DNA from: Cytobacillus firmus
Lineage (GTDB): Bacteria; Bacillota; Bacilli; Bacillales; Cytobacillaceae
Assembly (NCBI RefSeq): GCF_023657595.1
Contig: NZ_CP098323.1
Location: 4,116,001-4,180,000 of the forward strand
DNA length: 64,000 nucleotides
Direction of reading: 5' to 3'
Shown here: in pieces, positions 1 to 64,000 of the stretch
Layout of the letters: every line of letters begins with the position of its first letter
Position numbering within the stretch: position 1 is the first letter of the stretch
Translations under genes and position numbers: made by a program
Notes under the pieces: generated by a model
What the model was told of the DNA's origin: nothing
The model's database searches: none
What the model saw: only the letters and a program-made list of their open reading frames with translations

Positions 1-101
1 ACAAAAGAAGAACCACAGATGTTTATTACAGTGTTTCAAGTATTCCTGGAGTACAGTGCATGGAAATCGATAGTATGCAGTAAATTTTTTAATAATTCCT
101 C

Positions 102-130
102 TTGCAAGATAGCCCCGATGTGGTTATAAT
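102..130 (+). promoter_or_regulatory. sigma-A promoter of tRNA-Ala
   Basis: A -35 box TTGCAA (102-107) and a perfect -10 box TATAAT (125-130) are separated by 17 bp and lie 19 bp before the tRNA. Nothing else is recognised in bases 1-101. Confidence 0.75.
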
Positions 131-149
131 TTTTCTTGTACCACCACCC

Positions 150-222
150 GGGGGATTAGCTCAGCTGGGAGAGCGCAACGCTGGCAGCGTTGAGGTCAGG
201 GGTTCGAGCCCCCTATTCTCCA
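150..222 (+). tRNA. tRNA-Ala (anticodon GGC)
   Basis: The 73-nt sequence folds as a cloverleaf. The acceptor arms are GGGGGAT and ATTCTCC with discriminator A222. The D arm contains AGCTCAGCTGGGAGAGC. The anticodon stem CAACG/CGTTG encloses loop CTGGCAG, giving anticodon GGC (Ala). The T arm contains the canonical GGTTCGAGCC. The 3' CCA is not encoded. It ends just before a strong terminator shared with the convergent operon. Confidence 0.95.
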
Positions 223-223
223 T

Positions 224-274
224 AAAAAGCAAAAAGATGCAAGGCCTTTCAGGCCTTGCATCTTTTTGCTTTTA
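224..274. terminator. Bidirectional intrinsic terminator
   Basis: A near-perfect inverted repeat of about 23 bp per arm with a TTC loop (AAGATGCAAGGCCT / AGGCCTTGCATCTT at the core) is flanked by A- and T-rich ends. It can terminate both the tRNA on the plus strand and the convergent RiPP-like operon on the minus strand, and it overlaps the stop codon of the latter's last gene. Confidence 0.9.
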
Positions 275-1273
275 TTGACCCCTTAAATCATTTAACCTTA
301 TCCATTCGAAAAATTCACTTAAACCATGCCTAACAGTATCATAGCTAAAAAATTGATAGTCTAGGAAGTCCATGTAATTTCTTAAAGATTTATCTGTGTT
401 TTTTTTAAAAGCATCTAAATGCCAAAAATTAGGTCGCCTTTTCGGAAGTTTTTTCACATTCTGCAAATAAGGATTTTCTTTATACACAATCGATAATGTC
501 CTGACTAGTCTTTTTAAGGTCTTGTGGTCCTTAGCATCCCTAAATAAGGTTTCATATTCTAAATGATCTTTTAAAAATATTATCATTTGAATGATATCTA
601 TAAAATATTTTAAAGAATCCATATTATGACGCCATCCATGAAGGCATATCATATAGAAAGTATGGTAATCCGTTAATTCTCTTATGAATCTATATGGGTG
701 CATCGGCTTTGCTTTTTCCCAAAATTCATTAATCTTTAGAGAAGAAGAATTCTCCTTTAACAAATTCCAATGCAATTCAACTGTTAATGGAATTTGCGAC
801 CCTGGGAGTTTTTTGCTGAAGCTGCAATGGAAATGAGATGGGATAGGTTCCTCTTCAACTGTAAAGCCCAAGGAAGTTATGGACTTAATGGCTTTTTCAA
901 GTTGATTTGGCCTTATCAATAAATCAATATCAGAGGTTCCCCTTGATCCAATATGCCCGAAATACTTTTCGGCAAAGATCACTCCTTTTAACGGGATAGC
1001 TTCCACTTCAAACTTATCTAAGTGATTTAGAATTTTTCCTAATTCACTTTTAATAAAAAGATTAAGATACAATGACTCATTATACTTCTCCTTCAATCGC
1101 TCCTGAAAATAAACCGGCGTTTGGTTTAACTTTCCCTGTTCTTTTAATAGATAATAAACCTGTGAAGAGACACCGAAATGAATAATATCTTTTAATGTCT
1201 TCTTAAAAAAGCTTAAATTTTCTGGCAGTGGAAAGCCTGGGTCGTATAATGCCTGAATCCATCTCATGCTCAT
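272..1273 (-). CDS. Nucleotidyltransferase family protein (RiPP-cluster type)
   Basis: 333 aa. It belongs to the NTP_transf_5-like family found beside lasso peptide kinases in Firmicutes. The nucleotidyltransferase signature GS-x4-DxD is at about residues 109-117 (GSRGTSDID), followed by a conserved HWNLL segment near 165. It is the last gene of the 78-aa-peptide operon, 24 bp after the ABC transporter, and ends on the shared terminator. In the pseudomycoidin lasso system the corresponding protein further modifies the phosphate that the kinase places on the peptide. A similar tailoring role is inferred here because the kinase is also present. A second homologue lies at 35168-36346. The substrate is unknown. 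Confidence 0.75.
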   Translation of the reverse strand: MSMRWIQALYDPGFPLPENLSFFKKTLKDIIHFGVSSQVYYLLKEQGKLNQTPVYFQERLKEKYNESLYLNLFIKSELGKILNHLDKFEVEAIPLKGVIFAEKYFGHIGSRGTSDIDLLIRPNQLEKAIKSITSLGFTVEEEPIPSHFHCSFSKKLPGSQIPLTVELHWNLLKENSSSLKINEFWEKAKPMHPYRFIRELTDYHTFYMICLHGWRHNMDSLKYFIDIIQMIIFLKDHLEYETLFRDAKDHKTLKRLVRTLSIVYKENPYLQNVKKLPKRRPNFWHLDAFKKNTDKSLRNYMDFLDYQFFSYDTVRHGLSEFFEWIRLNDLRGQ

Positions 1274-1297
1274 AAAAATACATCCTTTCTAAAACAG

Positions 1298-3109
1298 TTA
1301 AGCAAGCGATAAGGCAGAAGACTTTTTACTTTGGGATTTGGTTTTATGAAGCTTTCTGTAAAGCCCCGGCTGAGTAATTAATTCCTGATGGGATCCCGTT
1401 TGGACAATTTTTCCCTGATCCATAACAACAATGATGTCTGCATTTTCAACGGTTGATAACCGGTGGGCAATAACAAGTGTCGTCCGGCCCTTCATTAAGT
1501 CACCCAATGCTTCTTTGACATGGAATTCCGTTTCACTATCCAAGGCAGATGTTGCTTCATCCAGTAATAAAATAGATGCATTTTTTAATATTGCCCTTGA
1601 AATTGCTAAGCGCTGCTTTTGCCCTCCAGATAATTTAATGCCTCTTTCTCCAATTTCGGTATCATAACCTTCCGGGAGCGACATGATAAAATCATGTATA
1701 TACGCATCTTTCGCCGCTGAAACCATTTCCGTTTCACTGATTCCAGGCTTAGCAAGCATTAAATTTTCACGAAAAGTCCCCGCAAATAGAAAGGTTTCCT
1801 GCGGAACATGTGAAATCATGCTCCTCAAGTTTGATAAAGTAATATCTCCCACGCTGACTTGATCAATGTATACTCCACCTGATTGCGGCTTATAAAAGCT
1901 CTGCAGCAGATTAAATAATGTACTTTTTCCAGCGCCGCTTGGCCCGACAATCGCAATTACTTTGCCGGCAGGGATGGTTAAATTTAAACCATCAAACACT
2001 TTATGGCTTTCATCATAGCTAAAAGTGATGTCGTGAAATTCTATAAAACTCTCCAATGGTTTTGAAACAGAATAAGATGGCAATTCCTCTGTATCAGCAG
2101 GTTTCTCCAATACATCCATGATTCTCTCTACTGCCGTAACCGAACGCTGAAACCCTGCCCACTGTCCAGCCAAACCAGTTAGCGGATAAACCAAATGGTT
2201 TACAAGGTTTACAAAGGTTAATAGTGCCCCCACTGTCATTATGTTTTTGGAAACATAATAGGCTCCAAGGAGAAGGCTTACATAAAAAGTGACAGAACTG
2301 ATTAAACTTCCCCCTGAATAAAACCAGCCCTGAAGTTTTGCGTTTTCTTTCTCAAGTTTGAATAACTCTTCATTTTTACTTTTAAACTTTTCAAAGGATG
2401 ATTTTTCTAAGGTAAAGGAACGGATAACCCCAATGCCATTAAATGTCTCGTTTATATGAGTATTTATTTTTCCGAATAGACTGTGTATCAATCTGCTATT
2501 CCGGCGAAGCAGCAAGCCAAACACCAGCCCAGCCACAAGAGCAATAGGGGTGATTAACAAACTAAGAAGTGAAAGAGTAACATTGATTTGGATAAGAAAA
2601 ATAAATACCGCAATAAAAATAAGGGGCAGCCTCACCAAATTGATAAGACTATAACCAATCACTCCATCAAGACTATGTACATCATTCGTAAAATGAGAGA
2701 TGACTTCTCCTGACCTCATATTCGATACTTTACTTGAAGGCAGGCGTAAAATGTGGCTAAATAAATGGTTTTTAAGATCCTTTTTGACGCCGTTGGTTGC
2801 CACAGTTTCAAAGTAAATATCCATAAAAGATGTAACAATGCTGACCAGCACAAGGCAGATTCCGATTGGCACTAACGCTTTAATTTGGGTAAAGTCAGCC
2901 TGAACGGCTGCATCGGCAATTTTTCCGAAAAATGCAGCGAAGGCAATCGTCAAGAAAATATCCACAGCCAATAGCCCAAATAAAACAAAGTAAGCATTCC
3001 TATGCTTTACAAAAAAAGGCTTAAGTAATGTGAACGTCTTTAAAATATCCTTTATTGTAAAATATTCCTTCATAAGCATGATCAGCCGCTGCCTTCTAGT
3101 GGTATTCAT
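1298..3109 (-). CDS. ABC exporter, fused permease and ATPase
   Basis: 603 aa. The N-terminal half has about six hydrophobic segments (roughly residues 35-330). The C-terminal half is a nucleotide-binding domain with Walker A GPSGAGKST, signature LSGGQKQR, Walker B ILLLDEATSALD and the H-loop IAHRLST. This is the half-transporter architecture of lipid and peptide exporters, so it probably acts as a homodimer. There is no N-terminal C39 peptidase domain, so leader removal would need another enzyme. Its position between the signal-peptidase-like gene and the nucleotidyltransferase suggests export of the cluster's peptide product and possibly immunity. Confidence 0.85.
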   Translation of the reverse strand: MNTTRRQRLIMLMKEYFTIKDILKTFTLLKPFFVKHRNAYFVLFGLLAVDIFLTIAFAAFFGKIADAAVQADFTQIKALVPIGICLVLVSIVTSFMDIYFETVATNGVKKDLKNHLFSHILRLPSSKVSNMRSGEVISHFTNDVHSLDGVIGYSLINLVRLPLIFIAVFIFLIQINVTLSLLSLLITPIALVAGLVFGLLLRRNSRLIHSLFGKINTHINETFNGIGVIRSFTLEKSSFEKFKSKNEELFKLEKENAKLQGWFYSGGSLISSVTFYVSLLLGAYYVSKNIMTVGALLTFVNLVNHLVYPLTGLAGQWAGFQRSVTAVERIMDVLEKPADTEELPSYSVSKPLESFIEFHDITFSYDESHKVFDGLNLTIPAGKVIAIVGPSGAGKSTLFNLLQSFYKPQSGGVYIDQVSVGDITLSNLRSMISHVPQETFLFAGTFRENLMLAKPGISETEMVSAAKDAYIHDFIMSLPEGYDTEIGERGIKLSGGQKQRLAISRAILKNASILLLDEATSALDSETEFHVKEALGDLMKGRTTLVIAHRLSTVENADIIVVMDQGKIVQTGSHQELITQPGLYRKLHKTKSQSKKSSALSLA

Positions 3110-3129
3110 ATGGACACTCCAAATTAAAT

Positions 3130-3585
3130 CTAAAATTGTGGTCTTTTTCTTTTATTTAAATACTTCCTTAATAAGCCTGATAAAACAGGAATCGCCAAAA
3201 TTAACTTTCCCCAGGCATAGGCATGCAGGTCCTCCACGTTTACTTTCCGGCTTGCTTTCTGAACATAAAGCAGCTTCCCGACAATCTTGTCCTTACCTAC
3301 AGGCAGATCAAATCCAAGATTGGTATCCCCTTTAAACACATATTGGGGTAAGCCATGAATCATTTCTGCATGGTAAAATCGGTGGGCAACTAATTGACCA
3401 GATTCTGCCCAAAACAATGTAATATCCCCCTTATTTAATAAGGAAGGTTCACAAGGGATAAACCGGCAAATTTCGCCTTTTTGAATTAACGGGTACATAC
3501 TATCTCCCACGGAAGGAAGATCAATGCACCCGTCTTTTTGGATGGTCCTCTTTAATAAGTTAATCACTTCTCCGTCAAACAGCAT
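3130..3585 (-). CDS. SipW/ER-type signal peptidase-like protease (S26)
   Basis: 151 aa. The motifs resemble the Ser-His-Asp subgroup of S26 signal peptidases (SipW, archaeal and ER type) rather than the Ser-Lys bacterial type. The nucleophile box is GDSMYP with Ser29, the His box is AHRF with His68, and the acidic box is KGDTN with Asp87. A single C-terminal hydrophobic segment (about residues 122-140) could anchor it. It overlaps the PqqD-like gene by 11 bp and precedes the ABC exporter. No B2-type lasso protease is present in this operon, so this protein is the best candidate for processing the 78-aa peptide. The assignment to S26 is firm. The substrate is inferred. Confidence 0.75.
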   Translation of the reverse strand: MLFDGEVINLLKRTIQKDGCIDLPSVGDSMYPLIQKGEICRFIPCEPSLLNKGDITLFWAESGQLVAHRFYHAEMIHGLPQYVFKGDTNLGFDLPVGKDKIVGKLLYVQKASRKVNVEDLHAYAWGKLILAIPVLSGLLRKYLNKRKRPQF

Positions 3586-3838
3586 ATTTGACCAGCCCGC
3601 ATTCCATTAAATGAGAGAGGAACTCTTCTATTTCTCTTTCACTGACTTCAGTTGCCTGGTATTCCCGTCCTACAGCTTGTGTTAGCGACTCAGATGTTTG
3701 TTCCTCCTTAAGCAAAGACCAGCAAAATCCCCCTACATCATTTAACGTAGTAACCGTATATTCTTCCGTATTCAATATAATCCACTCATTATCCAGATGT
3801 GTCGTCTCATAGCTGCTTTTTTGAACATATCTGGCCAT
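3575..3838 (-). CDS. PqqD-like RiPP recognition element protein
   Basis: 87 aa when started at the ATG at 3838. That ATG overlaps the kinase stop codon (TAATG) and has GGGAG about 11 nt upstream. A longer version beginning at a TTG (3856) is less likely. The fold pattern matches PqqD/lasso-B1 proteins: an N-terminal beta-rich part (EWIILNTEEYTVTTLN), then helices with the characteristic 'W-LL' and a C-terminal helix ending LMECGLVKY. Such proteins bind RiPP leader peptides and deliver them to modifying enzymes. It is translationally coupled to the kinase. It is homologous in role to the B1 protein at 36853-37146. Confidence 0.8.
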   Translation of the reverse strand: MARYVQKSSYETTHLDNEWIILNTEEYTVTTLNDVGGFCWSLLKEEQTSESLTQAVGREYQATEVSEREIEEFLSHLMECGLVKYAV

Positions 3839-4620
3839 TAAGAAATCAACTCCCAAAATCGATTGTTTTTTTGAAAATGAAGGTCATATACTGGAACAGT
3901 TTCTACTAATTTATTTAGCAGCTTGATAACTTGCTTGGTTTCTTCTGGGCTATGTGCCCAGTAGAATACTTTATCTAATAATTGAATTAGCGCATCAGAC
4001 TTTTTAAGGTTCGTTCTATTATTATGTAAAGCCTGGTGTAAAAGCTGTATGCTTGCTAGTGGAGCTGATTTATTGGTTCCAGTTGCCTGAAACTCACTTC
4101 TAAAGGGTGAGTCAAAAACAGTTACTTTTCCATCGTCAATCTTTAAAATTGTTGCCTCATCAGAAAGCAGCTCTCTTGGAGCAGACAGTTTCGCTGCCGT
4201 CGACTTTCCTGCGCCTGATTGACCTGAAAAGATATGGGCTTTTCTATTTTCTAAGGCACAGGATGAATGGATTAAGAGACCCCAGTTGTGGTAGACGATG
4301 AAGGAACTGTATAAATTTGTTATCGCGTGCTTTAAAGCAAATTCATTATGAGCATAGATAACAGAATACCTGTAGTCCGATCCTGTCTCAATCAGATAAT
4401 CAGAACGCTGGAAATTTATCTTTTCTTCATGCTTGGAAACTTCAACTTGGTAGTTAACAAATGGTTTTCCAAATCCTTTCTTAATAATTATTTTTAGGTC
4501 TGGATCACTTGTTTTACCCCTAAAGATACTGAAATTCCTTTGAATGAAATCCTTAAAATCTTTTGATTCTGTTGATATCTCTATCTCATGGGTACCGACT
4601 TTCGTATAAAGTAACTCCAT
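3838..4620 (-). CDS. HPr-kinase-like peptide kinase
   Basis: 260 aa. The C-terminal half resembles the catalytic core of HPr Ser kinase: P-loop GQSGAGKST at residues 133-141 and the LLSDE acidic motif at 151-155. The N-terminal half is unlike the HprK regulatory domain, as in the lasso tailoring kinases (PadeK/PsmK type). Those kinases phosphorylate the C-terminal Ser of lasso precursors. The neighbouring 78-aa peptide ends in Asn-Asn rather than Ser, so an internal Ser/Thr would have to be the acceptor, or the function differs. It lies 66 bp after the peptide gene and is the first enzyme of the operon. Confidence 0.75.
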   Translation of the reverse strand: MELLYTKVGTHEIEISTESKDFKDFIQRNFSIFRGKTSDPDLKIIIKKGFGKPFVNYQVEVSKHEEKINFQRSDYLIETGSDYRYSVIYAHNEFALKHAITNLYSSFIVYHNWGLLIHSSCALENRKAHIFSGQSGAGKSTAAKLSAPRELLSDEATILKIDDGKVTVFDSPFRSEFQATGTNKSAPLASIQLLHQALHNNRTNLKKSDALIQLLDKVFYWAHSPEETKQVIKLLNKLVETVPVYDLHFQKNNRFWELIS

Positions 4621-4686
4621 AATTACGAAACTCCTTATATATAAATAAAAAGGGAATAACCTAGACTCACCTCTTATTTAAAATAA

Positions 4687-4923
4687 CTAATTATTTCCTC
4701 TACCTTTTCCATTTCTCTTACCCCCACCTGAACCAGGTCCTGTTCCAGGTTTTTGAGGTCTAGGATCATTAGGATAATTAATTCCTCCATTGCCATCTCC
4801 ATTAGGATCCTTGTTCCCAACCCCTTTATTCCAGCTATGAGCTGTTTCAAAACGAATTGGTTGATGGCTTAAAACCATTGGGCGAATAATTTCTTTTATT
4901 TCATGACAATCCAGCGTTTTCAT
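4687..4923 (-). CDS. Candidate RiPP precursor, 78-aa Gly/Asn-rich peptide
   Basis: A good RBS (TTGGAG) lies 9 nt before the ATG. Residues 1-35 are mixed and may be a leader, with one Cys (C6), Ser19, Ser30, Thr27 and one Trp (W31). Residues 36-78 are dominated by G, N, P, K and D and end in a basic GGGKRNGKGRGNN tail. There is no signal peptide and no similarity to the lasso leader/core pattern. It is the first gene of the operon, directly behind a SinR-like operator and followed by kinase, RRE, protease and exporter genes, which is the layout expected for a RiPP precursor. The peptide family is not recognised. The precursor role is inferred from context. Confidence 0.6.
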   Translation of the reverse strand: MKTLDCHEIKEIIRPMVLSHQPIRFETAHSWNKGVGNKDPNGDGNGGINYPNDPRPQKPGTGPGSGGGKRNGKGRGNN

Positions 4924-5009
4924 TTAATCAACTCCAATATTTTTTCAAAAAATCGATTACTTCTTAGGGTTCTTTAAACAAGAATTAAAAATATATTTAA
5001 TAATAGTTA

Positions 5010-5038
5010 ATTATAAAGTACTATTTGTTCTTTTTAAA
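5010..5038 (-). promoter_or_regulatory. Predicted promoter of the 78-aa peptide operon
   Basis: On the minus strand a -10 box TATAAT (5010-5015) is preceded 17 bp upstream by a weak -35 TTTAAA (5033-5038), about 85 bp before the peptide ATG. The -35 box lies inside the SinR-like palindrome at 5027-5042, as expected for repression. Confidence 0.5.
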
Positions 5039-5042
5039 GAAC
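5027..5042. promoter_or_regulatory. SinR-like operator, RiPP-like operon
   Basis: Perfect 16-bp palindrome GTTCTTTTTAAAGAAC, extendable to 22 bp (5024-5045). It is two GTTCTTT half-sites with a 2-bp spacer. It overlaps the predicted -35 region of the operon. An additional single half-site GTTCTTT is at 4969-4975. Confidence 0.75.
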
Positions 5043-5137
5043 AAATTTTCGACAAAATTCCTTATTAATACTTAGTATGGTAAGATTCACTCGAAAAAGT
5101 TTTTCTAATAATGTGGTCTTTGTCTGACTACTGATAG

Positions 5138-5602
5138 TTAAAAGGCCGCTTTATTTTTATCTTGTTTTGTGATTTTCCTTAGGACAGCTCCAAATCGAGA
5201 ATTTTTCCTAATAAAATAACACCTATGAACAATATATGAAACCACCCATACGCCAATACAGTTTTTAAACAAATCAAAATAAGAAAAAGATCTAAATGGA
5301 ACATATATCTGATGAATCTCATCTATTAACCCATAAGCTAGGGCTAAACTGGCAGCCAGAATTTCTTTTGTATTGTTCAGTTTCCCAAGGGTTAGGAAAG
5401 ACATTATGAGTAACAAATAAAACAAACCGAATTCAAAAAAATGTGCCAGCTCTAATAATATTCCTATTAACAAAATAACCCTCATATCTAAAAGGCTTGA
5501 TAATGCAGAAACAGACTCAGGGTTAAAATGGCTTGATTGGAGCCAAATAAAACCCATATACAAAAAGGGTAGAATTAAAAGAAAACACCTTATTATTACC
5601 AT
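5138..5602 (-). CDS. VanZ-like membrane protein
   Basis: 154 aa with about four hydrophobic segments (residues 4-20, 40-62, 66-100, 118-140). The VanZ family signature DEIHQIYVPFRSFSYFDLFKN is near residues 95-115. VanZ of enterococci gives low-level teicoplanin resistance. The function of most family members is unknown. It lies upstream of and in the same orientation as the peptide operon, separated by the SinR-like operator, so it is probably transcribed separately. Whether it belongs to the peptide system is open. Confidence 0.7.
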   Translation of the reverse strand: MVIIRCFLLILPFLYMGFIWLQSSHFNPESVSALSSLLDMRVILLIGILLELAHFFEFGLFYLLLIMSFLTLGKLNNTKEILAASLALAYGLIDEIHQIYVPFRSFSYFDLFKNCIGVWVVSYIVHRCYFIRKNSRFGAVLRKITKQDKNKAAF

Positions 5603-6176
5603 ACTTCACCTGCTATCAATTATGATGAGTTACGTCTTAAGGGAATTTTAAAAAAACCCAAAAAGTATTTTGAGAAAAAATAATATACTTTACCACTAAA
5701 ACTATACCTGTCATCATTTCGGCATATTTGGATAATTTAAATATACTGTTCAATAACTTTATTCATATTAAAATCAACTTGAAGTCTGATATTGATAGCT
5801 TCCATTATTTATGTCTCCAATACAATAAAGATGCTTTCTTTATTACAGTTGAATGGTAATCCTACGCATTCTATATTGAATAGGCACCTTCCATTAAAAT
5901 ATCTAATATAGGGCTTATGGATATGAATAAATGTCAAGATTTTCAATCATCAGCTTTTCGTATATCAATTCCCTCACTTGCTAATTAGGAAATTACTTCG
6001 AAATAAGCTTTCTGGTGTGGCGTGGTAAGCATGAATATTAATTTAGATTTCCGAGATACTCCAAATCAACGATCTATGTTTGAACATGTCAATCTCGTTC
6101 TTAGTTTAATTCAGATTACTGACTTTTTATAATTTTATTATCTTGTTTTTTCATTTATATTCTTCTGAAAATATCT
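5603..6176. other. Intergenic region, no intact gene
   Basis: About 570 bp of AT-rich sequence without a credible ORF. On the minus strand around 5645-5766, two short reading frames joined by a one-base shift read like the end of a membrane protein (contains LSKYAEMMTGIVLVV), which may be a decayed gene end. The family cannot be assigned. Confidence 0.3.
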
Positions 6177-6205
6177 TTGAACAGGATAACGTGGTTCTTT
6201 ATAAA
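6177..6205 (+). promoter_or_regulatory. Predicted promoter of the beta-helix gene
   Basis: A -35 box TTGAAC (6177-6182), 17-bp spacer and -10 box TATAAA (6200-6205). The SinR-like palindrome covers the -10 box. The start codon is about 285 bp further on, giving a long leader with no other feature recognised in 6210-6470. Confidence 0.5.
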
Positions 6206-6209
6206 GAAC
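6194..6209. promoter_or_regulatory. SinR-like operator, beta-helix gene
   Basis: Perfect 16-bp palindrome GTTCTTTATAAAGAAC (two GTTCTTT half-sites, 2-bp spacer), placed over the predicted -10 box of the downstream plus-strand gene. Confidence 0.75.
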
Positions 6210-6496
6210 ATTCATATAATAGTAATAATATTTCCTATTTTATAATAAGTCAACAATGTATTTTTAAGTAATTATTTATCTGTTTAAAGAAGGCGTAATA
6301 AGATTGAAGGCTTTATTTGTCTACTATATGGAGATTACACTCCTTTCAAGGGAACCAAATTTAATTTTTATGTGTAAAAGTACAAGCATATCTACTATGG
6401 GTGCATATAAAAATATGAGAAGTAAATAATCCCCATATTTAGAATAGCATTATGGACCTAGACGCAAGGGGGAGCTAAAAGAGGATGTGATTACTG

Positions 6497-9070
6497 ATGG
6501 TTAAGAATGGAAATATATCAATTAACGGTCAAGAAATTTCTGTTTATGATGATTCAGCAATTAAAGCCATATTAGAGGATACAGCTAAAAAGACACATAC
6601 CCACCTGGAACTTCATACTCATACCAACACTGTACAACTAGACAAAATAGGAGAAAACACTCAAGGGGAACTGACATATAATGGATCGGTAGTGAAAGGA
6701 AGTTTATCAAATGCAAGTATTTATATGCTGGAACTTAGTCGTTGGGGAGTGAAAAATAACGGTACCGATGCTATTAATACATCAAAAGGTATCAACGAAG
6801 CTTTTATATGGGCAGCTGGACAAAACTACTCAGAGGTCGTATTGCCAAAAGGTACGTATCTAATAAGTAAAGATGAGGCATTAAGACCACAAAGTTTTAC
6901 GACAATTAATCTAAATGGATCAACCTTAAAAATGGAAACAAACGGTTCATCTGGTTATATACTTATAGCTATAGAACGAGGTAAGGAGCACATTCGTATT
7001 ACTAACGGTATTCTTGAAGGTGATAGAGATACACATGATTATCATACAAACCCAGGTACTCATGAGCATGGTTTCGGTATACTAATACGTTATAGCAATA
7101 ACAATATTACAATAGATAATTTAGATATTCATAGTATGACTGGAGATGCTATTTCTGTACAGTGCGGTACAGGGTATGTAGGTGACCCAGGAAGTAACCA
7201 TTGGTCATTCTTAGATAATGGGGGATATGTACAGGGCGGTATCAATAATGATGGAACATTTAATACCAATACAAACAGAATCAGATCTGCCACTAAGATT
7301 GATGTAACAGTCCCTAGTATGATTAATAACGGGAGAGCATTCGTGTTTGGAGGAAATGACTTTGGAGTAATAGGGGATCCTGTAACTGCAAGTATCATTG
7401 ACGTTGCGTTTTATGCAAGCGACAATACATTTATTCAATTGAAATCTACTACTTTCTTTGAAAGGATACCCATTCCCGAAGGTGCAAATTACGCGTATAT
7501 GTCTCTAAGACAAAGTGTTGTTCCACCATATACCTCTTTAACTGTCAGGTGGCAGGATTTCCCTAGAAATGTCCATATTGACCGATGTAACCTTCATCAT
7601 AATAGAAGACTTGGTGTTATGCTCTCTGGTCAAGACGTGCATTTGAAAAATTGCACCATACATGATAACGGTACTATTAACAACGGAGTTGCAGGTACAG
7701 GACCGAACAGTGGATTAGATATAGAAGATGGTGGAGGATTGAATCAGCATATATTCATTGAAAATAACAATTTTTATAATAACCTAAATTGGAGTCTTAT
7801 CCTTGTATATGGAAAGCATATTCGGATAAAAAATAACACTTTCCATGACAGACCCATTGTAAACATGGTAGGAACATCAAAAATTGAGATAGCAGGAAAT
7901 ACCTTTATTAGCAGTGGAGCCTTTTTATATGCAGAGACATTATTTACGAATAATATTCTTTTTAACAGCCAACTTATTATAGGAGAGCCTGAATGGGAGG
8001 ATAGAACTCCGAGGAGAGTTGAAGTATCTGGGAGTTATTTTCACAATTCCAGCCTTAATTTCCAGAACAAGCAAGACTATAGTAGCTTTGTAACCGATTG
8101 TGCATTCTTTGCAGATGAAAGTTTTATGGGAACATTGGTAGTAATAGGGGAATATCCTCAAACGATACGAGATTGTACAATTTATGGTGGAGAATTTAGT
8201 GCAACTACCAATGTTCGAAACGGTTGGGTAATAGAGGGTATTCTCTTTACAAATGGTAAAGGGGCTAAACTAGGGAATGCTACCTACAAACGGTGCACAT
8301 TTATTAATCCTGGAAAAATAGTTGTAGTTACTAACCCAAACGCAGTTGTTGAGTTAGATGAATGTCACTTTGAATGGAGTACCTCCAATCTCTTTGAATC
8401 TGATTTTAATATTAAATTACTAAAAGTAAAAAATTGCACGTTCAAAGGAAAAGACAAACCAGCTTTCTTTATATGGCAGGCTGCTAGGATAGAATTTATT
8501 AATAATATTTTTGAATTTGATAATACAAAGACTAACTCAGTAATTGAATTATTTTATTCTAACACTCAAAATGTAGTATTGACTGATAATCGGTTTAAGG
8601 CAAGCTTACCTATGGATATTATAAAACAGTCAAATTCAGCAGCGCGGATAGATTTAACAGACAATTTTATAGATAACATGAATGTTTCAAATAACGGATT
8701 GATATGTATTGATAGAAACAAAATAAATGGAGTAATCGGGCAAGCCACAGAACCTACATTTGGATACTTTAAAAAAGGTCAGCTGATTCCAAATTCCAAT
8801 CCAATTAGCGGAGGATTTATGGGTTGGATTACAACAACAGAAGGAATCGCTAATACGTACCGTTTATGGACTCCAAATACCTATCTCTTTAAAGGGACTA
8901 TAATATATATGAATAACCATTTCTTTGTGTCTTTAACAAATGAGGGTTCAACAGGTTCAACAGCTCCTCCTTGGCCTACTGTATTAGGTGAAACGGTTAT
9001 CGACAAACAAATAACTTGGAAAAATATAGGAGTTAAAGCAGTGTTTAAAACTTACGGTTCTATTTCATAA
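6497..9070 (+). CDS. Tailspike/pectate-lyase-like beta-helix protein
   Basis: 857 aa. The N-terminus (1-60) resembles phage appendage attachment segments and is His-rich (THTHLELHTHT). Residues about 75-100 (RWGVKNNGTDAINTSKGINEAF) match the start of the Pectate_lyase_3 right-handed beta-helix fold. From about 110 to 750 there are many N-rich coil repeats of the type NITIDNLDI and KNCTIHDN. The C-terminal 80 residues resemble phage tail-fibre tips (STAPPWPT, TWKNIG). There is no signal peptide. Members bind or cleave polysaccharides. No phage structural gene is nearby, and a SinR-like operator precedes it, so a role in the exopolysaccharide matrix is inferred. The GAGG ribosome-binding site at 6481 is rather far from the ATG. 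Confidence 0.7.
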   Translation: MVKNGNISINGQEISVYDDSAIKAILEDTAKKTHTHLELHTHTNTVQLDKIGENTQGELTYNGSVVKGSLSNASIYMLELSRWGVKNNGTDAINTSKGINEAFIWAAGQNYSEVVLPKGTYLISKDEALRPQSFTTINLNGSTLKMETNGSSGYILIAIERGKEHIRITNGILEGDRDTHDYHTNPGTHEHGFGILIRYSNNNITIDNLDIHSMTGDAISVQCGTGYVGDPGSNHWSFLDNGGYVQGGINNDGTFNTNTNRIRSATKIDVTVPSMINNGRAFVFGGNDFGVIGDPVTASIIDVAFYASDNTFIQLKSTTFFERIPIPEGANYAYMSLRQSVVPPYTSLTVRWQDFPRNVHIDRCNLHHNRRLGVMLSGQDVHLKNCTIHDNGTINNGVAGTGPNSGLDIEDGGGLNQHIFIENNNFYNNLNWSLILVYGKHIRIKNNTFHDRPIVNMVGTSKIEIAGNTFISSGAFLYAETLFTNNILFNSQLIIGEPEWEDRTPRRVEVSGSYFHNSSLNFQNKQDYSSFVTDCAFFADESFMGTLVVIGEYPQTIRDCTIYGGEFSATTNVRNGWVIEGILFTNGKGAKLGNATYKRCTFINPGKIVVVTNPNAVVELDECHFEWSTSNLFESDFNIKLLKVKNCTFKGKDKPAFFIWQAARIEFINNIFEFDNTKTNSVIELFYSNTQNVVLTDNRFKASLPMDIIKQSNSAARIDLTDNFIDNMNVSNNGLICIDRNKINGVIGQATEPTFGYFKKGQLIPNSNPISGGFMGWITTTEGIANTYRLWTPNTYLFKGTIIYMNNHFFVSLTNEGSTGSTAPPWPTVLGETVIDKQITWKNIGVKAVFKTYGSIS

Positions 9071-9140
9071 TCAATACAATTTCTAAACTATAGAAGAATT
9101 TATTTTTCCATAAACTAAATCGAGGGGTGAATCGGAACGT

Positions 9141-9183
9141 AAAAAGGGGTATGATTTCATGGAGAATCCTACCTCCTTTTTTT
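9141..9183. terminator. Bidirectional terminator between convergent units
   Basis: Stem pairing AAAGG/CCTTT, GGTA/TACC and GATT/AATC with a T7 tail on the plus strand and a T-run on the minus strand. It lies between the beta-helix gene and the end of the eps locus. Confidence 0.75.
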
Positions 9184-9211
9184 AGTGGCCCAATAAGAAC
9201 TTAGGGAATCC

Positions 9212-10315
9212 CTATACTATTTCAGTTACTTTTTTTTGTCTGATTTGTCTGTGTGTATCGGATTTATATCTATTAACATTACCAATAAGATATTTTCCAA
9301 AGGCAGCTTTATTAAATATGTGTGCAGATAATATTGAACAAGTAATACTAGTAATCAGTACAATTATTAAATAGCTAAGTTTGTTAAAAAACATAGGGGG
9401 GGATGCTAATTCTATTAGGTGGATGAATAGCATATGCATTAAATAAATACAAAAAGAATAGTTACTGATTATCATTATTATTTTAGGTACCTTTTTAATA
9501 AAAATGGTTGTAAAGAGAATTATTAAGAAAATGACACTCGTTGTATATAAAACCATATCTATTCTTTTAGAATTTGTAAAATTAATTAGATTGTATTTAT
9601 TAATAATTACAAATAATAAGAAAGTGAAAACTGGTAATAACAAAATAATATATTTATTTTTTATTATAAGAGATAAAAATTCGTTAAAATACTTTCCACA
9701 ATAAAATCCTAATGAAAAATAGAATACCCAGCCAATAAAAGGTAACCAATATCCAAATCTCCAAATTTCTTGTGCAATAAAAAAATTGGGTGGATTTGTA
9801 AAATTAAATATTCCTAAATAAATAACATTGACTAATAAAGCTAAAGGCAAAACAACAGAAGGGGAAAATCTATTGAGGAATTTATTTAGTTTTACATGTA
9901 AAAAGTAAAACTGGAAAATTATTAAAACAAAATACAATACAGAGTGCCCTAGGAAAATATTTTTCACTATTTCAAGCAATATGGTTTCTATGCTAATTCT
10001 TTTTACCTCAATAATCGCATAAATAATATTCATAAAAATATAAGGCAATAATATGTAACCGAATCGTTTTCTAAAAAAACCTTTCGGTAATTGTACAGGA
10101 TACTTTTTAGATAATAGTAATTCTGAGATAAATACAAATATAGGTGTGCCAAATAGACCAGCTGCTAAGAGGTAGTTTAAAAATAAACTGTAGAAGTCAT
10201 TGCTTAAATGTTTAAATTCAACATTAGTTAATTGAATGCTATGCCCCATAACAACAGCTATACACGCAATTGCGCGAAGCCAAAATACAGAGTTTATTGT
10301 AGAATTATTATTCAT
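9212..10315 (-). CDS. Acyltransferase family 3 membrane protein (exopolysaccharide O-acyltransferase)
   Basis: 367 aa from the ATG at 10315, which has AAAGGG 7 nt upstream. A GTG at 10330 would add five residues. The N-terminal pattern FWLRAIACIAVVMGHS (with the conserved R and H) and about ten hydrophobic segments identify Acyl_transf_3. Such proteins O-acetylate or O-succinylate cell-surface sugars using cytosolic acyl-CoA. As the last gene of the eps locus it probably decorates the polymer. Base composition is very AT-rich, like the rest of the distal eps module, suggesting acquisition separate from the core. Confidence 0.75.
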   Translation of the reverse strand: MNNNSTINSVFWLRAIACIAVVMGHSIQLTNVEFKHLSNDFYSLFLNYLLAAGLFGTPIFVFISELLLSKKYPVQLPKGFFRKRFGYILLPYIFMNIIYAIIEVKRISIETILLEIVKNIFLGHSVLYFVLIIFQFYFLHVKLNKFLNRFSPSVVLPLALLVNVIYLGIFNFTNPPNFFIAQEIWRFGYWLPFIGWVFYFSLGFYCGKYFNEFLSLIIKNKYIILLLPVFTFLLFVIINKYNLINFTNSKRIDMVLYTTSVIFLIILFTTIFIKKVPKIIMIISNYSFCIYLMHMLFIHLIELASPPMFFNKLSYLIIVLITSITCSILSAHIFNKAAFGKYLIGNVNRYKSDTHRQIRQKKVTEIV

Positions 10316-10418
10316 TTTTTTCCCTTTCACTTATTGTTTTTATAGGTTTATTGTATATATTTATAATATTAGTCATTTATTTTACTAAACTTTTTTACGT
10401 TCTTCACTCTAAATAGAT

Positions 10419-10447
10419 CCCTTTCTTTAATAATTTGAAAGAAAGGG
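10419..10447. repeat. Perfect inverted repeat in an intergenic gap
   Basis: CCCTTTCTTT and AAAGAAAGGG form a 10-bp perfect stem with a 9-bp loop inside the 345-bp gap between the acyltransferase and flippase genes. There is no T-run after it, so it is a weak terminator candidate at best. A lone GTTCTTT half-site is at 10593-10599. Nothing else is recognised in 10316-10660. Confidence 0.5.
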
Positions 10448-10660
10448 TAATAAGCAAAAACGACTACTTTTAAAGAAGTTAAATTTAATTTGAGTAGAAA
10501 TTTGGATCAAAATTAAGTTCAAAATAACCTCTAGAAAGATTATCTGTTTGCTTAGGAGTTTGCTGAAGTCATTTTATATTCTTTTAAAAATTGTTCTTTA
10601 TCCCGTTACTTTAAAGTTATACTTTAATCTTTTTTGATTCCTTATAATAAAGTTTAAACC

Positions 10661-12208
10661 TTATCCAACGGCCTTAGTTTTACCTCTCGGCAACTTAATT
10701 TTCAATACTGAAAGAGCAATATTAATTAAGTACTGAAACTCCTTACTTTTATAAAAAATGACAATATAAATTACATTAGGTACTATTAAACTAATTAATC
10801 CCTTTCCAGCAAGGGCCAAAAAGTTATCTCCAATTATTAGGCTATTACATATTATTGTTGTAATAAAACAAGCAGCTAATGTTAATAATCCAAATACAAT
10901 ATACTTTTTGAAATACAAAAAAACAGATCTTTTAAACACATACTTATATACTATTACTGGCTGCGTCCAAAACACAGTTGTAAGAGTACTAATTGTTGTC
11001 CCTATAAATATTCCTGCTAAACCAAAGTATTTTACTAAAAATAAAGATGCTATTAAATTTATAAAACCTTCAAATAATGGTGCATACTTATCCTGGACAA
11101 ATAAACCTGCTTTATTTTTAAAAGTTGCAATTGCTGTTCTCATTCCTGTCAAGTAGAAATTAAGCAAAACTATTATAAAGGTTAGATTATTAAGAATATA
11201 TTGACTTCCTAACCACCAACTAATTAATGGCTCTAATAAGTTAAATAAAACTATCACACATAATGAATAGAGCCAAAAGTTAACTAAATAAGTTACCTTA
11301 AAAATCGAATAGTTTTTATCGCTGCTTTCAGTAGCAATTAGATTTCCTATACTTGAATCAATTCCACCTAGCACTGGTTTTACTAAAGCTGCCAATTGAT
11401 TAATGATCATTGTATAATTCGAGTAAATTCCTACAGTTGCTAATCCAATAAAGGAAGATATTAGAATATTATCTATTCCAAATACAAGGAAACCTCCTAT
11501 ATTGTGTAAAAACATTGCTTTTACATTTTTAACTAAATTCTCTTTAGTACTCTTATCCAAAGGATACTTTTCTTTAGTTTTAATATATGAATATCTTTTG
11601 TTAACAATGCTGCCATTTATTAAATTTTGAATTACATAAATTATTAATTCGAATATCAAATAAAGAATATAACTCTTAGTTGTAATAAGGATTATTATCT
11701 TAGCTATAGAAGTAAAAACTTGAAACATCAAATCAATTTTCGCTAGTACATAACCTTTTTGATCCGCATTAATTAAGGACCACTTATGAGCATTCAGATA
11801 TGAGACTATATTCTTTAAAACAAACAAGGAATAGATTAATGTAATATCAGCAATAGAATTGCCATTCTTTATTAAGGTCCCTAAAAAGGGATATATACAT
11901 ATACTAATAAATAAAATTATTATTGATAAAATACCATAAACTTTTTTGTATAATTGAACTAATGCGATAACCTTATTTCTATCATCCTCAGCAAGTGGCT
12001 TGTATAAGTTGTAAACAATACTTATCCCGATGCCGCCTTCAACTAATGCCATTATCGATAATACATTCGTTAAAAGGCCATTAACACCTAGATAATCAAT
12101 ACCTAGACTGTCTAGGAAAGCTTTCCTTGATACAAACCCTAAAATTACAATAACTATTTGTGATAAAATACTTATAGAAATATTCTTTATTGAATTACTA
12201 GTTCTCAT
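10661..12208 (-). CDS. Polysaccharide flippase (Wzx/EpsK-like, MATE/PST superfamily)
   Basis: 515 aa with about 12-14 hydrophobic segments. The N-terminus (NSIKNISISILSQIVIVILGF, FLDSLGIDYLGVNGLLTNVL) is typical of oligosaccharide flippases of the PST family. It would move undecaprenyl-linked repeat units of the eps polymer across the membrane. This locus otherwise lacks a flippase, so it is needed for the distal gene set to make sense. The C-terminus ends LPRGKTKAVG, which is hydrophilic and unlike a flippase end. It may have been supplied by a repeat sequence. Confidence 0.8.
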   Translation of the reverse strand: MRTSNSIKNISISILSQIVIVILGFVSRKAFLDSLGIDYLGVNGLLTNVLSIMALVEGGIGISIVYNLYKPLAEDDRNKVIALVQLYKKVYGILSIIILFISICIYPFLGTLIKNGNSIADITLIYSLFVLKNIVSYLNAHKWSLINADQKGYVLAKIDLMFQVFTSIAKIIILITTKSYILYLIFELIIYVIQNLINGSIVNKRYSYIKTKEKYPLDKSTKENLVKNVKAMFLHNIGGFLVFGIDNILISSFIGLATVGIYSNYTMIINQLAALVKPVLGGIDSSIGNLIATESSDKNYSIFKVTYLVNFWLYSLCVIVLFNLLEPLISWWLGSQYILNNLTFIIVLLNFYLTGMRTAIATFKNKAGLFVQDKYAPLFEGFINLIASLFLVKYFGLAGIFIGTTISTLTTVFWTQPVIVYKYVFKRSVFLYFKKYIVFGLLTLAACFITTIICNSLIIGDNFLALAGKGLISLIVPNVIYIVIFYKSKEFQYLINIALSVLKIKLPRGKTKAVG

Positions 12209-12261
12209 ATATAAAATAGTCCTTTTTATATTTTTTACAAAAAACCTTAAAGTAACTTGTA

Positions 12262-13161
12262 CTATCCAACTCTGGTTAAAATTTCGCTTTCATATTTCTC
12301 ATCATTAATATCATTCACCACTGTTCCGTTAGGAATTTCACCAATATATTTATTTTGTATAGGACGCTTTTCGGTAGCCTTTTGCAAGAACCATTCATAT
12401 TCTATGTCAATGTGACCAATATCAATGGCTTGATATCCTAATAATGATAGATCATATGCTAAAACTGTTGCTGTTGGCCCAAGCGCAATTAAGATTAGTT
12501 TTGACCTATTTTGGTTTTTAACTTCTTCAAAAATTTCTTCGTATTTATCAAACGCATTTGTAGATGGACAAATTATTCTTTCCATTGATTTGGCATTATG
12601 GAATAAATCATTACCTATTCCCAGTCTACTTTTATCACCTTCTACAATGACTATCTCTCTTTTAGTCCATAACTTCTTAAATTTCCTAAACCTTTCTTCA
12701 GCATTGCTTTTATCTTTATGATCTATATATAATCTAGTAACTAAGGAATCATAATATTGTTTCCTCTTACCTATTATTTTATATATTTTGCTACGGTTTC
12801 GATTTAAGTATTTTATCCAATAAGTCTTTGAATTTTCTGTACACCAATCTACATTATCAAAAACATTGGGAATACATACTAAATGTTGTTTATTGTTACT
12901 CTTTATAATTTGTTTTAATCTTTGACTTAATTCTTTTGAGTAAGGTTGAAACAACAAACTCTTCCCTTGCATTAGTCCAAATTCACCATCCCCGAATCTA
13001 CTCATGGAAAAACTACCATTTATTAATTTGGTTAATGTCTCATCAGTTGTTTTTACCATCGGTCGTGGTATTATTCTGGCAATAACTTTATTAAAAAAAA
13101 TCATTAAATTCCCTTTTGCAGATACAAATTTATTGTAAATTAGTAATATAAATTTTTTCAT
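12262..13161 (-). CDS. GT-D fold glycosyltransferase (DUF1792)
   Basis: 299 aa from the ATG at 13161, which has AGGATGG 7 nt upstream. The ATG at 13170 has its only purine-rich box abutting it. The motif RFGDGEFGLMQG (about residues 55-66) is the hallmark of the DUF1792/GT-D family seen in streptococcal serine-rich-glycoprotein and capsule loci. These are soluble, metal-dependent glycosyltransferases. The start overlaps the end of the preceding GT2 gene. The acceptor and donor sugars cannot be told from sequence. Confidence 0.75.
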   Translation of the reverse strand: MKKFILLIYNKFVSAKGNLMIFFNKVIARIIPRPMVKTTDETLTKLINGSFSMSRFGDGEFGLMQGKSLLFQPYSKELSQRLKQIIKSNNKQHLVCIPNVFDNVDWCTENSKTYWIKYLNRNRSKIYKIIGKRKQYYDSLVTRLYIDHKDKSNAEERFRKFKKLWTKREIVIVEGDKSRLGIGNDLFHNAKSMERIICPSTNAFDKYEEIFEEVKNQNRSKLILIALGPTATVLAYDLSLLGYQAIDIGHIDIEYEWFLQKATEKRPIQNKYIGEIPNGTVVNDINDEKYESEILTRVG

Positions 13162-14132
13162 ATTAACCATCCTTTATTTATAAAACCTATAAGGAATTTA
13201 TATATTTTTGGGTGAACTCTCAGAGCTGCTAATAATATCTTTACATTTCTAGGTAAGTAATTAAGTTTTATTGTTTGATTGAAGTAACTATTTAATATCA
13301 TTGCTACCTTATAATAATCTTTCTTATGCTGGTTGAAATCACCATTTTCCACGATCATTCTTAAAACAACAAGTGAGCTATTTGATAATTTTAAAACTAC
13401 CAAACTAGTTAATTCAGAGTAATACTTACTAATAAACTTATACATTTCTTCATACACTAGAACCGCATCAATCTTTATATTCTTTACGGCATTATCCATT
13501 GTGCTTCCTTCATGCTTAATATAATTATATTTGGGGGAGCCAATACAACAAACCTTATTACATTTATGAATTAGTTTATAAGTAAAAGCAGTATCTTCAT
13601 AGGTTATACCAACTGGAAATCGTATATCTTCTAATAAGCTTCTTTTAATTAACTTTGTCCAAACAACTTCATCATATAACTCGCCCTTAAGCATTTCCTT
13701 CATTGCTTGTTTTTTATCATGTATTATTAATGAATGTGTACCGTTGATCTTTAGTCGATCTTTATAATGAATTTTACTGGTACAATTTGCAATATCACAC
13801 TCATAAGTTTCACAAAGACTATAGAGTAACTCATACATATCTGGCTCTATCCAGTCATCACTATCAACAAATCCAACATATTTACCACAGGCTATATCTA
13901 ATCCCATATTTCTTGCAGATGCTTGACCTCCATTTTCTTTATGAATTACTTTAACTCTTGTATCTTTTTTAGCATAAGCCTCACAAATTTCTCCACACCT
14001 ATCAGGAGAGCCATCGTTAATAAGTATCAATTCAAATTCTTTAAAAGTTTGAGCTAATATAGAATCAATACATTTATGTAAATACTGTTCTACTTTATAA
14101 ACTGGAACAATAATACTAATTTTAGTATTCAT
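13158..14132 (-). CDS. Glycosyltransferase family 2 (EpsJ-like)
   Basis: 324 aa. The N-terminal GT-A domain has ISIIVPVYKVEQYLHKCIDSIL, the donor-binding LINDGSPD and the metal-binding DSDDW (about residue 92). It is similar in layout to B. subtilis EpsJ and to capsule GT2 enzymes. It would extend the lipid-linked repeat unit at the cytoplasmic face. It lies 14 bp after the preceding GT4 gene. Confidence 0.8.
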   Translation of the reverse strand: MNTKISIIVPVYKVEQYLHKCIDSILAQTFKEFELILINDGSPDRCGEICEAYAKKDTRVKVIHKENGGQASARNMGLDIACGKYVGFVDSDDWIEPDMYELLYSLCETYECDIANCTSKIHYKDRLKINGTHSLIIHDKKQAMKEMLKGELYDEVVWTKLIKRSLLEDIRFPVGITYEDTAFTYKLIHKCNKVCCIGSPKYNYIKHEGSTMDNAVKNIKIDAVLVYEEMYKFISKYYSELTSLVVLKLSNSSLVVLRMIVENGDFNQHKKDYYKVAMILNSYFNQTIKLNYLPRNVKILLAALRVHPKIYKFLIGFINKGWLI

Positions 14133-14146
14133 ACTGTACTTCCTCT

Positions 14147-15337
14147 CTATTCAACAAAGGATAGAAACCTTTCAAAATCTTCGTTTCCATTAAGAACCTG
14201 CCTTGATAAATTATTTTTAAATTCCATTCGCTTATATTTATCATCAATTAAATATTTTAACTTTTTATAAACATCATCTTCAGTGCAGCCTACAATAAAT
14301 CCGTTATATCCATTATCAATCTGTTCATATGCTCCAATAAAGTTTGTTGTCACAATAGGTTTTTCTAAACACTTTGCTTCAGCTAAAGTTAGACAATAAC
14401 CTTCATGCCGAGATGTTTGAACATAAATATCAGACTGTAAGATATACGGATAGGGGTTGGGTTTTGCTCCTAAAAGAATGAAATCATTTTTTAAACTGTA
14501 CCTTTGAATTAGTTGTTCATACTCTGCACCATCTATACCTTCACCAATACAGTACCATCTGACTTCATACCCCTCACTTCTTAATCGAGATAATACTTTA
14601 ATAGCAATATCTTGACCCTTTTCCTTTGAAAGCCTTCCTACTGTTACAATCTTAAGACCTTTATAGTCATTATCAAATCCCACTGGGATTTTTGACATTT
14701 CCTTTATAACTTCTTTTGGAATTATATTCATAAACACTTCAACTTTTTTATTTATACCAGGTAATTTTTCTATAAGGTTCTTCTTAGCCTGTTTTGATAC
14801 TACATATATCTTTTCATAACTCCGATATAATTTTTCATACAATTTTTCGTTGATCGTATGTTTAGATACATCAAAGTGAACCCAAGATATTTTCTTTTTA
14901 GCAGATACTTTATTTGCTATGTAATAATCAATAATATCCGTCGGACCTTGGTAGGAGATTGCAATGTCATATTTATTTAGATTGTTAGGTACAGCCTTTA
15001 ACACATTTTGATAATACAAGTATCTATTTTTAAAGTACTTGGATATAAAATATGCATTAATAAAAGAAATAACTTTTAGAAACATCTTTTTATTAAGAAA
15101 ATGTTTAACTGTTTGTTGAGGTGGCTGCATGATTATTGGTTTTACATCTTTAAACCATGTAGATTCTTCTACTTTAACCCATTCAGGAATGTATTCTAAA
15201 AATCCGCCTTTTTTCTCTAATAGCATAAGGGTGATATCATATTTATCTTTTGGAATAGCCGATAATAGGGAAATCAATGATTTTTCAACGCCACCAATAT
15301 TCATGCTAGAAACCATAAATAAAACCTTCTTTTTCAT
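14147..15337 (-). CDS. Glycosyltransferase family 4
   Basis: 396 aa. The N-terminal motif NIGGVEKSLISLL and the C-terminal GT-B domain TVGRLSKEKGQDIAIKVL, followed by SRHEGYCLTLAEAKCLEKPIV with the E-x7-E nucleotide-sugar motif, identify GT4. It is clearly paralogous to the next gene upstream (15424-16620), sharing many segments, for example YVQ(T/P)SRHEGYC. The pair probably arose by tandem duplication. It follows a terminator hairpin, so it may depend on EAR-mediated read-through for expression. Confidence 0.8.
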   Translation of the reverse strand: MKKKVLFMVSSMNIGGVEKSLISLLSAIPKDKYDITLMLLEKKGGFLEYIPEWVKVEESTWFKDVKPIIMQPPQQTVKHFLNKKMFLKVISFINAYFISKYFKNRYLYYQNVLKAVPNNLNKYDIAISYQGPTDIIDYYIANKVSAKKKISWVHFDVSKHTINEKLYEKLYRSYEKIYVVSKQAKKNLIEKLPGINKKVEVFMNIIPKEVIKEMSKIPVGFDNDYKGLKIVTVGRLSKEKGQDIAIKVLSRLRSEGYEVRWYCIGEGIDGAEYEQLIQRYSLKNDFILLGAKPNPYPYILQSDIYVQTSRHEGYCLTLAEAKCLEKPIVTTNFIGAYEQIDNGYNGFIVGCTEDDVYKKLKYLIDDKYKRMEFKNNLSRQVLNGNEDFERFLSFVE

Positions 15338-15387
15338 CTTTATTCCACCTCAACCCCCGGCAAAAGGTTTTTATTTTAAATAAATGC

Positions 15388-15425
15388 AAAAACCCCAAGC
15401 TACATGGAACATGACTTGAGGTTTT
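15388..15425 (-). terminator. Intrinsic terminator inside the eps locus
   Basis: On the minus strand, stem AAAACCTCAAG / CTTGGGGTTTT with a T-run. It overlaps the stop codon of the GT4 gene at 15424 and lies before the next GT4 gene. It would cut the long eps transcript unless antitermination operates. Confidence 0.75.
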
Positions 15426-16620
15426 AAAAATCTACCGCTAAATTAAATATCTTTTCTTTCGCTGTTTTGTTATTTATAAGATCTATTTGGAGGTTTGTCT
15501 TTATCTTTTTTCTTAATTTATCATCATTTAATACTCTACAAATAGCTTTATACATTTGATTCTCATCAAAACTGACTAATATTCCTGTTTCTTCATTCAA
15601 TATTTGCTCAGCAGCACCTGTGAAATTTGTGCTAATAATTGGATTATCAAAACATCTTGCTTCAGCCAAAGTGATACAATAGCCTTCGTGACGGGAAGGC
15701 TGGACATATATGTCACACTGTTTCATATATGGGTAAGGATTAGTTTGTTCCCCTAATAGAATAAAGTCGTTTTCAAGATTATACGACTTTATAAGTTGTT
15801 CATATTCATTTCTTGCGCTTCCATCACCTATACAATACCACCTAACATTAAATCCTTCTTTTTTCAGTTTGGCAAGTACAGGAATGGTTAAATCCTGACC
15901 CTTTTCCTTACTTAATCGTCCAACTGTTAAGATACGTACACCTTCAAACTGATCTTCAAAGCCCGTGCCTTCTTCAGCCATTTTCTCAACCAACACTGTT
16001 GATACAATATTTGGAAAATGGTCAATTTTATCATTTATTTTTGGCAGCACGCTAATCAACTTATCTTTTCCTTCTTTTGATACGACAAAAATCTTATCAA
16101 ACTTCTTGTATATTTTTTCTGCAAAATACTTGTTAAACCCAATCTTTGTTACATCAAAATGAATCCATTGAATTTTCTTTTTAGCTTTAACTTTGTGGAC
16201 AATAAAATAGCTTATGAAGTCCATAGGACCAGCATAAGCTACTGCAATGTCATATTGAATTTTACCTATTGGATATTCACGTAAAATATATTTAAAAAAT
16301 AGATTCCTTTCTTTTGTAATCTTAGTAATAAAATAAAGAAAAAATATAATAAGAGCTTTTATGACTTTGCCATTTTTTAAGAAATGTAATGCTGATATAT
16401 GTAAAGGTCTTTTTAAGAGTACCTTAAGGCTATCATCCCCTTTAAGATATACTATATTTACGCAATTAGGGATAGAATCCAGGAACCCACCGTACTCTTC
16501 TAGCATAAATAAAGTTATATCAAAGTTATCCTTCGGCATCTCTGATATCATATTAAGCAGCGCCTTTTCAGTTCCACCCACATTCATATTTATGAGCATA
16601 AAAAGTATACTTTTTTTCAT
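15424..16620 (-). CDS. Glycosyltransferase family 4 (tandem paralogue)
   Basis: 398 aa. GT-B fold with NVGGTEKALLNMI at the N-terminus, TVGRLSKEKGQDLTIPVL around residue 235 and PSRHEGYCITLAEARCFDNPII near 315. It is close in sequence to the adjacent 14147-15337 enzyme and more distant from 16639-17829. It should transfer one sugar of the repeat unit. Its stop codon lies inside the terminator stem. Confidence 0.8.
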   Translation of the reverse strand: MKKSILFMLINMNVGGTEKALLNMISEMPKDNFDITLFMLEEYGGFLDSIPNCVNIVYLKGDDSLKVLLKRPLHISALHFLKNGKVIKALIIFFLYFITKITKERNLFFKYILREYPIGKIQYDIAVAYAGPMDFISYFIVHKVKAKKKIQWIHFDVTKIGFNKYFAEKIYKKFDKIFVVSKEGKDKLISVLPKINDKIDHFPNIVSTVLVEKMAEEGTGFEDQFEGVRILTVGRLSKEKGQDLTIPVLAKLKKEGFNVRWYCIGDGSARNEYEQLIKSYNLENDFILLGEQTNPYPYMKQCDIYVQPSRHEGYCITLAEARCFDNPIISTNFTGAAEQILNEETGILVSFDENQMYKAICRVLNDDKLRKKIKTNLQIDLINNKTAKEKIFNLAVDF

Positions 16621-16638
16621 TAGATTACACTCTCTTCC

Positions 16639-17829
16639 TCACCCTATTAACTGATAGAACTTATCAATTTCTTCAACATTCCCTTTTTTCTCAGATTGCA
16701 AGTATTCAATTATTTCTTCCCTTAAATCAGCATCATTTATCAATTTTATTATCCCTTCACAAATAGCCTCTGCGTTCATATCAACAACAAGACCATTTTT
16801 ACCATCTACCATTTGATTATATACGGCATCAAACCTGGTTGTTACAACTGGTATATTTAACATTCGTGCCTCTGCGATTGCAAGGCCGAACCCTTCAAAC
16901 CTAGATGTCTGAACATAAATATCGGAATTTTTTATATATGGATATGGATTGGCTTTTACACCAATTAAAATAAAGTGGTCACAAAGGTTATTTTCTTTAA
17001 TACTTTTTTTGATTACCTCTATAAGGGGACCCTTTCCCATAACATACCACCTAAAATTAATACCTTTCTCTTTCAGTTTTTTACATGCTTCAAGTGCCAT
17101 ATCATAACCTTTTCCGGCATCAAATCGTCCGATGGTTAAAAGTCTAACACCATTAAAATTATCTTCAAAACTTTGCCCTACATTAGCCATGTTATTGATA
17201 AAGTCAGGGTTATTTATGTCATATAAAATATCTATTTTATTGGTGTATATAGGAAATGTTTCTAAAAAGATGTCATGAGCTGATTTAGAGACCGCTATTA
17301 TTTTATTATATTGATCATAATATGTTTTTTGGAAGTTCTTCTCTTGATTATTTAACCTATAACTGGTATTAACCCATCCTATTTTTTTTCTTGCTATTAT
17401 TTTTTCAGCTACATAAAAAGTTGGGACCCCTTGTGCATAACTTATTGCAATATCATAAATCTTTGGATTACTTTCAATAACTTTAGAAACACTCTGCCAA
17501 AAAATCCTCGCTATTTGTGAATTTTCATATTGTTGGTAACGAATTCGAAGGGAGTAATTAAGTCTTGTAACTAGCAAATTAAATTTAAAGTTTCTTAAAG
17601 AATAGAAGAAGGCTTCTTTTAAGTTTAATTTAGTGAATGCTGTATATTCTAAAGGTCTTAGAATATTTACCTCTTTAGGAACTAATTTCTCAAAGACACC
17701 ACCATGCCCAAATAACATAAGGTCCACTGAGTATTTAGAATAATCCAAAAGTGATAATAGCGTTACCAAACTCTTTTCTGCACCTGCACAGTCTAATGAG
17801 TCTATAACAAATAATAGGTTTTTTTTCAT
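16639..17829 (-). CDS. Glycosyltransferase family 4
   Basis: 396 aa. N-terminal SLDCAGAEKSLVTLL, GT-B core TIGRFDAGKGYDMALEACKKL and the C-terminal TSRFEGFGLAIAEARMLNIPVV. It is the first glycosyltransferase downstream of the embedded sinR gene and starts the AT-rich distal module. Donor specificity is unknown. Confidence 0.8.
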   Translation of the reverse strand: MKKNLLFVIDSLDCAGAEKSLVTLLSLLDYSKYSVDLMLFGHGGVFEKLVPKEVNILRPLEYTAFTKLNLKEAFFYSLRNFKFNLLVTRLNYSLRIRYQQYENSQIARIFWQSVSKVIESNPKIYDIAISYAQGVPTFYVAEKIIARKKIGWVNTSYRLNNQEKNFQKTYYDQYNKIIAVSKSAHDIFLETFPIYTNKIDILYDINNPDFINNMANVGQSFEDNFNGVRLLTIGRFDAGKGYDMALEACKKLKEKGINFRWYVMGKGPLIEVIKKSIKENNLCDHFILIGVKANPYPYIKNSDIYVQTSRFEGFGLAIAEARMLNIPVVTTRFDAVYNQMVDGKNGLVVDMNAEAICEGIIKLINDADLREEIIEYLQSEKKGNVEEIDKFYQLIG

Positions 17830-17870
17830 ATTTTAATTCACCCACAATTAGCTGCTTTATTTTACTTACA

Positions 17871-18221
17871 TTAATTATTTAAATCCTTTATATTCTGCCA
17901 TTTAATAAATTCCAGTAATTTTTTATATTCTTCCAATTGTTCCTTATCAATTCCCGAATTCTTTAAATCCGTTACAAATTCTAACCATTCTTTATCAAGC
18001 TGGTGATTTTGAGTCTCGGTTGGCTTCTCTGTGTTCAATAATTCCTTAAGCTCGACATCCAAAACCAAAGCCAGTTTTTCCATTACATTTACCGAAGGAT
18101 TTTTATTCAGGTTTCTTTCGATATTGCTTAGATATGACTTTGCAATCCCCGCCCTATCTGCAAGCTCTGTTAAGGTTAGACCTCTTCTTTTGCGAATTTC
18201 ATAAATATTTTTTCCTATCAT
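17871..18221 (-). CDS. sinR: SinR-family biofilm repressor
   Basis: 116 aa. The N-terminal XRE helix-turn-helix (MIGKNIYEIRKRRGLTLTEL, then AGIAKSYLSNIERN, residues 1-60) closely tracks B. subtilis SinR, including the DNA-reading helix. Residues 75-112 match the SinI/SinR oligomerisation domain (LDKEWLEFV, DKEQLEEYKKLLEF, KW). SinR represses eps and tapA operons by binding GTTCTYT sites. The gene is between epsN and the distal glycosyltransferases rather than beside sinI, so it should be subject to the eps promoter that it is predicted to repress. SlrR is the main alternative name. RBS is AGAGGT. Confidence 0.8.
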   Translation of the reverse strand: MIGKNIYEIRKRRGLTLTELADRAGIAKSYLSNIERNLNKNPSVNVMEKLALVLDVELKELLNTEKPTETQNHQLDKEWLEFVTDLKNSGIDKEQLEEYKKLLEFIKWQNIKDLNN

Positions 18222-18258
18222 TCTTGATACCTCTTTATCCCTAGGGTTTGGTTTAGGT

Positions 18259-19422
18259 CTACACCTTTACTTTCATTGTACTTTTTATACATTCAGTTAC
18301 CCTTGTGAGTTCTTCTTCAGATAAATTTGATCCTGAAGGCAGGCATATGCCCGACAAAAATAATTCATCTGACACACTTTGGTCTACTTTATGAGAGTAA
18401 TATTTCACATCTTTAAATAACGGCTGCAGATGCAGTGGTTTCCAAACTGGCCTGGCTTCAATATTTTCATCAGTTAAAGCTTCCAAGAGTGTACTTGATG
18501 AGACACCAGCTGCATGTTCATCTATTGTTAATGCGGTGAGCCAGCGATTTGAGAATGTGTTTTCCAGTTCTGGCATGAACTGAAGGCCCGGAAGATGAGA
18601 GAGCTCTTGAAAATATTGTGAGAATATTAACCTTCGTGCCATCACTCTTTCATCTAAAACCTCCATTTGACCTCGGCCAATTCCTGCCAGAATATTGCTC
18701 AGCCTATAATTGTATCCTATTTGGCTATGCTGATAATGTGGGGCTGGATCTCTTGACTGCGTAGCCAGGAAGCGGGCTCTTTTTAATAACTCTGTATCAT
18801 CTGAAATGAGCATTCCTCCGCCTGATGTAGTGATAATCTTATTCCCGTTGAATGAAAATACCCCATACTTTCCAAAGGTTCCACTAGGCTTTCCTTTATA
18901 GCTTGAACCAAGAGATTCAGCCGCATCTTCAATAATGGGAACATCGTATCTATTACTAATAGCGAGAATTTCATCCATCTTTGCGCTTTGTCCATATAAA
19001 TTGACCACTATAACCGCTTTTGGAATCTTTCTTTCTCTGGCTGCCTCTGCAAATGCTCTTTCAAGCGCTTCCGGAGACATGTTCCACGTTTCCGGCTCCG
19101 AGTCGATAAAGACAGGTTCTGCTCCTTGATAAAGAATCGGGTTGGCACTTGCTACAAATGTAAGTGAAGAACAAAAAACAGTATCACCTTTTTTTACATC
19201 TAATAAAGAAAGAGCCAAATGAATTGCAGCTGTCCCTGAACTTACAGCTACTGCTTCATTGACTCCTGTATACTGAGCTATTTCTTTTTCAAAAGCATCT
19301 ACATTAGGTCCGAGCGGCGCGATCCAATTAGATTCCATCGCTTCCTGGATATACTTGATCTCATTGCCGGATAAATGAGGCGGTGAAAGATAAATTTTGC
19401 TTTTATTTGATGTATGGATCAT
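18259..19422 (-). CDS. epsN: EpsN-like PLP aminotransferase
   Basis: 387 aa. DegT/DnrJ/EryC1 sugar aminotransferase: AVAVSSGTAAIHLAL near residue 57, IIEDAAESLGSSYKG near 150 and the PLP lysine in FSFNGNKIITTSGGGM near 184. It converts a 4-keto sugar made by the EpsC-type dehydratase to a 4-amino sugar, which EpsM then acetylates, feeding UDP-N,N'-diacetylbacillosamine-type precursor synthesis. It starts at the codon following the epsM stop. Confidence 0.88.
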   Translation of the reverse strand: MIHTSNKSKIYLSPPHLSGNEIKYIQEAMESNWIAPLGPNVDAFEKEIAQYTGVNEAVAVSSGTAAIHLALSLLDVKKGDTVFCSSLTFVASANPILYQGAEPVFIDSEPETWNMSPEALERAFAEAARERKIPKAVIVVNLYGQSAKMDEILAISNRYDVPIIEDAAESLGSSYKGKPSGTFGKYGVFSFNGNKIITTSGGGMLISDDTELLKRARFLATQSRDPAPHYQHSQIGYNYRLSNILAGIGRGQMEVLDERVMARRLIFSQYFQELSHLPGLQFMPELENTFSNRWLTALTIDEHAAGVSSSTLLEALTDENIEARPVWKPLHLQPLFKDVKYYSHKVDQSVSDELFLSGICLPSGSNLSEEELTRVTECIKSTMKVKV

Positions 19423-20067
19423 TTATACACCTTCAATCACTTGTTTTGTTTTCACTGCAGCTGGAACTCCTACAGCGGTAGAATGGGAAGGAATATTACT
19501 GATAACAGTTGCTCCGGCCCCAATAACTGACCATTCTCCAATTGCTATCCCTGGAATAATGGTTGCTCCAGCACTAACATGTACGCCATCCTCAATTTGG
19601 ACGTTTCCTGTTAAGGTTGCATTCGGAGAAATATGAACAAAATCTCCCAGCCTATTGTCATGTTCTACGATGGCACCGGTGTTAATAATGGTATGGGCAC
19701 CAATACGGGCTCCAGCATTAATGACAGAACCAGCCATTATTACTGTACCGTGATCTATTTCTGCTCGTTGGCTAATGATAGCAGCAGGATGGATAATTGT
19801 TGCATAATTCTCTTTAGAAAGCTGGAGACTTTCAGTAATTAATCTTCGAATCTTGTTATTTCCAATTGCTATTACGAATTTCAATTCTCTAAAGAGATCG
19901 TTTAGTGTTATAGCAGATAAAATGGGGCCATAAAAGATTTCCTGTTTCATGTGTAATTCTTCATATTTATCATCCAGATAGGCAACAATTTTATGGTTGT
20001 GATTTAACGAAATAAGGTCCTCAATAACTTTGCTATGTCCGCCTTGACCAATTATGGCTAATTTCAT
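19423..20067 (-). CDS. epsM: EpsM-like sugar O/N-acetyltransferase
   Basis: 214 aa. The N-terminal Rossmann-like segment (MKLAIIGQGGHSKVIEDLI) is followed by a left-handed beta-helix with hexapeptide repeats (residues about 95-200), as in PglD/NeuD acetyltransferases. It acetylates the amino sugar produced by EpsN. It overlaps epsL by 4 bp. Confidence 0.88.
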   Translation of the reverse strand: MKLAIIGQGGHSKVIEDLISLNHNHKIVAYLDDKYEELHMKQEIFYGPILSAITLNDLFRELKFVIAIGNNKIRRLITESLQLSKENYATIIHPAAIISQRAEIDHGTVIMAGSVINAGARIGAHTIINTGAIVEHDNRLGDFVHISPNATLTGNVQIEDGVHVSAGATIIPGIAIGEWSVIGAGATVISNIPSHSTAVGVPAAVKTKQVIEGV

Positions 20068-20678
20068 CCATGTCCCTCTTTCAAAGTAGACTTTGAACCT
20101 TTAAAGCTTTCCATAGTTGCATTTCCTGGCTGACTTACCCCTTCAGATTTGATTACTTTTTTAATGGTTAATATTAATATTTTTAGATCCAGCAGCAGGT
20201 TTCGGTTGTTTACATACCACACATCATGCTCAAACTTTTCCTCCCAGCTTAATGCGTTGCGTCCGTTCACTTGAGCCCATCCGGTTATACCTGGCCTGAC
20301 AAGGTGACGCTTCGCTTGTTCTGGTGTGTATAATGGCAGATATTTCATTAATAGTGGACGGGGACCGACCAAACTAAGATCTCCTTTGATAACGTTTATA
20401 AGCTGAGGCAGCTCATCCAGGCTGTACCTTCTTAAAAATTCCCCAAATGAGGTCAGCCTGGTGTGATCCGGGAGCAAATGACCCTTGTCATTTCTTTCCT
20501 CTGTCATACTTCGGAATTTATATAAATAAAAAGGTTTGCCGTTTAACCCCGGCCTTTCTTGTTTGAACAGGATTGGACTGCCTAATTTTATTTTTATTAA
20601 TAATCCACATGCTAAAATTACTGGAAAGAAAATTATAAGCAGCAGAGTAGATGCAAAAAGATCTAACAGCCTTTTCAA
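20064..20678 (-). CDS. epsL: EpsL-like initiating sugar-phosphate transferase
   Basis: 204 aa, Bac_transf family. It has one N-terminal membrane helix (residues 8-28), then FKQERPGLNGKPFYLYKFRSM, LDELPQLINVIKGDLSLVGPRP and a conserved PGITGWAQVNGRN segment. It loads the first sugar phosphate (probably the diacetylated amino sugar) onto undecaprenyl phosphate to begin repeat-unit assembly. The start is a TTG with GGGAG about 11 nt upstream, close behind the stop of the preceding small gene. Confidence 0.88.
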   Translation of the reverse strand: MKRLLDLFASTLLLIIFFPVILACGLLIKIKLGSPILFKQERPGLNGKPFYLYKFRSMTEERNDKGHLLPDHTRLTSFGEFLRRYSLDELPQLINVIKGDLSLVGPRPLLMKYLPLYTPEQAKRHLVRPGITGWAQVNGRNALSWEEKFEHDVWYVNNRNLLLDLKILILTIKKVIKSEGVSQPGNATMESFKGSKSTLKEGHG

Positions 20679-20681
20679 AGC

Positions 20682-20849
20682 CTACAACTCCCAATTTTGT
20701 TCTGATGTTCCTATAAAGCTGCGAATCCTATTTTGTATTTCATCCAAAACTTCTTCTGTTTTGATGTACTCTGATTGATTTACCTTTTTATAAACATCTT
20801 CCAGTAATTCCTTTAGCTGCTCCTGCGAAAATTTTCTGGATAAGCTCAT
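20682..20849 (-). CDS. Small helical protein of unknown function, 55 aa
   Basis: An ORF between galE and epsL, starting with ATG behind a GAGG box. The sequence is charged and predicted helical (FSQEQLKELLEDVYKKV, then EEVLDEIQNRIRSFI), with no membrane segment or Cys. The tight packing (9 bp after galE, 3 bp before epsL) supports a real gene. Its two-helix layout is loosely like the SinI/SinR dimerisation domain, but I cannot assign a family. Confidence 0.6.
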   Translation of the reverse strand: MSLSRKFSQEQLKELLEDVYKKVNQSEYIKTEEVLDEIQNRIRSFIGTSEQNWEL

Positions 20850-20858
20850 TACTATTCC

Positions 20859-21950
20859 TCACTTTACTAAGCTTTCTAAAGAGAAATCCTCACTTTTAGT
20901 AATTAAGCGAGGATTTTCTTCCAATTTCATATTATTTTTTGTTTCAAATCCATTAGGATTGCAGAATTGCCACCTCCAGGAATCCGTACACATCTCTTCA
21001 ATTCCCTTTTCTGCCCTCCATCCCAGTTCATGATGGGCTTTAGCAGGGTCTGCATAACAAATGGCGACATCTCCAGGTCGTGGTTCTGTAATTTTATAAG
21101 ATATGTTAACACCAGAAGCCTCTTCAAAAGCTTCAACCATTTCCAACACACTATAGCCATTTCCAGTTCCAAGATTATAGGCTTCAATTCCAGTTGCAGT
21201 TGCCACTTTTTCAAGTGCTTTTAAATGGCCATTTGCAAGGTCAACCACGTGGATATAATCCCTTACTCCGGTTCCATCCTTTGTCGGATAGCCGCTTCCA
21301 TAGACACTCAATTCCTTTAGTTTTCCAACTGCTACCTGAGTAATATAAGGCATTAAATTATTGGGAATTCCGTTAGGATCTTCTCCAATCAATCCACTCT
21401 CATGGGCGCCAATTGGATTAAAATATCTTAATAGGGCGATACTCCAGCTATTATCTGATTCATATAAATCCCTGAGCATTTCTTCTATCATTAATTTCGT
21501 CCTGCCATATGGATTGGTCGCATACAAAGGTGAATTCTCAACAATCGGGACCTTTTCTGGCGTCCCATAAACCGTTGCAGATGAACTAAAGACCAGATTT
21601 TTCACTCCGTACTTTTGCATTACCTTACATAGAGTTACTGTACTTGTGATGTTATTGTGAAAATACTTAAGCGGTAAATGAACCGATTCACCTACTGCTT
21701 TTAAACCAGCAAAATGGATAACTGCTTCAATATTATTATTTATGAATACTGTTTCAAGCTTCTCCTCATCAAGCAAATCAATGTTATAAATCTTAAAAGT
21801 CTTCCCTGTTATATCCTGAACTCTCTTCAGTGCTTCCGGCTTACTGTTAACAAAGTTATCAACCACCGCAACATCATAACCCGCTTTTAATAGTTCTACA
21901 CAAGTATGACTGCCGATATAGCCGGCACCGCCAGTGACTAGAATAGTCAT
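20859..21950 (-). CDS. galE: UDP-glucose 4-epimerase
   Basis: 363 aa. NAD-binding GGAGYIGSH at residues 7-15, the SSSATVYG serine region, and catalytic YGRTK near residue 150. It is about 25 residues longer than the usual GalE because of a C-terminal extension after GFETKNN that has no recognised function. It supplies UDP-galactose (or UDP-GalNAc) to the glycosyltransferases around it. Confidence 0.9.
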   Translation of the reverse strand: MTILVTGGAGYIGSHTCVELLKAGYDVAVVDNFVNSKPEALKRVQDITGKTFKIYNIDLLDEEKLETVFINNNIEAVIHFAGLKAVGESVHLPLKYFHNNITSTVTLCKVMQKYGVKNLVFSSSATVYGTPEKVPIVENSPLYATNPYGRTKLMIEEMLRDLYESDNSWSIALLRYFNPIGAHESGLIGEDPNGIPNNLMPYITQVAVGKLKELSVYGSGYPTKDGTGVRDYIHVVDLANGHLKALEKVATATGIEAYNLGTGNGYSVLEMVEAFEEASGVNISYKITEPRPGDVAICYADPAKAHHELGWRAEKGIEEMCTDSWRWQFCNPNGFETKNNMKLEENPRLITKSEDFSLESLVK

Positions 21951-21967
21951 TCTACAACCTCCCCGCC

Positions 21968-23167
21968 CTAAGCCTCAATTAGTTTATATAATTTTTCTAC
22001 CTCTTTTTCATTGCCATATTCTTTTTCCCTAATATTTGAAATCAGTGCTTTTCTCAGTTCATTGTTATCTATCATTCTTTTAATCCCATTTACAATTCCC
22101 TCAATATTGGGTGGAGTGATCAACGCATCAACACCATCTTGTGCCTGGCTTTTTGCCGTTGGAAAGTTGGTTAAAACCACAGGTTTCCCCAAAATCTGTG
22201 CTTCACGTATTGTGACCGCCTTCCCTTCATATCTGGATGGTTGAACATAAATATCGCACGCTTTAATGTAAGGATATGGATTAACCTTTTTTCCTAATAA
22301 GAAGAATCGATCGTGAAGATCTAATTCGCTGATTAAGTTTTTTAACTCAGTTTCAAGAGGGCCATACCCAACCACATGCCATTCAATATCATAACCATCA
22401 TTAATCAATTTCCTGCATGCTTTTATAGCATTATCCAAACCTTTTGCATGTGAAAGGCGTCCTACTGTCAGAAGAATCGTTCTTCCAGGGTTGGTCTTTA
22501 TTTCTCCTGTTACATCCTCATCAGCTTGCTGCCTGACAAATTGGGACGATAGGATGTTCTCTATGACGGTTGCTTTCTTTGTGCAATCCGGAAAATGATT
22601 CAAAAATGTTTTTGAACACTCCTCCGAGACCGCTACGATATCATCTACCTTATCCCACATGCGTTTTTCTATATCTGAATTTAAATAAATATTAGAGTAA
22701 TCTGTATGAATCCACCCGATCCGTTTCTTCGCCTTAACTTTTTGTCCTATAAAGTGATGCGGCCACAGGAATCCTATGGCCGCATCATATTCTTTGTTAA
22801 ATTTTGGCAAAAAAGGATTTGTCAGTTCCCAGCCATACTGAATGGTTAAATATCCTGGTTCATCTACTCTCTTTACTTTTCCATGTATGGAGCTAAGCAT
22901 TTTTGCTAATAGCCGGGAAAAACCAATCGAATAATTCCCTTCCTTCACAATTTGGCTTATCGACTTCCTGAATGTTGTATACTGCGGAACTTCAGGCAAC
23001 AAGTTGGGGCCTGATGGAAGAAGGGGAAGAAATTCTCCTTCCTGCTTGAACAGCATGAGATCTACATCATATCTGCTGTAATCAATATGATTTAGTAAAC
23101 CTATCAAACTTCTTTCTACACCGCCAATGGCCAAATCAAAAGAAGAAATTAATATTTTTTTCTTCAT
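21968..23167 (-). CDS. Glycosyltransferase family 4
   Basis: 399 aa. N-terminal LAIGGVERSLIGLL, core LTVGRLSHAKGLDNAIKACRKL and the C-terminal QPSRYEGKAVTIREAQILGKPVV. It resembles the distal eps GT4 enzymes but has a base composition closer to the core locus. It is 4 bp after the preceding GT gene. Confidence 0.8.
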   Translation of the reverse strand: MKKKILISSFDLAIGGVERSLIGLLNHIDYSRYDVDLMLFKQEGEFLPLLPSGPNLLPEVPQYTTFRKSISQIVKEGNYSIGFSRLLAKMLSSIHGKVKRVDEPGYLTIQYGWELTNPFLPKFNKEYDAAIGFLWPHHFIGQKVKAKKRIGWIHTDYSNIYLNSDIEKRMWDKVDDIVAVSEECSKTFLNHFPDCTKKATVIENILSSQFVRQQADEDVTGEIKTNPGRTILLTVGRLSHAKGLDNAIKACRKLINDGYDIEWHVVGYGPLETELKNLISELDLHDRFFLLGKKVNPYPYIKACDIYVQPSRYEGKAVTIREAQILGKPVVLTNFPTAKSQAQDGVDALITPPNIEGIVNGIKRMIDNNELRKALISNIREKEYGNEKEVEKLYKLIEA

Positions 23168-23171
23168 TATG

Positions 23172-24332
23172 TTAACCTCGCCCGTAACTTAAATCATAGA
23201 TTTTCATTTCATACAAGCCCAGCCAATCATTTAAGCTCTCATGGATATTAAATCCAAGCTTAGTAAAGTTGTTTATTATTGCCTGTTTGCTTGGTCTTTT
23301 TGCTTTAACAGTTTCTTTAACTGCATCAACCCAGCTATCCAAGTTATCACCTAAGTCAAGGTATTGTACTAACCCCAATTCCATATCTGTACTTTTTGGA
23401 ACAGAAGAAGAGGCAATACATGGTGTTCCTGTGCTCTGTGCTTCCAGCATTACAATGCCAAATCCCTCAAAAAGTGAAGGAAAAAAGAAAATATCAAATG
23501 ATTTCATTAGCCTTGGTATATCAGTCCGCACTCCCAAAAATTTGATATTCTCGCTCAGCCCCATTCTTTCTGCTTTCTCTTCAATCACTTTCCTTAGAGG
23601 CCCTTCACCTATCAATAAGGCTATAAAACTAGGATCGGTTTCCAGCAGCTTTTTTAAAACTTTTAATATAAAAATATGATTCTTTGATTCTGAAAACCGC
23701 CCTACATGGCCTATTAATTTTGCAGTCTCGGGTAAGTGTAATTCCTCCAGAACTTGAATTCGAGAACTAGTACCGATATTGGTATACTCATTTACATTGA
23801 TTCCGTTTTTCAGGATTTGTACTTTTGATACGTTTTTCTTTCCAAATAAAAACTTTGCCGCTTCTTCACTGCAGCTGCAATATTTAGTAGCTGAAAGCTT
23901 AATCATCGTTTGCAATCCTCTTAGGACGAACATTTCTTTAAAGCTACTATTTTTTAGCCAGTTATTACTATGAGAATGACAAATTCTTGTACTTATTCCG
24001 CATAGCTTTGCTGCTAATGCCGGAAATCCGCTTTGATAATCGGTGTGGGCGTGGATTGCAGCATAATTGTTTGCCGACATGATTTTGACCAAACTTTTCA
24101 TGTAGTTTATCGGGCCAGATGCCCCCAGACTGGCGATCCTATATATTCTTCCGCCCATCAATTTAATTTCTTCATCATAGTCTTCTTCTCCCTTGCTATG
24201 CGTAATAAAATCAAATTGAATTTCTGAACGGTCAATCATTCGATAAATATTCATGATAAGGCTTTCCGCTCCGCCTCGCCCCATTGAACTGACAATGTGC
24301 AAGATTCTAACCGGATGTTCTAACTTATTCAT
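23172..24332 (-). CDS. Glycosyltransferase family 4 (EpsF-like)
   Basis: 386 aa from the ATG at 24332, which follows GGGGGGAAGAGA. A longer reading from 24377 would run back into epsG and lacks an RBS. Motifs: ILHIVSSMGRGGAESLIMNIYR, GHVGRFSESKNHIFILKVLKK and FFPSLFEGFGIVMLEAQSTG. It is paralogous to 26367-27476, so two EpsF-like enzymes are present where B. subtilis has one. Confidence 0.82.
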   Translation of the reverse strand: MNKLEHPVRILHIVSSMGRGGAESLIMNIYRMIDRSEIQFDFITHSKGEEDYDEEIKLMGGRIYRIASLGASGPINYMKSLVKIMSANNYAAIHAHTDYQSGFPALAAKLCGISTRICHSHSNNWLKNSSFKEMFVLRGLQTMIKLSATKYCSCSEEAAKFLFGKKNVSKVQILKNGINVNEYTNIGTSSRIQVLEELHLPETAKLIGHVGRFSESKNHIFILKVLKKLLETDPSFIALLIGEGPLRKVIEEKAERMGLSENIKFLGVRTDIPRLMKSFDIFFFPSLFEGFGIVMLEAQSTGTPCIASSSVPKSTDMELGLVQYLDLGDNLDSWVDAVKETVKAKRPSKQAIINNFTKLGFNIHESLNDWLGLYEMKIYDLSYGRG

Positions 24333-24351
24333 TCTCTTCCCCCCATGCCCT

Positions 24352-25431
24352 TTAAAGTAATTTATCAAGAAAGTCACTTTTATATATAATGTTTAAACTG
24401 ACAACATTTTCATAATAGAAATATAAAAAATAACAAATTAATAATGCATAATATACAAATCTTTGTTCTTTCTTATTAAAAAGTTTTACAATCCATGAAA
24501 TGAGAATTAATTGATACAAACTGAAATAGATTGAAAACCTGGCGAAAATCCAATTTTGTGTTGAAATAATCATAAAAACAAATCCAATTAGAGCCATATT
24601 TACTATATAATCGCCACTTGGGAATATTTCTCTTAACTTATCTCTTCCCAGGTATGCTATCAATAGAGGTGCAGCATCTACTGCCACCCTTATGACATTG
24701 GCACCGCCTTCTTGAAAGTTAGAATAATGGCCATATTGCGTATCTTCTATTGCTGAAAATAAAAGGGATGAAAATTGATCAAATCCGATGACGATTACAA
24801 TCGAAAAAAACAGGAGAATATAAGTGGCTTTGGACCAGGCTTTATATCTTACTAAAAAGTATATGGGTATTAGAACTATTGCACTTTGATGAAAAGTTGA
24901 AGCCAAGAGTACAATAAAAAAATACATAAGCCAATTTCCATTTATTAAATACTTTGTACCTGTAAAAATAATCGCAGCAGCCAGTACTTGCCTTATTCCA
25001 TTCATGGATATTAGAAATAATCCGCCTGTAATATATACATAGGTGCTGAGTTCAAATAACCTCGAATACTTTGAGAGAACAGAAACAATAAGGACATTTG
25101 TAATTAAGGCCGTAGTTAGAATCATAATCTGAGGGTCATCGGAGTACAGTTTCAAAAACATCTGGAGTATTCCGAATCCGATATCTTTCTGAGAAGCTAT
25201 GTAGTCCCAAGTAAAATCATTCATTTCATAAATATGTTTATAAAAATATGTATCACCTATGTTTGATCTAAGACCTGATACAATTACTAGTGAAAATAAA
25301 ACTCCTAACAGCAAGATTTTGTTGAGTTTTAAAGGTTTGATGGATCCAAATGCTAACACTGGTTTCGAGAAGTATCTTGCTAAGAAAGAACAAATAAAAA
25401 CGATAGAAAGATTGATCCATAAAAACGTCAT
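24352..25431 (-). CDS. epsG: EpsG-like polysaccharide polymerase
   Basis: 359 aa from the ATG at 25431 (AAAGGATAGGT upstream). The ATG at 25461 has no RBS. It is a multi-pass membrane protein with about ten hydrophobic segments and the EpsG/Wzy pattern SGLRSNIGDTYFYKHIY near the N-terminus plus GIRQVLAAAIIF near the middle. It would polymerise repeat units outside the membrane. Confidence 0.82.
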   Translation of the reverse strand: MTFLWINLSIVFICSFLARYFSKPVLAFGSIKPLKLNKILLLGVLFSLVIVSGLRSNIGDTYFYKHIYEMNDFTWDYIASQKDIGFGILQMFLKLYSDDPQIMILTTALITNVLIVSVLSKYSRLFELSTYVYITGGLFLISMNGIRQVLAAAIIFTGTKYLINGNWLMYFFIVLLASTFHQSAIVLIPIYFLVRYKAWSKATYILLFFSIVIVIGFDQFSSLLFSAIEDTQYGHYSNFQEGGANVIRVAVDAAPLLIAYLGRDKLREIFPSGDYIVNMALIGFVFMIISTQNWIFARFSIYFSLYQLILISWIVKLFNKKEQRFVYYALLICYFLYFYYENVVSLNIIYKSDFLDKLL

Positions 25432-25470
25432 TTTACCTATCCTTTCAAAAAAGATACCCATTCATAATTG

Positions 25471-26361
25471 TTAGGTTACAGCCTCTGTTTTTGATTTGAT
25501 ATAGAAATAGAGCAGCATTCCAAAAGGAACGGCTAAGAAAGTAAATATTTTATTCGGAGCTTCAGCTATAAACCTCTTATTATTTATTAACAAGCTGCTG
25601 GACACATAATGGATGGCCTGCCTAAACTTGAACGAAAGACTGGCAAATGGGAGCTTCATTAACTCTTTCCGATAGAAGGCAAAGCCTTTTGGATTTCTCC
25701 GATATTGATTTAACATATTCAAAGAAGAACCATCTGGAAGATACTCTACACAGCATAGTACTTCATTCATGAGAAGCATTTCATATTGCTGATCAAGCAT
25801 ATAGTACTTGTAAGCCAGCCCAACATATTTTTCATTCTGGAAAATAGGGTAGGGGTATTGTTTTGTTAAATCCGTACGATACACCAGCTTTTTATCACCT
25901 TTAACACCGTGATTATTATAAAGATCAAACAATGTAGACGTCTCTAAATGATCAGGCATTCTAGTGCCAATAACTTCAAAATCTGTATTTGTATCCAAAC
26001 CAATTATTCCGCTTACTTTTTCACTGCCATATTGTCCCCAGAATGAATTAATTTTTTCAACCGCATCAACAGGCATATAATCATCAGAGTCTATGCAGAC
26101 ATTTAGTTCAGTATCAATAAGCTCATACGCAGTGTTGTGGGCTCCATGCATTCCCTGGTTTTCCTGCCAAACATATTTGATTTCAATTTCATTTTCCTTT
26201 ATCCATCCATTTACTAATTTTTGAGTATGATCTGTAGACCCATCATCAATGATAAGCCAGATAAAGTCCTTGCTGGTTTGGCGGATTAGACTTTGATAGC
26301 ATTTATCCAGACAATAGGCACGGTTATAAGTGGGGGTAAATACAGTTAACTTTTTCTTCAT
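25471..26361 (-). CDS. Glycosyltransferase family 2
   Basis: 296 aa from the ATG at 26361 (GGGGTG 6 nt upstream). A GTG at 26370 would add three residues. GT-A motifs: TVFTPTYNRAYCLDKCYQSL, WLIIDDGSTD and the metal-binding CIDSDDYM near residue 95. It occupies the epsE position, but its sequence is a generic GT2 and not recognisably the EpsE flagellar clutch, so a motility role should not be assumed. Confidence 0.8.
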   Translation of the reverse strand: MKKKLTVFTPTYNRAYCLDKCYQSLIRQTSKDFIWLIIDDGSTDHTQKLVNGWIKENEIEIKYVWQENQGMHGAHNTAYELIDTELNVCIDSDDYMPVDAVEKINSFWGQYGSEKVSGIIGLDTNTDFEVIGTRMPDHLETSTLFDLYNNHGVKGDKKLVYRTDLTKQYPYPIFQNEKYVGLAYKYYMLDQQYEMLLMNEVLCCVEYLPDGSSLNMLNQYRRNPKGFAFYRKELMKLPFASLSFKFRQAIHYVSSSLLINNKRFIAEAPNKIFTFLAVPFGMLLYFYIKSKTEAVT

Positions 26362-26366
26362 TCTAT

Positions 26367-27476
26367 TCACCCCGCTACCGTTAAATAAAAGGCTTCAATT
26401 TCAAGTGCAGTTGCAGTTATATCATATCCCTTAGCTTTAAAAGGCTCTTTGAAGCTTCTTCTTGAAGTATCTGATAAAGGCAATCTTTCCAGCTTATCCC
26501 TCCAAAGAGACTTTTCGTTTATGGAAACGAATTCAACTAAGTTCATCCCCAGATCAACTTCTGGTGAAACCTGGTCTGAAATAAAACAAGGCAGTCCGGC
26601 ACCTTGTGCTTCAATTAACGAAACCGGCAAACCCTCGTGCAACGATGGAAAAACAAATACATCCAGCCCTTGTAGAATCCGATTGATATCACTTCGCACT
26701 CCCAAAAACTTAACCTTTTTATCTAAATGTAAACCGCTAACTTTTTTTTCAATGTCTTTCCGCAATGGCCCATCTCCAACCAGCAGCAAAACTGCATTTT
26801 CATTTACCTTACAAAAATCCGCAAAAACATCAATAAGAAACGAATGGTTCTTTTGATGAGCAAACCTGCCAACATGACCTAAAACAAAATTATTTTGATT
26901 TAGCTGTAACTCTTTCCGTACTTGTTTCCTCACTTCAGAAGAATAAGAGAATTTATCATACTCTATTCCATTTTTCAAAATCCTAGTAAGCCCGGATTTC
27001 TTATTGAATAACCATTTAGCAGCATAATTAGAGCAAGCAAAAAAACTTGTTGAGTTCGGAATAATGAGTTTTCCTGCCATCCATTTATAGGTCCTTGCAG
27101 GCAACCCTCCCTCACTTTGTGTATTATGGCTATGCGAAATTCGAATAGGTAATCCTGCTTTTTTGGCTGATCTTAAAACGATTCCGCTCATCTTATCCAT
27201 ATGTGAATGAACGATCTTATAATATTTATGTCCTAAGAAGAATTGATCCAATTCCCGCATATATTTAAAATGTCCCACTTCTGATACATAAGGAATTCTA
27301 TGAATCTTCCCGCCCATTTTTCTGATTTCATCATCAAAGGCACCTGGTTTACATGTCAGGAAATCAAATTGTACCTTGGAACGGTCGATATTGCGGTATA
27401 AATTCATAATCAGGGTCTCAGCTCCGCCCCTATTCATATTAACCACAACGTGTAATACCCTTAATGGACTGCCCAC
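26367..27476 (-). CDS. epsF: EpsF-like glycosyltransferase family 4
   Basis: 369 aa. VLHVVVNMNRGGAETLIMNL at the N-terminus, GHVGRFAHQKNHSFLIDVF near residue 200 and FVFPSLHEGLPVSLIEAQGAGLP near 280. It matches B. subtilis EpsF in length and order. It overlaps epsD by 16 bp and is coupled to the downstream GT2. Confidence 0.85.
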   Translation of the reverse strand: MGSPLRVLHVVVNMNRGGAETLIMNLYRNIDRSKVQFDFLTCKPGAFDDEIRKMGGKIHRIPYVSEVGHFKYMRELDQFFLGHKYYKIVHSHMDKMSGIVLRSAKKAGLPIRISHSHNTQSEGGLPARTYKWMAGKLIIPNSTSFFACSNYAAKWLFNKKSGLTRILKNGIEYDKFSYSSEVRKQVRKELQLNQNNFVLGHVGRFAHQKNHSFLIDVFADFCKVNENAVLLLVGDGPLRKDIEKKVSGLHLDKKVKFLGVRSDINRILQGLDVFVFPSLHEGLPVSLIEAQGAGLPCFISDQVSPEVDLGMNLVEFVSINEKSLWRDKLERLPLSDTSRRSFKEPFKAKGYDITATALEIEAFYLTVAG

Positions 27477-28612
27477 TGAACCACCTCCATCTCATCCATG
27501 AGTTTTGCATACAACATCTTTTGTTCATTTAGTGTTCTATTCAAACTGTATTTTTCTAAAATAATTCTTCGGCTTTGTAAGCCTAGCTGCCTTCTTAAAT
27601 TATTGTTCTTGGCAAGAGTCATAATCCTATCTGCCAGTTCTAGATCATTTCTGCCAATGAGCCAGCCATTTATATCATTTTGCACCAATTCCCGATGACC
27701 TCTGTTATCCACAGCTATTATTGGAAGGCCGCAAGCCATTGCCTCCATTATGTTAACTGGAAGGCCTTCCCGCAAACTTGAAGCAACAGCAAGATCACTC
27801 ATTTTTACCAGGTATTCCACATCTTTCCTGAAACCTAAGAAATGAACCATATCTTCTACTCCAAGTTTCTTCGCAAGCTGTCTGCAGTCTTCCAATAAAA
27901 CTCCTTCGCCCGCTAAAAGCAGCTTAGCACTGGGAACTTGTTCTTTTATCAATCCCATTGCCTTAATCAGTAACTGCTGATTCTTATTTCGGTTAAATTC
28001 TGCTGCATAAAACAGCAAAAAAGCATCATGATCATAATGATGCTCTGCTCTTAAGACAGATTTGTGAAATCCTTCTATTCGGGAAAATCTTTCTGTGTCC
28101 ACTCCAACACCATGAACATGCTCTATCTGTTTTGCCTTAAACTTATGCTTTACAGCAAGTTTATAATCCTCATTATTAATAGTAATAAGACAGTCTGTTA
28201 GGCTAGAAAGCGCTCTTTCAATAGGATAATAGATAAGCCAATTTAATAGAGATGCACCTTTGCAAAAATGGAATCCATGTGCCGTATAAATGACCTTTGT
28301 GCCATGCCCTCTGGCTGATCCCGCAGCCAGCCTGGCCAATACACCGCCCATCGGAGTGTGGCAATGGATGATTTTATACTCGTTTTCATCAATAATTGCC
28401 TTTAATTGCTTATATGCTACAATGTTCTTCCACTTGAAGGGAGATCTTTGAATAGGTATATTAAATTTCTTATCTACATAAGGGAGACCTAACTCACCGG
28501 CAGCTGCGACGTGAACCTCCCATCCTTGTTCTTTAAACCATTTTAGATAAGGCAAATGGAAAGCACTGAAATGGTAGTCAACTGTTGCACAAAATAACAC
28601 CTTTTTTCTCAT
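27461..28612 (-). CDS. epsD: EpsD-like glycosyltransferase family 4
   Basis: 383 aa. The N-terminus KVLFCATVDYHFSAFHLPYL, the segment IIHCHTPMGGVLARLA and the TAHGFHFCKGASLLNWLIYY region are characteristic of EpsD and related N-acetylgalactosaminyl- or bacillosamine-extending GT4 enzymes. The C-terminal motif SLREGLPVNIMEAMACGLPI is present. It probably adds the second sugar of the repeat unit. Confidence 0.85.
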   Translation of the reverse strand: MRKKVLFCATVDYHFSAFHLPYLKWFKEQGWEVHVAAAGELGLPYVDKKFNIPIQRSPFKWKNIVAYKQLKAIIDENEYKIIHCHTPMGGVLARLAAGSARGHGTKVIYTAHGFHFCKGASLLNWLIYYPIERALSSLTDCLITINNEDYKLAVKHKFKAKQIEHVHGVGVDTERFSRIEGFHKSVLRAEHHYDHDAFLLFYAAEFNRNKNQQLLIKAMGLIKEQVPSAKLLLAGEGVLLEDCRQLAKKLGVEDMVHFLGFRKDVEYLVKMSDLAVASSLREGLPVNIMEAMACGLPIIAVDNRGHRELVQNDINGWLIGRNDLELADRIMTLAKNNNLRRQLGLQSRRIILEKYSLNRTLNEQKMLYAKLMDEMEVVQWAVH

Positions 28613-28622
28613 AGGCTTCTCC

Positions 28623-29504
28623 CTATTTGATTAATTGTCTATCAAGAACAGCTGATAGATAATCTAAAAGATCTTTCCTTAATTCTCCTCGCTTTAAAGC
28701 AAATTCAATCGTAGTTTGGATAAAGCCCATTTTTTCGCCGACATCATATCTGACACCTTCAAAGTCATAAGCGTAAACCGCTTCATGCAAATTCAAGCCG
28801 GCAATGGCGTCTGTTAATTGGATCTCTCCGCCTGCTCCAGGTTTTTGTTCACTTAAAATTTCGAAAATTCTAGGGTTTAGAATATATCTTCCCATAATTG
28901 CAAGGTTTGAAGGGGCTTCATCCTGCCTTGGCTTTTCCACCAGGTTATTAACACTGTAAAAGCGATTCCCAATTTCGTTTCCATCCACAATTCCGTATCT
29001 GGACACTTCTTCATTTGCAACCTGCTGTACTCCAAGGATTGATGCATTGTATCTCTCGTATTGTTCAATCATTTGCTTTAGACAAGGCTTTTCGGCTTGC
29101 ACGATATCATCACCTAACAAAACTGCAAAAGGCTCGTTTCCAATGAATTTGCGTGCACACCATATGGCATGGCCCAACCCCTTTGGCTCCTTTTGGCGAA
29201 TGTAATGGATATCCGCCATCTGTGATGACTTTTGCACTTCATTTAATAACTCAAGCTTTCCTTTTTCTAGAAGGTTTTGCTCTAATTCAAAGGAATGGTC
29301 AAAGTGATCTTCAATTGCCCTTTTTCCTTTTCCGGTTACAATAATGATATCTTCAATGCCTGCTTCAATGGCTTCCTCTATTATGTACTGAATTGTTGGC
29401 TTATCAACGATTGGCAGCATTTCCTTGGGCATGGCTTTTGTTGCAGGTAAGAATCTCGTTCCCAAACCTGCTGCAGGAATTATGGCTTTTCTTACTTTCT
29501 TCAT
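28623..29504 (-). CDS. galU: UTP-glucose-1-phosphate uridylyltransferase
   Basis: 293 aa, the usual GalU/GtaB/YngB length. The nucleotide-binding motif [20 protein letters not shown] is at residues 11-30, and VEKP and GRYIL motifs follow. It makes UDP-glucose, which galE (20859-21950) and the UDP-glucose dehydrogenase (42029-43357) can convert onward. B. subtilis eps lacks this gene, so its placement between epsC and epsD is a local variation. Confidence 0.9.
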
Positions 29505-29521
29505 TATATAATCCGCCTTTC

Positions 29522-31351
29522 TTAACTTGAGATTGACATAACCGGCTCTGGCATTGCAGCTTTGTTGTTTGCCAGATTAATAAGTGTTTCTCTTAAAGCT
29601 CCCTTATCAAGGGAATGATAGGTTTGTATGATTTCATCTATGTCCTCGAGATAAAGATTTGCCGTTTTTCCAATATAAATGTTTGGATATACCTGCTGCT
29701 CCTGTACTTCATCGTCCTTTAGCAATTCCTCGAAAAGCTTCTCTCCGGGTCTGATGCCAGTAAACTTTATCCCAATCTCTTCAATAGAATGACCCGATAA
29801 TTTGATTAAGTTTCTTGCAAGATCTACTATTTTTACCGGATCTCCCATATCCAGCACAAATATTTCCCCTCCTCTTGCTAAAGCACCTGCCTGTATGACT
29901 AATCTTGATGCCTCGGGAATGGTCATAAAATAGCGAACCATATCGGGATGTGTGACAGTTACCGGTCCACCTTTTTCGATTTGCTTTTTAAATAGGGGAA
30001 TGACACTGCCTCGTGATCCCAGGACATTGCCGAAACGGACAGCAACAAATTTCGTTTCACTGTTTTGATCCATATTTTGAACAATCATTTCAGCGAGACG
30101 CTTGGACGCACCCATTACACTTGTTGGATTAACCGCTTTATCGGTAGAGACCATGACAAAGGTTTTCACTCCATGCCAGCTGGCCGCTTCTGCGACATTC
30201 CTGGTACCAATGATATTGTTCTTAACCGCTTCTTCGGGATTTCTCTCCATAAGAGGCACATGCTTATGGGCAGCAGCATGATATACCACATCAGGTTGGT
30301 ACATACTCATTACAGACATCATTTTTTTTGCGTCCTGCAAATCAGCTATTTCCGTCAAGAACTCGATTGGCAGATGGCTGAATTTCTCTTTTAACTCAAG
30401 TTCAATGGAATAGATGCTATTTTCCCCATGTCCCAAAAGCACAAGCCTTTGCGGTTTAAATTTTGATATTTGACGGCAGATTTCAGAGCCAATTGAGCCG
30501 CCTGCACCTGTCACCAAAACTGTTTTGTTCGTTACATATTCAGATATAGATTCTATATCCAAATCAACAGGACTCCTTCCCAGAAGGTCTTCAACCTTTA
30601 CATCCCGGAAAGCATTCACAGATATTTTCCCTGTCACCAGGTCCTCCAGCATCGGCAGAATCTGGGTTTTGGCTTTCGTTTTAGCGCATTCCTGAAAAAT
30701 CAAACTTAACTCTTTTCTGCTTAGTGATGGAATGGCGATGATGATGTTCTCAATACCTAATTTAATTACTGTTTCAGGTATTTGCGTTATATCGCCGACA
30801 ACAGGTAACCCTAGAATATGCAATTGATCCTTTCTGCGGTCATCATCGATAAAAGCAATTGGATGCAGTTCGGCTTCATTATTTTTTAATAACTGCCTGG
30901 CTACCATCGTCCCGGCTGAACCAGCGCCAATTATGAGGGTCCTTTTTTTGTTGTTATTTTTTATTAAGTAATTGTCGCGATAAATTCTCCAGCAGAATCT
31001 TGATCCACCAATAAGAAGCATTTGCAGCAGCCAGGTTACAGCCAGGAGCCTGTAGTAAATTTCCTGCAGCAGTATTTGCTGGATCAGGACTGCTGTCAAA
31101 ATGGATAAGCTAACCACTTTAAAAATGATGATTAATTCACCAATACTGGCATACTCCCATGCTTTATGATAGATTTTAAATTTAAATGAAAATAAATGAT
31201 GACTTACTATAATGCCGATGGAGCTAATTAAAACAGGCAAAGTAATCACATAAATGCTGGCATCTACTAAAAATCGTCCCAGGAAAATGGCAGACAAAAC
31301 AATAAAAGAATCAGCCAAAATAAACAGCGACAGTCTTTGTCGATACGACAT
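29522..31351 (-). CDS. epsC: EpsC-like UDP-sugar 4,6-dehydratase
   Basis: 609 aa. Four N-terminal membrane helices (about residues 8-110), then a CoA/NAD-binding-like domain with [14 protein letters not shown], then an SDR domain starting [14 protein letters not shown] near 283. This is the CapD/PglF/EpsC architecture: it converts UDP-GlcNAc to the 4-keto-6-deoxy sugar used by EpsN and EpsM. RBS AAAGGAGG. It is the first large gene after the EAR element. Confidence 0.9.
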
Positions 31352-31384
31352 GTTTTCCCTCCTTTACATGATTTTCGATTACAT

Positions 31385-31525
31385 TTATTCAAGCGTTATA
31401 TTTCTTCGCTGTATGGCGTATTCAACCAGCTTCCTGATCTCTTCCAGCTGTTCTCTAGTAGCATCTTGTTTTATATACCTTACAGCCTTCTTAATTGACT
31501 TTGGAAATTTATCAATCTCTTTCAT
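31385..31525 (-). CDS. Small protein, 46 aa, between EAR and epsC
   Basis: An ATG with a strong AAAGGAGATG box encodes 46 residues with two predicted helices. The second one (REQLEEIRKLVEYAIQRRN) resembles the end of the SinR dimerisation domain in the same locus (KEQLEEYKKLLEFIKWQN) and the EEIRK stretch of B. subtilis SinI. It lacks the LDxEW motif of SinI/SinR. It sits just downstream of the EAR-associated terminator. An anti-SinR or other regulatory role is speculative. That it is a real gene is well supported by the RBS and position. Confidence 0.65.
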   Translation of the reverse strand: MKEIDKFPKSIKKAVRYIKQDATREQLEEIRKLVEYAIQRRNITLE

Positions 31526-31550
31526 TCCTGCATCTCCTTTGATAAATAAT

Positions 31551-31600
31551 AAAAACCTTCATAATAGGGTTTAGACCAAACCTTATTATGAAGATTTTTA
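31551..31600 (-). terminator. Intrinsic terminator downstream of EAR
   Basis: A long stem (minus strand CTTCATAATA..GGTTT / AAACC..TATTATGAAG, short GGTCT loop) followed by a T-run. It lies directly after the EAR element and before the 46-aa gene and epsC, exactly where processive antitermination would be needed. Confidence 0.85.
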
Positions 31601-31610
31601 TTAATAATTG

Positions 31611-31730
31611 GGGCATTCAACCCCTCCTCACATCACACTTTCGACGACCGGCGTCTAAGGTCTTTCAACCCACAGCATGACCGAGTGCCTCCATTGATAA
31701 CGGCAAGGAGACATCGCCACATTAAAGAAC
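31611..31730 (-). ncRNA. EAR (eps-associated RNA) antitermination element
   Basis: The gap between epsB and epsC is where the EAR element of Bacillales eps operons lies. On the minus strand it carries conserved blocks that I recognise from that family, such as TCTCCTTGCCGTTATCAATG, GAGGCACTCGGTCATGCTGT and GACGCCGGTCGTCGAAAGTG. Known EAR RNAs let RNA polymerase read through distal terminators in the long eps transcript. Two such terminators (31551-31600, 15388-15425) lie downstream here. A GTTCTTT half-site lies at its upstream edge (31724-31730). Exact ends are approximate. Confidence 0.85.
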
Positions 31731-31803
31731 ATTTAATTCTAAATAACGAACAAAATCTTTAAAAAATATATGTCAGCTCCTAGCTGAACATACTACTTTT
31801 TTA

Positions 31804-32475
31804 CTAGCTTTTCTCATTTAAAATAACTCCGACAATCTTTGATCTTGCATACTCTAAAACTTTTCTTGACTCGATAGCACTTTCCATTTTTGTTTTGTCC
31901 TTCCTAACTACCAGAACAACACCATTACTTAAATTGGCGAGAATTTTTGTATCAGTTACTTCGAGTACTGGGGGAGAGTCGATTAAAATGATGTCGTAAA
32001 GGGAGCTTACTTTTTGCAGCAGCTGTTTCATCATTTCTGATGCAAGTAATTCAGCAGGATTAAAAGGGATTGTGCCGCTTGTTAGAATATCCAGGCTGCC
32101 AATTTCTGAAGATAGAACTGTTTCTTCAAAGCTGACCTTTCCTGTCAGAATATCTGTTAAACCGGTATTATTGGCTGTCTTAAAAATATGATGCACACTT
32201 GGGTTTCTTAAACTCCCATCAATAAGGAGAACCTTTTCTTTTTGCTGGGCCATTGATACGGCAATATTGGAAGCTGTCGTAGACTTCCCTTCCCATTTTC
32301 CTGGTGAAGTTATCAGCAAAGTATTGCTTTTTCTCTCTCCGTTAATAAAATAGAGATTTGTTCGTATAGTCCGATATTGTTCAGAAATGATCGATTCAGG
32401 GTTCGTGTAGGCAATCAAGTTCCGTTTCTTAACGGCTGATTCTGATTTTCTTTTACTTAAAACCAATCGTTTCAC
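31804..32475 (-). CDS. epsB: EpsB-like bacterial tyrosine kinase
   Basis: 223 aa. Walker A SPGKWEGKSTTASN, Walker A' VLLIDGSLRNPSVHH and Walker B DIILIDSPPVLE identify a BY-kinase that works with the EpsA membrane activator to control chain length. The C-terminus ends VILNEKS with no tyrosine cluster, so classic tail autophosphorylation sites are missing. Start GTG overlaps epsA by 23 bp, implying translational coupling. Confidence 0.85.
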   Translation of the reverse strand: MKRLVLSKRKSESAVKKRNLIAYTNPESIISEQYRTIRTNLYFINGERKSNTLLITSPGKWEGKSTTASNIAVSMAQQKEKVLLIDGSLRNPSVHHIFKTANNTGLTDILTGKVSFEETVLSSEIGSLDILTSGTIPFNPAELLASEMMKQLLQKVSSLYDIILIDSPPVLEVTDTKILANLSNGVVLVVRKDKTKMESAIESRKVLEYARSKIVGVILNEKS

Positions 32476-33178
32476 CTCTAAACTCTAATTTTGTTTGTCT
32501 GTTCTTTCTTTTGTTTACATTCTTTTTATTTATTTTTGAAACGCTTCCCAACACTTGGATGCCGAGTACAGATTCAATATCCTTTTCAGATTTAATTGAA
32601 TCATCAAGAGAGTCAATTAAGAAGATTAAACCAATCCCTGCAATAATCCCAAAGATGAAAGCGGCAATAATAATTTTATTTTGATTATCTTCATTAATTG
32701 GTATCGGATTTATTTTTGCTTCTGACAAAACTCTCACATCTTCGAATCCCATTATGTTGGGAATTTCTTCAATAAATACTTTGGCAGTTGTATTGGCAAT
32801 ATCCGCAGCTCTCGTTGGATTGGTATCAGTAACAGTGATTTTTACTACTTGGGTATCATCTATGCTGCCTACATTAATACTGCCAGCAAGTGAACTCGGT
32901 GAACTCTGAAGTTCCAGTTCCCTAATTACTTTTTCCAATACTATTGTGTCTTTAATAATTACCTGTAAAGTATTTCGATAACCCGTCTCAGCGTTTATTA
33001 TGATATTTGTCGAAGTTTCATATAATGGAACCGTCTTGTTAGCATTGCTATAAAACCACCCAGCTGCTGTTGCTATAACAGCAAAAACAATTACAATCCA
33101 AATACGTTTTTTTATTACCCTAAACAGATCTTTTAAATTAATTTCTTTAGCTACTCTTTGATCTTGAAAATGATTCAT
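32453..33178 (-). CDS. epsA: EpsA-like chain-length regulator (Wzz, BY-kinase activator)
   Basis: 241 aa from the ATG at 33178, which has AAGGTGG 7 nt upstream. A GTG at 33187 is less likely. It has two membrane helices (about residues 27-46 and 168-188) flanking an extracytoplasmic domain, and an N-terminal NLKDLFRVIKKR as in Wzz proteins. It anchors and activates the EpsB kinase. It is the first gene of the eps operon, 120 bp after the predicted promoter. Confidence 0.85.
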   Translation of the reverse strand: MNHFQDQRVAKEINLKDLFRVIKKRIWIVIVFAVIATAAGWFYSNANKTVPLYETSTNIIINAETGYRNTLQVIIKDTIVLEKVIRELELQSSPSSLAGSINVGSIDDTQVVKITVTDTNPTRAADIANTTAKVFIEEIPNIMGFEDVRVLSEAKINPIPINEDNQNKIIIAAFIFGIIAGIGLIFLIDSLDDSIKSEKDIESVLGIQVLGSVSKINKKNVNKRKNRQTKLEFRGETIGFK

Positions 33179-33208
33179 AGTAACCACCTTATTGGTATGT
33201 TTTCAATT

Positions 33209-33224
33209 GTTCTGAATAAAGAAC
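33209..33224. promoter_or_regulatory. SinR-like operator 2, eps leader
   Basis: GTTCTGAATAAAGAAC. The right half is a perfect GTTCTTT on the minus strand and the left half deviates in two bases. It lies in the eps 5' leader about 30 bp before the epsA ATG, roughly 75-90 bp downstream of the predicted transcription start. Confidence 0.6.
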
Positions 33225-33304
33225 TGTTAGATCAAAAAAAATTCTAGATAACAACTTTTATAGGTTTTACACCAGAATTAATAGGAAATTTTTATCATAT
33301 CCCT

Positions 33305-33333
33305 ATTTTAGTTCTCTATAAAGAACAAGTCAA
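33305..33333 (-). promoter_or_regulatory. eps operon sigma-A promoter
   Basis: On the minus strand, -35 TTGACT (33328-33333), a 17-bp spacer and -10 TAAAAT (33305-33310). The spacer consists almost entirely of the SinR-like palindrome at 33311-33326. Confidence 0.7.
33311..33326. promoter_or_regulatory. SinR-like operator 1, eps promoter
   Basis: GTTCTCTATAAAGAAC: both halves match GTTCTYT with a 2-bp spacer. It occupies the spacer between the eps -35 and -10 boxes, so bound SinR would exclude RNA polymerase. Confidence 0.8.
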
Positions 33334-33361
33334 TACCAACATACAAATTTTTCTGATAATT

Positions 33362-35158
33362 TTATAGCGCGGTTTCCATTTGCTTTCCGAGTAGATTGCT
33401 AAACATCCCATTCTTTTCACTTGCCAGCTTGCCGAACTCACCTCTTTGGATTATTTCTCCTTTATCCAGCACCACTACTTGATCTGCGTTTCTTATTGTA
33501 GAAAGACGGTGAGCAATTACAATTATTGTCATTTTCCCTTTTAGTTTTTCAAGTGATTCTTGAATTTTTGTTTCATTTTCTGTATCTAGTGCACTTGTTG
33601 CTTCATCCAATACTAAGATCGATGGTTTCCGTAAAATAGCACGCGCAAGGACAAGACGCTGACGTTCACCACCGGACAATCTTATTCCCCTATCACCAAT
33701 AAGGGTATCAATTCCTTGAGGAAGATTTTTAACAAAGTCAGCTGAAGCAAACTCTAAAGCTTCCCAAATCTCTTCCTCAGTTGCATTTGGCTGAATCAAC
33801 ATTAGATTTTCTCTAATCGTTGTATTAAATAGAAATGGATCCTGGGGGACATAACTGAGCGAACGTCTTAACGCTAAGAGGTTTTCCTTTGATAACGGAA
33901 TTCCATCTATTAGAATATCGCCTTTTTCAGGCTGGTTTAGTCCCATTAATAGGTCAATCAAAGTACTTTTGCCAGCTCCGGATTTCCCAACTACCGCTGA
34001 CATATGATTTGCAGGAAAGAATACATTAATCCTATTCAAGGCGTATACATTTTCGTTTTGGGTATACCGAAAAAATACATTTTTACACTCGATTCCATTC
34101 ATAACATTTAGAGGCGTTATTTTTTGAAATTCTAAAGCATCTAATTCTTTAGATGCCTGAGATTCACTTTTTAATTGGATAACTGCTTTTAGAGCTGGGA
34201 TGGTGGTCGCTATTTGTTCAAGGCTTGATTGAATCCCCGTCACTCTTGGCCATAACCTTGTAAAAATAATAATAATCAGCATTAACTGAGCGGGCTGCGA
34301 ATTAAACAGATTCACAGATAAAAAAATAAAAATAGAAATGAATACAGCTGAAGCAACTTTGTAATAGAATTGTGAAGCGGTTTTTAGCTTTATATATTCC
34401 ATTTGTTCATCGTACATGCTCTGTGTAATTGACTGAAACCAACTCATACGGGATTGTTCCATTGTGTTACTTTTAATATCTTTTATTCCATTAAAATTAT
34501 CTGTAACACCTGCTAAAAAAATCCTCCCTAGTTCAGACGTTTTCCCGCCAAGTAAACGGGATCTTTTTATGAATCCCCGGGAAAAAACAGATAAAATCAA
34601 ACCGCTTAATAATACATATAATGTGATTTCAGGTGATAATAAAAAAGCAATACCAATTTGAATAAATGTGAAAATAATGGCAGTAATAAACTGTAAAAAT
34701 ATATTTGTACCAGCATGAACACGGGCCAATTCAGAAGTAATTGTATTTATGAGATCTGATTTCCTCTTTTTAACATAAAATCCCCAATTCGCATGAAGCA
34801 AATCCCTATAAATCTCCATTCTTAAGTATCGGGCAAACCCATGCTGAACCTTTACGTTTTGAATCGTCACATATCGTTGAAGCAAATTTTGAAGAATATT
34901 AACTAGCAAAAACATTAAAAGTATGAAGGCTAACCCATATGTGGTTGGAATTTGCTGAAGAAAATAAAGGGCCTTTGTTGCAGCCAAGGTCCCTCCCTCA
35001 AAGTTTACAATACCACTATAACTAATGACCGGAATTAGCAGCAATAAGCCAACTCCATCTAGAGAACTAATAAGAACCATACCTAGGAGGTTTATATATA
35101 GTTTTTTCCCAGAGTAGGAATATAACTGTTTGAAAAAATATAAAACTTGTTTCATCAT
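33362..35158 (-). CDS. Lasso peptide ABC exporter (D protein)
   Basis: 598 aa. The N-terminal permease half has about six membrane helices. The ATPase half has Walker A GKSGAGKST, signature LSGGERQR and Walker B ILVLDEATSALD. It is the last gene of the lasso operon and should export the mature peptide and provide immunity. It starts ATGATG just after an eight-G tract that also serves as the ribosome-binding region. No terminator is visible between its stop and the eps promoter 30 bp away. Confidence 0.85.
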   Translation of the reverse strand: MMKQVLYFFKQLYSYSGKKLYINLLGMVLISSLDGVGLLLLIPVISYSGIVNFEGGTLAATKALYFLQQIPTTYGLAFILLMFLLVNILQNLLQRYVTIQNVKVQHGFARYLRMEIYRDLLHANWGFYVKKRKSDLINTITSELARVHAGTNIFLQFITAIIFTFIQIGIAFLLSPEITLYVLLSGLILSVFSRGFIKRSRLLGGKTSELGRIFLAGVTDNFNGIKDIKSNTMEQSRMSWFQSITQSMYDEQMEYIKLKTASQFYYKVASAVFISIFIFLSVNLFNSQPAQLMLIIIIFTRLWPRVTGIQSSLEQIATTIPALKAVIQLKSESQASKELDALEFQKITPLNVMNGIECKNVFFRYTQNENVYALNRINVFFPANHMSAVVGKSGAGKSTLIDLLMGLNQPEKGDILIDGIPLSKENLLALRRSLSYVPQDPFLFNTTIRENLMLIQPNATEEEIWEALEFASADFVKNLPQGIDTLIGDRGIRLSGGERQRLVLARAILRKPSILVLDEATSALDTENETKIQESLEKLKGKMTIIVIAHRLSTIRNADQVVVLDKGEIIQRGEFGKLASEKNGMFSNLLGKQMETAL

Positions 35159-35167
35159 AACCCCCCC

Positions 35168-36346
35168 CTAAGATAATGCTTGTTTCCTCGTTTTTCTCCA
35201 AACCCATAGGACAGGACGGAGTGGATAATACAGGAAATGAAATTTTTTGGGCAAAGGCAGTGTCTCTGCATCGGTATAATAAGGGTGCAGCAGACTTAAA
35301 AGAAAAATGAACTTTTGCTGAAAGGACATCAGTGAAAACAAGTAATTTGTATGATATTTTGATATGTCCTCAGGTACTGGGTCTGTATGTAAGTTCACCA
35401 TCTTTTCAAAATAAAATATTGTTTCTTTTGCTAGGTTATATGAGCGATCACTCTTTATTAATGGCAGAATTTGTGGATTTAATGTTGAATTTAACAATTG
35501 TGATGAAAGAATTAGAGATTGTCCCCCTATATGACCGGTGTGAAACCTTTTTAATAATTTATTAACAGCTCCCCAATTCAAGCCATTCTTCACGATCTGA
35601 TGAATATCTATCAGCCAGCGCAAACGTGACCAGCCATGACGTGCACCGTGTGTAACAAGGAAATAGAACAAATCCTCTTTGCCCAAAAAGTATGTTGGAT
35701 AGCCGGTAATTGAACTTTCCCTTTTTCTTTCCCACAACTCATTAAAATTTGGCTCTTTGCTGGGAGCAGGATGAAGTCGCCAATGAATTTCAACTTTTGT
35801 TCCTTTAGAGGGATGATAATAAGTGAAATGATGATGCCTCCATTTCCAATCACTTAATAAGGTTTGTATATACTCATCTTGTTCATATCCTAGTTCTCCA
35901 AGAAGGGCATTAGCTTTTTCTAAATCCCCGATTGGGATAAGAATATCCAAGTCTCCGCATGTTCGCATTGAAATATCTCCATAAAGATCGGCAGCAAGAA
36001 CAGGACCTTTTAAAAATAAAGGGCGTATTTCATGTTCCATAAATAATTTATTTAGCTGTTCCATTTCTCCACACAATTGAAGCATCTGGAAGGTGTTTTT
36101 TTTATAGTACCTGGACAGGGACTCAAGCGTTTTCGAAGGCATCCAACTAGGATCCATTTTTATTATTTTTAAATATAGCAATGGATAGAGGCGGTGATGT
36201 AAAGCTAGTTGGAGAAATACATTCCAGTCGATATCCACGTATCGTTCAAAAGAAATACTTCCTTGATTTTCAGTATTAATAACTTCGAGTATTAGTTTTA
36301 GTTCTTTAGGAACTTTTGAAAGATCGAGATTTAAATTATTGTTCAT
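35168..36346 (-). CDS. Lasso-cluster nucleotidyltransferase
   Basis: 392 aa, NTP_transf_5-like, with CGDLDILIP (Asp132, Asp134) as the metal-binding motif and HWRLHP near residue 190. It is homologous to the 272-1273 protein but about 60 residues longer. In pseudomycoidin-type lasso clusters this protein acts on the phosphorylated C-terminus. It overlaps B2 by 11 bp. The stop codon abuts the G8 tract. Confidence 0.8.
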   Translation of the reverse strand: MNNNLNLDLSKVPKELKLILEVINTENQGSISFERYVDIDWNVFLQLALHHRLYPLLYLKIIKMDPSWMPSKTLESLSRYYKKNTFQMLQLCGEMEQLNKLFMEHEIRPLFLKGPVLAADLYGDISMRTCGDLDILIPIGDLEKANALLGELGYEQDEYIQTLLSDWKWRHHHFTYYHPSKGTKVEIHWRLHPAPSKEPNFNELWERKRESSITGYPTYFLGKEDLFYFLVTHGARHGWSRLRWLIDIHQIVKNGLNWGAVNKLLKRFHTGHIGGQSLILSSQLLNSTLNPQILPLIKSDRSYNLAKETIFYFEKMVNLHTDPVPEDISKYHTNYLFSLMSFQQKFIFLLSLLHPYYTDAETLPLPKKFHFLYYPLRPVLWVWRKTRKQALS

Positions 36347-36821
36347 AACTTTCCCCTTCTGATTGATTACTGCTAATCCTTCTAGCGAACATACCCACGA
36401 CAGTAAATTTTTCTATCCCTTCAGAACCTGAAACATAGAAAGGACCGCTTCGCAGCCATGCATGTGCAATCATTGTTCCATCTTCATCTCTTGCGGTTCC
36501 CAAATAAAGAGTACTATCTATATTTCGCCTTTCAAGCATTTTCGCTGCAGCTATTGCTTTAACAAGGCATTCACTTTCCCAGAAAGTATACCTACTCATA
36601 ATATGGATAGAATGTGAAACATTCTTAATTTTTTCATTATCGGCAGCAATATATTTAACAGATGTTTCATACATTTGATCTCCTAAAGAAGGAGCTACTT
36701 TTTTGAAAGGTATCATTTTTAGAATACGAGCCCACCCTAAAAAAAGAAAGGCTTCCAAAAAAAGCAGTTTTGTTTTTGGACCTAAGAATAAAAACGTATT
36801 TAGCTTGGATAAAACTTTCAT
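36336..36821 (-). CDS. Lasso peptide leader protease (B2, transglutaminase-like)
   Basis: 161 aa from the ATG at 36821 with GAGGGG upstream. A longer frame would need a TTG at 36860 that has no support. The catalytic Cys lies in the SECLVKAIAA motif (residue 85) and the His in IAHAWLR (residue 120), as in lasso B2 cysteine proteases. With B1 it removes the 19-residue leader of the precursor. Confidence 0.85.
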   Translation of the reverse strand: MKVLSKLNTFLFLGPKTKLLFLEAFLFLGWARILKMIPFKKVAPSLGDQMYETSVKYIAADNEKIKNVSHSIHIMSRYTFWESECLVKAIAAAKMLERRNIDSTLYLGTARDEDGTMIAHAWLRSGPFYVSGSEGIEKFTVVGMFARRISSNQSEGESYEQ

Positions 36822-36852
36822 ATGTTTTCCCCTCAAAAATACCAATTCTAAT

Positions 36853-37146
36853 CTAGGCAATAACTTCTATTAGGCCTTCATCCAATAACGTATTCAAAAA
36901 GGAGATTACCTGCTCCTCACATTCCTTACGATCTACATCATACCTAGAAATCAAAATCGTTATTATTTGTACAATGTTAACTGGTACATTCATCAAGTCC
37001 CATATGCATCCTCCCATCTCTCCTAAGTTATAATACTTTCCATTTTCGATACTTAACATCACTTTCTCACTACCCATATTACTAACAATATTGGCTTTTC
37101 CTTGTATAACTTTTTGCTCTAGTGAGATTTTTTGATTTGTAATCAT
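36853..37146 (-). CDS. Lasso peptide B1 (PqqD-like RRE)
   Basis: 97 aa. PqqD-like: VMLSIENGKYYNLGEMGGCIWDLM followed by a helical C-terminus ending LLDEGLIEVI. It binds the precursor leader through the aromatic-xx-Pro motif (W5-x-x-P8 here) and presents it to B2. Overlaps the kinase gene by 4 bp. Homologue of the 3575-3838 protein. Confidence 0.85.
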   Translation of the reverse strand: MITNQKISLEQKVIQGKANIVSNMGSEKVMLSIENGKYYNLGEMGGCIWDLMNVPVNIVQIITILISRYDVDRKECEEQVISFLNTLLDEGLIEVIA

Positions 37147-38075
37147 TCTTTTTCTCCTCTTTCAATTGTATTTAAAATCAAGAATGTTAGTTCACTTGCT
37201 GTAAATCGGTTAACTGGCCGTTGTAATTGGTAGTGCTCGATTTTATTAGCAAGATTCGATGTCAAACTAAAATGCCATTCTCTTAGTCCCAATCTGTCAA
37301 TTAAGAAATTGCGATAAGTATGATTAAACAATGTATATATTCGCTGCAGACCAGAGAGTGGAATTAATTCAATCTCATTGCTATCTGTTTTCACAAGTTC
37401 GATTACACCTGATAAAGGAATTGACTCAGATGAAAACCGAGATGTTACTGGAACAGCATATTTTGTTTCTCTTTCAAAAATTGGTTTGTATTTTGTTGGT
37501 TCCATACCAAATGCAGTTATACTTTCCTGCCAGAGTTTTTGCTGCGGATAAGCAGGAGTAACCATAGCAATATTTTCTTTTGAGAGAGCTATCGGTATGA
37601 CATCATCGCTTAATAATTGGTATCCTTTGTTTAAAAAGGCTGAAGCCAGAGTTGACTTACCCGCACCTGCATCACCCACGATTGCATATGCCCTCCCTTT
37701 AATCGCAATGGCACTTCCATGTAGAGGCAAAATTTTTCTTTGCATTAAAAGGGCCCCCATACAAGTACCTAAAACATAAAGCCGGATTTTATCCTCGCTT
37801 GCTCCATCCCTTGGGGAGACAATAATTCTTTCTCCATTTTCCACTAAAAAAATAGCGGTATCAGGTATCTGAAATAGGACTGAATTTTCACTCACTTTAA
37901 AATAGCAGTTCGGTTCTGGTTCTTTATTCCATAATTCCTTTAAATCCCTTAATTGAATTACAGTATCAAATTCTTCACTTGAATTTGTTAAAATGGGTAA
38001 CTCTGGTAAGGGTATTTCACTTTGAATGTTTAGTCCGAATGCTCTATAACACTCTTTTTGTAGAGTAAATTGCAT
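37143..38075 (-). CDS. Lasso peptide kinase (HPr-kinase-like, PadeK type)
   Basis: 310 aa. P-loop GDAGAGKST at residues 134-142 and LLSDDV at 154-159. It has a unique N-terminal domain of about 110 residues. Members phosphorylate the side chain of the C-terminal Ser of lasso precursors. The precursor here does end in Ser, which fits. RBS GGGGGT. It is 128 bp after the precursor gene, with a hairpin in between. Confidence 0.85.
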   Translation of the reverse strand: MQFTLQKECYRAFGLNIQSEIPLPELPILTNSSEEFDTVIQLRDLKELWNKEPEPNCYFKVSENSVLFQIPDTAIFLVENGERIIVSPRDGASEDKIRLYVLGTCMGALLMQRKILPLHGSAIAIKGRAYAIVGDAGAGKSTLASAFLNKGYQLLSDDVIPIALSKENIAMVTPAYPQQKLWQESITAFGMEPTKYKPIFERETKYAVPVTSRFSSESIPLSGVIELVKTDSNEIELIPLSGLQRIYTLFNHTYRNFLIDRLGLREWHFSLTSNLANKIEHYQLQRPVNRFTASELTFLILNTIERGEKE

Positions 38076-38148
38076 ACTACCCCCATGGTTATTATGACTT
38101 TTAATTATTAAAAACTAAGCTATTTATTGTTGACTTTCGATTAATAAA

Positions 38149-38176
38149 GCCCTCATCCAATTGGTGGCACGAGGGC
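38149..38176 (-). terminator. Hairpin after the lasso precursor gene
   Basis: On the minus strand, stem GCCCTC / GAGGGC with inner CC/GG pairing, followed by TTTATT. It is a weak terminator or mRNA-protecting hairpin that could raise precursor mRNA above that of the enzyme genes. Confidence 0.5.
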
Positions 38177-38203
38177 AGTAAATTAGGTAAGACTTGTTAT
38201 GCA

Positions 38204-38341
38204 TTAACTATAGTGCACCTGATCATGCTCCGGTGCATCAGGATCAGGTTGGACATCATCAGGTGTAGCTATCCCTGGTCCTGCCATTGTCATTTTTATG
38301 TTAAGTATTTCTAACTCAGGTTTTTGCCAATTTTTTTTCAT
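38204..38341 (-). CDS. Lasso peptide precursor (paeninodin-like), 45 aa
   Basis: ATG with a strong GGGAGGTG box. Leader residues 1-19 (MKKNWQKPELEILNIKMTM) carry the B1-recognition motif W5-x-x-P8 (usually Tyr) and the conserved Thr at the position before last. The core of 26 residues starts A20. The first nine core residues AGPGIATPD fit an Ala1-Asp9 macrolactam ring as in paeninodin. The tail contains QPDPD and ends HYS, with a C-terminal Ser for the kinase. It lies 14 bp after the cyclase gene. Most described clusters put the precursor first. Confidence 0.9.
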   Translation of the reverse strand: MKKNWQKPELEILNIKMTMAGPGIATPDDVQPDPDAPEHDQVHYS

Positions 38342-38355
38342 ATTGTCACCTCCCT

Positions 38356-40287
38356 TCAGTTGATCCTCATTAAGAACCTATATAAAATTAAACTCCTCAT
38401 TATTACTTTGAATTCAAACATAAATGCATTTTCAGGTTTTGGGTCATTTCCAATTCTAGAAATACACTTTTCTATTACTTTAATATTTACTATTTCTCGC
38501 ATGAGTGGATCTGTTAATAATTGCTCAATTTCTTTAACAAAAATTCCCCAGTCCTTCTTCATTCGGTGAACACCGTCAGCTCCTTGGATTCCTCTTGTAC
38601 GCATGTTCAAGCGTATATCATCTGGCAAGTATCCTTTTGTAGATCTCCTAATTAAAGCTCTATCTTGCCCATTAAGCACATATTGCTCTTCAGGAACTGA
38701 CAAACAAAAGCGAATAACACGTAAATCATTTGTTGGGTCTTTACCAAGAAGTCCATAACGCAAGGATAACTTAGCACTATATGTACCAGTTGTATTCCAA
38801 TAATACAATCTTTGAAACTGTTGCATTCTTATTTTATAAGCATTTGTGCCGACTCTACCTGTTGGATCAATTCCATGCTCTTTCAGTTTTTCTAAAACTT
38901 TTGTTTTAAAGGCGAAGTCTTTATTAATAAACATCGGAAACTCTTTATCTAATGGATGGTGCTGATACATGAATGGAATTAGTTTTTTGTTAATTACAGA
39001 CAAAATACGTTTTCTTCCTGTTCCTATAATTTGACTGTATTTTTTCATTTCCTGATTGAGCCTTATCCATTTTAGATTTTTTATTAATAGAGCATAGTAG
39101 TCGAAAGTTCTCCCCCAAGATATTGTCCAATTTCCTCTTTGACCATTTAATAAAATTCCTACCCCCTGGTGGCTTGCCTCTTCATAGATTCCTCTTAACC
39201 AAAAGGTATTCTCAAAGAACTTATAGGGCATTTCTAAGTATTCCAACCACTCATCAATTTCGGAGTAGGGGCTCCTATTCTCAAAGCTTAAGTAGTTCGG
39301 TGAAATATTACCAACATAATTTACAGTTGACTCAATAAGCTTCCTTTCATTAGCTATTCTGCTTCTATGTGTCCAATCAACAAAATCATCTACAGGAACA
39401 TAGCTAAATGTATAGAGCTTTTTATTTTTCTTATGCAGCTCTTTGACGGCAAAAGATGCAACGGAACCTGAATCAAGACCCCCACTTAGATTTCCACCTA
39501 CCTTCTTATGTGTGCGAATCTTTGATTGAATAGCAGTTTGAAAGACTTCTCGAAAAGCATCCACATAGTCTTCATTAGAATTTAATTTTAATTTTGTTCC
39601 ATCTGTTAATGTACAATATCTCTTTAAAGAAATTACCCCGTTTTCAACATAAATTGAATGAGATGGCGGTAGCTGTAGAATGTTGCTATAAACAGTTATA
39701 GATGAATCAACTGATTCAAACATTCCCGGGTTTGCTAAATATTCAGCTATCCATTGTTCATTTAACTTTTTTGCTACAAATGGAAGTGATAGTAAGGGTT
39801 TTATCGTCGTACTAAACCCAAACCTCTGATTATCCCTAAAATAATAAAGTGTCCGAGCCCCAGAAAAATCACGCGCCCCAAACATTTTCCGCTCTTTCTC
39901 ATCCCAAATCATAAAGGCAAAGTCCCCAACCAGAAATTTAGGAGATTCTTCTCCCCATTTATGGTAGGCGAGCAGGATCAGCTGGCTGTCTGTGATTTTT
40001 TTTCGGTCTTCCCGGTCTATTTGGAGTCTTTCGAAGAGTTCTTCACGGTTGTCGATGATGGCGTCTGCTGTGATGGCGAGCTGTCTTTGGTAGTCATAGA
40101 ATGGCAGCTGTTCGCCGATGGATTCGGGTGTGATCCACTGGGCGTGGCAGCCCAGGAAGATGTTTTCTTTATGCCATGTCTGTATATCGTCCGCAGGGAA
40201 TTTTTCGAAAGCCTTCATCATTCCGCTGCTTTGTTCGATAGAAACCGGTTCTCCGTTTAGGTTGTAAATACCAGCGATTGCACTCAT
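38356..40287 (-). CDS. Lasso cyclase (asparagine-synthetase-like, C protein)
   Basis: 643 aa. The N-terminal glutaminase-like domain starts MSAIAGIYNL and lacks the catalytic Cys2 of true asparagine synthetases. The synthetase domain has the PP-loop SGGLDSGS at residues 268-275. It would adenylate Asp28 of the precursor (core Asp9) and close the ring on the amino group of Ala20. It is the first gene of the lasso operon and has RBS TCAGGAGG. It is less AT-rich at its 5' end than the rest of the cluster. Confidence 0.9.
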   Translation of the reverse strand: MSAIAGIYNLNGEPVSIEQSSGMMKAFEKFPADDIQTWHKENIFLGCHAQWITPESIGEQLPFYDYQRQLAITADAIIDNREELFERLQIDREDRKKITDSQLILLAYHKWGEESPKFLVGDFAFMIWDEKERKMFGARDFSGARTLYYFRDNQRFGFSTTIKPLLSLPFVAKKLNEQWIAEYLANPGMFESVDSSITVYSNILQLPPSHSIYVENGVISLKRYCTLTDGTKLKLNSNEDYVDAFREVFQTAIQSKIRTHKKVGGNLSGGLDSGSVASFAVKELHKKNKKLYTFSYVPVDDFVDWTHRSRIANERKLIESTVNYVGNISPNYLSFENRSPYSEIDEWLEYLEMPYKFFENTFWLRGIYEEASHQGVGILLNGQRGNWTISWGRTFDYYALLIKNLKWIRLNQEMKKYSQIIGTGRKRILSVINKKLIPFMYQHHPLDKEFPMFINKDFAFKTKVLEKLKEHGIDPTGRVGTNAYKIRMQQFQRLYYWNTTGTYSAKLSLRYGLLGKDPTNDLRVIRFCLSVPEEQYVLNGQDRALIRRSTKGYLPDDIRLNMRTRGIQGADGVHRMKKDWGIFVKEIEQLLTDPLMREIVNIKVIEKCISRIGNDPKPENAFMFEFKVIMRSLILYRFLMRIN

Positions 40288-40332
40288 TATTGCCTCCTGA
40301 AAACATTATGTATTCACTATTACACACTAAGC

Positions 40333-40348
40333 GTTCTTAAAAAAGAAC
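40333..40348. promoter_or_regulatory. SinR-like operator 2, lasso leader
   Basis: GTTCTTAAAAAAGAAC: a perfect GTTCTTT on one strand and a one-base-deviating half on the other. It lies about 46 bp before the cyclase ATG, mirroring the second operator of the eps leader. Confidence 0.65.
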
Positions 40349-40437
40349 ACAAAGCGATATTTATATAACTACACAGTTATCCACAAATTATGAATAAATT
40401 TTGCTATCAGTCTGATTTTCTATAAAAAGTTCAATTA

Positions 40438-40453
40438 GTTCTATATAAAGAAC
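40438..40453. promoter_or_regulatory. SinR-like operator 1, lasso promoter
   Basis: GTTCTATATAAAGAAC, 2-bp-spaced inverted half-sites with one deviation. It lies just downstream of the predicted -10 box, where it would overlap the transcription start region. Confidence 0.7.
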
Positions 40454-40465
40454 AACCTTAAAATA

Positions 40466-40494
40466 AAAATACCACCGCCCAAATCCAATGTCAA
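40466..40494 (-). promoter_or_regulatory. Lasso operon sigma-A promoter
   Basis: On the minus strand, consensus -35 TTGACA (40489-40494), 17-bp spacer and -10 TATTTT (40466-40471). The transcription start would be near 40459, about 170 bp before the cyclase gene. Confidence 0.65.
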
Positions 40495-40590
40495 CAACTT
40501 CTAGGCTATTTTACTTAATAATTTTATTTTTCTAACTTCTCAACAACCTGAAGAAACCCCTGCATAAAGCAAGGGTCAAATACTTGATCT

Positions 40591-41733
40591 TCACGCATAC
40601 CTCTTCTCCTTGCTCCCCCCAATAACCGTTTCATAATGCCCTATTAAATCATTAAAGATTTTATCCCATTTCTGAGTCAGCGCATGATCCCTGCCTTCAA
40701 ATCCCATTTGGGTCCTCACTTTATGGTTTGTAAGAAGGTTTATGATGGCATCAGAGAATCCCTGTACGTTTCCCGGTTCACACAAGTGTCCTGTTACTCC
40801 ATCTCGAATAATGCTTTTCACTCCGCCTGAGTTTGCTCCAATAACGGGTGTGCCGCTTGCAAGGGACTCGAGGACGACGTTGCCAAATGTTTCTGTAGGT
40901 GATGGAAAGACGAATATATCTGAAGCTGAATATACCTCCGCGAGCTGCTTGCCTGTGAGATAGCCCGTAAATGTCATATTTTCCGTGGCATGTGTCTGCA
41001 TCTGTTCACGCAATGGACCATCCCCAACAATTAGCCAGTGAATATTTTCTCTAATATGTGGCGGGAGTGATTTTGCAATATCCAGAAGGAGCTCTACATT
41101 TTTTTCAGGTGCCAGCCTTCCTGCATAGGTCAGAAGATATTTTTTTCGGATGGAATATTGCTGCCGGACGTTTAGCTTATCGTAGTAAGGGTGAAATAGC
41201 TGGCAGTCGACACCTCTCGGCCAAATTTCCAGGTTTGTAAAACCGTGCTGCTGTAATTGCTGTAATGTTTCGGTGGAGGGAACAAAGGTTTTTTTAAAGG
41301 TGCTATGGAACCATGTCATGTATTTCCAGAGTATACTGGATAGAAATTTAAGATCATAGAATTCAAGATAATAATCAAAATCTGTATGATAGGAACCTAC
41401 TAGGGGGATATTTAATTTTTTTGCACAGTAGATGCCGCTCAGGCCCAGGTTAAAAGGAGTAGCAACATGAATTAAATCAGGGTTGAACTTTTCCAATTCC
41501 GCCTTGATTTGAAAGTAATTTGGGAAAGCTACCCGGCATTCTGGATATAGGAAAAAAGAAGCGCTTTTAAATCTGTGAATATGGGACGGAACATACTCAT
41601 CTGGCTGATTTGCAGGTGCAAATATTTTTACTGCTATGTTTCGGTCGCTTAAATAGTCTGTAAATCTTTTAAGCGTTCTGGCGGCTCCATTGATGTCAGG
41701 ATAAAAGGTATCAGTGAAAAAGGCAATTTTCAT
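40591..41733 (-). CDS. Glycosyltransferase family 4 (mannosyltransferase-like)
   Basis: 380 aa from the ATG at 41733, which has a perfect AAGGAGG box. A longer frame upstream runs through the PAP2 remnant and is not coding. Motifs: KIAFFTDTFYPDINGAARTL, YAGRLAPEKNVELLLDIAK and FPSPTETFGNVVLESLASGTP. It resembles glycolipid alpha-glycosyltransferases such as B. subtilis YpjH-like and actinobacterial phosphatidylinositol mannosyltransferases. Its operator-free upstream region and its orientation behind UDP-glucose dehydrogenase suggest glycolipid or glucuronic-acid polymer synthesis outside the eps operon. Confidence 0.8.
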   Translation of the reverse strand: MKIAFFTDTFYPDINGAARTLKRFTDYLSDRNIAVKIFAPANQPDEYVPSHIHRFKSASFFLYPECRVAFPNYFQIKAELEKFNPDLIHVATPFNLGLSGIYCAKKLNIPLVGSYHTDFDYYLEFYDLKFLSSILWKYMTWFHSTFKKTFVPSTETLQQLQQHGFTNLEIWPRGVDCQLFHPYYDKLNVRQQYSIRKKYLLTYAGRLAPEKNVELLLDIAKSLPPHIRENIHWLIVGDGPLREQMQTHATENMTFTGYLTGKQLAEVYSASDIFVFPSPTETFGNVVLESLASGTPVIGANSGGVKSIIRDGVTGHLCEPGNVQGFSDAIINLLTNHKVRTQMGFEGRDHALTQKWDKIFNDLIGHYETVIGGSKEKRYA

Positions 41734-41777
41734 ATGATCCTCCTTGCCATTTTGAACTTCCCGCTTCTTTTTTAAAG

Positions 41778-42013
41778 AATGAACGAGTAACTTAGAATGC
41801 CTGTTGCAGTGCCGGGTACACCGCCTGCAAGTACATCTGTAGGGTAGTGCCATCCAGGTAAACCCGAGATAGTCCTGCAAGAACCGCCAAGGGAAAAAAG
41901 AATGTAAGAAAGTGCTGGCATGAGTAACAAAAGGTACAATGACAGAAAAAACAGCTGTAGTGTGGCCTGAAGAAAAAGAGTGGTCACATAAAGAGTTTGC
42001 TGGACATTTAGTA
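41778..42013 (-). pseudogene. PAP2 phosphatase remnant
   Basis: Two pieces in different frames match consecutive conserved blocks of membrane PAP2 phosphatases: PANSLCDHSFSSGHTTAVFS (motif 2, around 41940-42013) and SGLPGWHYPTDVLAGG (motif 3, around 41800-41870). A frameshift separates them and the N-terminal half is missing. Family members recycle undecaprenyl pyrophosphate or dephosphorylate phosphatidylglycerol phosphate. The fragment is wedged between UDP-glucose dehydrogenase and the GT4 gene, consistent with a former three-gene operon. Confidence 0.75.
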
Positions 42014-42028
42014 TTTGCCTATGGAAGA

Positions 42029-43357
42029 TCAATTTTTGATTCTTTTTGGCTGGTCTATAATTGCAGGCCTTCCAATTGAGAAATAGGTGATGGGATGTTT
42101 GCTGATGTCCTGAAGAGAGTAGCAATTTCTTCCGTCAATGATGATGGCAGATTTCATCCTCTCTGTATACCTTTCTAGTGGAAAATGCTTGATATGGTCC
42201 CATTCTGTTGCAATAATCGCTATGTCAGCATCTTCAATGGCTAAATTTATATCCATCGTAAATTCAATTGTATTCCCAAAAACCTTTCTGGCATTGGGAA
42301 TCGCAGCAGGATCAAAGGCAATAATGTTAGCGTCTTCTTCGAGAAGAGCTTTTACAATGGCCAAGGATGCTGCTTCCCTGGTATCATCTGTATCAGGCTT
42401 GAACGCCAAACCCAGCAGAGCCACTCTTTTGCCTTTTAGGGATCCCACTATCTCTTTAGCTTTAAGGACAGCTAAAGCCTGCTGGCGGTTGTTCACCTTT
42501 ATAACCGATTCGAGAAGCTCAAATTTGTGTTTTACATTCCCTGCAATTTGGACAAGCGCTTTTGTATCTTTTGGGAAGCAGGAGCCGCCGTAGCCAATTC
42601 CCGTTTGCAGAAAATGCGGTCCAATCCTCTTATCTTGCCCTATGCCATATGCTACTTCTTCGATGTTCGCTCCCACTTTTTCACAAATTTCTGCTATTTC
42701 ATTTATAAAACTAATTTTGGTTGCGAGGTAAGCATTGGAGGCATACTTAATCATTTCAGCACTTCTCGTATCTGTTTTCATTATTGGTATCTTGAGAGGA
42801 AGATAGATTTTTTCCATTATGGCTGCCGCTTCCCGGGATTCAGTCCCTATTACAATTCGGTCACCATTGAAAAAATCGATAATTCCAGAGCCTTCACGCA
42901 GGAATTCTGGGTTAGAAACAACCTCTGCCTGAAGAGGAGGAGGGTTTACGCTTTGAATAATTTCTTTGATTTTCTCATTTGTCCCGACAGGCACCGTGCT
43001 TTTTGTACAGACGATGACATCCTTTTCAATGCTGACTCCAATTGTATACGCTGCTGCATGTATGTAATCAAGGTTTGCTGTTCCATCTTCGTTTTCTGGT
43101 GTTCCCACTGCAATATAGATGATGTCTGCATCTTTATAAGCAGTTTTGGGATTTGCTGTAAAATCCAAACGGCCATTGGAAAGATTCTGTTTCAGCATTG
43201 GTTCGAGCCCTGGCTCAAAGATTGGTGACCGCCCCGTTTTCAGCAGCTGGATTTTCTCCTCCCTGATATCCGTACAAACCACGTGATGTCCCATTTCTGC
43301 TAAACAAACCCCAGTAATCAAACCCACATAACCTGTACCTGCAACAGCAATCCTCAT
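42029..43357 (-). CDS. tuaD: UDP-glucose 6-dehydrogenase
   Basis: 442 aa. N-terminal NAD-binding GTGYVGLITGVCLAEMGH, the substrate region SNPEFLREGSGIIDFFNGDR, and the catalytic Cys in GIGYGGSCFPKDT near residue 260. It oxidises UDP-glucose to UDP-glucuronate. TuaD, Ugd and YtcA are close relatives, so the symbol is tentative. RBS CAGGAGGGG. Confidence 0.88.
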   Translation of the reverse strand: MRIAVAGTGYVGLITGVCLAEMGHHVVCTDIREEKIQLLKTGRSPIFEPGLEPMLKQNLSNGRLDFTANPKTAYKDADIIYIAVGTPENEDGTANLDYIHAAAYTIGVSIEKDVIVCTKSTVPVGTNEKIKEIIQSVNPPPLQAEVVSNPEFLREGSGIIDFFNGDRIVIGTESREAAAIMEKIYLPLKIPIMKTDTRSAEMIKYASNAYLATKISFINEIAEICEKVGANIEEVAYGIGQDKRIGPHFLQTGIGYGGSCFPKDTKALVQIAGNVKHKFELLESVIKVNNRQQALAVLKAKEIVGSLKGKRVALLGLAFKPDTDDTREAASLAIVKALLEEDANIIAFDPAAIPNARKVFGNTIEFTMDINLAIEDADIAIIATEWDHIKHFPLERYTERMKSAIIIDGRNCYSLQDISKHPITYFSIGRPAIIDQPKRIKN

Positions 43358-43470
43358 GCAACCCCTCCTGGATATTCTTTACTGCTATTTTACTTAAGGA
43401 ACTTTAATACATTCTTGAGGGCATGTTAAACTATTGTAAAAAATATATTTAAGATTGAGTAGAACTTAGC

Positions 43471-43615
43471 TTACGCACTTAATAACTGGTATTTTTCTCT
43501 TTGAAGTGCATGTTCTAGATATTGATATAGCATCCTTTCCCCTGCAACGCCATCAAATTGACTGGCCAAAACCAAAATAGCTTTGTCCTGCGATTGCCTG
43601 GTCAGTTCTTCACAA
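43471..43615 (-). pseudogene. Possible 3' gene fragment
   Basis: A frame of about 47 codons ending in TAA reads like a folded C-terminus (EELTRQSQDKAILVLASQF, then AGERMLYQYLEHALQREKYQ). It has no start codon or RBS and begins at the cydS terminator. The parent gene is not recognised. It could be chance. Nothing else is evident in 43358-43470. Confidence 0.3.
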
Positions 43616-43641
43616 AAAAACCAGCCCAAAAAGTGAGCTGG
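43613..43641 (-). terminator. Terminator of the cyd operon
   Basis: Minus-strand stem CCAGC / GCTGG around an 11-nt loop followed by T7, directly after cydS. Confidence 0.85.
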
Positions 43642-43648
43642 ATTCCTT

Positions 43649-43750
43649 TCATTCCTCTATCCGCTCATCCTTCCCCGCCAGCCAAAAAGCAGCAGCGATG
43701 GAACCAAAGATCACGATAAACGGTGCATAAAACATCACAAATTCAGCCAT
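43649..43750 (-). CDS. cydS: Cytochrome bd small subunit CydS
   Basis: 33 aa (begins MAEFVMFYAPFIVIF, ends KDERIEE): a single membrane helix with a short charged C-terminus, matching the length and pattern of the CydS subunit seen in the Geobacillus bd oxidase structure. RBS AGGAGGGG, 11 bp after cydB, followed by the operon terminator. It probably stabilises the haem b region of CydA. Confidence 0.85.
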   Translation of the reverse strand: MAEFVMFYAPFIVIFGSIAAAFWLAGKDERIEE

Positions 43751-43761
43751 GATTTCCCCTC

Positions 43762-44787
43762 CTATGCATGGTCATCACGATTCCCCTGAACATAGTCTTT
43801 ATTGAACAGAAACAGTCTGAGCAGCAGATAAAGGGATGGCAGAAGCAATCCCAGGCCTGCTATGAAGGCAATGACCAGGGCGATGGCCATAGCTTCATTT
43901 GTGAAACCGTCATAAATGGTCAGGTATGGATAAAGGAGATACGGATAATGTGAGATCCCATAGGCAAAGAAAGCCACAAAGAATTGCCCTGTCAGCAGCC
44001 CGAATGCAAGACCGTAGTACCTTCTCTTCCATATTAGATAGACCGTTCCCGCAAACAGCAGGAATGAGATGCCGAACAGCCACCACAGGTCCATTAATCT
44101 GCTGAAATGCTCAGGGTTGTGATCCCTCAGTTCAACAATGATGCCTGTCGCTGTAACGATAGCAGGCACTGCCCAAATAAGAGCGTATTTTCTAAGCAGG
44201 TCTGTGGCCGGTTCATCGTTTGCTTTATTGGCATACCAGGTAAGGAACACTGCTGATATATATAGTACTGCTGTTATACTCAGCACTACAATGCTCCATG
44301 TCAGCGGGCTGGTGAACAATGTCCAATAGTCAAGCTCCAGTCCGGCTGCACTCTCACTAACGAATCCGCCTTCTGAAATGGTCAGGACTATGGACAGGGA
44401 TGCAGGAATGAAAAGACCTGATAGACCATACAGATAGGTCCACCTTTTCTGTCTAAGTCCACCGTAGGTGGTAAAAGCATAATAAGAACCGCGAATGGCA
44501 AGCAGGACTACGGCAATGCTTGCCGGCACCAGCAGGATCGTTCCATAATAGTAGGCAGTTTTTGGGAAGAATCCGACAATGCCAACGAAGAAGAACACCA
44601 GGAATACATTTGTAACTTCCCAAACCGGTGATAGATAGCGCTGTATAATTCGCGTTAAAATATGCTGTTTTCCACGGAATAGACTGTATGCGTTGAAAAA
44701 TCCCGCTCCAAAATCAATAGACGCAACGATGACATAGCCGAATAGAAACAGCCATAAGACGGAAATTCCGAGGATCTCAAGCGTCAT
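43762..44787 (-). CDS. cydB: Cytochrome bd oxidase subunit II
   Basis: 341 aa, multi-pass (about nine helices). N-terminal LWLFLFGYVIVASIDFGAGFF is the CydB signature containing the conserved D-G-A segment. It pairs with CydA to form the quinol oxidase. Overlaps cydA by 4 bp. Confidence 0.9.
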   Translation of the reverse strand: MTLEILGISVLWLFLFGYVIVASIDFGAGFFNAYSLFRGKQHILTRIIQRYLSPVWEVTNVFLVFFFVGIVGFFPKTAYYYGTILLVPASIAVVLLAIRGSYYAFTTYGGLRQKRWTYLYGLSGLFIPASLSIVLTISEGGFVSESAAGLELDYWTLFTSPLTWSIVVLSITAVLYISAVFLTWYANKANDEPATDLLRKYALIWAVPAIVTATGIIVELRDHNPEHFSRLMDLWWLFGISFLLFAGTVYLIWKRRYYGLAFGLLTGQFFVAFFAYGISHYPYLLYPYLTIYDGFTNEAMAIALVIAFIAGLGLLLPSLYLLLRLFLFNKDYVQGNRDDHA

Positions 44788-46130
44788 CGAAGCTCACCTT
44801 CTTTCTCCAGCTCACGGTCGGCCAATTCCTGCTCGACCGGATTTTTGCGGAACATTCTGGTGAGGACAATGAAGCTTCCGATTGCCAGCACGAGATATAA
44901 TCCTGCAAACAGCAGAAGCATAAGGTCTACCTGGCCGCTTGAAGTCGCAGCATCTTCAGTACGCATAATGCCCCGGAGAATCCACGGCTGCCGGCCCACT
45001 TCCGCAAACCACCATCCCGCTTCAATCGCAATGATTGATAACGGCCCGCCCAAAACAATCAGCCAGCGGAACCATTTCGCCGAAACAAAGCGCATTTTAA
45101 ACCAGGTGCCCATCACATAGATGAGTGATAGTGCCGTCATCCACATGCCGATGGTCACCATAAGGTCAAATAAATAATGAATATAAAGCGGCGGAATTTC
45201 ATCTTCAGGAAATTGATCGAGTCCGATCACCTCTGCATTCGGATTGCTGTGTGCAAGAATGCTGAGTGCATATGGAATCTTAATTGCATACTTCACTTCA
45301 CCCTCATCAAGAACACCATAAAGCATTAACGGCGCCCCTTCTTCTGTTTCAAAATGCCATTCAGCAGCAGCCAGTTTTTCAGGCTGGTATTCTGCAAGAT
45401 ATTTTCCCGAGAAGTCACCAATTACCGCTGTAGCAATTGAGAAAATCAATCCGATTTTCATTGTAAGCATTAATGCCTTCTTATGGTAAATATGATTCGA
45501 ACCTTTCAAAAGCCGATAAGCACCTATTGATGCCAGAACAAACGCTGATGTCATATAGGCAGTGGATAGGACATGCGCCACCTTTGTCGGCATGGCAGGA
45601 GTGAACATCGCAAGTACCGGGTTAACATTTACAAGCTGCCCATTCACAATATCAAATCCCTGCGGCGCGTTCATAAATGCATTTACAATTGTAATGAAAA
45701 TTGCTGAGAATGATGCCCCAATTGCAACTGGGATTAATAAAAGCAAATGCTTCTTCTGATTCTCAAACCGATCCCAAGTATAGAGATAGATTCCAAGAAA
45801 AATCGCTTCAAAGAAAAAAGCAAAAGTCTCCATAAACAGAGGAAGCGCAATGACATTGCCTGCAAGTTCCATAAAGTTAGGCCACAGCAATGAAAGCTGC
45901 AGGCCGATGGCAGTGCCGGTAACAACTCCGACAGCCACAGTAATGACAAAACCGCGTGTCCATCTTCTGGCGAGCAGAATATAATGTTCATCCTGCTTTT
46001 TGATTCCCACCCACTGCGCTATCATAATCATGAGCGGGATGCCGACACCAATAGTTGCGTATATGATATGAAAGGATAATGTCAGCTCTGTTAAAACACG
46101 GCTAAAAAAAACTGATTCTTCATTCCCCAT
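44784..46130 (-). CDS. cydA: Cytochrome bd oxidase subunit I
   Basis: 448 aa, Bacillus-type with a short Q-loop. Haem ligand and signature regions: TLSFHIIYATIGVGIPL at the N-terminus, GR-Q-PW (EVGRQPWILRGIMRT) near residue 385, and the conserved QWVG. It oxidises menaquinol and reduces O2 with high affinity at low oxygen. Of the YthA/CydA types, the cydS-containing operon resembles the Geobacillus enzyme. Confidence 0.9.
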   Translation of the reverse strand: MGNEESVFFSRVLTELTLSFHIIYATIGVGIPLMIMIAQWVGIKKQDEHYILLARRWTRGFVITVAVGVVTGTAIGLQLSLLWPNFMELAGNVIALPLFMETFAFFFEAIFLGIYLYTWDRFENQKKHLLLLIPVAIGASFSAIFITIVNAFMNAPQGFDIVNGQLVNVNPVLAMFTPAMPTKVAHVLSTAYMTSAFVLASIGAYRLLKGSNHIYHKKALMLTMKIGLIFSIATAVIGDFSGKYLAEYQPEKLAAAEWHFETEEGAPLMLYGVLDEGEVKYAIKIPYALSILAHSNPNAEVIGLDQFPEDEIPPLYIHYLFDLMVTIGMWMTALSLIYVMGTWFKMRFVSAKWFRWLIVLGGPLSIIAIEAGWWFAEVGRQPWILRGIMRTEDAATSSGQVDLMLLLFAGLYLVLAIGSFIVLTRMFRKNPVEQELADRELEKEGELR

Positions 46131-46147
46131 TTAACATTCTCCTTTTC

Positions 46148-46243
46148 CTATCCTGCAAAAATACGTCCAATAAAAGAAAGTCCCATAATGATAGCCACTG
46201 TAAAAGCAAGCCACATCAAAATACGTTCCTGTTTTTTATACAT
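46148..46243 (-). CDS. Small membrane protein, 31 aa, leading the cyd operon
   Basis: MYKKQERILMWLAFTVAIIM is followed by GLSFIGRIFAG: one membrane helix after a basic N-terminus. RBS GAGGAGTG, and it ends 17 bp before cydA. Small proteins of this size are encoded next to several bd oxidases. Whether it is a subunit or an assembly factor is unknown. Confidence 0.6.
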   Translation of the reverse strand: MYKKQERILMWLAFTVAIIMGLSFIGRIFAG

Positions 46244-46594
46244 TCACTCACTCCTCTTGAATGCTCACTACATCACATTATCCCACAGTTCCAGCCTAAC
46301 AGCTGTGACACTTAAACAACATTTATATGAGGAAAATATGAAACTATGTAATTCCTTTTACAGCTCCCTATTCCCTTTTGAGCATAGATTAAAACGAATA
46401 GGACATTGGAATTTGCCAATGCCGCGTTTCAACAGATTATTTATCTATCTAACTTGTAGAATGACTTCCTATCTTCAGATTCCGGCGGATTCTCCATCCA
46501 GCCTCTTGCAATCATCAGTTTGAGTCCTTCGTTTCCATACTTCATAATCTCGCCAATGAATAATGTATATTGAAGAGCCGAATCCAATAAGAAT
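46244..46594. other. cyd operon upstream region
   Basis: 351 bp without a gene. On the minus strand, GTTGTTTAAGTGTCACAG (46303-46320) is an imperfect Rex-like palindrome, consistent with redox control of cyd, but the match is weak. Confidence 0.3.
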
Positions 46595-46614
46595 CCCGGT
46601 GCATACACACCGGG
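46595..46614 (-). terminator. Hairpin after the oxidoreductase gene
   Basis: Perfect 7-bp stem CCCGGTG / CACCGGG, 6 bp after the stop codon. There is no strong T-run, so termination is uncertain. Confidence 0.5.
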
Positions 46615-46620
46615 AAAGAG

Positions 46621-47265
46621 TTATATTTTTTGCACTGCCATTTCTGGATCTTCATCGCCTGATACCAGGTCGAATGCCCGCTTATAGGTATTTTCCTTAT
46701 CCAGCACAGCATAAAGGGTTTTAGCTACATCCTCACGGGGAATGAAGCCCCGCTCCAAGTTTTCCGCTGCTTTAATTTTGCCGGTTCCCGGATCATTTGT
46801 CAGGCCGCCCGGACGTACGATTGTGTAGTTCAAGCTGCTGTTTTCCAACATTCTGTCGGCATAATGCTTTGCTGCGTAATAAGGCTTGATCGCTTCACTC
46901 CACTTATCGCGATGATTTGCCTGGATAGCGCTGACCATAATAAACCGGTCCACCCCGGCCTTCTCTGCCGCTTCAATTGTTTTTGCGGCTCCGTCCAGGT
47001 CAATCAGCAGAGTTTTGTCATAGCCGGTATTTCCGCCTGAACCTGCAGTAAAAACAATCGCATCACAGCCTTTGGCTGCTTCAGCCAACTCATCAACTGA
47101 TCCTTCAAGGCTTGCTAATGCCGTTTCCACGCCCATTTCTTCAAACTGGCTGACCTGCTCTTCTTTTCTGACCATAGCTCTTGCTGTATGTTTATCCTCT
47201 TCATTTATCAGCTTGACAAGCTGCTTCCCAATTTGCCCGTTTGCTCCGACGATAAGAACCTTCAT
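46621..47265 (-). CDS. NAD(P)-binding oxidoreductase (YhfK-like SDR)
   Basis: 214 aa, atypical short-chain dehydrogenase with MKVLIVGANGQIGKQLVKLI at the N-terminus and YYAAKHYADRML (Tyr-x3-Lys) near residue 129. It resembles B. subtilis YhfK and YwnB and NmrA-like proteins. The substrate is unknown. It may share transcription with the kinase-like gene upstream. Confidence 0.8.
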   Translation of the reverse strand: MKVLIVGANGQIGKQLVKLINEEDKHTARAMVRKEEQVSQFEEMGVETALASLEGSVDELAEAAKGCDAIVFTAGSGGNTGYDKTLLIDLDGAAKTIEAAEKAGVDRFIMVSAIQANHRDKWSEAIKPYYAAKHYADRMLENSSLNYTIVRPGGLTNDPGTGKIKAAENLERGFIPREDVAKTLYAVLDKENTYKRAFDLVSGDEDPEMAVQKI

Positions 47266-47335
47266 GGATACCTGCCCCTTTATGTTTTATGGACTTTATT
47301 ATTTCAAAAGAAAAATGCGTTATCAAATAAACTGT

Positions 47336-47950
47336 TTATGAACCCAAACGAACAATTCGCTTTTTATAAAGAGCCGCAATTGTATTCATAATTAATACAG
47401 GGATCTTCTTTGGAAAATATCTTCTTCTGTAAAATTTATAGAATGCATGCTTCAAGTCATCCCACTGTGTACAATTCTTTGTTTGCTTAAATCGGGCAAC
47501 ATCAATGATTTTAATACGCCCATCCTCTGTAAGAATAATATTGCGCAGGTGAATATCCGAGGGATTTAGCCCGCTTTCCCTCGCCAGTTTTAAGGCTTCA
47601 TCAATTTCTCTTATTGTCTCCTCTTTTATTGGTACCCCTTGCGCAAGACAATCAAACAGAGTAAGCCCCTGTACATAATCAATGACTATATAGTTATCTC
47701 CAGAGTCATATAAAGAAGGGTAGTATGGATGGTCAGGCAATGCCCTGTAGATCTCTGCTTCCTCCCTGGCAATTCTTTTAAATTCCGGAAAAAAGACTTT
47801 TAATACAAGATTGGTTTCTTTAATCCTAAAAGCAAAGGCACTTCTCCCCGCCCCAATAAATTCCAGGCTGTCGTCCATTTCAAGAAGTCTGGTCCAATTA
47901 AGACTTCTTGAAAATTTTACACTGTCTGCAAGCTCATAATACAGTTTCAT
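47336..47950 (-). CDS. Protein-kinase-like protein (YrzF-like)
   Basis: 204 aa. The eukaryotic-like kinase remnants are LKVFFPEFKRIAREEAEIY (Lys and Glu of the N-lobe), the catalytic-loop equivalent NPSDIHLRNIIL and the DFG-like IIDVARF. B. subtilis YrzF is the closest known type. It follows a yybP-ykoY riboswitch and its terminator by 30 bp with RBS GGGAGG, so it appears to be manganese-controlled. Its substrate is not known. Confidence 0.7.
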   Translation of the reverse strand: MKLYYELADSVKFSRSLNWTRLLEMDDSLEFIGAGRSAFAFRIKETNLVLKVFFPEFKRIAREEAEIYRALPDHPYYPSLYDSGDNYIVIDYVQGLTLFDCLAQGVPIKEETIREIDEALKLARESGLNPSDIHLRNIILTEDGRIKIIDVARFKQTKNCTQWDDLKHAFYKFYRRRYFPKKIPVLIMNTIAALYKKRIVRLGS

Positions 47951-47980
47951 TATTAAACCTCCCTGTTCCAGACTCTCCTA

Positions 47981-48023
47981 AAAAAATAAAAGGCACTGAG
48001 CCATTTATTGGTCTCAGCGCCTT
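47981..48023 (-). terminator. Riboswitch-controlled terminator
   Basis: Minus-strand stem GGCGCTGAGACC / GGCTCAGTGCC (loop AATAAAT) followed by TTTTATTTTTTT, directly downstream of the riboswitch aptamer. It shares the GAGACC segment with the aptamer's 3' strand, so the two folds could be mutually exclusive. Confidence 0.8.
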
Positions 48024-48035
48024 AAAAACAAATGA

Positions 48036-48150
48036 GACCTTACCAAATAAATGGTAAAGGTCTCGCAAACAACATCTGTTGCCAGTAAAGCCGGAGATTT
48101 AAAATCCCGTATTGACGACTCTACTTGAAAGCTACTCCCCTTTAGGAAGA
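48036..48150 (-). ncRNA. yybP-ykoY family manganese riboswitch
   Basis: On the minus strand the conserved blocks occur in order: AAAGGGGAGTAGCTTT (48130-48144), GTCGTCAATACGGG, CTCCGGCTTTACTGGC and GAGACCTTTACC (48049-48061). These are the signature elements of the yybP-ykoY aptamer that binds Mn2+. Usual targets are Mn exporters (MntP, TerC-type YkoY). Here the next gene is the kinase-like protein. A terminator follows. Confidence 0.8.
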
Positions 48151-48226
48151 ATCCGAACTATTTTGTTAGCTTAATTATATGTTTTATGCATATATTAGTC
48201 AAATGATTCGGCCGCGGAAAAACGAA

Positions 48227-50602
48227 TTACTCCTCAAAAATAGAGTTTGAAAGCAATCGGAAGAGATAATCCGTGTGATCCCGGAAGCCCGCTTCAAGGC
48301 CGATTAGTGTAACATCCTTATCCTGCTCTTTTACCATGATAGCCTGGCCCTGTGCTGCACTGTGATTTTTCCAGTGTCCGGCAACAAAGAAATTTTCTTC
48401 ATCAGCAATGGCTGCCAGCACTTCATCATTTTCTGTGCCAGTATACCAGACTGGACGGTAAACAAATCCAAGGTCATCCCCAGTGTAGCCTGCTGATGCG
48501 CCAATGCCTTTATAATCTACCTTAATGATTCCATTGCTGTTGGATCCCCCAGTATTAATAACATCGTCAGTCAGGCCAAGAGTCTTTGTGGCACGGGAAG
48601 CACCGGCGCCTACAGCAATATATTTTCCGCCTTCAGAAACGAACCTTTCTACATATGCTTTAAATGCAGCCAGCTCTTCCTGATTTTTAAGGCCAAATTC
48701 TTTATTGGCATTGCTTAAATTTAAAGAAATTAAATTTTCCGTTCCGCTGTAAACAAATACATCTTGTGAGGCAAGACCGTTATTCGCTACTTCTGATGGA
48801 GTTAATTCCGTGACACTAAAGCCTAATCTTTCAAGTGCCAGTTTTGTTCCTGAATGAGATTGTGCCTTGTTCATGCCCCCATCTTTTAAGATGGCTACGC
48901 TTATTTCGCTAATTGCCTTAGCTTCAGCAGGAACCTTCCCGGAAGTAATCTTAAGGCCAGAATCCTTAACAGCTGCTGAAATGGCATTTGCTGTTTCCTC
49001 AGCGTAGAAGTTACCTTCACTGTCGCGTTTAACCATTACCCCTTGCTTAAGAAGCGTGTTCACGAGCTGAACTGCTTTCACTGAGCTGTTTGGAATTATA
49101 TAAGGCCCTTTTCCGCTGATTGAGCCCTGTTCTATTACATTATTTACTTTCGAAGCCGCTGCCTTTACATCACTTTGTACTGCGATCGCTTCAAAGCCCC
49201 ATAGCTCCGGAAGACTCCAGGCAGAAATATCATACATGGCAGGTGTATCATCAGTTATGTCCTCTCCATCCCAAAGCATGGTGTTTGCCAGTCCAGCCTT
49301 TGCCTGATCCATCGGTACGATATAAGTGCCTTTCGGATAGGTCCTTCCATCAGATGTAAAGGCTTGTGAAGCCTGTTCAACCTCGATATCATTCTTAATT
49401 AAATGATTCACAGCCTTATTTGTTACTGTTGGATCATTCTCATTCACAGGCAGGACGTACGCTTTTGGGAAATATCCCTCTTCATGGAAAGGGTGATCAA
49501 AGTTAATACCGCGCTTAAACATTTCAATTTGATCGGTAATCATTTGGTCCTTATTTTCTGTTGCATATTTTAATGCTCCCATAATGGCATTGTACATCCA
49601 GCGTACGCCATCTTCATCATTTGTCGGAGCTTCAAGCGTATGGCCGTAAGCACCATGGTACATGGCGTACATCGGTGTGAAAATCGGCGGGTAATCATCC
49701 CAGCCTGCTGAATCATCCCGCTGAGGAATATAGGTGCCTTCCATTTTCTGATAAAGAGCGCCTGTGTAGAGAGCCTTGTCCCCCATAATTTCAGCTTCCA
49801 TAGCTGCCGCCTGATCATTAGCCCATTTTTGGTATAAATCATACTCATAGTTTGGATTATGAGGCGGTGTACAAGGTTCAATCAACCCCTGTTTGTTTGG
49901 CGCATAATTTTTCACATACCCGTGAGTATCAAGGAACACCATCGGATTCCACTCTTTAATTAAAGATACCGTCTCCTGCGTTTCAGGCTGTGACTGCGTA
50001 ATAAAGTCACGGTTCAAATCAATTCCTTCACCGTTAAAACGGGTTGCATCCACACGGCCATCCGGGTTCTGCACCACATTAAAAATTAGAATGTTATTGT
50101 CCAGAATCTCCTTTGTCTGCTCGTCATTCTGCGTGGCAAAACGTTCAATCAGCTGCATGACTGCATCGCTTCCCACAAACTCTGTGCCATGGATCGATCC
50201 ATTGATCATGATTGGAACTTTAAAGTCCTGATTTTTTGCAATCCAATCCTGGGCTTTTTCAGGGTTTTTGAACATTTGCTTTCTTAAAGACTGAAATTTG
50301 CCGAACTTGCCGTGTGCACCAGGGTCTGCAATGGTGACAACATAGAGTGGATTTCCATCAGCGGAAGTTCCTTTTACCTCCACCTTCACTCTATTAGACT
50401 GTTTTTCAATTTCTGCAAGTTTTGTCCCAATTACTGAGAATTTCATAAAGTCGTAGTTTTCGCTATTGAATAAACTTCCGTCCTTTTCCTCTGACACATT
50501 AACATTGACCCACTTCGGACTAACTGCATGAGCGGAACTTAATGGAACAGATGCCAAAATACTTGCTGCCAGAACTCCTGAAAAAACTTTCTTTTTATTC
50601 AT
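48227..50602 (-). CDS. Secreted M14 zinc carboxypeptidase
   Basis: 791 aa. Signal peptide MNKKKVFSGVLAASILASVP ending SSAHA. The zinc site is His-x-x-Glu in NGSIHGTEFVGSD (about 150-155) with the later His in LDTHGYVKN, and a catalytic Glu in HTLEAPTND (about 310). Residues about 550-790 form a second domain reminiscent of class I glutamine-amidotransferase-like folds. It is much longer than ordinary M14 enzymes (about 300 aa). It degrades peptides outside the cell. RBS GGAGG. Confidence 0.82.
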   Translation of the reverse strand: MNKKKVFSGVLAASILASVPLSSAHAVSPKWVNVNVSEEKDGSLFNSENYDFMKFSVIGTKLAEIEKQSNRVKVEVKGTSADGNPLYVVTIADPGAHGKFGKFQSLRKQMFKNPEKAQDWIAKNQDFKVPIMINGSIHGTEFVGSDAVMQLIERFATQNDEQTKEILDNNILIFNVVQNPDGRVDATRFNGEGIDLNRDFITQSQPETQETVSLIKEWNPMVFLDTHGYVKNYAPNKQGLIEPCTPPHNPNYEYDLYQKWANDQAAAMEAEIMGDKALYTGALYQKMEGTYIPQRDDSAGWDDYPPIFTPMYAMYHGAYGHTLEAPTNDEDGVRWMYNAIMGALKYATENKDQMITDQIEMFKRGINFDHPFHEEGYFPKAYVLPVNENDPTVTNKAVNHLIKNDIEVEQASQAFTSDGRTYPKGTYIVPMDQAKAGLANTMLWDGEDITDDTPAMYDISAWSLPELWGFEAIAVQSDVKAAASKVNNVIEQGSISGKGPYIIPNSSVKAVQLVNTLLKQGVMVKRDSEGNFYAEETANAISAAVKDSGLKITSGKVPAEAKAISEISVAILKDGGMNKAQSHSGTKLALERLGFSVTELTPSEVANNGLASQDVFVYSGTENLISLNLSNANKEFGLKNQEELAAFKAYVERFVSEGGKYIAVGAGASRATKTLGLTDDVINTGGSNSNGIIKVDYKGIGASAGYTGDDLGFVYRPVWYTGTENDEVLAAIADEENFFVAGHWKNHSAAQGQAIMVKEQDKDVTLIGLEAGFRDHTDYLFRLLSNSIFEE

Positions 50603-50708
50603 TATGTACCTCCAGATACATTCTTTGTATATTTATAAGATAAAACTTATTTTAATTCAATTAGTTCAATTGTGGCAATGCTACTATTTTCCTAAAACAG
50701 TCTATTAA

Positions 50709-50748
50709 AATAGAAAAGAGGGACCAAGAAATGATCCCTCTATTTTCT
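50709..50748. terminator. Terminator of the S15 peptidase gene
   Basis: Stem AGAGGGAT / TCCCTCT with extended AAAATAGA / TCTATTTT arms, active on the minus strand (T-rich tail). Confidence 0.8.
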
Positions 50749-52564
50749 ACTTAAATGCTTTAACTCCACCCTGCACAGGAAGCATTATATGACTTCTTTC
50801 CGGATCGATGGTTATTTTCGCGCCTGCCTTTGGCCTGATTGTATAGTTATAATCGCTTGATAAAACAACTACTCCCAGACGATCACCATTTTTAAACACA
50901 TAATCATCCGGCTGCATATCCCATGTAAATGTATATTCACGGTTCGGTGTAAGCCCGGTGGATCTATCTTCGCTGTGAAGGTTTTGAGGATCCATCCACC
51001 CTCTTGTAACAATTTCCGGCTTTCCTTCCCCATATTTAACAAGGAGGGCTGTTAGGTTGGCTGTTTTACGGTCTATGCTTGCACGAATTTGAACCTCTGG
51101 CGTTCCGCTCATGCGAATATCGTTTTCTAAAGGCGGAGTCAAATAGACAAGCCTATTAGCCAATGCAGAATCCGGATTCAAAGCCAGCTCTTCAGCCTTA
51201 ATTGCTGCATCGTCCACAAAATGCTGGTTTTTCTTGTTCTTATTTGGTACAGGCTGCGATTCTAAGCTGCCGCCTCCATCGGAAGCCGGTTTAAAATGCA
51301 ATTTTGCGCCTGAGGTTCCTTTAGCCGGCCAGTTGTCCTCTGTATGCCATATCTTATCTTCTCTTTGAATATCAACCATTGGTTCATCTATGACATCATT
51401 TTTTATATCATACAGCCAGTAATCAAACCATTTATTTAAAGTCGGAAGCCATACATCACGTCTAAAGCTGTAGGGGCTGGAATGGCCGCCCTGATGAAGC
51501 CACATTTTCCTTGGAACATCATTCTCGCCAAGTGCCTGCCACCAATCTGAAAAATGTTTTGTTTTAACATTCCAGTCATTTAATCCATGGACAATAAAGA
51601 CACTTGCTTTTACTTGATCTGCATCCTTTGTATAATCTCTTTTACTCCAGAATTCATTATAATCACCGGTTTCCCTGTCCTGGCCTTCCGTTAATTCTTT
51701 TATGACATTGCTGCATGCTTCAGGGCTTTTCCTGGTTAAAATCGCTTCCGCCATATTATCCGCATCTTCACCCTGATACCCGCCTGGCGCAATCACAGCA
51801 CCGTTTGAACGATAATAGTCATACCAGCTGCTGATTGCAGCAATGGGCACAATTGTTTTAAGGCCTTCCACTCCAGTGGCAGCCACAGCATTTGGCAGTG
51901 TTCCGTTATAGGAAACTCCTGTCATCCCAACGTTTCCTGTTGACCAATCAGCTTTTATTTCCTGTCCCTCTGCATTGAAAGCTTTTGTTCTTCCATTCAG
52001 CCAATCAATTACAGCCCGTGATCCAAGGATTTCATGTTCATCCCCGGTTGTAGGGCAGCCGTCAGAAAGGCCTGTCCCTACACTTTCCGCCAGAACAACC
52101 GCATAGCCTCTGGGCACAAAATAATCATCATAATACCCCGGGAGATTTGCCTGCGGTTTTCCCTTTTCCCCCTTTTCTTTCCCTTTTCCAGGCACAGTGT
52201 TAAGTTCTGTATCCACATCATAAACCGGGACACCTTTAATTCCGGAACGGTAAGGGCTCATTTCATAAATAACTGGAACCTTTAACCCTTCCTCTGTTTC
52301 TTTTGGCCTAATAATATCTGCACGTACCCGATCCAGCTTTCCATCCCAATCACTGTCTGTTGCTGTTTCAACAAAAACCCTTTCGACAATGGCATCGTCC
52401 AGGGAAAAAACGGGCTGAGTCATGCCATTTTCGACTTTAATCTGTGTTTCAGCTGAGGCAATGCTGCTGTGGCTGTCTTTACCAATTGAAGGCAAAGCCC
52501 CGCCGGCAATCAGCGGGAAAGCGATAGCTGACGTTATGAACACTTTTAAAGCAGCTTTTTTCAT
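50747..52564 (-). CDS. Secreted X-Pro dipeptidyl-peptidase (S15)
   Basis: 605 aa from the ATG at 52564 with GGGAGG upstream. An extra 18 residues from 52618 have no RBS. Signal peptide MKKAALKVFITSAIAFPLIA then cleavage after SSIASA. The catalytic Ser lies in GMTGVSYNGTLP (about 230), His in HQGGHSS (about 380). The C-terminal jelly-roll (ENDIRMSGTPEVQIRASID) fits the CocE/NonD/PepX family. It cleaves X-Pro dipeptides or related esters. Confidence 0.85.
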   Translation of the reverse strand: MKKAALKVFITSAIAFPLIAGGALPSIGKDSHSSIASAETQIKVENGMTQPVFSLDDAIVERVFVETATDSDWDGKLDRVRADIIRPKETEEGLKVPVIYEMSPYRSGIKGVPVYDVDTELNTVPGKGKEKGEKGKPQANLPGYYDDYFVPRGYAVVLAESVGTGLSDGCPTTGDEHEILGSRAVIDWLNGRTKAFNAEGQEIKADWSTGNVGMTGVSYNGTLPNAVAATGVEGLKTIVPIAAISSWYDYYRSNGAVIAPGGYQGEDADNMAEAILTRKSPEACSNVIKELTEGQDRETGDYNEFWSKRDYTKDADQVKASVFIVHGLNDWNVKTKHFSDWWQALGENDVPRKMWLHQGGHSSPYSFRRDVWLPTLNKWFDYWLYDIKNDVIDEPMVDIQREDKIWHTEDNWPAKGTSGAKLHFKPASDGGGSLESQPVPNKNKKNQHFVDDAAIKAEELALNPDSALANRLVYLTPPLENDIRMSGTPEVQIRASIDRKTANLTALLVKYGEGKPEIVTRGWMDPQNLHSEDRSTGLTPNREYTFTWDMQPDDYVFKNGDRLGVVVLSSDYNYTIRPKAGAKITIDPERSHIMLPVQGGVKAFK

Positions 52565-52894
52565 AAAAAATCCTCCCTTATATAAAACTTTATAATTTTC
52601 AGAATAGATTATAATCACTTAAGTTTCGATAGCCGAAAGACCTGTATTTTCCAAAATAAAAGGGATAACAAGCCACCGGACCCCTCCAAAAGTCATGACT
52701 AAAAAAGTATGAATCTTAGATATAGTACTTTACAGCTGCCATTTCCTCGAATTTAAAAAGTTAATATCTTCCTTTTTTCCCATTATTAATAAATCTGCTG
52801 GGATAATCGATTCGTTTTACCCTTTGATAAAAGGAAGCAGAGCTATGTAAGCGAATACATATAGCTGGACTACTAGTCGAGGGGGGAATAATAG
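52565..52894. other. Divergent promoter region of two secreted peptidases
   Basis: 330 bp between the S15 (minus) and M28 (plus) genes. It is AT-rich. No operator palindrome or riboswitch was seen. Confidence 0.4.
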
Positions 52895-54253
52895 ATGAAA
52901 GTTGGAAAGAAAGCAGCTTCTGTGATGCTTGCAGCGGTTCTGACAGCTTCAAGCTTGTATGGGGTGCCTGTTAAATTTGTACAGAGTGCTGAGGCAGCAC
53001 AAAGCCAGGCAGAAAACCCCAGCTCAAAAGCGTTTGATCAGAAGGTAATCGCAAGGGTAGATGCAGCTCGCATGATGGAGGATGTCAGGTATTTATCAGA
53101 AACCATCGGTCCGCGGGTTGCAGGAACGGAAGCGGAAAAGGAAGCAGCAAATTTCATTCGCAAACGCCTTGAGTCATATGGCTACACAGTCGAAACACAA
53201 GAGTTCAGCATTCCTGATAAAATGGCTGGAGGTTTGCATACCAGTGATCTGAAGGAGGTTCTTGTAACCATTCCTTCCGGGTCAGGATCGACGCATGAAG
53301 AAGGAATTACATCTGAATTATATGATGCCGGATTAGGCAGGGCAGCTGATTTCTCAGAGGAAGCATCAGGAAAAATAGCACTCATTTCACGCGGAGATAT
53401 CCCTTTCTCTGAAAAAGTTTCAAATGCAGTAAATGCCGGTGCTGCAGGGGTCCTCCTTTACAATAATGTGGATCAGCCGGCACCTATGAATCCCTCAATC
53501 GGAGGTCCCTATACTATTCCTGTGGGAAGCATAACGAAAGCAAGCGGAGAAGCACTCCTTCAAGATATTGCATCACAAAACAAAACGGTAACGCTGACTG
53601 TAAAGAGATTTCAAAACATAAAATCGCAAAACATTATTGCCATCAAGAACCCTAAGCCTAATAAAGGCGGGGAAAATGATATTGTCCACATTTCTGCGCA
53701 TTTTGATAGTGTCCCATTTGCTCCAGGGGCAAGCGATAACGCATCAGGTACTGCTGTTGCCCTAGAGCTGGCGAGAGTTCTGAAAAGTTATCCTGCTGAC
53801 AAAGAATTGCGTTTCGCATTTGTAGGCGCAGAAGAAATTGGGCTTCTTGGTTCTAAGCATTATGTCAGCCAGCTGAGCGGCAATGAGGTAGAGCGGAGCA
53901 TCGCAAACTTCAATATGGATATGGTAGGTACAGCATGGGAAAATGCAACCGCGATTTACATAAATACCCTTGATGGCCAGGAAAATATTGCAACAGAAAC
54001 TGCTCTTGCTACTGCAGAGCGCATTGGCACACCATCTGAATTAGTACTTTATCAGCGGGGCGCATCCGACCATGTTTCTTTTCATGATGCAGGCATCCCG
54101 GCTGTTAACTTTATCAGACGGGAGCCTGTCACAGCCAATCTTGAGCCGTATTATCATACTCCGCTGGATTCCATCGAGCACATTAGTGCCGAGCGGATGA
54201 AAGAAGCCGGAGATCTGATAGGGGCCTCGGTTTACAGCTTGATCCGAAAATAG
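52895..54253 (+). CDS. Secreted M28 aminopeptidase with PA domain
   Basis: 452 aa. Signal peptide (KKAASVMLAAVLTASSLYG) ending at about AEAA. A PA insert at about 140-220 (GKIALISRGDIPFSEKVSNA). Zinc ligands in ISAHFDSVPFAPGASDNASG (His, Asp) and FVGAEEIGLLGS (Glu-Glu). It is similar to B. subtilis YwaD. It removes N-terminal residues from extracellular peptides. RBS GAGGGGGG. Confidence 0.88.
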   Translation: MKVGKKAASVMLAAVLTASSLYGVPVKFVQSAEAAQSQAENPSSKAFDQKVIARVDAARMMEDVRYLSETIGPRVAGTEAEKEAANFIRKRLESYGYTVETQEFSIPDKMAGGLHTSDLKEVLVTIPSGSGSTHEEGITSELYDAGLGRAADFSEEASGKIALISRGDIPFSEKVSNAVNAGAAGVLLYNNVDQPAPMNPSIGGPYTIPVGSITKASGEALLQDIASQNKTVTLTVKRFQNIKSQNIIAIKNPKPNKGGENDIVHISAHFDSVPFAPGASDNASGTAVALELARVLKSYPADKELRFAFVGAEEIGLLGSKHYVSQLSGNEVERSIANFNMDMVGTAWENATAIYINTLDGQENIATETALATAERIGTPSELVLYQRGASDHVSFHDAGIPAVNFIRREPVTANLEPYYHTPLDSIEHISAERMKEAGDLIGASVYSLIRK

Positions 54254-54266
54254 AACTGTCTCTAAG

Positions 54267-54298
54267 AATCCTCGGGTATACCACGAGGATTTTTTGTT
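54267..54298 (+). terminator. Terminator of the M28 gene
   Basis: Stem AATCCTCG / CGAGGATT with loop GGTATACCA and a TTTTTT tail, 14 bp after the stop codon. Confidence 0.85.
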
Positions 54299-54502
54299 TT
54301 TTACTTGCCAGCTATTCATTAAAGCCAATGTGTTTACATGCAAAATAAGAGGGTAAACTATATTCGTTCTAAATTTCTTGTTTAATAATTGACGTTTTTA
54401 CCGTTTAAATTGTAAAGAATCCGGGTAACATAATTGTAACATTACAAATAAATTTAACTAACTGCCTGTTAGTCCTTTATACCCCTAAAGGAGGGAGTCA
54501 TC

Positions 54503-54652
54503 ATGGATGTTGAACACGAGGCTGTCATACTAAAGAGAGAACTCTCCCTTCTCATGGATGAATATGAAAGGTGCGAGATTGACAACGTGAAAAATGAAAT
54601 ATCAAAGGATATTCAACTGCTGAGCCGTGCAATAGACGATATACTTAATTAA
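54503..54652 (+). CDS. Spo0E-like aspartyl-phosphate phosphatase, 49 aa
   Basis: A strong AAAGGAGGG box precedes the ATG. The 49 residues form a two-helix hairpin: LKRELSLLMDEYERCEID and then LLSRAIDDILN, matching the Spo0E-family layout (helix-turn-helix with an S-x-x-LD-x-LI core, here S-R-A-I-D-D-I-L). Such proteins dephosphorylate Spo0A~P and delay sporulation and biofilm entry. The lack of Leu-Asp in the core leaves some doubt. Confidence 0.6.
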   Translation: MDVEHEAVILKRELSLLMDEYERCEIDNVKNEISKDIQLLSRAIDDILN

Positions 54653-54733
54653 GTATATACCTGGCATGGCTTTTTTTATATTTTAATTTCCCGTTTTTTT
54701 TAACACCATGGTTTATATTAGGAGTGATGTTTT

Positions 54734-55726
54734 ATGCCTCAGCACATTTACTACAGTTTCATCCGTCTGCCTTTAGTAATCAGGATTCTGTTAATTGCCC
54801 TGTTGGTGATCTTTCTTTTTGGCGGATTAATACATATTATAGAGCCCTCTTCCTTTCCGACCTTTTTTGATGGAATCTGGTGGGCTGTGGTTACAGCTTC
54901 CACCGTGGGATTTGGAGATTTATATCCGACAAGCACAGCCGGTCGCATTATAGGAATTGCGCTTATTTTAACAGGAGCGGGCTTTCTGTCTACATATTTT
55001 ATTTCACTCGCAACAGCCGCAGTGACCCGGCAGAATGACTTTCTGGAAGGAAAAGTTGAATATCGGGGCAAAAATCATATTGTTGTGATCGGGTGGAATG
55101 AACGGGCACGGGAGATCGTTAATACACTCGGGGGCGATGGGATGAACCATTCCATTGCTTTAATCGATGAAACATTAAAATCAAATCCTGTCCCCCATAA
55201 TAATGTACATTTTATTCAGGGACGCGCCAACAGAGATGATGTCCTCATGAAGGCAAATATATTTGACGCGCAAAAAGTCATCATTACAGCAGATCAGAAT
55301 AAAGATGAATTGCATGCTGATATGAATTCAATCTTAACCTTATTGGCAATCAAAGGGTTGAATCGGGATGTTCAATGCATCGTGGAAATATTAACTTCTG
55401 AACAGGCAGCAAATGCCAAAAGAGCGGGGGCTGATGAAATTGTCCAGACGAATGTGCTCACAAGCTTCGTTATGATCAACAGCATATCTTCCCAGGAGCT
55501 CGTTACCTCTTTTCTTGATTTGCTGGGACAGCTAGATAAACGAAAATTAACGTTTCAGCCTGCATCGGAAGAAATAGAAAATAAAACCTTTGCTGAACTT
55601 AGTGCAGAGCTTATGAATGAAGGCATCCTCCTTTTAGGTGTTAAAAGAGGGGAGGAAACCCTGGTTAATCCTCCCCAGCCATTTAAAATTCTTCAGCAGG
55701 ACCAGCTGATTGTTATTCTTGGTTAA
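54734..55726 (+). CDS. yugO: YugO-like potassium channel with RCK domain
   Basis: 330 aa. Two membrane helices flank the selectivity filter TVGFGDLYP (about residues 55-63). A cytoplasmic RCK domain begins HIVVIGWNERAREIVNTLGG, and a C-terminal RCK-C follows (KTFAELSAELMNEGILLLGV). In B. subtilis YugO drives potassium waves in biofilms. Gene order with yugN, pgi and an iron alcohol dehydrogenase is conserved. RBS TAGGAGTG. Convergent overlap of 4 bp with yugN. Confidence 0.88.
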   Translation: MPQHIYYSFIRLPLVIRILLIALLVIFLFGGLIHIIEPSSFPTFFDGIWWAVVTASTVGFGDLYPTSTAGRIIGIALILTGAGFLSTYFISLATAAVTRQNDFLEGKVEYRGKNHIVVIGWNERAREIVNTLGGDGMNHSIALIDETLKSNPVPHNNVHFIQGRANRDDVLMKANIFDAQKVIITADQNKDELHADMNSILTLLAIKGLNRDVQCIVEILTSEQAANAKRAGADEIVQTNVLTSFVMINSISSQELVTSFLDLLGQLDKRKLTFQPASEEIENKTFAELSAELMNEGILLLGVKRGEETLVNPPQPFKILQQDQLIVILG

Positions 55727-56139
55727 TCTCTTAATAAAAGAGACTCCAGCTCTTCGACAAGCGCTTTGCCGAGATCAATAAATTCTTCCGGAAAACTGGC
55801 GTCCTTATCCACAGGCTCCGAGAATTGATCAAAGGAGGCGCTGAAATTTCCGGTATAAGCGTGGTCATCCAGACCACGCTGGTACTTATGGGAAAGCAGA
55901 AACGGCCTGCCTATCTCCACCGTACAGCTTGGATCATCAAGCTGCCCATCAATTGCCTTAAATGGGACCCTTAAGAACTGGTACCCCACCTCATCATCAA
56001 TTTTATAGTCAAAAGAACCGTGATCATAGTCCCAGTTCCCGCCAATCGAATAACCAATTGGCTTCAAAGCCTGCTCCAGCTTATATAAATCAAAATGCTT
56101 TCCTTCCACTTTTGAAGGTATCTCAATCACTGAATCCAT
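55723..56139 (-). CDS. yugN: YugN-like family protein
   Basis: 138 aa. No membrane segment. Conserved segments NWDYDHGSFDYKIDD and QFLRVPFKAIDGQLD are typical of the YugN-like family, whose function is unknown. It sits between yugO and pgi as in B. subtilis. Confidence 0.8.
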   Translation of the reverse strand: MDSVIEIPSKVEGKHFDLYKLEQALKPIGYSIGGNWDYDHGSFDYKIDDEVGYQFLRVPFKAIDGQLDDPSCTVEIGRPFLLSHKYQRGLDDHAYTGNFSASFDQFSEPVDKDASFPEEFIDLGKALVEELESLLLRD

Positions 56140-56230
56140 CCCCTTTTTCGCTTTTTGCTTAGTTTCTCCAAAGCGGGGGATATCATGAATGCAATGTCAG
56201 GAATTAGATGGAACTTTGTTATCTCCAATA

Positions 56231-56257
56231 AAAAACGCCTGCCCGCAGGCAGACGCT
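56231..56257 (-). terminator. Terminator of pgi
   Basis: Minus-strand GC-rich stem (GCGTCTGCC / GGCAGGCGT) followed by TTTTTTA, just after the pgi stop codon. Confidence 0.75.
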
Positions 56258-56265
56258 TCTCACCT

Positions 56266-57615
56266 TTACTTCAATCTCTTTTCAAGTTCAGCTTTTTTCT
56301 CTTCAAATCCTGGTTTTCCTAAAAGGGCGAACATGTTCACTTTATATGCTTCAACACCAGGCTGGTCAAATGGATTCACTCCCAGAAGATAGCCGCTCAT
56401 TGCACAGGCTTTTTCAAAGAAGTAAACCAGATAGCCAAATGTATAGGCATCCATTTTTGGAATGGAAACGATCAGGTTTGGCACTCCGCCGTCTGTGTGT
56501 GCAAGCATGGTTCCTTCAAAAGCTTTATTATTCACAAAATCGACAGTCTCACCCGCAAGATAGTTCAAACCATCAAGATCATTTTCGGCCTCTTCAATGG
56601 TAAGTTCATGGCGTGATTCTTCCACTTTGATAACCGTTTCAAAAAGGTCGCGGCGGCCTTCCTGCACATACTGGCCTAATGAATGAAGATCAGTGGAGAA
56701 GTTTGCTGATGAAGGAAAAATTCCTTTCTGGTCTTTTCCTTCACTTTCACCGAACAGCTGCTTCCACCACTCTGCAAAATATTGAAGACCTGGTTCATAG
56801 TTGATCAGCATTTCAATCGTTTTGCCTTTGTTATAAAGAACATTGCGGACAGCAGCATACTGATAGGCTGCGTTCTCCTGAAGCTCTGATTTACTGAAGT
56901 CTTCGCGCGCCTGTGCAGCACCGCTCATCATATCTTCAATGTTTGCACCGCTGACAGCTATCGGCAAAAGACCTACTGCTGTAAGAACAGAATAGCGGCC
57001 GCCTACATCATCAGGAATAATAAATGACTCGTAGCCTTCTTCTGTCGCAAGAGTTTTTAAAGCACCTCTCGCTTTGTCGGTCGTAGCATAAATTCGTTTA
57101 CGCGCTTCTTCCACACCATATTTTTCCTCGAGCATTTTGCGGAAAATACGGAAAGCCAATGCCGGCTCAGTTGTTGTGCCTGATTTGGAGATCACATTAA
57201 TGGACCAATCTTTTCCTTCAAGCAGATCCATTAAATCCTTCATGTAAGATGAACTGATATTGTTGCCGGCAAACAGTACCTGCGGAGTACCGCGCTTTTC
57301 TTTTGGAAGTGCATTATAAAAGCTGTGCTGAAGCATTTCTATAGCCGCACGCGCTCCAAGATAGGATCCTCCAATTCCAATGACAATAAGAACATCGGAA
57401 TCATTCTTAATTTTCTCAGCCGCTTTTTGAATGCGGGAGAACTCTTCTTTATCGTAGTTTGAAGGCAGATCGATCCAGCCTAAATAGTCGCTGCCAGCTC
57501 CAGTTTGTTCATGAAGGGAGTGGTGAGCAACCTTCACTGCATCCTGCAAATATGTAATTTCATGTTCGCCAAAAAAAGGAAGTGCTTTTGAGTAATCAAA
57601 ACGAACGTGTGTCAT
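56266..57615 (-). CDS. pgi: Glucose-6-phosphate isomerase
   Basis: 449 aa, the usual length for Bacillus. [18 protein letters not shown] at the N-terminal sugar-phosphate domain, [16 protein letters not shown] near residue 145 and the second signature GQYVQEG-like segment near 300. It interconverts glucose-6-P and fructose-6-P, feeding UDP-sugar synthesis for the eps locus. Confidence 0.95.
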
Positions 57616-57770
57616 GAATGTCCTCCAATTTTTCTCAATTTTAAACAGCTTTTATTATTTGCTGTCATCTCTATTCCACTTTAACGAAAGCACCAAAGTT
57701 AATCAAGAATCATCCCATATTGTAAGCGTGTCCAATTTTGACATATTTTTTACACATAAAGTGAAACTTC

Positions 57771-58130
57771 AATCAGTGGGGGTTTTCCTTATCCCCCACT
57801 GATTGTTAGTCGCGTTCTAGTGTCGCTAAGATCTCCGCTAGCGCTTCGATCAATCGACACTACGAACCCGATTGGTTCAACTAAGCCTCTGCCTAACGCG
57901 TCGGCAAGTTTCACTGTATCTCGCCAATCGGGCCTTTACATTATAAAGCGAGGCGACTTGCCCAGGGGTGACAAGCATAAGACGAGCAGCTGGAGGGAAG
58001 TGCCTTTCTTCCCACCAGCTGATTGGCTTATGACCTCGAGCCCCTAGGAGCCGCAGCTAGATTGGGCAGTTTGACCCCCACTTATCCCCCTTTGATTCCT
58101 CTGAGTCTTGAAGTGGGGGTCTTACTGCCC
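57771..58130. repeat. Structured non-coding element of unknown class
   Basis: About 360 bp, more GC-rich than its surroundings, with no credible ORF. It is bounded by two hairpins carrying the same CCCCCACT motif: 57771-57804 (AATCAGTGGGGG / CCCCCACTGATT) and 58064-58130 (GGGCAGT..ACCCCCACTT / AAGTGGGGGT..ACTGCCC). Internal complementary pairs include AGTGTCG/CGACACT, CCCGATTGG/CCAATCGGG and CATAAG/CTTATG. It could be a MITE-like repeat or a structured RNA. Direction unknown. Confidence 0.55.
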
Positions 58131-58161
58131 GTTAGACTGCGATAAATGACGACGGGAGAAA

Positions 58162-58196
58162 ATGTAAAAGGACCCCGCGCATTGGCAGAGTCCATT
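58162..58196 (-). terminator. Possible terminator of the alcohol dehydrogenase gene
   Basis: Minus-strand stem GGACTC / GGGTCC followed by TTTTACATTTT, 8 bp after the stop codon. Moderate stem only. Confidence 0.55.
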
Positions 58197-58203
58197 CTGA
58201 ATG

Positions 58204-59367
58204 TTATAAAGAAGCGCGGTAGATTGAAACTACGTCGGCATGATTTAATTTCGCGAAATTGCCAAACTCTCCATTGACCGTCGCTTTGTCTGCCATCAAT
58301 TCGATCTTGCTGTCATCGATGTCATAATCAGCAAGGCGGGAAGGCGCCCCAATTCTGCTCCAGAATTCACGAAGCTTTTCGATCCCTTCAAGCGCTGCCT
58401 CTTCATCCGTTTTTCCTGCCGTATCCACATTAAATACACGGACAGCCAGCTGTTTAAAGCGTTCAGGCTTCACGTTCAGATTATGCTTCATCCAGTTCGG
58501 GAACAGAATAGCAAGGCCGCCGCCATGAGGAATATCATAAACAGCCGATACGGCATGCTCAATATTATGCGTTGCCCAGTCACCGCGATAGCCCATGTTC
58601 AAGATTCCATTCAACGCCATCGTGCCGGAATATAAAATGGTTGCACGATGCTCATAGCTTTCAAGGTTTTCAAGAAGCTTAGGAGCTGCTTCCATTATGG
58701 TAGTCAGCAGGGCTTCGCACATGCGATCCTGAAAATCAGTATTTTCTTCAAGATGGAAGTAATGCTCCAGCACATGGGACATCATATCGACAATACCATA
58801 CACCGTTTGATTTCTTGGCACTGTGAACGTATTAACAGGATCAAGAATTGAAAACTTAGGAAATGTCACAGGACTTCCCCATCCGTATTTTTCGTTTGTT
58901 TCCCAATTCGTAATAACAGATCCGGCATTCATTTCAGATCCGGTAGCAGCTAGTGTAAGAACCGTTCCAAACGGCAGAGCTTCTGCAGCAAATGCTTTCT
59001 TAATAACCAGATCCCAGGCATCGCCATCATACTTAGCACCGGCAGCTATAGCCTTGGTGCAGTCGATTACACTTCCGCCGCCAACAGCCAGCAGGAAATC
59101 AACACCTTCATTTTTACAGATTTCAACACCTTTTCGAACCGTAGAGATTCTTGGATTAGGCTCAACCCCTGCCAATTCAAATACTTCAGCACCAATTTCA
59201 GTTAGCTCAGCCATCACTTTATCATATAAACCATTTCGCTTAATGCTTCCTCCGCCGTATACAACAAGCACCTTCTTGCCGTACTGAGGAATTTCAGTTT
59301 GCAATTGAGACAGCTGATCTTTCCCAAAAATTAATTTTGTCGGATTATAAAAGGTAAAATTTTGCAT
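58204..59367 (-). CDS. Iron-dependent alcohol dehydrogenase (YugJ/YugK-like)
   Basis: 387 aa. NAD-binding [11 protein letters not shown] and [14 protein letters not shown]. Metal ligands are in the [12 protein letters not shown] and [19 protein letters not shown] segments. It belongs to the butanol-dehydrogenase type of group III ADHs. B. subtilis yugJ and yugK lie at the same place next to pgi. Substrate is probably a short aldehyde or methylglyoxal-like compound. Confidence 0.85.
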
Positions 59368-59539
59368 ATCACCATCTCCTTTTCCCCATCATTATCTTTC
59401 AAATTTTCAGCTATTGCAAAAAGTATGATTCGATATTCGGACTCCTTTACATTATGGCCCTTAACGAATATTAAGATGAATATTTTTTATTCTCGTGCAG
59501 CAACATAATAGTGAACCTATACTATAAGGAGGAAACACC

Positions 59540-59773
59540 ATGAGTGGCATACAGCGTATTGCACTGGTACTAACAATAATTGGCGCTATAAACTGGGGTT
59601 TAATCGGATTTTTCCAATTTGATCTGGTGGCAGCTATTTTCGGCGGCCAGGATTCAGCCCTTTCAAGAATCATATATGGCCTGGTGGGCATCGCCGGCCT
59701 AATCAACCTTGGCCTTCTCTTCAAACCGAATGAAGAACTGGAAAGAGAACCTGAAACTAGGCCAACCCGTTAA
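59540..59773 (+). CDS. yuzA: DUF378 membrane protein (YuzA-like)
   Basis: 77 aa with two membrane helices (residues 5-25, 40-62) and the family motif AINWGLIGFFQFDLVAAIFGG. The function is unknown. RBS AAGGAGG. It is transcribed divergently from the alcohol dehydrogenase. Confidence 0.85.
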   Translation: MSGIQRIALVLTIIGAINWGLIGFFQFDLVAAIFGGQDSALSRIIYGLVGIAGLINLGLLFKPNEELEREPETRPTR

Positions 59774-59780
59774 TATATGC

Positions 59781-59817
59781 AAAAAAATCCTTGCACTTTG
59801 TGTGCAAGGATTTTTTT
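59781..59817. terminator. Bidirectional terminator
   Basis: Perfect stem AAAAAAATCCTTGCAC / GTGCAAGGATTTTTTT with a 5-nt loop between the convergent yuzA-like and gudB genes. Confidence 0.92.
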
Positions 59818-59842
59818 AATGAATCAGTATTTATATACCGGA

Positions 59843-61132
59843 TTAAACCCAGCCTCTGAAGCGGGAGGCTTCAGACATTTTTCTTGCGCCGACCATGTAA
59901 GCAGCTAAACGCATATTTACCTTTCTCTGCTGTGAAGTCTGGTAAACATTATCGAAAGCCTGAACAAGCACTTTTTCAAGCTTTTCTGTAACTTCATCTT
60001 CAGTCCAATAGTACCCCTGGTTGTTCTGCACCCATTCGAAATAGGATACGGTTACACCGCCTGAGCTTGCTAAAACATCAGGAACAAGCAGGATTTCCCG
60101 GTCTGAAAGAATTTTTGTAGCTTCAAGAGTGGTTGGGCCATTTGCTGCTTCTACAATGATGGAAGCCTTAATATTATGAGCGTTTGCAGCGGTAATCTGA
60201 TTGGACACAGCCGCAGGAACCAGGATATCGCAATCAAGTTCAAGCAATTCTTCGTTTGTCAAAGTGTTATCGAAAAGGGTCGTTACCGTTCCAAAGCTAT
60301 CGCGCCTATCAAGAAGGTAATCAATATCCAGTCCATTCGGATCATATAGAGCACCATAGGCATCTGAAATGGCGACCACTTTAGCGCCTGCATCATGCAT
60401 GAATTTTGCCAGGAAGCTTCCTGCATTTCCAAATCCCTGAACAGCCACACGTGCTCCTTCAATGGAAATGCCGCGCTTTTTCGCAGCTTCCTCGATGCAG
60501 ATCACTACCCCTTGTGCAGTAGCCTTTTCCCTTCCTTGTGACCCGCCGAGAACAAGAGGCTTGCCTGTGATAAATCCGGGAGAATCATACTCACGGAGGC
60601 GGCTGTATTCATCCATCATCCAGGCCATGATTTGTGAATTCGTATAAACATCCGGAGCAGGTATATCTTTTGTAGGGCCAACGATCTGGCTGATTGCCCT
60701 AACATAACCTCGGCTTAAGCGTTCCAGCTCCCCCATTGACATGGAACGGGGATCACAAATGATGCCGCCTTTCCCTCCTCCATAAGGAAGATCCACAATT
60801 CCGCACTTTAAACTCATCCACATGGATAATGCTTTTACTTCATCTTCATTTACTTCAGGATGAAAACGGACACCGCCCTTTGTCGGTCCCACCGCATCAT
60901 TATGCTGTGATCTGTAGCCGGTAAAAATTTTTATCGATCCGTCATCCATCCTTATCGGAATTCTTACTGTGAGCATTCTCAGCGGCTCTTTCAGCAGCTC
61001 ATACACCTCATCCCCATAGCCGAGCTTGTTCAAAGCTTCCTTGATCACAACTTGGGTTGAAGTAAATAAATTTAAAGCCTCTTCCATTTTTTGTTCAGAT
61101 ACTTTCCCAGCTACTCCTGCAGCTCCCATCAT
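59843..61132 (-). CDS. gudB: NAD-dependent glutamate dehydrogenase
   Basis: 429 aa. PVRIPIRMDDGSIKIFTGYR-like start, the catalytic lysine region PYGGGKGGIICDPR, and the Rossmann motif VQGFGNAGSFLAKF. It converts glutamate to 2-oxoglutarate. It completes the arginine/proline catabolic set with rocD and rocA. RocG and GudB cannot be separated by sequence here. No in-frame duplication of the kind that inactivates GudB in B. subtilis 168 is seen. Confidence 0.9.
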   Translation of the reverse strand: MMGAAGVAGKVSEQKMEEALNLFTSTQVVIKEALNKLGYGDEVYELLKEPLRMLTVRIPIRMDDGSIKIFTGYRSQHNDAVGPTKGGVRFHPEVNEDEVKALSMWMSLKCGIVDLPYGGGKGGIICDPRSMSMGELERLSRGYVRAISQIVGPTKDIPAPDVYTNSQIMAWMMDEYSRLREYDSPGFITGKPLVLGGSQGREKATAQGVVICIEEAAKKRGISIEGARVAVQGFGNAGSFLAKFMHDAGAKVVAISDAYGALYDPNGLDIDYLLDRRDSFGTVTTLFDNTLTNEELLELDCDILVPAAVSNQITAANAHNIKASIIVEAANGPTTLEATKILSDREILLVPDVLASSGGVTVSYFEWVQNNQGYYWTEDEVTEKLEKVLVQAFDNVYQTSQQRKVNMRLAAYMVGARKMSEASRFRGWV

Positions 61133-61236
61133 GGCACCTCTTGATTTTAATATTTAGGAAAATTACAGCAATACTCCATCACCGGAGGCCCTGCATCACA
61201 AATTCAGATACAGGGGCCAACGTCCGTAAATTTGTA

Positions 61237-62436
61237 TTAGCTTAATACTTTATTGATTCTTTCTATTGCCCAATCAAGCTCTTCTTCAGAAATGACTAAA
61301 GGCGGGGCAAAGCGAATAACTGTGTCATGCGTTTCTTTGCAAAGCAAACCTTGTTCTTTAAGCTCTTCGCAATATTTGCGTGCCGGCTCATTCAGCTCAA
61401 CACCAATAAATAAGCCGCGGCCGCGCACTTCTTTAATGACAGGATTATTAATTTCTTTTAATTTGCCCATGAAATATTCACCCAGCTTAAGCGAGCGCTC
61501 TGCAAGCTTCTCTTCAACCAATACGTCCATTGAAGCAACTGAAACTGCACAAGCCATTGGATTTCCTCCAAATGTTGAGCCATGGGATCCTGGATTAAAT
61601 ACCCCAAGAACATCTTTATTCGCAACCACACACGAAATCGGGAATACTCCTCCTCCAAGCGCTTTCCCTAAAATGTACATGTCAGGATCTACATCTTCCC
61701 ATTCGCAGGCAAACATTTTACCGGAACGCGCAAGGCCTGCCTGAATTTCATCTGCAATGAATAAAACATTGTTCTCCTTGCAAGTTTCAAATGCTTTTTT
61801 CAAGAAGCCTTCTGGAGGAATCACAATTCCAGCTTCACCTTGAATCGGCTCAATTAAGAAAGCTGCCGTATTCTCAGTGATTGCTTCTTTAAGAGCGTCA
61901 AGGTCTCCGTACGGGATCAGCTTAATGCCTGGAAGCATTGGTCCGAATCCGCGCTTATATTCTTCTTCAGAAGAAAGGGAAACCGCTGTCATTGTACGGC
62001 CATGGAAGTTTCCGACACAAGCAATGATCTCCGCCTGGTTATCTGCAACCCCTTTTACGTCATAAGCCCAGCGGCGTGCAGCTTTAATTGCCGTTTCGAC
62101 TGCTTCTGCCCCTGTGTTCATAGGGAGAGCCATCTCTTTATTTGTCAGTTCACAGATCATTTCATACCATGGTCCAAGCTGATCGTTATGGAAAGCACGT
62201 GAAGTTAATGTTACACGATCTGCCTGTTCCTTCAGCGCCTGAATGATTTTTGGATGGCGGTGCCCCTGGTTTACAGCTGAATATGCACTTAGCATATCCA
62301 TATATTTATTTCCTTCAGGGTCTTCCACCCAAACACCTTCCGCTTTGGAAATAACGATTGGCAGCGGATGATAGTTGTGTGCACCGTATTTTTCAGTTTG
62401 TTCAATTAGTGATTTTGATTTTGTCGCTTCAGTCAA
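61237..62436 (-). CDS. rocD: Ornithine aminotransferase
   Basis: 399 aa. Class III PLP aminotransferase with [28 protein letters not shown] and the PLP lysine in [12 protein letters not shown] (about 253). It makes glutamate semialdehyde from ornithine, which rocA oxidises to glutamate. It follows rocA in the same direction, 121 bp apart. Confidence 0.92.
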
Positions 62437-62557
62437 TTAAAATTCCTCCTTTTTCAGAATAGTCCTTTTTATTGTAACGTTAAGCTATTCTTCTTTAAAC
62501 TATTTAAGGTTTTAGCATGTACAGGATATTAAATATCCCATACATACTTTACAGATT

Positions 62558-64000
62558 TTAATACATTTCAGAAGTCGTCTTTGCCTGCATGTGAAGCAGG
62601 ATATAGTCAGGTCCGCCCGCTTTGGAGTCTGTTCCTGACATGTTGAATCCGCCGAATGGCTGGTATCCAACAATCGCACCTGTACAGCCGCGGTTGAAGT
62701 ATAGGTTTCCAACATGGAAATCTTCGCGCGCTTTTTGGATGTGCTCTCGGTTCTGTGTGATCACTGCTCCTGTTAAGCCGTACTCGGTGTTGTTGGCGAT
62801 TTCAAGCGCATGATCGAAATCCTTTGCCTTTGTGAAGCCAACGACAGGTCCAAAGATTTCTTCCTGCATTAAGCGTGCATCCGGGGCAAGGTCTGCGAAT
62901 ACAGTCGGCTTGATGAAGAAGCCTTTCGAGCTGTCGCCCTCTCCGCCTGCCATCAGCTTGCCTTCTTCTTTGCCGATTTCAATATAGCTCATGATCTTGT
63001 CAAATGCGCCCTGGTCAATCACTGGACCCATGTAATTGCTTTGGTCTTCAGGATTGCCCTGTGTTAATTCGGTAGTCAGTTCAACCACTCGGTTAAGCAC
63101 CTGATCGTAGACATCTTCTACGATAACCGCACGTGAACATGCTGAACACTTCTGGCCGGAGAATCCGAATGCAGAAGCCACGATGGAAGTCGCCGCCAAT
63201 TCAAGGTCTGCTTCTTTGTCGACAACGATTGTGTCCTTACCGCCCATTTCAGCGATGACACGCTTCAGCCAGATTTGGCCTTCGTTTAATTTAGATGCAC
63301 GCTCGTTGATGCGAAGACCAACGTCACGTGATCCTGTGAAGGAGATGAAGCGGGTATCTTTATGGTCAACCAGGTAGTCGCCCACTTCCGCACCGCTGCC
63401 AGGCACGAAGTTCAGAACGCCCTTCGGAAGGCCTGCTTCTTCCATCACTTCAACGAATTTCGCAGCCACAACTGGAGTTGTAGAAGCTGGCTTTAAAAGA
63501 ACAGCATTTCCTGCCACGATTGCCGCAACAGTTGTACCGGCCATGATCGCAAGCGGGAAGTTCCAAGGAGAAATGATGATCCCCACTCCCAATGGAATGT
63601 AGTCATAACGGTTATATTCGTTCGGACGGCTATTGACTGGAACACCGTCTTTGATTTCTAAGATTTGGCGTGCATAGTACTCAAGGAAGTCAATCGCTTC
63701 TGCAGTATCAGCATCTGCCTCGTTCCAAGGCTTCCCTGCTTCCTTCGTTAATAGGGCAGAAAACTCATGCTTGCGGCGGCGGATAATCGCAGCTGCTTTG
63801 AATAGCACATCTGCGCGTGTTTCCGGCTTTACTTTTCTCCAAGTCTTGAACGCTTCGACTGCAGCCTGCATCGCTTTTTCCGCATGATCGCGGTTTGCCT
63901 TTGACACACGGCCAACGACTTCTTCTTTATTAGAAGGATTGATTGATACAATTTTATCTTCAGTAGAAATGCGCTCTCCGCCAATTAATAGATCATAATC
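62558..64000 (-). CDS. rocA: 1-Pyrroline-5-carboxylate dehydrogenase, 5' end cut by window
   Basis: The reading frame is open to the window end (64000), giving 480 residues of an expected 515. An apparent GTG start at 63907 is internal. The segment [11 protein letters not shown] upstream is the normal N-terminus region. Motifs: [15 protein letters not shown], the [12 protein letters not shown] glycine motif, IAEMGGKD (catalytic Glu) and [11 protein letters not shown] (catalytic Cys). It oxidises glutamate semialdehyde to glutamate. Confidence 0.93.

Follow-up and report, generated by a model that had tools for sequence, protein, structure and literature searches.

The six nearly contiguous minus-strand genes that span positions 272-4923 of the window (the whole 64,000-nucleotide stretch of Cytobacillus firmus DNA analysed here, from a genome of one 4.98 Mb contig) very probably (probability about 0.94) form a biosynthetic operon for a linear polyphosphorylated peptide (LPP), a class of RiPP published recently (PMC13381572, Nat Commun, May 2026). 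The predicted course comprises RRE capture, Ser3 polyphosphorylation, S26 cleavage, export, and an LppN step. Gene content, conservation, motifs, catalytic residues, predicted folds, and synteny form the basis of this assignment. Together with a lasso cluster and exopolysaccharide genes, the LPP operon makes up a three-part locus, of which it occupies the downstream end (Table 1).

The operon and its published counterpart

LPP clusters are reported to consist of lppA-K-B-S-D-N, in that order, with a core set of SpI-like peptidase, discrete RRE, HprK-like kinase, NTP transferase, and MsbA-like transporter, and a precursor with the leader motif YxxPxVLxHQxIxFETxxS (PMC13381572). Experiments with the Paenibacillus alginolyticus system demonstrated RRE binding, polyphosphorylation of Ser3 by LppK, and RRE-dependent cleavage after Thr-1 by the SipW-like LppS (catalytic S29, H68, D93), while S3T and S3Y core variants were not phosphorylated and deletion of LppN caused no change in a B. 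subtilis host (PMC13381572). The same report names no established role for LPPs or paeninodins and no established reaction for LppN; its authors speculate that a partner of LppN is encoded outside the core cluster.

The window and P. alginolyticus DSM5050 (lppAKBSDN) share the six genes and their order, the leader motif, a 27-residue leader, the Thr-1/Ser3 spacing, an S29-H68-D93 peptidase, RRE N33, a polysaccharide neighbourhood, and a lasso cluster on the chromosome that carries the LPP genes. They differ in that the window has Ile at leader position -16 and Glu at RRE position 70, its core starts AHSWNK rather than AQSNWK, and its lasso cluster lies 34 kb off with polysaccharide genes between, whereas that of P. 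alginolyticus is adjacent. An earlier sequence-only reading of this DNA had proposed an undescribed system whose peptide belonged to no recognised family. Our full-text literature search led us to reject both proposals, because the cluster is published gene for gene, and the LPP family has been described with its gene order and leader motif (PMC13381572); the operon is therefore ordinary in kind. The words "Cytobacillus" and "Neobacillus" do not occur in the main text of that paper.

Table 1. Coordinates of the LPP operon, its surroundings, and the lasso cluster in the window.
Feature	Positions	Strand	Basis
Stem-loop with T-rich tail on both strands, likely operon terminator	228..270	.	20 pairs, 9 G-C
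LppN-type nucleotidyltransferase (NTP_transf_5)	272..1273	-	PF14907; D115, D117, E166
LppD-type MsbA-like ABC exporter	1298..3109	-	PF00664 and PF00005; best NCBIfam match MsbA-like, below cut-off
LppS-type SipW-like S26 leader peptidase	3130..3585	-	S29, H68, D93; TIGR02228 below cut-off
LppB-type discrete RRE, PqqD fold, TTG start	3575..3856	-	PF05402; match to LppB 9x8z
LppK-type kinase, PEPCK/HprK fold	3838..4620	-	H118, K139, D154, E155; predicted fold
LppA-type precursor peptide, 78 aa	4687..4923	-	leader PMVLSHQPIRFET; homologues at related loci
Core Ser3 codon, predicted (poly)phosphorylation site	4834..4836	-	Ser3 shown in PMC13381572
LppA-type leader, residues 1-27, ending at Thr-1 (predicted LppS cut site)	4843..4923	-	residue count; cut from PMC13381572
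VanZ-family protein, upstream of LPP operon	5138..5602	-	PF04892
Exopolysaccharide locus between LPP operon and lasso cluster	9212..33187	-	21 ORFs with Pfam matches, mostly polysaccharide type
Flippase-like ORF	10661..12208	-	just below its cut-off
Sugar transferase ORF	20064..20678	-	
EpsG ORF	24352..25461	-	
Polysacc_synt_2 ORF	29522..31351	-	
AAA_31/Ptk-like ORF ("Ptk" is our own label)	31804..32475	-	
Wzz ORF	32453..33187	-	
Paeninodin-family lasso cluster	33362..40287	-	NCBIfam: PadeA family, PqqD, B2 above cut-off
Lasso ABC	33362..35158	-	
Lasso NT	35168..36346	-	
Lasso B2	36336..36860	-	
Lasso B1	36853..37146	-	
Lasso K	37143..38075	-	
Lasso A	38204..38341	-	
Lasso C	38356..40287	-	

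From the peptide to the NTP_transf_5 protein, the encoded proteins measure 78, 260, 93, 151, 603, and 333 aa. Gene order and domain matches agree with the earlier description of one operon that encodes a peptide, a kinase, a PqqD/RRE protein, a SipW-type protease, an ABC exporter, and a nucleotidyltransferase. They also agree with its designation as a cyclase-less, RiPP-like operon, which is of the RRE-dependent type: neither a macrolactam cyclase nor a B2 cysteine leader peptidase is present within the six genes, an S26 peptidase being found instead, and none of the six encodes a radical SAM enzyme. The last gene is followed by a tRNA-Ala and the 20-pair stem-loop. Terminator-like sites in window positions 1-6000 (5 found vs 4.6 expected) and promoter-like sites (25 found vs 20.8 expected) did not exceed chance. 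A VanZ match lies on the same strand within 2.5 kb of the kinase at 16/34 family loci vs 2/37 order loci. Between the operon and the polysaccharide genes lies an 857-aa right-handed beta-helix protein (PF13229; 6497-9070, plus strand), which could act on polysaccharide.

The catalytic residues listed in Table 1 were conserved at related loci, the window included: all four kinase residues in 74/74 kinases (a set that counts one genome twice, as L018 and L130), peptidase S29 and H68 in 72/72 and D93 in 71/72, and the D-x-D plus Glu of the nucleotidyltransferase in 72/72. The kinase is 92% identical to a C. oceanisediminis protein and, among the matches listed, 88 and 90% to C. firmus records. 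Sequence searches returned no solved homologue for the kinase at E <= 1 or for the peptidase at E <= 0.1. The predicted kinase structure brought up HprK chains in the Foldseek list and none among the 50 VIA matches listed, while the predicted fold of the nucleotidyltransferase domain appears similar to MenT1 and ANT(2''), a match that does not tell the donor. Two other assignments were set aside. Anti-phage defence was rejected since PADLOC matched the ABC protein alone (two ATPase models). The SynChlorMet cassette shows weak HMM similarity to the window kinase (ScmC, 30.5 of 125 bits) and RRE (ScmD, 24 of 100 bits), far below the cut-offs, and has a radical SAM partner, unlike the window operon.

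By homology to the published system, we infer that in this organism the RRE would bind the precursor leader and present it, the kinase would add one to several phosphates to core Ser3, the S26 peptidase, aided by the RRE, would cut after Thr-1, and the ABC protein would export the linear 51-aa core. The nucleotidyltransferase may decorate the phosphate with a hexose or nucleotide. That the peptide is phosphorylated, S26-cleaved, and exported, as the sequence-only reading had suggested, is probable in view of the phosphorylation and RRE-dependent cleavage demonstrated for the published relative (PMC13381572). A cut after core Ser3 by the -3/-1 rule was considered and dropped, because the published cut follows Thr-1 (PMC13381572). 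A comparable kinase and nucleotidyltransferase pair (PsmK, PsmN) is found in the pseudomycoidin pathway of Bacillus pseudomycoides, in which PsmN is needed for the addition of hexoses to phosphoserine (PMC9266682); pseudomycoidin, unlike LPPs, has lasso topology.

Leader, core, and RRE variation

The window precursor consists of a 27-aa leader and a 51-aa Gly/Asn/Pro-rich core. Its leader carries PxVLxHQxIxFET followed by xxS, and fits the published motif except for Ile at -16, where the consensus is Tyr. Precursors at related loci share one leader and differ in their cores, and the peptide, whose conservation the earlier reading had treated as decisive, is conserved in its leader. Conservation of the patterned motif positions is by construction, because the search pattern fixes P-13 and limits most of the others. 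Among 64 precursors (63 loci), residue -16 is Tyr in 39, Phe in 1, and another residue in 24. Ser occupies core position 3 in 58 of the 64, and Cys and His in 3 each; at the Cys3 and His3 loci, the kinases belong to the set of 74 with the four catalytic residues conserved. Cys replaces Ser3 in L011:9664-9909, L053:10379-10630, and L056:7022-7291 (FETAHCWN, FETRHCWN), each beside a kinase with intact catalytic residues, and His occurs in L109 and L111. Two rows were dropped from the precursor and RRE counts: L018 (same genome as L130) and L020 (no RRE match). Precursors of L104 and L106 were found only by a looser look and stand outside the counts; the same look revealed no clear precursor at L049, L055, L107, or L110, and the sole candidate at L129 is 199 aa long and on the other strand. 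In two proteins of 201 and 144 aa (L133:10779-11384 and L137:8654-9088), whose genes lie on the other strand than the LPP operon, an LPP-type leader (PKILDHQTISFETTISGGGG) precedes Cys-rich, otherwise protein-like sequence.

The closest solved relative of the window RRE is LppB (PDB 9x8z, E 4.5e-24), followed by actinobacterial lasso TbiB1 (E 1.6e-6) and the paeninodin-type PbaB1 (9x90, E 0.003). Against NF033536 (Bacillus lasso PqqD chaperones; cut-off 80 bits) it scores 34.5 bits, while the lasso RRE of the window scores 127.5. In the published LPP system, RRE residues N33 and D70 hold leader residues P-13 and Y-16, and binding was weaker with Y-16A and with D70A (PMC13381572). Given that the window has Ile-16 and Glu70, precursor recognition must differ in part. 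N33 is kept in 64/64 rows, including the window, while position 70 is Asp in 49/64. Combining the two positions yields 36 pairs with aromatic -16 and Asp, 4 aromatic without Asp, 13 non-aromatic with Asp, and 11 non-aromatic without Asp, an association with a Fisher p of 0.0019 when kinship is ignored. On the kinase tree, only five well-supported independent pairs were available, and the sign test was not significant (median p 0.5). Covariation of Tyr-16 and Asp70 as a proven rule is therefore unsupported, and the joint occurrence of a non-aromatic -16 residue and loss of Asp70 serves as a lead.

A non-aromatic -16 residue together with loss of Asp70 is found in the window's clade of three, of which the sister genomes L006 and L007 keep the operon with Asn-16 and Glu70, while the nearest relative, L008, has Tyr and Asp. 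The combination recurs in a second, separate clade of five (L016, L059, L060, L061, L064). As far as predicted leader-RRE pairs go, the Tyr-16/Asp70 contact, proposed as a main determinant in PMC13381572, is not universal, as shown by the lineages that combine Glu70 with Ile-16 or Asn-16. We did not find the Ile-16/Glu70 lineage described in PMC13381572, as far as seen.

Distribution and genomic layout

At E <= 1e-5, a protein search with the kinase produced 678 relatives, of which the best 120 were listed. Strong relatives (E <= 1e-80) occur in 34/193 family genomes and 39/397 order-sample genomes, and six others with weaker relatives (E <= 1e-20) were found in a phylum-level sample of 398 genomes. 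The family and order samples contain one genome per species, their counts are uncorrected for kinship, and they overlap in four LPP-positive genomes (G000, G075, G081, G088) and some others. In the neighbourhood search and precursor alignment suggested by the sequence-only reading, the leader was common to relatives, and the full set of six genes fell within 6 kb of the kinase at 31/34 family loci (31/37 order loci), with the window's gene order at 29 and 26 of these 34 and 37 loci, respectively. The phylum-level genomes L116, L117, and L118 contain distant loci of LPP-like type, YVKPMIINETEIQFETLVSCP being one example of their leaders; two kinase-like and two S26 genes are present in each of L116 and L117, and the L117 locus adjoins a lasso cluster.

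The window lasso cluster includes a precursor, an RRE, and a B2 of its own. Its cyclase scores 403.9 of 525 bits (NCBIfam), its RRE matches PbaB1 (9x90, E 4.1e-34) with G42 and Q79 kept, and its leader carries WxxP, related in type to the YxxP of LPP leaders. As previously claimed, the kinase, RRE, ABC protein, and nucleotidyltransferase of the two clusters are homologous in type, and this homology is distant. In contrast to the paeninodin-family lasso cluster, the LPP operon lacks a cyclase and B2 and has the S26 peptidase instead, and its phosphate is expected on Ser3 near the N-terminus rather than on a C-terminal Ser. A short ORF at 41772-42125 overlaps the end of a UDP-sugar dehydrogenase gene; it is reminiscent of a PAP2-type phosphatase fragment but has no Pfam match.

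LPP clusters are reported to co-localise often with paeninodin-type lasso clusters, with polysaccharide or capsule loci around both; a survey within 12 kb of the peptidase gene linked about a third of LPPs to lasso genes, and lasso enzymes were present somewhere in more than half of LPP bacteria (PMC13381572). In the family, a lasso cyclase (E <= 1e-100) was detected in 32/34 LPP genomes vs 32/159 without LPP (Fisher p 2e-16, uncorrected for kinship), and in the order sample in 31/39 vs 59/358. A distant cyclase that always accompanies the neighbourhood had been named beforehand as evidence against a cyclase-free system; the accompaniment is nearly general in the family, and "always" fails in two genomes that lack a detected cyclase. 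Together with eight in the order sample, these may include misses, at most six (family) or three (order) candidates having been scored per genome. The 32/34 pairing suggests that the two clusters are not independent of each other. Of the 32 family pairs, 29 lie on one contig and three on different contigs, and in 28/29 same-contig cases a cyclase is upstream, on the same strand, and 31-48 kb away, an arrangement that a 12-kb search, as in PMC13381572, would miss. In the exception, G140, the cyclase is 5.9 kb downstream; G122 has one cyclase on each side. Several genomes (G016, G122, G132, G155, G158, G180, and others) have a pair of lasso cyclase genes, either close to each other or separated by tens of kb. 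In the order sample, 21/30 same-contig pairs are within 12 kb, and two are more than 600 kb apart.

The exopolysaccharide locus of the window also includes glycosyltransferases by Pfam match, and a sugar nucleotidyltransferase gene at 28623-29504. Polysaccharide genes were present in all 10 LPP-lasso intervals examined in relatives (of 29 same-contig pairs), each with 13-20 ORFs that match the window's interval proteins and with EpsG, Polysacc_synt_2, AAA_31/Ptk-like, and Wzz matches all present; the fetched interval begins beyond the cyclase gene in G154 and G164 and inside it in G065 and G144. At least one polysaccharide ORF lies upstream of the LPP operon in 30/33 family loci and downstream in 0/33, while at least three upstream matches occur in only 5/37 order loci. 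Among lasso-only family genomes (20 of 32 examined), 16/20 have at least one polysaccharide-interval match near the cyclase and 4/20 none, counts that are not like for like with those above because the lasso-only regions are 20 kb long and the LPP-lasso intervals 32-40 kb. We did not find this regular lasso, polysaccharide, LPP layout in PMC13381572, as far as seen.

Alternative readings and biological meaning

Lasso cyclases join the N-terminus to an Asp or Glu at positions 7-9. A split pathway, in which the lasso cyclase 34 kb away would act on the LPP peptide as well and the S26 enzyme serves as an alternative leader peptidase, would account for the frequent pairing and regular spacing of the two clusters, but we consider it most improbable, since after the Thr-1 cut the window core has Gly7-Val8-Gly9. 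Pairing is not proof of LPP cyclisation, because the lasso cluster is equipped with a separate precursor, RRE, and B2, and LPP and lasso RREs discriminate between the pathways in P. alginolyticus; PMC13381572 ties this separation to residues that recur here, WxxP with G42/Q79 on the lasso side and N33 in the LPP RRE. The LPP genomes in which no cyclase was detected, misses allowed for, likewise speak against it. Decay of the LPP cluster in the window lineage would explain Ile-16 and Glu70 as a lost leader/RRE contact, and is highly unlikely considering that none of the six ORFs is broken, the catalytic residues are in place, N33 is invariant, the sister genomes keep the operon with Asn-16 and Glu70, and the same double change recurs in a second clade.

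The remaining alternative, which extends beyond LPP biosynthesis itself, is that LPP and lasso peptides belong to one functional unit and are attached via phosphoserine to exopolysaccharide sugars by the nucleotidyltransferases. The shared polarity in 28/29 same-contig family cases and the placement of polysaccharide genes upstream of LPP and within every interval examined point in this direction, as do the hexose transfer by the lasso homologue PsmN (PMC9266682) and the speculation on an LppN partner outside the core cluster (PMC13381572). Attachment of this kind is nonetheless unlikely in our estimate: lasso cyclases occur without LPP in 59 order-sample and 32 family genomes, the order sample has mostly short LPP-lasso distances and few polysaccharide-rich upstream regions, and the synteny may equal hitch-hiking in a variable island. 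Any polysaccharide link in this organism is drawn by analogy. Judging from gene arrangement, we entertain only tentatively, and with considerable doubt, the broader idea that lasso, exopolysaccharide, and LPP genes could be one inherited machine, in which knotted and linear Ser-phosphorylated RiPPs would be coupled by their nucleotidyltransferases to sugars of the polysaccharide that the intervening genes make, or be built into it.

An LPP operon thus remains by far the best explanation of the six genes. In this family, LPP genomes almost always have a lasso cyclase, yet far from the LPP operon and behind polysaccharide genes; if this layout holds, the role of LPP and lasso peptides would have to be sought in polysaccharide.
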